32,817 bases of DNA from Candidatus Omnitrophota bacterium (GCA_015231405.1 JADGBR010000002.1:100730-133546), one strand, 5' to 3'; positions 1 to 32,817 are shown, counted from the first letter of the stretch. Notes: generated from the sequence alone by a model not told the origin. Translations and numbers: made by a program.

Positions 1-1551
1 CTGAAACACGCCCTTGAAAGCGGCGTCTATATCCTGTTTTAGGAGCATGTCAGCCAACGGGACGTTAACGGGCACCGGGGCTGACTGGACCCTCGGATCA
101 GTTTCGGAATAAAAAAGTATACTCCGCTTCATGCTGAAATCCGGCTGAAAATAACTTACTACCGGCGTGGTCCCGTCCATACTGAAATATTCAGTATTTA
201 CGTCCCAACCGTCCCACCACTGGAAGTTGCTGGTCATCCAGGCCCTGGCGTTCGCGACGAAAGGCGCCGGGTCAACAGTTGATCCTTCCCCTTCGGCTTT
301 CAGAGCCCCGGACTTAAAAACCGCGTCCGCCGCGCTGACATTTGCCATGGGCGTGACAACTTCCGGAGCTTTTGCCGATACCATGTTTACGGGAACGGTT
401 GTTTCATTGTATAACGGCCCGACCTTGCCGTCGGTAACGAGTCCCACATCGGGAAGAGCCTGGGACATCGGGCTGCCGCTCAATACTTCCCTGGGGCCAA
501 GAACTTCACCGACTAACCGTGTGGACGTTCTTCCTTTCCTGAGCCTGGCTTCCCTTCTGCTGTCGGCCATACGGCCAAAGAACGCTTTTACCCTATCAAG
601 CGGCACCCCGAAGAGCATTAAAGGGAGTGACGCTGTCATGGCACGCACACTTTCGTGATCCACGAGGCTATCCGGATTAAAATATGTCCATACAGCTATG
701 GCTAATAGTGTCGCGACCGTAGCCACAGAGAGGAACGCCTTTACCGCAACTCTCATCCCCTCACTTACCGCTTCGGGCATATTGACGATAAAATCCGTGA
801 CTACTCCTCTGGATATGACTTTTTGAGCTTCCGCTTGCTGGGTCGCAGGCGTTTTTTGAACCGCTTCCGCTATAACACCTGGTATGTCCTGATCTACTAA
901 TTCCATCTTCCCGGGTAGGGTCTTAACATGAGCCACAAGTGCCTGGTGATAATTATCGGTAACCAGAAGTTGTACCCCTATCCCGTTCGCTATTTCTCTT
1001 GCCTCCTCGCCATATGGGTTGAGTTTATAACCTTCCGGTATTTTCCCTGAACGGATCTCATCCATCGCACAAAAACGCATTACCCCAGCGCCTTTTTCAA
1101 GTTTAATGAGAATATCAGTCACTTCGCCTTGTTTCCCTTTGTATATTATTTTAAAATCACTACAATGAAGCTCGATATCCCTAGTATTAGATTGCGTATC
1201 AGTGAAGGTTATTTTGGATTCTGGAAAAGCAGTAAGTTCTTCTGTTGTCATTGACAGTAACCGTTTGATATCAGGGATTTCGCCCTGAAATGGCTTTGTT
1301 GCGGTGGCTAGCGCTTCAAGACTCCTGATGTTTGTCCGCGTGATCTCCGCTTTTAAAGCCTTCTCCAACTCAATGGCGGATGTTATCGCTATCTGAGCAG
1401 TGCCGATAAGATCAAACCCGGCTCTCGCAAGGTTGGACGGCACTTGCAAGGCCGATCCATGATCAATCGGTAATGTCGTCGAAATAAAAGTCGCAGTTAA
1501 TAGAATAGAAATAAACTTCACTGCTTTAGTGTTTCTAAATTGAGACAACAT
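1..1551 (-). CDS. large secreted/hypothetical protein, N-terminal 517 codons (C-terminus runs off the window)
   Basis: Open frame from ATG at 1551 through position 1, preceded by AAAAGGAGAAAG; N-terminus MLSQFRNTKAVKFISILLTATFISTTLPIDHGSALQVPSN looks like a signal peptide. Absent from the ORF track because it is open at the window edge. Confidence 0.75.
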   Translation of the reverse strand, partial: MLSQFRNTKAVKFISILLTATFISTTLPIDHGSALQVPSNLARAGFDLIGTAQIAITSAIELEKALKAEITRTNIRSLEALATATKPFQGEIPDIKRLLSMTTEELTAFPESKITFTDTQSNTRDIELHCSDFKIIYKGKQGEVTDILIKLEKGAGVMRFCAMDEIRSGKIPEGYKLNPYGEEAREIANGIGVQLLVTDNYHQALVAHVKTLPGKMELVDQDIPGVIAEAVQKTPATQQAEAQKVISRGVVTDFIVNMPEAVSEGMRVAVKAFLSVATVATLLAIAVWTYFNPDSLVDHESVRAMTASLPLMLFGVPLDRVKAFFGRMADSRREARLRKGRTSTRLVGEVLGPREVLSGSPMSQALPDVGLVTDGKVGPLYNETTVPVNMVSAKAPEVVTPMANVSAADAVFKSGALKAEGEGSTVDPAPFVANARAWMTSNFQWWDGWDVNTEYFSMDGTTPVVSYFQPDFSMKRSILFYSETDPRVQSAPVPVNVPLADMLLKQDIDAAFKGVFQ

Positions 1552-1730
1552 GGCTTTCTCCTTTTATTTAATCTTCATAAATTTTTTAAAGAGTTTATTT
1601 TTCTAACAGTATACTCCGGTATCTGGCTTTTGTCAATATTATTTTATTAAGTATTTATAAAGTAGGTATTTTATAAAAAATATTGAAAGAACTGCACTTG
1701 TGGGAAGTTGGCGATGAATATGCCTTACTT

Positions 1731-2747
1731 TTATTGTACTAACACTGATGCGGGGAATTTGACAATAACCGTAGTTCCTTTGTTTATGCCTTCTGAAAAA
1801 ATTTCGATGGTTCCTTTGTACTTTTCAACTATCTTTTTGCATATGGGAAGGCCTATTCCGGTGCCTTCAGTTGATGTGTGATCCTGGGCGAACCTCTTAA
1901 AAACTGAAACTATTTTGTCGGGAGCTATCCCCGCGCCCGTATCTATTATTTTAAGAACCGCCCATTTACCGTCGGAAAAAGCTTCGATATCAATTGACCC
2001 TTCCTTAGTAAATTTCATGGAATTATCCGCAAGGTTGTAAATAAGCCCGTGTATCGCCTGTTTTTCGCCGTATATTTTATCCACCCCTGGATGTATGTTC
2101 ACGTTAATTTTAACGTTTTCCCGTTCCCAGGAAACCGAAAGGTCCCTTATAACCGAATCTACCATCGAACCGAGCGATATCACCTCGTTTTCTATACCTG
2201 GCTCCCCGGATACGTCCAGCTTGAAAAGATGCAATAAATTTGTTATGTCCTTGGTAAGCCTGGCTATATTCTTTTTCGCTATTAACTGTGATTTTAACAC
2301 TTTCCCGTGATCGTTCTGGGCGGACGCCCTTTCACACATCTCCCTAGCCATATTCAATATTGAAAGAGGGGTCTTGAACTCATGGGATATCTCCCTGAGG
2401 GTCATATGGTCCATATCCTCTTTACCCGGAAAAGCCCTTTCCATAGCGAAAAAGCAGCATATATTGGCGACCTTCCCATCGTTACCCGGTACCGGATATC
2501 TCAAGAGGTCCAAATACACCTCTTTACCCGCAATACGGGCCTTAACACGGTCCCGACCGCTATTAACCTCCTTATTACCCACCCGGAGGACCTCACCCAG
2601 TTCTTCCGGCACTCGACCCGGGTCAAAACATCCGAAAAGCTCCCCGGCCGCTCTGTTCGTATACAATATCTTCCCGTTCATATCCTTGACAATAACCCCG
2701 TCCGGGCAACTGTCAAGTATAGCTCTCAGGTCGATCTCACTGCTCAT
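1731..2747 (-). CDS. PAS-domain sensor histidine kinase
   Basis: PAS-like DSCPDGVIVKDMNGKILYTNRAAGELFG; H-box EISHEFKTPLSIL; N box DNSMKFT; G boxes DTGAGIAPD and GTGIGLPICKKIVE. Start taken at MSSEID (2747); the longer ORF start at 2834 translates intergenic repeat. Confidence 0.9.
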   Translation of the reverse strand: MSSEIDLRAILDSCPDGVIVKDMNGKILYTNRAAGELFGCFDPGRVPEELGEVLRVGNKEVNSGRDRVKARIAGKEVYLDLLRYPVPGNDGKVANICCFFAMERAFPGKEDMDHMTLREISHEFKTPLSILNMAREMCERASAQNDHGKVLKSQLIAKKNIARLTKDITNLLHLFKLDVSGEPGIENEVISLGSMVDSVIRDLSVSWERENVKINVNIHPGVDKIYGEKQAIHGLIYNLADNSMKFTKEGSIDIEAFSDGKWAVLKIIDTGAGIAPDKIVSVFKRFAQDHTSTEGTGIGLPICKKIVEKYKGTIEIFSEGINKGTTVIVKFPASVLVQ

Positions 2748-2763
2748 TTCTGCCTCTCGTATT

Positions 2764-2860
2764 GGACCATAGACCATGGACCATGGACCTTCAGATATCC
2801 ATACATTAACCCGTGCACCCGTGCACTTTTCCAAACCCGTGCACCTGCCTACTGGCAGGC
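2764..2860. repeat. short degenerate tandem repeats and small hairpin between histidine kinase and hflX
   Basis: GGACCATAGACCATGGACCATGGACC (2764-2789); CCCGTGCACCCGTGCAC...CCCGTGCACC; CCTGCC-TACT-GGCAGG stem-loop. Confidence 0.7.
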
Positions 2861-2863
2861 AGA

Positions 2864-4162
2864 CTATTCCTGCCCCTCGGCGCGTTCTTGAAGTTTCTTA
2901 TAGATCATGTACTTGTCTTTCTTCGCGATCCGGGCCTTGATCATGATCCCTTCATCGGTGAATTTTTCCTCTATTATGGAACCCTGCTTCCTGATAGCCC
3001 GGACGATATCATAATATTTATGCGGGACCATTATGTCAATATCCTCCATATCGCTTTGGATCTCCCGAACAATATCGTTTATAAGGTTATCTAACCCCTC
3101 TCCCTCCTGCGCCGATACCATTAGCGCTTCGGGGAAACGCATGGAAAGTATCTTGCGGTCACCTTCGTCCGGAACCTTGTCGATCTTATTGAGAACAGTT
3201 ATTATCGGCTTATCTCCGACTCCCATCTCTTCCAGCACCCCGAGGACCGAATCCCTCTCCTGTTCCATAATAGGGTCGCTCGAGTCTATGATATGGAAAA
3301 GGATATCAGCGTCCACGACTTCCTCGAGGGTCGCCTTAAAACTCTCGATAAGATGATGCGGCAATTCGTGGAGGAACCCGACGGTATCTGAAAGCAGCAC
3401 CGTCTGGTTATTCGGCAGATTGAGCTTTCTTACTATCGGGTCAAGCGTGCTGAAAAGCTGGTCTTTCGCCATTACCCCCGCTCCGGTAAGCGCGTTGAAA
3501 AGAGTCGATTTTCCGGAATTCGTGTACCCTACGAGAGCGATGGACATCATGGAGAATTTTTCCCTCTGTTTTCTCCTTCTCTTCCTTTGCATGGTCTTCA
3601 TCTTGAGATCTTTCTTCAGGCGCTCAACCTTTTCACGCAGCCTCCGCCTATCCACCTCAAGCTGCTGTTCGCCGGGGCCCTTGGTACCGACGCCGCCGTA
3701 CTGTCTGGAGAGATGCTTCCACATATGTGCAAGACGCGGCATGAGATAGATGAGCTGCGCGAGCTCGACCTGCATTTTTCCCTCGTCAGAGACAGCCCTC
3801 TTCGAAAAGATATCGAGAATGAGCTGGGTCCTGTCTATCGTTTTCACGGTAAATATCTCTTCGAGGTTCTTCTGCTGGGAAGGCGACAGGTCCTTGTCGA
3901 AAATGACCACGTCGGCGCCATTTTCGAGGACTAGCTCCGCGATCTCCTCAGCCTTGCCGCGGCCTATGAGAAGCCCGGGCATGAAGTTCTTAAGATTTAT
4001 GACAACCTGCTCCACAACTTCCACGCCCGAAGAAACGCCCAGTTTACGAAGTTCCTCCACCCTGTCCTCTATCGGCCAGGTCTCTTTTTCGTAGACATCG
4101 ACTGAGACGAGTATCGCTTTTTCTTTTTTTCGGGCGGTGTGGTGATATACGGGTTTTACCAT
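2864..4162 (-). CDS. hflX: GTPase HflX
   Basis: [65 protein letters not shown]: characteristic HflX motifs. Confidence 0.95.
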
Positions 4163-4199
4163 TTGTTCCTTATATGCCGCAAGTGATAGTAGTTTAGAA

Positions 4200-4225
4200 A
4201 CCAGTAACCAGTTGCCAGTAACCAG
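4200..4225. repeat. heptad-type repeat array (left of four-helix-bundle gene)
   Basis: ACCAGTAACCAGTTGCCAGTAACCAG; inverted counterpart at 4686-4707. Confidence 0.7.
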
Positions 4226-4262
4226 AGAAAGGGCTCTAGAGATCAGAACCCAGATAATGTTT

Positions 4263-4622
4263 TTATTTCCTGTTCATCAAAGCATGTAGCATAGACGTAA
4301 TTTCTCTTGCATCCCGCCTCATCTTTATAGATACATCATTTTCGATGAGTTTTTGCCTCGCAATGACATTTAATACGGAAACACATTCCCTCGCAGAATC
4401 CGAAGAAATACTAAAATATCTATTTTTCTCTTTAGACGATATTTTGTCATTACCCTCTGCTATATTATTTGCGATAGATAACCCCGCTCGAATAAGATTT
4501 TTTCCAATGGAATATTTGAATTCAGTATTCAATGTTTTATATATTTCGAATACCTTATCAATGAAATCCAAAGATTTCTGATACACCTTTAACTTCTCAA
4601 AATCAAATTCAAACTCCCCCAC
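4263..4622 (-). CDS. four helix bundle protein (S23 / 23S rRNA IVP-like family)
   Basis: [22 protein letters not shown]...[21 protein letters not shown]...[17 protein letters not shown]: typical S23-type four-helix-bundle pattern. Confidence 0.85.
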
Positions 4623-4685
4623 TTTTCTCCTTTATCTAGTCGACTAACTTAGATTCTCTGGTATTTGGTATCTGTTACCCGTATT

Positions 4686-4707
4686 CTGGTTACTGGTTAC
4701 TGGTTAC
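4686..4707. repeat. heptad-type repeat array (right of four-helix-bundle gene), overlapping the 3' end of miaA
   Basis: CTGGTTACTGGTTACTGGTTAC, reverse complement of the 4200-4225 array unit. Confidence 0.75.
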
Positions 4708-5613
4708 TTTAAAGAGTATCTCCCTGGCAATCTCCTTGGGCTCACGCATTGCATCGACCCACTCGATCCGATTATCCGCCCTGAACCAGGTGATCTGCCG
4801 TTTCGCGTAATGCCTCGTGTTCTTTTTCATCTCTTCTCTAGCGGTATCGATATCCCATTCCCCGCGAAGGTACGCTCCGATCTCTTTTATCCCTATGGCT
4901 TTAGAAGCAGTTTCGCTTAACCGCCCTTTTTCCAGGGCCCTCACTTCTTCAATTATACCTTCATCGAACATTTTGTCGACCGATTTATTGATCCTTTCGT
5001 ACATCATCTCCCTTTCCAGCGCCAGGCCGAATATCCTCTTGGCGTATCCTATTCCCTCCCCGGCCGTCTCGATCTTCTTCTCGCTCATGGGCCTGCCGGT
5101 GAGCTCATACACCTCGATAGCCCTCGTTACCCTTTTCAGATCGTTAGGGTGCAGTTTAGCCGCGGTGACCGGATCCATAAGACGCAACCTGTCATATAAT
5201 ACCTCTTTCCCTTCCTTGTCCGCCCGCGCGATAAGCTCTTTTCTGAGCTCTTCATCCTTAACCGGCCCGTTGAATATCCCGTCCAGCAAAGTCCTTAAGT
5301 AGAGGCCTGTACCGCCGACTACCAGGGGTGCCTTACCCCCGGAAATGATCTTGTTTATCACGGTTCTCGCTTCGACGGAATATCTGGCGGCGTTATATTC
5401 CTCGCCAGGGTCGATAATATTCACGAAATGATGTTTCACTTTTTTGAGCTCTTCGCCCGAGGGGACGCGCGTGAGGATATCCATGCCTCTATATATCTGC
5501 ATAGAATCGCAGGAAACGATCTCCGAATCGATCCTTGAAGCCACCTCGAGCGCGACGCGTGATTTACCCGAGGACGTCGGCCCGACGATCACTATTATCA
5601 TGTCATTGTCCAT
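4690..5613 (-). CDS. miaA: tRNA dimethylallyltransferase MiaA
   Basis: IVIVGPTSSGKSRVALEVA, VSCDSMQIYRGMDI, VVGGTGLYLRTLLDG, YAKRQITWFR. Start uncertain (5613 or 5601); the longer ORF start at 5646 lies in repeat sequence. Confidence 0.94.
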   Translation of the reverse strand: MDNDMIIVIVGPTSSGKSRVALEVASRIDSEIVSCDSMQIYRGMDILTRVPSGEELKKVKHHFVNIIDPGEEYNAARYSVEARTVINKIISGGKAPLVVGGTGLYLRTLLDGIFNGPVKDEELRKELIARADKEGKEVLYDRLRLMDPVTAAKLHPNDLKRVTRAIEVYELTGRPMSEKKIETAGEGIGYAKRIFGLALEREMMYERINKSVDKMFDEGIIEEVRALEKGRLSETASKAIGIKEIGAYLRGEWDIDTAREEMKKNTRHYAKRQITWFRADNRIEWVDAMREPKEIAREILFKVTSNQ

Positions 5614-5621
5614 AAATATCG

Positions 5622-5697
5622 GCATGGCGCAAAGCGCATAGAGCATGGCGCAAAGAAAAATACAGAATACAAATACGCTATGCGCTTTGCGCCATGC
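5622..5697. repeat. 20-bp perfect inverted repeat between miaA start and miaB stop
   Basis: GCATGGCGCAAAGCGCATAG (5622-5641) and exact reverse complement CTATGCGCTTTGCGCCATGC (5678-5697), 36-nt spacer with a third partial unit. Confidence 0.85.
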
Positions 5698-5698
5698 G

Positions 5699-7150
5699 CT
5701 ATGTCTCTAACTCGCTTTTAAGCGTGAACGGAGAAGTCCCTTTCACGGTAACCTTCACCACCTTTCCTATCAGGTCGGACGGCCCCTTGAACACGCACGA
5801 TGTATTGTCCCTCGTCTTCCCGACCAGCTCATCCTTTGACATCCGGCTGGGCCCCTCGACCAGGACTTCCTGACTACTCGACACCATCTTTTTGTTTATC
5901 TCATAAGATATCTCTTTCTGTATCTCGAGAAGCTCCCTGTTCCTTTCGACCTTTATCTTCTCGGGGACATCGTCGATCAGCGTCGATGAAAGCGCCGGCG
6001 GCCTAGGCGAATACTTAAAAATAAAAGACGAGTTGAACTTGATATCCTCCATAGCCATCCGCGTCGCCACATAGTCCGATTCTTTCTCTGACGGAAAACC
6101 CACTAAAATATCCGTACTGATACCCACTCCAGGCACCATCTCCCGAAGTGTATCGACCTTTTTCATATACTCGTCAAGCGTATATTTCCTGTTCATAAGG
6201 TCCAGTATCTTATTCGATCCGGACTGAAGGCACATATGCATATGCTCGCATACTTTAGGGAGGTCGCGCATCGCCTTAAAAAGAGGCTTACCCGCGTCCT
6301 TGGGGTGACTGGTCGTGAACCGTATCCTTTCGATGCCCTTTATGTCGTTCACGGCTTCCAGTATCTCCGGAAAATCCACTTTCTGCGTCTGGCCCTTACC
6401 GTAAGAATTCACGTTCTGCCCGAGAAGTATCACCTCTTTGAAACCGGCGTCAGCCAGAGATTTTACCTCTTTAACTATATCCTTTTTCGGGCGTGATACC
6501 TCGCGCCCCCTGACGTATGGGACTATACAGTATGAACAATAGTTGTCACAACCGTACATTACGTTAACGTAAGCCGAGAATACTCCCGAACGATACGCCG
6601 GGTCAGTCCCTTTCTTAGGCCTCTTCAGCTTATCCACGGCAAGCACTTTTTTCCCGTCCAACGCTTCTCTGAGAAGCTCGGGCATATCGTATATGTTCCC
6701 GGGGCCTACCACCATATCCAGGGATGGAAACCTCGAAAAAAGCGACTCGCCGTGCCGCTGGGACATACACCCCAGGATCCCGATCATTTTCCCGGGTTTC
6801 TTATCTTTGAGCGAAGAAAGCTTCTCGATATTCCCGGCGACCCTCTCCTCCGCGTGCTCCCTGACGCTGCACGTATTAAAAAGAACGACCTCCGCCTCAT
6901 CCTGACTCTCCGCGACCCCGAACCCGTGGTCCATAAGAAGCCCCGCTATGATCTCCGAATCCCGTTCGTTCATCTGGCATCCGAAAGTGCGGAGAAAAAC
7001 CTTAACATCTTTTGGCTGGACCTGTTCTTTCGCCAAAGAGGCCTCCGTTTTACCCGCCGGGCCCGCCGCCGGCTCTTTGACCTCATCCGTATCTAATAAG
7101 TCATCCTCATCCCTCTGCAATATAACTATCTTTTGCTTTTTCGCCATCAT
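5699..7150 (-). CDS. miaB: tRNA-2-methylthio-N6-dimethylallyladenosine synthase MiaB
   Basis: KVFLRTFGCQMNERDSE; radical SAM motif YGCDNYCSYCIVPYVRGRE; C-terminal TRAM-like region. About 55-residue N-terminal extension before the core. Confidence 0.95.
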   Translation of the reverse strand: MMAKKQKIVILQRDEDDLLDTDEVKEPAAGPAGKTEASLAKEQVQPKDVKVFLRTFGCQMNERDSEIIAGLLMDHGFGVAESQDEAEVVLFNTCSVREHAEERVAGNIEKLSSLKDKKPGKMIGILGCMSQRHGESLFSRFPSLDMVVGPGNIYDMPELLREALDGKKVLAVDKLKRPKKGTDPAYRSGVFSAYVNVMYGCDNYCSYCIVPYVRGREVSRPKKDIVKEVKSLADAGFKEVILLGQNVNSYGKGQTQKVDFPEILEAVNDIKGIERIRFTTSHPKDAGKPLFKAMRDLPKVCEHMHMCLQSGSNKILDLMNRKYTLDEYMKKVDTLREMVPGVGISTDILVGFPSEKESDYVATRMAMEDIKFNSSFIFKYSPRPPALSSTLIDDVPEKIKVERNRELLEIQKEISYEINKKMVSSSQEVLVEGPSRMSKDELVGKTRDNTSCVFKGPSDLIGKVVKVTVKGTSPFTLKSELET

Positions 7151-7442
7151 TTACCCCTCATGAATTTATTTTTGATACCAGACTCACCTAAAAGCATTTT
7201 ATCATACTAACGATATGCCTGGAAGAAAACAATGTTGGAGGATAGCGTAATAAAGTACGCCTCCTTTGGTCAAGAATGCGCTATGGTAACGTTTCCCGGG
7301 TCAAAAGGGAAGATGGGATTCTAAGCGGAGAGTAGTATCGCTGACTCGCGAGCGGGGACAGGCCTAGGTTTGGTTTCGGGGACAACCCTGGGATCGATTT
7401 TTCCCCAGGTCCAGGTTCACATTCGGACCCGTCCCCGTTCGT
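6981..7442. repeat. duplicated segment, copy A (miaB 5' end + upstream region + REP-like hairpin)
   Basis: Aligns end to end with 8546-9007 (462 bp each, no net length change, roughly 90% identity by eye). Confidence 0.9.
7351..7441. repeat. REP-like imperfect palindrome
   Basis: CGGGGACAGGCC...CCCGTCCCCG outer arms with inner CCCTGGGA/CCCCAGG pairing; second copy at 8918-9006. Confidence 0.65.
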
Positions 7443-7498
7443 TTCCTATGACCATACAACAGCCATAGGGCTTATCAAACTTATCTTGGCGATATCGT

Positions 7499-8443
7499 TT
7501 AGTTACTTTTGCACCTATGGATTTCCACAGTTACATGGACAAGACCAAGGTCGTCAGGGATCAATTTCCTGTATTGATCGGGCTCAAGCGGATTGCAAGC
7601 AACCACTGAGACGATAACGTTATAAATGTTTGGGCCGACTGACCAAAGATGCAAATCCGAAACCTTGCTATCGCCATCCGCCTCAATACTTGCTTTTATC
7701 TTTTGCTGGATGCCTTCCGGCCCAGCTTTGTCCAGCAAAATATGACTTGTCGCGATCAAAAGCCCAAACGACCACTTAAAAACCATGATACCGCCGACAA
7801 TTCCCATAAGCGGATCCATCGAGATAAGGCCGAAATATTTCGCCGAAAGTAACGCGACAATCGCCAAGACCGACGTAAGAGCGTCTGCAAGAACATGCAG
7901 ATAAGCGGATTGCAAATTGTGGTCATGGGTATGGTGATGATCTGAATGATCATCAGAGTCATGTTCATGCGTGTGGCCGACTTTTTTTCTTGTGTCCAGA
8001 ATGAACACAGACACCAGATTGACTACTAATCCTATGACCGCAACAAATATAGCCTGATTAAAGGCTATGCTGACAGGCGCAAAGATCCTCTTCGCGCTTT
8101 TCCAGAGCATAAACAAGGCGAAAAATCCTAAGAGTATCGCCCCTGTGAACCCTCCAAGCGTGTTAACCTTCCCTGTCCCAAAGTTAAAACTTTTATTGCC
8201 TGAATGACGCCTCGCGTAAATGTAAGCGAAGGAATTAATGCCTAAAGCGGTCGCGTGGGAAGCCATGTGCAAGCCATCAGCAAGAAGCGCCATGGAGCCA
8301 AAAACGATACCCGCGACAATCTCTACCACCATCATGACAAATGTCACCACGGTGACAAGAATAGTTCGACGTTCACCCGCCTGCTCCCTATCCTGACCAA
8401 AGATATGGTCGTGTTGCCAAAGTCGAATATTTTTTAAATGCAT
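7499..8443 (-). CDS. cation diffusion facilitator family transporter
   Basis: ALLADGLHMASHATALGINSFAY; His-rich loop GHTHEHDSDDHSDHHHTHDHN; HVLADALTSVLAIVALL. Confidence 0.92.
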   Translation of the reverse strand: MHLKNIRLWQHDHIFGQDREQAGERRTILVTVVTFVMMVVEIVAGIVFGSMALLADGLHMASHATALGINSFAYIYARRHSGNKSFNFGTGKVNTLGGFTGAILLGFFALFMLWKSAKRIFAPVSIAFNQAIFVAVIGLVVNLVSVFILDTRKKVGHTHEHDSDDHSDHHHTHDHNLQSAYLHVLADALTSVLAIVALLSAKYFGLISMDPLMGIVGGIMVFKWSFGLLIATSHILLDKAGPEGIQQKIKASIEADGDSKVSDLHLWSVGPNIYNVIVSVVACNPLEPDQYRKLIPDDLGLVHVTVEIHRCKSN

Positions 8444-8484
8444 ATTGCTGTCCTTAGATCAATGATTTTGTCTTCAGTTAAAAT

Positions 8485-8544
8485 GCCCCGACTACCGCCT
8501 CGGCCAAGCTCGCCATCGCATTACCATAATCCTGCCACCGGCCA
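8485..8544. repeat. 60-bp repeat X, copy 1
   Basis: GCCCCGACTACCGCCTCGGCCAAGCTCGCCATCGCATTACCATAATCCTGCCACCGGCC; second copy at 10087-10146. Confidence 0.8.
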
Positions 8545-8715
8545 GCCGAAAGTGCGGAGAAAAACTTTAACATCTTTTGGCTGGACCTGTTCTTTCGCCA
8601 AAGAGACCTCCGTTTTACCCGCCGAACCCGCCGCCGGCTCTTTAACCTCATCCGCATCTAATAAGTCATCCTCATCCCTGCGCAATATAACTATCTTTTG
8701 CTTTTTCGCCATCAT
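8521..8715 (-). pseudogene. truncated miaB 5' fragment (copy B)
   Basis: MMAKKQKIVILRRDEDDLLDADEVKEPAAGSAGKTEVSLAKEQVQPKDVKVFLRTFG matches the intact MiaB N-terminus then breaks off exactly before CQMNERDSE. Confidence 0.92.
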
Positions 8716-9007
8716 TTACACCTCATGAATTTTTTATTGATACCATACTCTCCTAAAAGCATTTTATCATACCAACGATATGCCTGAAAGAAAACAATGT
8801 TGAATGACAGCGTAATAAAATACGCCTCCTTTGGTTAAGATTGCGCTATGGTAACGTTTCCCGGGTCAAAAGTGAAGATGGGGTTCCAAGCGGGGAGTAG
8901 TATCGCTGGCTTGCGAGTGGGGACAGGCCTAGGATTGGTTTCGGGGACAACCCTGGGATCGATCTTTTCCCAGGTCCAGGTTCACATTCGGACCTGTCCC
9001 CGTTCGT
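8546..9007. repeat. duplicated segment, copy B
   Basis: Counterpart of 6981-7442. Confidence 0.9.
8918..9006. repeat. REP-like imperfect palindrome, copy 2
   Basis: TGGGGACAGGCC...GGACCTGTCCCCG outer arms, inner CCTGGGA...TCCCAGG. Confidence 0.65.
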
Positions 9008-9135
9008 CCGATTGCAATCGGCACAGGAAAAAAAAGAGCCAAAATCGGCATAAGGATAGTCCCCAGCCCAAAACCGGAGAAAAAAGTCAACCCGGAAGCT
9101 ATCAATGCGACTGCGCAAACAATGAAATACTCCAT
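9008..9135 (-). pseudogene. truncated TauE/SafE-type sulfite exporter N-terminus
   Basis: MEYFIVCAVALIASGLTFFSGFGLGTILMPILALFFPVPIAIG is a TauE/SafE N-terminal pattern, then runs into the REP-like repeat. Confidence 0.75.
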
Positions 9136-9146
9136 AAATTCTCTCT

Positions 9147-9467
9147 TCAGAAAGTTACAACTTTGTCGCTCTCCTTAATGATCTCGTACATGTCCTTCAT
9201 GGTATTGATCGGACACATCTCGGTGCCTTCCTGATCACGGGATTTGATGCATGTCCCGCAGGCAAGGATCTTGCCGCCGGATTGCAAAACCTTCTCCGCC
9301 TGTTCAACGGTATTGAATTTATCGGTGCTTATGCTCTGATACTCCACGCCTTTGCCAGCCAAGAACACCTTAACATCGTCCTTCTGCCCAAGCGCAAAGT
9401 TTGCGTAGCGAAGCGCGTTCCAGCTGGTCTCTGCGTCATTGCTTGAAATTATGACTCCTATCTTCAT
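9147..9467 (-). CDS. DsrE-family sulfur-relay-like protein
   Basis: MKIGVIISSNDAETSWNALRYANFALGQKDDVKVFLAGKGVE...ILACGTCIKSR: DsrE-like fold pattern. Confidence 0.8.
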   Translation of the reverse strand: MKIGVIISSNDAETSWNALRYANFALGQKDDVKVFLAGKGVEYQSISTDKFNTVEQAEKVLQSGGKILACGTCIKSRDQEGTEMCPINTMKDMYEIIKESDKVVTF

Positions 9468-10039
9468 TTTACGTTCTCCTTTTTTAACACGATCCCATAA
9501 TGATATGGCTTCAGATCATGCCGGACAGCTCCTATGAACCCACCGCTTTCAGCCCATTCAATACAATCCTCCGGCTTAGGCCGAATATCCATCGAGGGTC
9601 CGCGCGGCGTCTTCGGGTCGTAGTTCCAATGGATAATCCCAAGCTTGCCGTCTCTCCGTAAAATCCGCTTCGCCTCATTAATAAGAACCATCGGATTCTC
9701 AAGATGAAGGATATTGAACAGCATCGCATACTCCACGCTTTCATCCGGCAACCCGGATCCCTCAGCCATGAAATCACGCTTAATAGTTTGCACGTTGCTC
9801 AACGCTTGCTTTTTGGCTTCGTCATCAGTCATGCGGATCATGTCTGGCTCGAGATCCAGCGCATAAATTTTGCCTTTGATGATTCTGGCGGCCGGAATTG
9901 TGAATGTGCCGTAGCCACAACCAAATTCCACTACATCACCTGTTTGGTTATCTATCCCAAGCATGGTCAGAATCTTTGCGGGACTAAAGAATTTCTCCCA
10001 CATTTCGCGTTCGGGCATTCCGCTTTCTCGAACTTTCAT
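9464..10039 (-). CDS. class I SAM-dependent methyltransferase
   Basis: VVEFGCGYGTFTIPAARIIKGKIYALDLEPDMI; ATGA-type overlap with the downstream DsrE-like gene. Confidence 0.88.
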   Translation of the reverse strand: MKVRESGMPEREMWEKFFSPAKILTMLGIDNQTGDVVEFGCGYGTFTIPAARIIKGKIYALDLEPDMIRMTDDEAKKQALSNVQTIKRDFMAEGSGLPDESVEYAMLFNILHLENPMVLINEAKRILRRDGKLGIIHWNYDPKTPRGPSMDIRPKPEDCIEWAESGGFIGAVRHDLKPYHYGIVLKKENVK

Positions 10040-10086
10040 ATCTCACATCCTTTGCCAAAATAAATTTAAAACTCACGTTTCACAAC

Positions 10087-10168
10087 GCCCCAACGACCGC
10101 TTCGGCCAAACTCCTCATCGCGTTACTATAATCCTGCCACCGGCCATCCGAAAGCGCGTAGAAAGTTT
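10087..10168. repeat. 60-bp repeat X copy 2 plus about 20 bp degenerate miaB sequence
   Basis: Aligns with 8485-8566 with no gaps up to the CCGAAAG motif; diverged. Confidence 0.75.
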
Positions 10169-10172
10169 TACA

Positions 10173-12284
10173 CTATAGCTTCAAACTGTGCAACCTAAGA
10201 GAGTTCCCTATTACCGAGACAGAACTGAAACTCATTGCCGCACCGGCAATCATGGGATTCAAAAGTAGCCCTAAGAAGGGATACAATACTCCGGCAGCAA
10301 TAGGAACGCCTATTACATTATAAATAAACGCGAAAAACAGGTTTTGACGAATGTTTCTCATAACTCCCCGGCTAAGCCGCAGCGCCTTAACAATTCCATT
10401 AAGATCTCCCTTAACCAAAGTAATTCCTGCGCTCTCAATTGCCACATCCGTTCCCGTCCCCATAGCAACCCCAACATCCGCTTCAGCCAATGCCGGAGCG
10501 TCATTAATGCCATCCCCTGCCATCATCACCTTTCGGCCTTCGCTCCTTAACTTCTTCACGATCTCTTGCTTACCTTTTGGCTCGAGTCCGGCATAAACGT
10601 CAGCAATGCCTAATTCTTTTGCGATAGCCTTCGCGGTTTTTTCATTATCCCCTGTCAGCATAACAACTTTCAAGCCCATTTTATGTAAAGCAAGAATAGC
10701 ATCGGGGGTTGTTTTCTTTATAGGATCTGCTATCCCGAGTATCCCCGCTATTTTACCATCAACAGCTACCCAGACAACAGTCTCGGCATTCTCTTGAAGC
10801 GCATCAGACTTCTTTTTTAATTCTTCGGGTAAAGCTATTCCATTATCTTCGATAAATTTTTGCTTTCCAAGTAAAACTGCCTTACCATTAACTTTACCTT
10901 TAACCCCTCCGCCTGTAACAGATTGAAAACCGTCGACTGACTCCAATGCATATTCTTTCTCTTTTGCGTGATCAACTACTGAGCGGGCTAACGGATGTTC
11001 ACTAGACTGTTCGATAGAAGCCGCTATACTCAACAATGATCTCTCATCCCAACCATTTGCCGTAACGGTGGCGGTTACCTGGGGCTTTCCCGCTGTTAAA
11101 GTACCTGTTTTGTCCGTAAGAATATGAGTTACTTTTTCACACTTTTCAACCGCCTCAGCGTTTTTGATCAATATTCCTGACTGCGCGCCTTTCCCAACAC
11201 CAACCATAATTGACATCGGTGTTGCCAACCCCAGGGCGCAAGGACAAGCAATGATCAAAACCGAAATAGCACTGATCAGTGCATACGCCAAAGCTGGAGC
11301 CGGTCCAAATATAGACCAGATTATAAAAGCAACGACCGCGCATCCCAAGACGGCAGGAACAAAATACCCAGAAACCTGATCGGCAAGTTTCTGGATAGGA
11401 GCGCGGCTGCGCTGGGCATCAGCTACCATTTTCACAATTTGGGAAAGAAGGGTTTCAGAACCTATTTTTTCAGTATTCATTACAAAAGTTCCGGTCTGAT
11501 TAACGGTCGCACCGATAACCCGATCTCCTTCTTTCTTGGCAACGGGAACCGGTTCACCCGAGATCATTGATTCATCGATCGTACTCTTGCCTTCTGCGAT
11601 AACGCCATCCAGGGGAACTTTCTCTCCCGGACGAACCCGTAATAGATCACCTTTTTGAATTTTATCGATAGAAACATCTTCTTCCTTACCATCTCTAATG
11701 CGGTGCGCTACCTTTGCGGCTAGGCCAAGGAGCACCTTAATCGCTTGACCTGTTCTGCTACGCGCTTTTGCTTCAAGAAGCTGTCCCATAAGCACCAGAA
11801 CCGTAATGACAGCGGCTGCCTCAAAATACAATCCGATTTCACCGTGGTGTTTTAATGACTCTGGAAATATATTCGGAAAAATAATGGCTATCGCGCTAAA
11901 GCCATAAGCCGCCCCAACACCCATAGCGATCAAGGTGAACATATTAAGGCTCTTATTCAAAATAGATTTCCAGGCTTTTATAAAGAAGATACTTCCTGCC
12001 CACAACACAACGGGTGTTGCGAAAACAAACTGCATCCAGCGGGAAAAATTGGACGGAATGAATGCTTTTAGATCGAGAACTGGGATCATTTCACCAAGCG
12101 CTAGGATAAAAACAGGAAGAGCCAGAATCAATCCGATCCAAAATTTCCGCGCGAGCATCCGCGCTTCTTTATCGTCCTCTTCTCCGTCAGAAGCAGTCTT
12201 TGGTTCAAGAGGCATACCACACTTCGGACAGTCGCCGGGTTTATCCTGCTCAATCTCAGGATGCATAGGGCATGTATAGATCAT
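10173..12284 (-). CDS. copper-type heavy-metal P1B ATPase with N-terminal heavy-metal-binding domain
   Basis: [74 protein letters not shown]. Confidence 0.93.
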
Positions 12285-12347
12285 TTTTCACCCTCCATTT
12301 CAATGCGTATCCGCGGTAAACATTCCGAGAAGCGTTGTTGCAGAAAC

Positions 12348-12563
12348 TCAAGGAGCTTTTCTCTGACTTCGCATCGCAGTTCCCAGGCCGTAGAAGAATC
12401 CGCCGCGCTCATCAGCGTCCCATTCTTTTAATTGTTTATCCATTTTTTCTATAAATTCTTCTTTTTTAACCATTCTTTCCCCGCAACAGCTTTTTACTTC
12501 TTCGCCCGCCTGCGCTTCTCTCATCTCTCCTTTGCCGCATTTCGCACAAACAGATTTAGCCAT
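12348..12563 (-). CDS. small zinc-ribbon-like protein
   Basis: MAKSVCAKCGKGEMREAQAGEEVKSCCGERM: CxxC plus CC pattern. Confidence 0.5.
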   Translation of the reverse strand: MAKSVCAKCGKGEMREAQAGEEVKSCCGERMVKKEEFIEKMDKQLKEWDADERGGFFYGLGTAMRSQRKAP

Positions 12564-12683
12564 ATCGCTTTTTGGCTCACCGCGTCCACACCCAATATTG
12601 CCCTTCCATTTTGTTTTGTCTCATTTTAGCATGAGATAAATAAATGTAAATTGCCCGAATATGCTTTTTACCGACTTTTTTCT

Positions 12684-12728
12684 GCTAAAAACGAAAAGCC
12701 TATGACCGATCAATTCGATCACAGGCTT
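12684..12728 (-). terminator. candidate intrinsic terminator after the xfp/atpD' region
   Basis: Minus strand AAGCCTGTGATCGAATTGATCGGTCATAGGCTTTTCGTTTTT: imperfect hairpin followed by T-rich tract. Confidence 0.5.
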
Positions 12729-12770
12729 CAAAAACCGGGATCCCTCTCGTATGAGCCGAGGGGAAACCCC

Positions 12771-12887
12771 TCCCGCACGCAGAACCGAATTAATCAACGG
12801 CAAATAGGCATCAAATCGTATATCCACAACACTGCCGCGCACCGAAATCACCTCGCCGAGATTCGACGAACTTGTTTTATTTTCCAT
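12771..12887 (-). pseudogene. N-terminal fragment of an F1-ATPase beta subunit (alternative/N-ATPase type)
   Basis: NLGEVISVRGSVVDIRFDAYLPLINSVLRAG matches the AtpD N-terminal beta-barrel pattern; the rest of the 88-aa ORF is unrelated. Confidence 0.7.
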
Positions 12888-12916
12888 GTTTACTCACACC
12901 GATTCCACGTTTCGTC

Positions 12917-15277
12917 TCAACTCCACTTCCAGTTCCTTACTTCCGGCAAATCTAGGCCGTTCTTATCGATATATTGTCTATGTTCTACGAGCTTATCCTG
13001 CAGCATCTGTTTCAGCTTAGCGCCCTTAGCGCCTAACTGCGGCAGCCATTTTATCGCATCCAGCACCAGATGGAATCTGTCGAGGCCGTTTAAAACCGTC
13101 ATGTCGAAATACGTGGTGATAGTGCCTTCTTCCATATAACCGTGAACATGCATGTTTCCATGGTTGGCGCGGCGGTATGTCAGCCGATGAACAAGCGTTG
13201 GATATCCATGGAACGCAAATATTACCGGCTTGTCCTTAGTGAATAATACATCGAAGTCTTGATCGCTCAACCCGTGCGGATGTTGTGTATTCGATTCCAG
13301 CTTCATCAAATCGACAACATTGACCACGCGAATTTCTAGATCGGGCAGATGTTTACGCAAAATTGAAACTGCTGCCATACACTCGAGCGTTGGCACATCG
13401 CCGCAGCAGGCCATCACTACATCCGGTTCCTTGCCTTGATCGCTCGAAGCCCATTGCCATATGCCGATTCCTTTGGTGCAATGTTCAATCGCCTCATCCA
13501 TAGTCAACCATTGAGGCGCCTGGTATTTGCCAGCGATCACAACGTTAACGTAATGCCGGCTCCTCAAACAATGGTCCCCCACCGATAGCAGGCAGTTGGC
13601 GTCGGGCGGAAGGTAAACGCGCACTATAGAGGCTTTTTTATTTACAACATGATCAATAAAACCCGGATCCTGATGAGTGAACCCATTATGCGCTTGCTGC
13701 CAAACATGGGAGGCGAGCAAGTAATTAAGCGAAGCGATTTCCCGCCGCCACGGCAATTCCGCGGTGACTTTCAGCCACTTGGCGTGCTGGTTAAACATCG
13801 AATCAATGATGTGAATAAATGCCTCATAGCAGTTAAACAGTCCATGCCGTCCCGTGAGCAGATATCCCTCGAGCCAACCTTCACATTGATGCTCGCTCAA
13901 CATCTCCATGACCCGGCCATCAGTTGCAAGAAATTCATCGTTCTTTACCGTGCGGGCTTCCCACTGCCGGTTGGTGACTTCAAAAACGCAATTCAACCGG
14001 TTGGAAAGCGTTTCATCAGGACCGAAAATCCGGAAATTTCGTTGCTCCCAATTGAGTTTAATCACATCACGCAGGAACTCTCCGAGCATATGCGCGTCGG
14101 AGGCCTGAACTGATCCTGGCGACGGCACATCCACTGCGTATTTTCGAAAGTCCGGCATAAGCAAATCATGCAGTAATAACCCTCCATTGGCGTGAGGATT
14201 GGCTCCCATCCTTCTCTCGCCCTTAGGTGCCAATTCGGCCAATTCAGGTAAAAGGCGGCCACTCTCGTCAAACAGTTCTTCAGGCTTATAGCTTTTCATC
14301 CAATCTTCAAGAAGCTTTAGATGGCCAGGATGCTCGCGATCAACCGATAGCGGAATCTGATGAGCTCGAAAGGTACCCTCGATCTGTAGTCCGTCGACCA
14401 CTTTCGGTCCAGTCCAACCTTTAGGTGAATTCAAAACGATCATCGGCCAGCGTGGTCGGGTGGCATCATTTTTGCCTCGCGCGCTGCTTTGTATTTTTCG
14501 AATTCCAGTAATGACTTCTTCCAAAGCAGCGGCCATGAGCTGATGCACCTTTTCCGGATCATCCCCTTCCACGAAATAAGGCGTCCAGCCGCAACCTCGC
14601 AAGAATTGCTCCAATTCTTCGTGCTCTATACGGGCTAACACCGTTGGGTTGGCTATTTTATAGCCGTTGAGATGCAAAATCGGAAGCACGGCCCCATCGC
14701 TTATCGGATTCAAAAATTTATTGGAATGCCAAGCAGTCGCCAAAGGACCTGTTTCTGCTTCTCCATCACCGACAACGCACGCAACGACCAGATCAGGATT
14801 GTCGAACGCGGCGCCAAAAGCATGGCTTAGCGAGTACCCTAGTTCTCCGCCCTCGTGAATTGACCCCGGGCACTCCGGAGAAACATGGCTGGAAACACCG
14901 CCAGGAAACGAAAATTGCATAAAAAGCTTTTTCAACCCCGATTCGTTTTGAGTAATGTCTGGATATACTTCGCTGTAAGTGCCTTCAAGATACACATTGC
15001 CCACCAGTGCCGGACCGCCATGGCCTGGGCCGGAAATGTAAATCATATCCAAATCATATTTCTTGATGACCCGGTTCAGATGCACATAAATAAAATTCTG
15101 GCCCGGCGTCGTGCCCCAATGCCCGAGCAGCATCGACTTCACATGTTCCTGCTTTAGCGGTCCCCGAAGTAAAGGATTATCGCGAAGATAAAGTTGTCCG
15201 ACCGAGAGATAGTTAGCGGCACGCCAGTAGGCATCCATCTTGCGGAGCAGTTCCGGTGAAGTAAATTTTGTATCAAT
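12917..15277 (-). CDS. xfp: xylulose-5-phosphate/fructose-6-phosphate phosphoketolase
   Basis: [77 protein letters not shown]. Probable non-ATG start (ATT at 15277); first ATG is at 15238. Confidence 0.95.
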
Positions 15278-15301
15278 GGTTTGATTCTCCTTTGTTTTTT
15301 C

Positions 15302-16420
15302 CTACCCCGATGATTTCTTGGTTAAAGCCGCCATCAGCTTATCGAATGGCTCACTGAATTTCTTGACGCCTTCGTCTTCAAGAGTTTGAGTCACCTTATC
15401 AATGTTAATCCCGAGTTCGGGCAATTGCGCCATTATCAAGTCGGACTCCTTGACATTCTGTTCGAGACTTAATTTCGGATCGCCGTGATCACGATAATCA
15501 TCGATGGTTTCAAGGGGAACCGTGTTTACGGTGTCGGGGCCGATTATCTGTTCAATGTATTTTATATCGCTGTAGTCGGGGTTTTTAGTACTTGTGCTAG
15601 CCCAGAGGAGACGCTGTAGACGAGCGCCTTTATCAGCCAGCTTTTTAAATCTATTGCTGCCAAATATTTCTTTGTAGATTTGATAAGCCGCCTTAGCGCT
15701 CGATATAGCCACTTGTCCATGCGCCTTCTTGGCAATTAACGACTTCTTCTCTCCTGGCTCGAGGAATTTTTCTATCAGCGGGTCCACCAAAGTATCAATA
15801 CGACTTAAGAAGAAACTAGCCACCGAGGCGATATGTTTCACCGCCTTGCCTTGGGCTAGGCGCGCTTCCAGGCCCGCAATGTAAGCTTCCGCAACCTGCC
15901 GATAACGAGGCAATCCAAAGAGCAACGTCACGTTGACATTGATTCCTTCGCTGATAAGTTGCCGGATAGCAGGCAGGCCATCGGACGTCGCCGGGACTTT
16001 AATAAAAACGTTGGGCCTGTTCAGTGCGGCCCACAATCGTCGGGCTTCCACAATGGTACCTTTAGTGTCATGCGCCAGATGGGGGTTGACCTCCAGGCTG
16101 ACATATCCATCTTTGCCGTCAGTTTTTTCATACACAGGCCTGAACTCGTCAGCAGCGTTCTGTACGTCGCGCTGGCTAAGAGCTTCATAGATTGTTTTAA
16201 CATCATTTTTCTTGAGGGCCATATCACGAACGTCTAGGTCGTAAATATTACTTTCCGCCATTGCCTTCTCAAAGATGGATGGGTTCGAGGTCATCCCTCG
16301 CAGACCATCATCCTCGATCAAACGCCGAAGTGCACCGCTTGCGATCAGATCCCGCCGGATGTAGTCGAGCCAAATTGACTGACCGAGCGTTTCCAATTTC
16401 TTCAAAGGGTTGTCTTTCAT
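15302..16420 (-). CDS. tal: transaldolase
   Basis: GQSIWLDYIRRDLIASGALRRLIEDDGLRGMTSNPSIFEKAM; NVFIKVPATSDGLPAIRQLISEGINVNVTLLF. Confidence 0.94.
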   Translation of the reverse strand: MKDNPLKKLETLGQSIWLDYIRRDLIASGALRRLIEDDGLRGMTSNPSIFEKAMAESNIYDLDVRDMALKKNDVKTIYEALSQRDVQNAADEFRPVYEKTDGKDGYVSLEVNPHLAHDTKGTIVEARRLWAALNRPNVFIKVPATSDGLPAIRQLISEGINVNVTLLFGLPRYRQVAEAYIAGLEARLAQGKAVKHIASVASFFLSRIDTLVDPLIEKFLEPGEKKSLIAKKAHGQVAISSAKAAYQIYKEIFGSNRFKKLADKGARLQRLLWASTSTKNPDYSDIKYIEQIIGPDTVNTVPLETIDDYRDHGDPKLSLEQNVKESDLIMAQLPELGINIDKVTQTLEDEGVKKFSEPFDKLMAALTKKSSG

Positions 16421-16875
16421 TATTTTGCCTCCTGTTCCAGCGCTGTGACTTTCGCCAAGCGGCGTTTAAATCGCTCGTTGCCGCTAAATTCAGCTTGAAG
16501 AAATGTTTTAACTAATTCCCAGGCCAACGCATTGCCGACCACGAGGCCGCCAAGACAGATCATGTTCATGTCGTCGTCCTCGGTCCCCTGATGCGCCGAG
16601 AAATTATCATGGATCAGGCACGCCCGCACGCCGGTCACCTTATTGGCGACGACGCACGCACCAACACCACTGCCACATATGGCCACGCCCCGAGTGACGT
16701 CGCCATTCGCAACCGCCCTGGCCAGGGGAACCACAAAATCCGGGTAGTCATCTCCTGTAATCAACTCCTGGGCGCCAAAATCAGTCACCTCATAACCAGC
16801 GGATTTAAGCGCTTCAGTCAGCTGAACTTTCAACTCAAACCCGCCATGGTCCGCAGCTATGCCGATACGCATCAT
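16420..16875 (-). CDS. rpiB: ribose-5-phosphate isomerase B (RpiB/LacAB family)
   Basis: MRIGIAADHGGFELKVQLTEAL...YPDFVVPLARAVANGDVTRGVAICGSGVGACVVANKVTGVRACLIHD. Confidence 0.92.
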   Translation of the reverse strand: MMRIGIAADHGGFELKVQLTEALKSAGYEVTDFGAQELITGDDYPDFVVPLARAVANGDVTRGVAICGSGVGACVVANKVTGVRACLIHDNFSAHQGTEDDDMNMICLGGLVVGNALAWELVKTFLQAEFSGNERFKRRLAKVTALEQEAK

Positions 16876-17091
16876 TTTCCCTCCGCAATTTACGCTTTAA
16901 AACTACAATATTCCCATTATCGGTTATAATAAAACAATACCGGCCGGTACCAATAGGCTGTATCTGCTTTTATTTGACTTTTTTCCCACTACTAACGATT
17001 AAGTCATTTAAAACAAATGTTCTAATTTGTCATAGATCATAATTCGTTTATCTTAATGATAATGTTATTGGTAAAATCAAAGTATGGTCAA

Positions 17092-17107
17092 TTGCACCTA
17101 GGTGTAA
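17092..17107. promoter_or_regulatory. palindromic motif copy 1, upstream of rpiB-tal-xfp
   Basis: TTGCAC-CTAG-GTGTAA; matches TTRYAC-N4-GTRTAA. Confidence 0.6.
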
Positions 17108-17192
17108 TTAGTGATTATGGATGCTTAATGATAGAGAAATGCACCGAATTGCGAGGGGCTACAAACAAAAACCCTATTTCTACACCTTCCAG

Positions 17193-17265
17193 CATCCGTA
17201 TCTAATAAGTCATCCTCATCACTGAGCGATATAACTATCTTTTGCTTTTTCGCCATCATTTACCC
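17193..17265 (-). pseudogene. third miaB 5' fragment (copy C)
   Basis: Minus strand GGGTAAATGATGGCGAAAAAGCAAAAGATAGTTATATCGC...GAGGATGACTTATTAGATACGGATG corresponds to MMAKKQKIVI...DEDDLLDTD of MiaB. Confidence 0.88.
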
Positions 17266-17615
17266 AGCATCATCTGCATTGATATAAAGAACAACAGGAC
17301 GCCGAACATCTTTTTTAATAAAGGCCCCGGCACATACTGCACGAAATGGGCGCCGATGAATCCGCCGAAAAAGAAACCCAAACATACGAAAACGGCGATC
17401 GAAAGGTTCACATTTCCGTTCTGGTAATAACGCAGAGCCGCCAGAAGCCCTACCGGAGCAACCATGATAGCAAGGGTCGTTCCCTGGGCCTGGTGCTGGG
17501 TAAGGCCAAAGAGGTAAACCAGCGCGGGTATAATTATGATGGCTCCGCCTATACCGAAAAGCCCGCCGAATATACCCGCGACAAGACCTAACGCCGCGTA
17601 CAGTGCCTGTGTCAT
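17256..17615 (-). CDS. sulfite exporter TauE/SafE family protein (short form)
   Basis: MTQALYAALGLVAGIFGGLFGIGGAIIIIPALVYLFGLTQHQAQGTTLAIMVAP; start at 17615 preceded by GGAGGGGAGA. Confidence 0.88.
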   Translation of the reverse strand: MTQALYAALGLVAGIFGGLFGIGGAIIIIPALVYLFGLTQHQAQGTTLAIMVAPVGLLAALRYYQNGNVNLSIAVFVCLGFFFGGFIGAHFVQYVPGPLLKKMFGVLLFFISMQMMLGK

Positions 17616-17626
17616 TCTCCCCTCCG

Positions 17627-18064
17627 TCAACCCATGGCGCAAGTTCCGCCGCCAAGCTTTGGTTTGTACAGTTTTTTATTGTAAGGCAACTTCATCAAAA
17701 GCATGCCCATTATACAGCTATCCGTTACGCCCGAGATAGTCCTGACCTGGCGTGACAGAGATACCACGCCCTTTCCCTTAACAACAGGCAACCCTTCTTA
17801 GACAGAATCCTTGCTATGCGCCCGGCTGAATTCAAGCGCGGAACGCACGTTCAATAGCGCGACGCGCTGATCATTCCGGGCCGATGATACGGCCTCTTTC
17901 GGAGAAACCATCTCAAGAAGAGCGGCCTCGCCTTTTTGATTGACGCGGACGATATTGTCTATATTAAAAGGCTTGGGGATAATTTTGGCGCGCATGTTCC
18001 CGGCGAACGTTTCTTTATTGGTTTCTTTTATTTTCGATAAGCCCACGCTTAATCCAGGCAGCAT
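17627..18064 (-). pseudogene. broken ORF of unknown function with an in-frame TAA
   Basis: 88-aa ORF (17798-18064) ending ...SKDSV*, then open in the same frame EGLPVVKGKGVVSLSRQVRTISGVTDSCIMGMLLMKLPYNKKLYKPKLGGGTCAMG* to 17627. Confidence 0.45.
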
Positions 18065-18197
18065 TACTCGGTACCCGGATTAAATTCACAACTTATTGGT
18101 CCCTATTGGTTACTGCTTCCGTATAACCGGCAGCGGCTGCGTTCTGATTCTACCAAAGCTTGACCTGGATTCCAAGAACGCTTACTTCTTTTCTGCC

Positions 18198-18743
18198 CTA
18201 CGGGATATACATCAGGAACAACACAAAAATAATGGATGTAATTATTATATAAACACCCGGATCTATATGGATCAGTTCTGGAACAGTTAGCTTTCCCCTT
18301 TCTCCTATACTTGCCATTTTTATAAATTTTGGAGCTGTCAAGGCATAGACATAGGAACCTATGACCATCCCGAAAATTCCCCAGGCTGCATCCCAGCTTC
18401 CCTGGCCAAGCGCCGCAGCTCCTGTTCCGGGGCAATATCCCCATAATCCGAATCCCACGCCAAATACCAAGCCGCCTATGATATTGTTCGCGTAATGCGT
18501 TGGTTTTATGTGAGGGCGCACCATGCCGAATTTTCCAAGGACGTATATTATTATGCTGCCAACCAGGATCGCGGAAATGATGACGCGGATGACAGTCAAA
18601 TCCGTTAATCGTAAGGCGCCGATCAGTACGTTATAATCTGATACACCGGCTTTATGGAGCAGGAATCCAAAAGCTGTTCCAAATATCAGGCCAGAGGCCC
18701 AATTTCCAGGTTTTCCGGGTGTATCCTGTTTTGCCATCAGCAT
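18198..18743 (-). CDS. YeeE/YedE (DUF6691-type) membrane protein
   Basis: IIGGLVFGVGFGLWGYCPGTGAAALGQGSWDA. Confidence 0.88.
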   Translation of the reverse strand: MLMAKQDTPGKPGNWASGLIFGTAFGFLLHKAGVSDYNVLIGALRLTDLTVIRVIISAILVGSIIIYVLGKFGMVRPHIKPTHYANNIIGGLVFGVGFGLWGYCPGTGAAALGQGSWDAAWGIFGMVIGSYVYALTAPKFIKMASIGERGKLTVPELIHIDPGVYIIITSIIFVLFLMYIP

Positions 18744-18747
18744 TGTT

Positions 18748-19326
18748 TTATCTCCCGAATAACGGGATCGCCACCGCCATTCCCCCGATAAAAAAGAATA
18801 TCATCGCGATCCATGATCCAACCGACAACTGCATTGTGCCGCTAATGCCATGGCCACTGGTGCATCCTCCGGCGATACGGGCCCCAAAGGCCAGAAAGAC
18901 CCCGCCAATAATAGCCGTAATGATCCTTGATGTGCCGCTATCGGCTCCGAAACGCTGTACCCAGGTATCGGGGAGTAATTGTGCATGTATAGTTCCCCCG
19001 GACCAGGCAGCAAGGAAGCCGCCAATAATGACTCCGACAAAAAGCATCACTTCCCATTCAATGATCGGTTTTTTGTTTTTAAAGTATTCCAGGCGTTTGG
19101 TCAGGCCGGGAGCAAAGATCATGCCCAGCATTCCTGAGATCCGGGCATACGCAGTACTGATGCCAAGGGGTTTATCTGAGATCAACACTGTCATAGCAGC
19201 AAGGATACCGATCAATGCACCAGAAACATAGGGAGACCAGTGCTTAGGCATTTGATCAGCGCCCGCCTCAGCGGCAAGCACACAGTCCGGGATACAAAGC
19301 AATATCATTACAACCAATATTTTCAT
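18748..19326 (-). CDS. YeeE/YedE family membrane protein (putative thiosulfate/sulfur transport)
   Basis: FLAFGARIAGGCTSGHGISGTMQLSVGSWIAMIFFFIGGM. Confidence 0.9.
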   Translation of the reverse strand: MKILVVMILLCIPDCVLAAEAGADQMPKHWSPYVSGALIGILAAMTVLISDKPLGISTAYARISGMLGMIFAPGLTKRLEYFKNKKPIIEWEVMLFVGVIIGGFLAAWSGGTIHAQLLPDTWVQRFGADSGTSRIITAIIGGVFLAFGARIAGGCTSGHGISGTMQLSVGSWIAMIFFFIGGMAVAIPLFGR

Positions 19327-19333
19327 AGTTCAC

Positions 19334-20725
19334 CTATTTTTCGATCGGCAATTCGGCTTTTATCCATGCCTTCCAACTGCCCGGCACATTTTTTACATCC
19401 AGAAAGCCTGCCTGCTTCAGCAAGCTGCTTGCGATACTGGCACGGTAACCTGTGTTGCAATACGTCGCTACCGGTACTTTCTTATCTAACTCGCCCATGT
19501 GCTTGGGCAGATCGGGAAGATAGATGTGTTTGGCATTGGGAATATGGCCGCTTTTCCATTCCAACGGCGACCTGACATCCAGCACTTGCACTGTCTTGTG
19601 GTTTCGATAAAGTTCATGTACGTCTATTTGCCGGATATGATCCATTGTCAATCCAGCCCGGACCCATGAACCCATCCCGCCGACCAGATACCCTAAAATG
19701 TTCGTAAATCCGGTCCTCCGGAAGAGCGAGACAACTTCATCAAGTTTATGATCACTTCTAAGTACGATTGCCAGAGGCTGTTCTGGGTCCAGCATCCATC
19801 CAGCCCAGACGGACAATTCTCCTTTATCTTCGATGTTGATCGCATCGGCAATATGCCCGCCGCCAAATTCCAACATCGACCTGGTATCCACAATGGCACA
19901 TTGCTTCGAACGGATCAGTTGTTCAAATTCTTTGGCCGTGCAGCCGGGAACGATCGGAGTGTTGTTCTCGATGCGAGCGCCTTGGGTATTCGTAATTTTC
20001 AAACGCGGGTAGTAAGTCGGCCGGGGTGTTGTATTTCTGACGGATAGATCCTTGAATTCCCCAAACGAGCTGCACTTCATGTATGGATTATGTGAATGTT
20101 CATAACCTATTGTTGAACTGAAGCGGTCCCCGATCGCAGGCCCGCACGCTGACCCATAACCGTGAGTTGGATGAATGATGACTCCGCCACTCAGTTTAGC
20201 ATAGACATTCGTTAAGGTATCATATTGCTTGTGCAGCATTTCCTCGAATCGCTTCTGGCCGAGCAAGTCGCTTCGGCCTACAGCATTGACTAGAAGTGAG
20301 CCTCCCGTAAAAACGGCATAAGGATCGTCAGGACTTGATCTTTCATGGATCAGGACAGCTATATGTTCCGGCGTGTGCCCAGGTGTGTTACGCGCCGTTA
20401 ATGAGATCGACCCCAGATCGATCTTGTCTCCTTCCCGAAGTTGATCCAGCTCGTAGCCATAAGTATCTTCATCCGAGTGTCCTGCATGAATGATCGCGTT
20501 TCCGACCCCGGCAGCTAACTGGCGAACTCCGCTTACAAAATCTTCATGGATATGCGTCTGAATAATGTGGCGGATAGTTACGTTGTGTTCTCTGGCAAGC
20601 TGGATGTAGGCGTCGCAATCAGGCCGCGGGTCAATGACTGCGGCTAACCCTGATGCCTCGTCTCCTATTACGTAACTAATATCTCCAATACCTTTCGAAA
20701 CCACTCGTTCAAAGACTAAGCTCAT
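19334..20725 (-). CDS. MBL-fold metallo-hydrolase with C-terminal rhodanese domains (persulfide dioxygenase-like)
   Basis: IQTHIHEDFVSGVRQLA, NTPGHTPEHIAVLI; rhodanese segments IVDTRSMLEFGGGHIADAINI and VLDVRSPLEWKSGHIPNAKHI...YCNTGYRASIASSLL. Confidence 0.9.
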   Translation of the reverse strand: MSLVFERVVSKGIGDISYVIGDEASGLAAVIDPRPDCDAYIQLAREHNVTIRHIIQTHIHEDFVSGVRQLAAGVGNAIIHAGHSDEDTYGYELDQLREGDKIDLGSISLTARNTPGHTPEHIAVLIHERSSPDDPYAVFTGGSLLVNAVGRSDLLGQKRFEEMLHKQYDTLTNVYAKLSGGVIIHPTHGYGSACGPAIGDRFSSTIGYEHSHNPYMKCSSFGEFKDLSVRNTTPRPTYYPRLKITNTQGARIENNTPIVPGCTAKEFEQLIRSKQCAIVDTRSMLEFGGGHIADAINIEDKGELSVWAGWMLDPEQPLAIVLRSDHKLDEVVSLFRRTGFTNILGYLVGGMGSWVRAGLTMDHIRQIDVHELYRNHKTVQVLDVRSPLEWKSGHIPNAKHIYLPDLPKHMGELDKKVPVATYCNTGYRASIASSLLKQAGFLDVKNVPGSWKAWIKAELPIEK

Positions 20726-20833
20726 GATCCACCTCAGTTAAATTTTTTCCCTGCCTCATTCAAGTAGACACAACAATGCTAATTTTCCCTTACACGGCCA
20801 CAAAGGACCCTCTCTCCGCCAGTTGAGTATGGT

Positions 20834-21244
20834 CTAAGTACTATTAATCAAATACACTACAAGAAAGATCCCGGCTGCAAAGACAGATGTGGTTAACAGT
20901 ATGGCAAGTACCGATGAAGGTTGGAATGTATCCTCGTCTATTTGTCTCTCAACCTTCTTGTACCTGACAAATGCCAAGAGAGCCATCACCGTGCCAAGAC
21001 CGACAAGGAATATCCCAGCGATCGCAGAATATCCATGAGAAGGAGGCAGCGTATTTTCAATATCAGCTTTTCCCAGAATCAATGACATTTGCTTTACGAA
21101 CAACGCAAACTTTTCAACAACAAAACCAAATGCCATTATCCCGATGCATGTTCTTATCCACGCAAGAAATGTCCTTTCATTCGCCATGTGTACACGGCGA
21201 TCACGAACTTTTAGAGAGCTCTTATCTTCAAGCATCTCTGACAT
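20834..21244 (-). CDS. DUF202 / YidH family membrane protein
   Basis: VHMANERTFLAWIRTCIGIMAFGFVVEKFALF. Confidence 0.9.
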   Translation of the reverse strand: MSEMLEDKSSLKVRDRRVHMANERTFLAWIRTCIGIMAFGFVVEKFALFVKQMSLILGKADIENTLPPSHGYSAIAGIFLVGLGTVMALLAFVRYKKVERQIDEDTFQPSSVLAILLTTSVFAAGIFLVVYLINST

Positions 21245-21329
21245 ATAACCTACCTTTGATCACACAGGATACCGCCGCGAATACCGGCTACCCAACTGTC
21301 CCAAACACCGCTTCCATTTCCCCTCGGTC

Positions 21330-22208
21330 CTACCCGTTCACAATTCTGCCCCCATTAGGATGCAAAACCTGCCCGGTCATATAGGAAGAATCCTCTGATG
21401 AAAGGAAAACGTAACACGGCGCCACTTCATCCGGCTGTCCTGCCCGGCCCATTGGCGTGTTGGTCCCGAATTTCTTGACCTTTTGAAGAGGAAACGACGC
21501 CGGTATGAGGGGCGTCCAGATCGGACCCGGAGCTACGCCATTGACACGTATCCCGCGCTTCGCTACCGCCAGCGCGAGAGATCGCGTGAAGGCGACGATC
21601 GCCCCCTTGGTCGACGCATAATCGATCAACTCCTTGTGCCCGAGATACGCTGTGACCGACGTAGTGTTGATGATGGCGCTCCCCTTTTTCATGAATTTGA
21701 GTGCCTCCCGTGACAGATAGAAGTAGGCGAAAATATTCGTTCGGAAGGTACGGAGCAGTTGATCGTCGGTAATGTCTTCGAGACGATACCTGAGGTGTTG
21801 TTCGGCGGCATTGTTTACCAGTATATCCAGTCTGCCGAATTCCTTTACCGTTCGCTCAACCGACCTGCGGCAGAAGTCGGGTCTACCGACATCTCCTCGA
21901 AGCAAGAGGCAATTTCGTCCTTCGGCTTCGACGAAACGGCGCGCGGCCGCCGCGTCTTCTGTCTCTTCCAGATAGACGATGGCGACATCAGCGCCTTCCT
22001 TCGCAAAGCTGATCGCCACCGCGCGGCCGATGCCGCTATCCCCGCCGGTGATGAGGGCGGTTTTTCCATCCAGCTTACCGGCGGCCTTATACTTTTTCAT
22101 TTCCGATTGAGGAGCAGGTCGCATCAGGGATTCTCGCCCCGGCTGACGCTTCTGATGTTGCGCCGGTTGCTTTGCCCTGAAACGCTCTTCGGATATCTTG
22201 CGGATCAT
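21330..22208 (-). CDS. SDR-family oxidoreductase (general-stress type)
   Basis: ALITGGDSGIGRAVAISFAKEGADVAIVYLEE; YASTKGAIVAFTRSLA; GQVLHPNGGRIVNG. Start MIRKISEERF at 22208 with GGAGAAA upstream. Confidence 0.92.
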   Translation of the reverse strand: MIRKISEERFRAKQPAQHQKRQPGRESLMRPAPQSEMKKYKAAGKLDGKTALITGGDSGIGRAVAISFAKEGADVAIVYLEETEDAAAARRFVEAEGRNCLLLRGDVGRPDFCRRSVERTVKEFGRLDILVNNAAEQHLRYRLEDITDDQLLRTFRTNIFAYFYLSREALKFMKKGSAIINTTSVTAYLGHKELIDYASTKGAIVAFTRSLALAVAKRGIRVNGVAPGPIWTPLIPASFPLQKVKKFGTNTPMGRAGQPDEVAPCYVFLSSEDSSYMTGQVLHPNGGRIVNG

Positions 22209-22228
22209 TACACTTTCTCCGTTGTTTT

Positions 22229-22345
22229 GTATGACGATCCTTGAAATGAAAGAATAATTAATACCGAAAGCATCGCTACGAGCAGCCCAGGGACTGCCCA
22301 TACTACTTTCCCGTACGCAGATCTGATCTATTTTAGATCATTCAT
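22229..22345 (-). pseudogene. degraded paralogue of the 39-aa membrane ORF at 31370-31489
   Basis: MNDLK*IRSAYGKVVWAVPGLLVAMLSVLIILSFQGSSY aligned to MNNLKWIKSKDGKVGWAILWLLGVPLPILFIIFILRGCQ; TGG to TAG at codon 6. Confidence 0.65.
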
Positions 22346-22401
22346 TCGACCTTCTCTCAACCTTAAGTTGGCATACTAGCAAGGTGTCAAGAATGAATCA
22401 A

Positions 22402-22417
22402 TTGTACCGAAGTATAA
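22402..22417. promoter_or_regulatory. palindromic motif copy 2, upstream of the small ORF relic/SDR
   Basis: TTGTAC-CGAA-GTATAA. Confidence 0.65.
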
Positions 22418-22513
22418 TATAAACATTTAAAATAAGCGTGCATGCTGAATCAATACCATGGCGTTGTCACTAACTAACTATAATATATCAAGTTGCAAAA
22501 GTGTTTGCGCAGA

Positions 22514-23818
22514 TCACCTCGCGCGGTGCAAATACTTCTTAAGATCATCTATACATATACGTTTATTGACAGCGTCTTGGAGCCTTTGACAGCGTCTTGG
22601 AGCCTTTTCCCTTCCACAACGACCGAATCGAAACAGACCGGCATCGCGATTTGTCCGGCCGGTATAATAGTCCCGGAGGATCTGAGCGGCGATGACGCTG
22701 AAGATAATACCATTCCCACCGTAACTCAGTGCGAAAGAGACGTGCCGGAACCTGCGATGGACACCGATGTAGGGAAGCCCGTCTTTCGTTTCACCAAAAG
22801 TACCTGCCCAGGCATAAGCCACTTCCAACGGCTGATCCGGGAACAGCCTCCCAAACTTCTTCACCAGGGTTCGGGTCTTTTGTGAAATTAACGCGTCCCG
22901 GCGCTTCGCATTCACAAAGTCTTCGTCTTCGCCACCGACGATCACGCGCCCTTCGGCAGTGGTCCGAAGATAGAGATAAGGCATGCCGCTTTCCCAAATA
23001 AGGCACTGCTGATACCATCCCGGGATCAGAGGGAGAGGCTCACTGATGAGCGCATAAGTGCTCTTCAATGTTCCCGCCCCGGTGTTAAGGAGAGCATTTG
23101 ACTCGAACCCCCCCGCTATCACCGCCCGCCGGGCGGTTATCAGGCACCCGTTGTGCGTGCTGATACGAACTCCTCGGCGGGTTTCCTCCACACACGTTAT
23201 TTTCGTCCGGTCGTAAACTTCAAGGCCAACGCGTTTCCCCGCAACGAAGAGGCCGTGAGTGAGGCGGTGGGGATCAACCTGGCCGCCGTCTTTGGAAAAG
23301 AGCGCGGCGGGACGGGAAAACGGAAAGCGTGCCCGAACCGCCTTAGCGTCGTAGAACTCCAACTCAATACCCATTTTCCGCCGCAGTCGGAATTCCTCCC
23401 GCAGTTCAAGTATTTCACGCTTATGACGGGCCAGAAACAAACTGGGCCTCCGCTCGAAGCCGCAGTCTATCTTTAAGCGCGCGGCCAGTTGCTCAAGCGT
23501 ACTGATCGCACCGCAGCATAACTGATAGCTTCGGGACGCTGCGGCCGGACCGACCTTGTTGATCAACTCACTTAGAGGCACATCAATTTCGTATTGAAGC
23601 AGAGCTGTACTCGCACTGGTGCTTCCTGTTCCGATGTCTCGCTTATCAACGACGATAGTTTTCACTCCGGCTTCAGCCAGATGTACCGCCACCAATGCCC
23701 CGGTTATCCCGCCCCCGATGACGACCGCGTCACAGGACACATTGCGTTGTAGCGAAGGGTAGTTCTCCGGGAGGCCATTGTTGACCGACCAAAATGGATG
23801 ACTCGAAGTGAGCTTCAT
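22514..23818 (-). CDS. FAD-dependent (DAO-type) oxidoreductase
   Basis: CDAVVIGGGITGALVAVHLAEAGVKTIVVDKRDIGTGSTSASTALLQYE; TFGETKDGLPYIG. Confidence 0.9.
   Translation of the reverse strand: MKLTSSHPFWSVNNGLPENYPSLQRNVSCDAVVIGGGITGALVAVHLAEAGVKTIVVDKRDIGTGSTSASTALLQYEIDVPLSELINKVGPAAASRSYQLCCGAISTLEQLAARLKIDCGFERRPSLFLARHKREILELREEFRLRRKMGIELEFYDAKAVRARFPFSRPAALFSKDGGQVDPHRLTHGLFVAGKRVGLEVYDRTKITCVEETRRGVRISTHNGCLITARRAVIAGGFESNALLNTGAGTLKSTYALISEPLPLIPGWYQQCLIWESGMPYLYLRTTAEGRVIVGGEDEDFVNAKRRDALISQKTRTLVKKFGRLFPDQPLEVAYAWAGTFGETKDGLPYIGVHRRFRHVSFALSYGGNGIIFSVIAAQILRDYYTGRTNRDAGLFRFGRCGREKAPRRCQRLQDAVNKRICIDDLKKYLHRAR
22568..22607. repeat. exact 20-bp tandem duplication inside the oxidoreductase 3' end
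   Basis: GACAGCGTCTTGGAGCCTTT x2. Confidence 0.95.
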
Positions 23819-23851
23819 GGCACTTTGTGATCCTCTAACCCTATGCGCTTT

Positions 23852-25948
23852 CTATGCTAATGTCCGAACAAACTTTTCCCGGGACCATTGGCGCGTCTTT
23901 GCGGCGGCAATAAAACTGTCTTTGTCGCCGGCATCCACGACTCCCGCGTCGTGTCCGACACCTGCCTTCTTCAAGAGTGCTTCGCCGCCGGTGTCAACCG
24001 CGATCGCCTTGAGATGACCGAAAGCATCCCGCACGAAGTCGATCGCAGCGCTTTCATTCGATAGCTCCTTTCGGCCTTCGTCGGAGAGGATAACGGCGAC
24101 CGCGTCGAAGATCACAGAAGGCATCCCGGCAAGTTGTCCGTCAGCCGTCAATATGGATCCATCGGCGAGCTTCGCTCCGCCAACTTTGGGTGCGACGATC
24201 TTCACGGAAGCGCCCGCATCGGTCGCGGCCTTTTTGATCCTCTTGATAACAGCGCCGTCTGAACCATCCGCGATGAGGATGCCGATCGCGCGACCCATGA
24301 GCGTGTCTTTCATCTTGCCGATGATCTGCAACGCCGGTGAAGGCTTCCTCTCGTCAACAGGCGCTGCCGCCTCCGGCTTAGTGGGAAGTTTATTGAAACC
24401 GAGGCCCGCGGCGACCCGCTTGGCGAGATCTTCCTCGATATGCCGCAGATGGCCAACGATCGCCTCACGCACATGGACGTGTTCGACCTTTGAAAGCTCA
24501 AACACTAATGCCGAAGCGATGTGCGCCTGCTCATACGCGGTCTGACTGAGATAGAACTGCCGCGCCTGGCTGTAATGGTCGGCGAAGCTCTCGGCGCGGA
24601 CGCGGCCTTTCCCGCCGGTTTCAGTTGCCGCTAGGCTGCGAAAGCCGCTGGCCGGTGTTTCTCGCGGCGAACTATCGGATAGGGTGTTCGGCTCATACGA
24701 AACACGGCCCGAGGGCTGCCCCATTTGCATATGTCCGTCGCGCTGCTGGTTGCCGAACGGGCACTTTGGCGCGTTGATCGGGATCTGGTGGAAATTGGGC
24801 GATCCCAAGCGCGAAAGTTGTGTGTCGAGATACGAGAATAGACGGCCCTGCAACAGCGGATCATTCGAGAAATCGATGCCCGGAACAATATTTGCGGGAC
24901 AATAGGCCACCTGTTCGGTTTCAGCGAAGAAATTATCCGGCCAGCGGTCCAGCACCATGCGCCCGATCACTTTCAAGGGCACCAGTTCTTCCGGGATCAG
25001 CTTGGTCGGGTCCAGATGGTCAAACGGAAATTTATCCGCTTCTTCCTCGGTAAAAAGCTGAACCGCGAATTCCCACTCCGGGAAGTTGCCCGACGATATG
25101 GCCTCGAACATGTCGCGTCGGTGGAAGTCTTGATCAGCGCCTGAGATCTTGACGGTCTCATCCCAAATGGTGGACTGCAGGCCGAGCTTCGGACGCCAGT
25201 GGAATTTGACGAAGGTTGATCCCCCTCTGTCGTTGATCAGCCGGAAACTATGTACACCAAAGCCCTCGATCATCCTGAGCGAACGCGGTATGGTGCGATC
25301 GGACATTATCCACATCACCATATGCATGGATTCGGGCGTGAGCGAAATGAAATCCCAGAAGGTGTCGTGCGCGGTCGCCGATTGCGGAAAGGCACGATCG
25401 GGTTCCATTTTTACGGCATGGATGAGATCGGGGAATTTGATGGCATCCTGGATGAAGAATACCGGAACGTTATTGCCGACCAGGTCCCAGTTGCCTTCCT
25501 TCGTGTAAAACTTGACCGCAAATCCCCGCACGTCACGCGGGGTGTCTACCGAACCGGCACCGCCCGCAACGGTCGATATACGTGTAAACACCGGTGTCTT
25601 CTCCCCTACTTCGGTAAGTATCCTGGCGGTGGTGTATTTCTTCAATGAGGCGGAGAGCTCGAAGAATCCATGCGCGCCCGTTCCTCGCGCATGCACGATA
25701 CGCTCGGGGATCCGCTCATGATCGAAAGACGTGACTTTTTCGCGAAGGATGAAATCCTCAAGAAGCGTCGGGCCGAGCGGATTGGCCTTAAGCGAGTTTT
25801 GGTTATCGGACAGCGCGACGCCTTGGTTCGTGGTGAGCGGGGGGTGGTCTCCGCCGGCGGCCTGGTGCAGCTCGCCGCCGATAGCCGGTTTCGAGTCTCG
25901 CCTGGAAGCCGAGCCTCCAGAATTACTTGGTGTCTTTTTTTTGCTCAT
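23852..25948 (-). CDS. katE: large-subunit catalase (HPII type) with C-terminal DJ-1/GATase-like domain
   Basis: [71 protein letters not shown]-terminal [40 protein letters not shown]. Confidence 0.94.
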
Positions 25949-26032
25949 GATCGATCTCCTTTCTTAGCAACGCCTCTTTCTTAATAATGATCTTTTTTAA
26001 TCGTTCCACCATTATGGAAATATTCAAAATGA

Positions 26033-26054
26033 AATCAATTTCACCAAGGGATTA
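26033..26054. promoter_or_regulatory. degenerate palindromic motif copy, upstream of katE
   Basis: Minus strand TAATCCCTTGGTGAAATTGATT; about 16 of 22 positions agree with TTATACTTCGGTACAATTGATT. Confidence 0.35.
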
Positions 26055-26434
26055 CTGACGGACCGGATATTTTATCTTTAACGCGGCCGTGCGGTTCTGA
26101 TACATTGGATAAGTCCTTTTGGCTTATCACTGACAAAGGAGGGGTCTTTTGCCATCGATAGCCGCCTACGGCGTCCGCGTACCCTCTCGAAAATCCGATG
26201 GCGGCATTCATGTTTTCTAATAAATAAGAGGTTGTAAAGATCTACGTAGGCGTTCCGACATCGACGTGCATCTCATCATACACATTACCATCCGCCGCGA
26301 CACGAAATAAAACCGGGGAGAAAGTCACCGGTGTGGAAGACGAGGCGAGTATTACCTTTCGGAAGAGGTCAATGTCACCTCGGACTTCCGATTTTCTTCA
26401 TTATCCTTTTTCCTTCTTTATTATACTTGCTTTG

Positions 26435-26833
26435 CTATTTTTTATGAGCCGGCTTGCCGTCGATAACCGCGTTAAGCACTTTCTGGATCCCGAAATATTT
26501 GACCCAATTTTCCTCCCTGAACAGGTAAAACAGGATTATTATCGCTGCCAGGAACTCCATCCCTCCCAGAACTAATGCGGTGATGAATTTCACCTGGACG
26601 CTCCAAAGCGAATATTTAAAGAACGCCGTGTGGATCAAGAACAATCCGCTTACCAGAAGAATAAAGGAAAACATTACGAACATGATATTTACAAAGAATA
26701 CCCTTACGCTCCTGACACCTCCGACATACGCCTCTGCGGCTTTGATCTTCAGCAACGCTGCTCTTCCTTTATACCTCTTCACCATACCGAGTATCATAAG
26801 CGAAGAAATGATCCTGCGAATTATTTTTTCCAT
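26435..26833 (-). CDS. phage-holin-family-like (DUF1469-type) membrane protein
   Basis: KIKAAEAYVGGVRSVRVFFVNIMFVMFSFILLVSGLFLIHTAFF plus a second hydrophobic helix; start MEKIIRR at 26833. Confidence 0.55.
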   Translation of the reverse strand: MEKIIRRIISSLMILGMVKRYKGRAALLKIKAAEAYVGGVRSVRVFFVNIMFVMFSFILLVSGLFLIHTAFFKYSLWSVQVKFITALVLGGMEFLAAIIILFYLFREENWVKYFGIQKVLNAVIDGKPAHKK

Positions 26834-26847
26834 GCCTGCCCTTAAGG

Positions 26848-27195
26848 TTAGCTTCGTTTTGATCCCATGACATATCCTAGCAGCAGGGAAACAACCGCTG
26901 TTCCGGCGATGTATGCCCATGGATCCTTGTGCACTCTCTTATCAGCTTCGCATGCGGCTTTTTTTACTTTTTCTTCCCCTTCGGCAAGTGTATTCTGAGC
27001 CAATTGCCTTACCTTATCGTACATTTGCTTGCCTTGTTCCGCGCCAGCGCCCATAGCCTGTCTGATATGGGAATATTTATCCGTGATGAGCCCTTTAATT
27101 TCATCCTTCTTCTCTTTGGCCGCCTCATTGAGCAGCTCAAGGGCTTCCGTGATCTTAGCGCTGCTTGTACCTGTTTTCATTCCTATGTCCGACAT
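26848..27195 (-). CDS. DUF883/YqjD-like membrane-anchored protein
   Basis: Charged helical region then VHKDPWAYIAGTAVVSLLLGYVMGSKRS, a DUF883-type C-terminus. Confidence 0.82.
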   Translation of the reverse strand: MSDIGMKTGTSSAKITEALELLNEAAKEKKDEIKGLITDKYSHIRQAMGAGAEQGKQMYDKVRQLAQNTLAEGEEKVKKAACEADKRVHKDPWAYIAGTAVVSLLLGYVMGSKRS

Positions 27196-27321
27196 AATAA
27201 CCTCCTGTTTATATCTTTTTGATCATCAATGCGCGACAGATATTCTCCGCTTGGCTTGCGCGCGCCAAGAACAAGCGTTCGTGTTGCTTCTTATTCTAAA
27301 TATCATGAAAAGTAAAAGCAA

Positions 27322-27337
27322 TTGTACTCGGGTATAA
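27322..27337. promoter_or_regulatory. palindromic motif copy 3, upstream of the DUF883-like gene
   Basis: TTGTAC-TCGG-GTATAA. Confidence 0.65.
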
Positions 27338-27547
27338 CAGGCGGATAATAATTCGGAAAGATCCAACAAGGAGTAGATTTCATAAAATTCGCGAGTCTTG
27401 ATATATCGAAAAAGATATTTCGGCTGAACGATCTTTTCGACCTCCCCTTCGGGATGGCTCTTTGTAAATTCCTCCGGAAAACTTGCCTTTACTTTAAGTG
27501 CCCTTAAACCCGGCGCGCGCGGTGTCGCGAAAATGCGCAGCATTTTT

Positions 27548-28066
27548 TCATACTGAAATCTTCTTAAGCTTGATCAATGAATCTTTTGTGAATGCGGGAA
27601 TATCAGCCGGAGAACGGCTCGAAACAAAATTTCTGTCCACCACCACTTCCTGATCCGCATACTCGGCGCCCGCATTTTTTATATCCTGAATAATTGATTT
27701 CCAGCCCGTTACCCTGCGTCCCTTTAAAAGGCCGGCCGTAATCAATAACTGCGCACCGTGGCAAATAAAAAAGATAGGCTTATCTGTCGCGCCAAATTGT
27801 TTCACAAAATTAACCACCTCGTCATTGCTTCTCAAACGATCTGGAGAATATCCGCCCGGGATAAAGATCGCGTCAAAGTCATCAGGTCTGACCTCGCTCG
27901 CAGTCTTATCTATTTCAACCTTAACACCCGTCTTCGCCCCGGTCACAGCCCCCATCTTAACTCCTATATTAACGAGACCATGCCCTGCATCTTTGAAGGC
28001 TTTTGCCGGTTTTACATATTCCGAATCCTCGAACATATCGTCTATTAAAACTCCAACTCTGGCCAT
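27548..28066 (-). CDS. DJ-1/PfpI family protein (general stress protein 18-like)
   Basis: MARVGVLIDDMFEDSEYVKPAKAFKDAGH...DAIFIPGGYSPDRLR...KPIFFICHGAQLLITAGLLKGRRVTGW. Confidence 0.93.
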   Translation of the reverse strand: MARVGVLIDDMFEDSEYVKPAKAFKDAGHGLVNIGVKMGAVTGAKTGVKVEIDKTASEVRPDDFDAIFIPGGYSPDRLRSNDEVVNFVKQFGATDKPIFFICHGAQLLITAGLLKGRRVTGWKSIIQDIKNAGAEYADQEVVVDRNFVSSRSPADIPAFTKDSLIKLKKISV

Positions 28067-28292
28067 AAGTCCTCCTTATCTTTTGTACTTAAAGAACTCG
28101 ACTTGCCCATTTTTTTATTTTTCTAGAACGCACCCCATGACCTTTAACAGCCCTAACGCACATCTGCACCAAATGCATAGAAGACTTTAACCGTTCTCAC
28201 CATTCCCAGCAATTGCCTAATTTCTGTTTTTTAATGACAACTCTATGCCGTTGTAACAAGCTGCATTATAAAACCATTAATAAGAGGGTCAA

Positions 28293-28308
28293 TTGTACCT
28301 GGGTATAA
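28293..28308. promoter_or_regulatory. palindromic motif copy 4, upstream of PfpI gene
   Basis: TTGTAC-CTGG-GTATAA. Confidence 0.65.
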
Positions 28309-28315
28309 ATAGCCT

Positions 28316-29020
28316 TCATCCTTTAAAGATAATGATCAAAAGACGTCCACAGAACTGCTTCTTTACCCTCCCTTTAATGTTTAACTTATCCAGAAGCTCT
28401 GTCATCTCTTCTAGCCGGAAACCTTTCCTTATAGATAACAAAGCGTCGTTTCGAGAGTGTTTATTCTTTATGAAACGCGTCAGAAGATAGCATAGTAAAA
28501 ATACGGCAGGTGATCTCGTTAGATCATTTATTATCAAAGCATGCCGGGATTTGTCCAAGAGATGCAGCACCGCTTTTTCGATCTCACCTCGGTTGAAATG
28601 ATGGAAGACCATCGAAGCAATAATAATATCGGACTGAGCCAGATCTTTATCGAAGAGATCTCCTTGCGAATATCTGATCCCCTCTATTTTTTTACGCGCT
28701 TGTGCCAATTCGACGATCCTGGTATTTTTATCTATGCCGTTATATCTCACGGAAAAACCGTTATCCCTCGCCCACCTAAAAATAGTCGGCGCCATATCGC
28801 CAATACCGCATCCCACATCCAGTATCTCCGCTCTTCGCTCCCTGGGCCAGGAACTCATAGCGATATTAAGAGCCGTCCGCACTGCCCTGTGGCCGCCTCC
28901 CCATCTATTTACAAATCGTATGAAGCGAAAACTGTCAAGAATATCGTCATCCGTCATATCTGGCATATCGAGATATTCTTTTGAGCAGCTTCTTACGTTA
29001 AAATACTTTATCGGGAGCAT
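28316..29020 (-). CDS. class I SAM-dependent methyltransferase (PKS-associated)
   Basis: EILDVGCGIGDMAPTIFRWARDNGFSVRYNGIDKN...FHHFNRGEIEKAV; probable start MLPIKYF overlaps the upstream stop. Confidence 0.88.
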   Translation of the reverse strand: MLPIKYFNVRSCSKEYLDMPDMTDDDILDSFRFIRFVNRWGGGHRAVRTALNIAMSSWPRERRAEILDVGCGIGDMAPTIFRWARDNGFSVRYNGIDKNTRIVELAQARKKIEGIRYSQGDLFDKDLAQSDIIIASMVFHHFNRGEIEKAVLHLLDKSRHALIINDLTRSPAVFLLCYLLTRFIKNKHSRNDALLSIRKGFRLEEMTELLDKLNIKGRVKKQFCGRLLIIIFKG

Positions 29021-30201
29021 AACTGATCGAATACTCTTTCGTAAAGTTTCAAGCATTCTTCCTTATACGCATTTTCCACCTTATAAGTTGATTCGGCGAC
29101 AGATCGACAGTATCCGCAACCTGAACAGTTACCCGACACCGAACACTCTGCACCTACCATCTTTGTCAAAAAATCACCGGGGATCTCTGCAGAGTCTAAA
29201 GATACGGGCTTACTTTTTAACGGATAGAGCATGCCCATTTTTTTCAATAAACTGATCATATCTCTGCAGCCTGCATTACTTTTCAGAAAAGAGAAAAAAT
29301 ATTTTATTTGCCATCCAAAATCTTTGGCTGTCTCTTCCCTAAAGCCATATTGCTGGATCAGATCGAGTAAGTTGGAGGGTGACGATCTCTCGGCATAAGC
29401 CTTCACACGTTGTATCATAAGATCGGTCGGCGCGTTACGTTCAAGCAATTTAAAATCATGATATCCCATATCCTCATAACGGCTGAGATCTTCAGGACGT
29501 ATCCATTGAGACCTTATGATCAGGCTGGGGTCTTTAAGGATTTGATAGGAACACTTTAATGCGCAGTAATCCACAAAAGGGTTCTTCTCCCCCGCCGTCG
29601 AACCGTGAGAAAGTCCTGCCATATGATACGGCTGCATAGGGCACCTGGAGAGGCATGAAAAATTCGTAATTAACTGCAGCCTGCAAGAGACTGCTTTTCT
29701 GATCTGCTCTAGCACAGTAAAGTTCCTATTAATGGAGAAAGATTCAAGAGTAAGCATGTCGGCACCCATCTCTTGCCAGAATCGAGCCCGCTCGGGTGAG
29801 TCGATATTAGCAAAGATGCCGACTTTCAGAAAGAAATGGGGATACTGTTTTTTTATTATTTCAGCAAGATACGGGATCGATACTGTCAGGGAATCTACTT
29901 TTAGATCTGTGAGCCGATCCAAAAGTTTATGTATGCTAGTGATCCCTTTTTTACTCCATTCCCTGTTTCCAAGACATGCTGAATTGAGAAGATATGTGAA
30001 TTTGATCTTTTTTTTGTGCGCATGATGTATATGAGATCTCAATGCATTGGCGCTAACACCCTGAGTCGTATAACTGGCCCTGCCGCCTCCCACAAGATCA
30101 TTTGTGAGCTTCCCATACACATCTTCAACGGGATAAGCGGCGATCTCATCCAGAAAGTCATTGTCAAAGTTCGTGGCGACCGAAAGCCTTGTTTCATTCA
30201 T
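29008..30201 (-). CDS. peptidase-U32-like Cys-rich protein
   Basis: TIM-barrel-like LKVDSLTVSIPYLAEIIKKQYPHFFLKVGIFANIDSPERARFWQEMGADMLTLE; CLSRCPMQ...YCALKC and C-terminal CSGCGYC clusters. Start MNETRLS at 30201. Confidence 0.7.
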   Translation of the reverse strand: MNETRLSVATNFDNDFLDEIAAYPVEDVYGKLTNDLVGGGRASYTTQGVSANALRSHIHHAHKKKIKFTYLLNSACLGNREWSKKGITSIHKLLDRLTDLKVDSLTVSIPYLAEIIKKQYPHFFLKVGIFANIDSPERARFWQEMGADMLTLESFSINRNFTVLEQIRKAVSCRLQLITNFSCLSRCPMQPYHMAGLSHGSTAGEKNPFVDYCALKCSYQILKDPSLIIRSQWIRPEDLSRYEDMGYHDFKLLERNAPTDLMIQRVKAYAERSSPSNLLDLIQQYGFREETAKDFGWQIKYFFSFLKSNAGCRDMISLLKKMGMLYPLKSKPVSLDSAEIPGDFLTKMVGAECSVSGNCSGCGYCRSVAESTYKVENAYKEECLKLYERVFDQLCSR

Positions 30202-31246
30202 AAGAGAGAAGCGCCTCATAGCCTGAAAATCCCGCGCCAAAAGAAGCCATCAATACTAAATCGCCGGTGTTTAACGGTGAATTTTCGAGAATATCTCTTA
30301 ATACGTATAGAACCGTCGGAGAAGACATGTTTCCATAATCATAAAGAACTTTCCTTGAGTGATCAAGATCCCCCTCTTTAAGATCCATCGCTGCCTGGAT
30401 CGCATCAAGCACTTTTCTGCCTCCCGGGTGCATGGCCCAGAATTTGACGTCTTCCCGGCTTAACTCATTCCTTTCAAACAATGTGTGTGTGATCTCTTTT
30501 ACCAGGGCGGAGGCAATTTCCGGTACGACATCTTTGATCACATTGCGTAGCCGCGAATTTTCTGTCCGAAGGCGTAAGTTATCTCGATGGTGCGGCTCTA
30601 TCTTAGACTTAAAATCCATTATTCTGAGACCTTTTACCCCTGCTTTATTCGTGAGAAGGCATGCAGCAGAGCCGTCTCCGAATATGGAATTTGAAAGAAT
30701 AAGCTCGGGATCGTCACCCCAAAAAAGGGCGGATGAACATATCTCCGTAGAAATTGCGAGAGCGTAATCATCTTTGTGAGTATTTAGATAATTATGGCAG
30801 GCTTCTAGCGCAGGCATTGCCCCACCGCATCCCATACCAACTATATCCAGGGCGAAAATGTCCGGAGACAAGCCTGCGCCTTCTACGATATATGAGGTAA
30901 GCCCTGGGCATAGATAACCTGTGCAGGTCGAGACAACTATGCAACCGATCCTATCTTTAGATATACCGGATCCTTTAATGCACTTTTCTACGGATGCTAC
31001 TGACAGCCGCTCAGCCGATCCCTGGAATCGCTTGATAAGAAGGTCCTGGTCCTCTACAAAGAAGTCTTCTATTTTATCGATTGAAAAATATCGATAACCT
31101 ATTCCCTTGTCGGATAAAAACCGTTCATACAGGATATCCTCACGCCGGGAGAGCTTCTTGGCATGGCGTAATGTATCCAGCGATTCTCTCTGCGACAGCT
31201 TAAATCCCGGATTCGCGGTAGAGATATTTATGATCTTGGCATTCAT
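30194..31246 (-). CDS. type III polyketide synthase (chalcone/stilbene synthase family)
   Basis: Nucleophile Cys in DIVGMGCGGAMPALEAC; His in FWAMHPGGRKVLDAI; Asn in LYDYGNMSSPTVLYVL; FGAGFSGYEALL. Confidence 0.93.
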   Translation of the reverse strand: MNAKIINISTANPGFKLSQRESLDTLRHAKKLSRREDILYERFLSDKGIGYRYFSIDKIEDFFVEDQDLLIKRFQGSAERLSVASVEKCIKGSGISKDRIGCIVVSTCTGYLCPGLTSYIVEGAGLSPDIFALDIVGMGCGGAMPALEACHNYLNTHKDDYALAISTEICSSALFWGDDPELILSNSIFGDGSAACLLTNKAGVKGLRIMDFKSKIEPHHRDNLRLRTENSRLRNVIKDVVPEIASALVKEITHTLFERNELSREDVKFWAMHPGGRKVLDAIQAAMDLKEGDLDHSRKVLYDYGNMSSPTVLYVLRDILENSPLNTGDLVLMASFGAGFSGYEALLSYE

Positions 31247-31369
31247 CTGCTATTTTGCATCATTTTACTTTATTGTCTATTAACTTATATATATGCATCG
31301 ATCCTACCTCTAAACATTGCCGCACCCAAAGCGGCCGAGGTGATAATGACACTAAAAAAACGGTTTAAT

Positions 31370-31489
31370 TTATTGGCATCCTCTAAGAATAAAAATGATA
31401 AATAATATTGGAAGCGGTACTCCGAGCAACCACAGAATTGCCCATCCTACTTTTCCATCCTTAGATTTAATCCATTTTAGATTATTCAT
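31370..31489 (-). CDS. 39-aa putative membrane miniprotein
   Basis: MNNLKWIKSKDGKVGWAILWLLGVPLPILFIIFILRGCQ; ATG at 31489 preceded by GAGGAGGT Shine-Dalgarno; homologous relic at 22229-22345. Too short for the ORF track. Confidence 0.75.
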   Translation of the reverse strand: MNNLKWIKSKDGKVGWAILWLLGVPLPILFIIFILRGCQ

Positions 31490-31545
31490 TCGACCTCCTC
31501 TCTTCCTCAATATGGTATTCTAGCTAGGCGTCAAGAATGAATCAA

Positions 31546-31561
31546 TTATACCGAAGTATAA
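31546..31561. promoter_or_regulatory. palindromic motif copy 5, divergent between miniprotein and phosphatase
   Basis: TTATAC-CGAA-GTATAA, perfect arms. Confidence 0.68.
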
Positions 31562-31600
31562 TATACACATTGTAAAGAGTCGGGTATATTGTAGACTGCC

Positions 31601-32059
31601 ATGATAGACATATCCAAAGTAACCGAGTACCTGTACGTTGGCTCCAAAGTCGGGGAGGAACATGCCGATGAATTAAAAGTGCTCAATTTTGATCTGATCA
31701 TTTCCATGATCGGACAAATAGCACCGGATGCGATCTACACCCTTCCACCTTTTAAAACATTGTGGATCAAAACCTATGACACTTTTTTTACTCCCATCCC
31801 GATCAGGAAACTAATGGCGGGGGTTGAAGCCGCCCGTCCGATTATTCAAAAAAAAGGCAAGGTTTTAGTTTTTTGTCTGCAAGGTAAACGTCGTAGCATT
31901 GCGATGGCCTCCGCCATCCTTATAAGTATGGGATATACCGGCGAAGAGGCTGCCAGCTTATTGACCACGGCGCGCAAAGTCGCTGATCCCAAAAGGTGGT
32001 ATATCCGGATGCAGATCAGAGCCTTTGAAAAATATTGGAAGAAAAGGGCAGAGCCATGA
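31601..32059 (+). CDS. dual-specificity/tyrosine phosphatase family protein
   Basis: ITEYLYVGSK-like start (VTEYLYVGSKVGEE) and CX5R loop VFCLQGKRRSIAMASAIL. Confidence 0.85.
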   Translation: MIDISKVTEYLYVGSKVGEEHADELKVLNFDLIISMIGQIAPDAIYTLPPFKTLWIKTYDTFFTPIPIRKLMAGVEAARPIIQKKGKVLVFCLQGKRRSIAMASAILISMGYTGEEAASLLTTARKVADPKRWYIRMQIRAFEKYWKKRAEP

Positions 32060-32817
32060 AGAATATAATAAAGAATATCCACATCATTATTAATCCCGGC
32101 TCAGGAAAAGGAAGATCTATCTTACCTGTTATCAATGCGGCCATGAAGGAGGCCGGTATTAAATGGGAAGCGTCGATCACCCACAAAGCTGGCGATGCGG
32201 TCAGGCTGACAAAGGCTGCCGCCAAAAATGGGATTGATGCGATCGCTGTGTACGGCGGAGACGGCACGGTGATGGAGGCGGTTAACGGCCTCGTGGGGTC
32301 AGAAATTCCATTGATCATTCTGCCCGGAGGATCAGCCAATGTCATGGCCACTGAGCTTGGCATCCCCTGGGATCTTAAAGAGGCCTGTACGCTTATCAGC
32401 CAGGGCCCTCCGGAAATGAAAACCATTGATGTCGGGCGGTTTAACAACCGCTATTTTATTGCGGGTATCAGCATCGGTTTTGTGGCAGACTTGATCAAGG
32501 ACGCGGATCGTGAGTCCAAAAATATGTTCGGCATCCTGGCCTACTTTTTTCCAATAACTGCAGCTATTCAAAAACTCAAACTCACCATCTACCATCTTAA
32601 GATCGACGGGATCGAATACGACGTCCAAGGCTTAACGTGCATTATCTCTAATGTAGGGAATCTAGGGTTCACTAAAATATCCCTGGACAAGCATATCGAT
32701 GTCAGCGACGGATTATTGGATGTCGTGATCGTGCGGAAGGCAAATTTAAGTCTTTTTAAACTTATCTTCATCACCTTGATCAAACGAGAGCGGCCGGAAA
32801 ATTTTGAATTAGTAAAG
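32056..32817 (+). CDS. diacylglycerol kinase family lipid kinase, 5' part (runs off the window)
   Basis: MKNIIKNIHIIINPGSGKGRSILPVINAAM...AVYGGDGTVMEAVNGL...LPGGSANVMATELGIP; ATGA overlap with the phosphatase stop. Confidence 0.92.
   Translation, partial: MKNIIKNIHIIINPGSGKGRSILPVINAAMKEAGIKWEASITHKAGDAVRLTKAAAKNGIDAIAVYGGDGTVMEAVNGLVGSEIPLIILPGGSANVMATELGIPWDLKEACTLISQGPPEMKTIDVGRFNNRYFIAGISIGFVADLIKDADRESKNMFGILAYFFPITAAIQKLKLTIYHLKIDGIEYDVQGLTCIISNVGNLGFTKISLDKHIDVSDGLLDVVIVRKANLSLFKLIFITLIKRERPENFELVK

Follow-up and report, generated by a model that had tools for sequence, protein, structure and literature searches.

The window is a 32,817-nt stretch of DNA from a Candidatus Omnitrophota genome (G000; 3.66 Mb in 93 contigs), and it has five copies of a 16-bp palindrome ahead of genes of differing function. 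The question raised by this locus is whether the copies represent one regulatory site and, if so, which protein reads them. An initial annotation of the DNA had proposed an undescribed regulon under a dimeric regulator. The comparisons below support the view that the palindrome marks a previously undescribed set of apparently co-regulated stress, cell-envelope and carbon genes in many Omnitrophota. They also point to a StyR/FixJ-type response regulator as the protein that would bind it.

The palindromes and their promoters

All five palindromes are confirmed, and the pattern TTRYACNNNNGTRTAA is absent from 100 dinucleotide shuffles of the window. The pattern produces six matches because the copy at 31546 is self-complementary and is counted twice. 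A 22-bp matrix for which 154 sites were taken exclusively from other genomes ranks the same five copies as the top five in the window with scores of 22.3–34.0 bits; the null maximum, i.e., the best score across 30 block-shuffled windows, is 9.3. Each copy has the next gene as its orientation target, and the common orientation relative to the next minus-strand gene holds for all five. The extended minus-strand consensus is exact in four copies and has one mismatch in the copy at 27316. The extension itself, AATTGAYY, had been considered part of a shared asymmetric box; it represents the -35 and not a part of the operator. A -35 hexamer adjoins every copy (TTGAYY, or TTGCTT at 27316) with a -10 candidate 16–18 bp beyond it, and the AATTGA extension is therefore promoter sequence, as had been suggested.

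The features that follow are on the minus strand. Predicted operators were located by pattern, consensus and matrix, and -35 and -10 elements by promoter anatomy. The operator TTACACCTAGGTGCAA (positions 17092–17107) is upstream of rpiB-tal-xfp. It abuts the -35 TTGACC (17086–17091), and the best -10 candidate, TAACAT (17062–17067, spacer 18), is weak. The downstream operon begins with rpiB (16420–16875), followed by transaldolase (15302–16420) and xfp phosphoketolase (12917–15238). The operator TTATACTTCGGTACAA (22402–22417) precedes a miniprotein relic and an SDR oxidoreductase gene (21330–22301), with the -35 TTGATT at 22396–22401 and the -10 TAGTAT at 22373–22378 (spacer 17). The -10 candidates at 17062 and 22373 have only 4/6 matches. 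The operator TTATACCCAGGTACAA (28293–28308) is upstream of a DJ-1/PfpI family protein gene (27548–28066) and has the -35 TTGACC (28287–28292) and the -10 TATAAT (28265–28270, spacer 16).

The operator TTATACCCGAGTACAA (27322–27337) is upstream of genes for two small membrane-type proteins, with the -35 TTGCTT at 27316–27321 and the -10 TAGAAT at 27293–27298 (spacer 17). One ORF downstream of it, of 115 aa (26848–27195), had been labeled DUF883; it has no Pfam match. The operator copy itself lies within a 105-aa ORF (27226–27543), possibly a spurious one, that likewise matches nothing in Pfam; the observation that all copies are in non-coding or gene-start regions needs correction here. The operator TTATACTTCGGTATAA (31546–31561) is upstream of a 39-aa miniprotein, MNNLKWIKSKDGKVGWAILWLLGVPLPILFIIFILRGCQ (31370–31489), and a type III PKS gene, with the -35 TTGATT at 31540–31545 and the -10 TAGAAT at 31517–31522 (spacer 17). 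It is possibly bidirectional: on the plus strand, a possible -35 TATACA (31562–31567) occurs with TATATT at 31585–31590, towards a DSPc gene at 31601. Some other sites, e.g., C24:10062 and C21:35503, serve promoters in both directions, each side of the box having its own -35. Alignment shows that the entire promoter-leader is duplicated between the copies at 22402 and 31546, and these two are therefore not independent.

A degenerate copy had also been described upstream of the catalase gene katE (23852–25948). This sequence, TAATCCCTTGGTGAAA (26039–26054, from consensus and matrix), has its own -35 TTGATT (26033–26038) and -10 CATAAT (26011–26016, spacer 16). Its matrix score of 9.6 barely exceeds the null maximum of 9.3, and for this reason it is graded only as a probable weak site; katE probably belongs to the regulon. 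A PAS histidine kinase gene in the window (1731–2834) has no box and is not assigned to the regulon.

The same promoter anatomy is found outside the window. Across 176 distinct sites, conservation runs from TTATACC-NN-GGTACAA into the hexamer TTGATT or TTGACC, then a short stretch rich in T and lastly a hexamer resembling TATAAT. In 136 of the 176 sites this last hexamer agrees with TATAAT at five or more of its six positions, compared with about 20 expected in shuffled spacers, and 130 of these 136 are at a spacer of 16–17; the -10 was absent from the search pattern that gathered the sites. From the spacing of operator, -35 and -10, the palindrome centre is placed near -43. Relative to this predicted start site, it would be near the position of a class II activator. 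This layout fits class II activation at a sigma70 promoter, with the operator directly against the -35, a predicted centre within the -41 to -44 range and the -10 at 16–18 bp from the -35.

Distribution of the box in Omnitrophota

The source genome has 22 sites at two or fewer mismatches and just four more at three mismatches, i.e., 26 in all versus 6 for a reversed-pattern control. The sites cluster in gene islands. An exact-match search over some 85,000 GTDB species genomes gave 78 stretches, nearly all from Candidatus Omnitrophota; the minority labels are a few Elusimicrobia, Firestonebacteria, Auribacterota or UBP3 and one Flagellimonas. The Flagellimonas match (L067) is inside an ORF, has no module adjoining, and is probably due to chance. 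One match to the pattern is found in viral contigs (L141).

Exact sites are present in 41 of 384 Omnitrophota genomes (108 sites by summing the listed counts), and the reversed pattern has none. Only 11 of 141 sites are within ORFs of at least 100 aa, though 83.5% of that DNA is coding, and different genera keep the box at different orthologous genes. The fall-off after two mismatches, the avoidance of coding DNA and the conservation across Omnitrophota uphold the proposal of an undescribed regulon. The initial annotation had let this proposal depend on a genome-wide scan and a conservation check, and in these the sites prove to be enriched outside ORFs and conserved in relatives. A literature search found no regulon described for Omnitrophota, and nothing relevant on the letters of the box or on Omnitrophota regulators.

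A response-regulator module linked to the box

Clustering of the genes that flank the box reveals one outstanding cluster, the receiver-domain proteins. Regulators with REC and GerE domains are encoded immediately before the box, and single receivers immediately after it. The second cluster near the boxes comprises PAS-HisKA-HATPase kinases, whose gene precedes that of the regulator. The recurrent gene order is HK-RR-BOX-REC; HK-RR pairs are adjacent in most loci, and a single-domain receiver gene is immediately past the box in 25 loci. Other genomes have the box ahead of a REC-HK-RR operon, an arrangement under which the system would regulate itself. No other transcription-factor family is recurrent among the gene clusters near boxes.

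The regulators match the domains Response_reg (3e-26) and GerE (4.6e-16). They are highly conserved, with a mean column identity of 78%, and Asp56 is invariant in 23 sequences. The closest solved structures are StyR (1yio, 1.6e-62) and FixJ (1.5e-53). With an N-terminal receiver that carries the phospho-accepting Asp and a C-terminal GerE/LuxR helix-turn-helix, the predicted box regulator is, by domain content and nearest structures, a NarL/FixJ response regulator. The kinase core is most like FixL chimeras.

Box and regulator occur together. Among the 384 genomes, both are present in 32, the box only in nine, the regulator only in 11 and neither in 332 (p=3e-29 by a Fisher test in which related genomes are counted without phylogeny weighting). 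In the family of the window genome, the box is in G000 and G015 alone and the regulator is in the same two alone. The three genomes with a strong regulator and no exact box (G190, G251, G304) have a box with one or two mismatches by the RR module. In the nine box-only genomes no regulator of the StyR/FixJ type is detectable when all candidates are scored. In one of these, G036, the kinase and the receiver are present close to the end of a contig, beside an ORF resembling a transposase; the remaining ones may reflect gaps in MAGs or another regulator. The source genome has its regulator at C32:26840-27457 (E 1.4e-109), the sole match there at 1e-20. This gene is preceded by a CheB-CheR-PAS kinase and a receiver, the kinase differing from that of the relatives' modules. 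No box is seen next to the gene, whose contig stops about 115 bp past it; the recognition helix that it encodes belongs to the LQTIK class.

Recognition helices and half-sites vary together. For this comparison loci were picked by regulator score only, strong regulators being those over 320 bits. A high-scoring box is downstream of 11 of 12 strong regulators, which have the recognition helix LQTIKVHR with the TTATAC half-site. Weaker paralogs have a TTATAC box in 0/11 cases and a variant palindrome at the same place in 5/11: TTGGACTAAGGTCCAA (two), TTGGACCAAAGTCCAA, TTGGACTAAAGGCCAA and TGAGACCAAGGTCTTA, with half-sites TTGGAC or TGAGAC. The helix is EKTVKVHR or EKTIKVHR in the TTGGAC class and IKTVKIHR in the TGAGAC class. 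The TTGGAC box with its promoter is found in 3/384 genomes (G029, G186, G271), all with an EKT regulator; since TTGGAC was first noticed near those very regulators, the three-genome match is partly circular and only partly independent. The covariation of helix and half-site is the best evidence that the predicted regulator itself reads the box.

Proposed mechanism and alternatives

In the proposed mechanism, TTATACC-NN-GGTAYAA would be the operator of a StyR/FixJ-type regulator of about 206 aa (REC plus LuxR/GerE helix-turn-helix). A phosphorylated dimer, centred at about -43 as a class II activator would be, is proposed to bind the two 7-bp half-sites and to contact RNA polymerase, since the operator lies directly against the -35 of a promoter of sigma70 type (TTGAYY, 16–18 bp spacer, TATAAT-like -10). 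In relatives, the box would drive a single receiver domain, probably for FixT-like feedback or as a phosphate sink. The response is predicted to switch on oxidative-stress, envelope, carbon and regulatory genes. The identity of the box regulator as StyR/FixJ-type, and equally the whole explanation of a FixJ-type activator operator at class II sigma70 promoters, is given a probability of about 0.86 from sequence comparison. The earlier suggestion that the palindrome is the site of a dimeric regulator agrees with this comparative evidence.

Another dimeric regulator, e.g., CRP/FNR-like or TetR/GntR-like, could bind the box, and the FixJ-type module would then simply be among the genes it controls. 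In favor of this, the module's own receiver gene is a box target, and nine genomes have the box without a FixJ-type regulator. However, the regulator gene immediately precedes the box and is found in the same genomes, paralogs with an altered recognition helix have correspondingly placed but altered half-sites, the geometry is one that StyR-type regulators bind, and the near-box clusters contain no other recurrent transcription-factor family. Such a regulator is thus improbable. A closely comparable, slightly lower probability is assigned to the FixJ-type regulator acting as a repressor, with the box occluding the -35 until stress relieves repression. The operator is directly against the -35 hexamer, but on its upstream side, leaving the -35/-10 spacing free. 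The hexamers are TTGAYY and not TTGACA, activation by StyR takes place from about -40 (PMC2442086), and repression from such a position would be unusual; activation is the predicted outcome.

Two further readings concern the nature of the repeated sequence. The fixed spacing to the -10 could indicate that the box and AATTGA together form the promoter of an alternative sigma factor, but this is very unlikely given that the box is palindromic and is upstream of a normal -35/-10 pair at 16–17 bp spacing. Least probable, and close to negligible, is that the copies were left behind by a dispersed repeat or a mobile element. The duplicated promoter-leader in two of the five window copies and the clustering in gene islands are in its favor; against these, conservation in the 176 sites is limited to the box, the -35, the short T-rich spacer patch and the -10, the sites avoid coding DNA, and the orthologous genes that keep the box differ between genera.

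The FixJ-type activator reading can be compared with known systems, and on this reading the regulator would act in the manner of StyR and FixJ. StyR and TodT recognize ATAAAC-N4-GTTTAT (PMC5874301), and StyR-P activates from about -40 (PMC2442086). The regulator described here has StyR as its nearest solved sequence (1yio, 1.6e-62), and the palindrome has the same geometry as that of the StyS-StyR and TodS-TodT systems, with an AC-N4-GT core and 6-bp arms; the predicted operator position near -43 is also similar. Lys175 and Val176 of StyR are kept (KV/KI in KVHR), but His179 is replaced by Gly, Ser, Ala or Cys. The recognition helix is LQTIKVHRG/S in place of EVTVKVHRH, and the half-site is TTATAC in place of ATAAAC. 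With neither His179 nor ATAAAC kept, the box regulator is outside the StyR/TodT operator subgroup. Also unlike StyR/TodT, which belong to aromatic-degradation systems and serve a catabolic operon, the system has many genome-wide targets and an extra receiver domain. FixL-FixJ-FixT of Caulobacter and Sinorhizobium is similar in its FixJ-type regulator, FixL-like kinase core, adjacent PAS kinase and a single receiver placed at a predicted promoter of the system. FixT is a single-domain receiver under FixLJ control and a feedback inhibitor of FixL (PMC7078487). The kinase PAS is unlike that of FixL; in alignment it is LOV-like without the photoactive Cys (GRNYFLLYG). The 4-Cys motif of Caulobacter FixT is missing from the receiver.

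Almost no Omnitrophota have been cultured, and a predicted operator, promoter and regulator can now be defined for testing in a laboratory host. The natural regulator/operator pairs would be useful for learning how StyR/FixJ-type regulators choose DNA.

Target genes

Predicted targets in the window are rpiB-tal-xfp, the SDR, the small membrane-type proteins, PfpI and the miniprotein with the type III PKS. Further predicted targets in the source genome are a 1-Cys peroxiredoxin, a low-affinity iron permease family protein, an amino-acid permease, RpoN, a sigma54 activator, an alpha/beta hydrolase, MlaE (Mla-like transport), a kinase with an RsbRD_N-like domain, a PAS kinase, and PKD-domain and DUF5666-like proteins. 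From this list a general stress and envelope response is the favored role, at somewhat better than even odds, and the physiological signal is likewise presumed. The general stress responses of RpoS, SigB and PhyR-EcfG have similar targets (catalase, PfpI, SDR, small membrane or envelope proteins). They depend on a dedicated sigma factor, whereas here an activator at sigma70-type promoters is predicted. A tentative extension, rated somewhat below even, is that many Omnitrophota use a FixJ-type activator with receiver feedback as a global stress/envelope switch that replaces a dedicated stress sigma factor, box and recognition helix having co-evolved into specificity classes (LQT/TTATAC, EKT/TTGGAC). 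If true, these classes would be a readable code for this FixJ-type regulator family.

In other genomes the predicted targets include receivers (35/134), autotransporters, MlaE, ferritin-like proteins, DUF3309, entericidin and CusF. Box-bearing genes of unknown function become candidates for one response. The box is kept in several genomes at genes for MlaE, DUF5666-like, PKD, autotransporter and iron permease family proteins.

Asymmetry of the box

The box is a palindrome, TTATACC-NN-GGTAYAA, and represents a predicted operator abutting the -35 element. Column 13 lies in the promoter-proximal half-site and is C in 84% of the 176 distinct sites aligned, where perfect symmetry would place a T. 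A T at this position would create TATAAT within the box, thus the preference for C may reflect avoidance of a spurious -10 element.

Regulator modules and a possible sigma54 cascade

In paralogous modules of a histidine kinase, response regulator and receiver (L193, L194, L195, L203 and L204), the position homologous to that of the box is taken by a variant palindrome, either TTGGAC-N4-GTCCAA or TGAGAC-N4-GTCTTA. On contig C32 of the window's genome (positions 3883–8551 of L169), a CheB-CheR-PAS-histidine kinase fusion is followed consecutively by a receiver and a FixJ-type regulator that carries a C-terminal extension. In genome G036 (contig C51), a transposase-like ORF (positions 11344–11901 of L058) follows the module kinase close to the contig end and occupies the expected place of the regulator gene; the genome yielded no regulator of the box module.

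RpoN and a sigma54 activator (positions 7555–8970 and 9494–10861 of L051, contig C21 of the window's genome) are both predicted box targets, which suggests that the box-linked response cascades into sigma54 genes.

Duplicated promoter-leader and other loci

The promoter-leader is present twice in the window. The copy with the box at 31546 (positions 31370–31561) encodes a 39-aa membrane-type miniprotein, and that with the box at 22402 (positions 22345–22417) holds a relic of this miniprotein, in which codon 6 is a stop. Consecutive ORFs at positions 28316–31246 encode a type III polyketide synthase, a peptidase U32-like protein and a methyltransferase. A single box is found at positions 1612–1632 of L141, an IMG/VR contig classed as viral.
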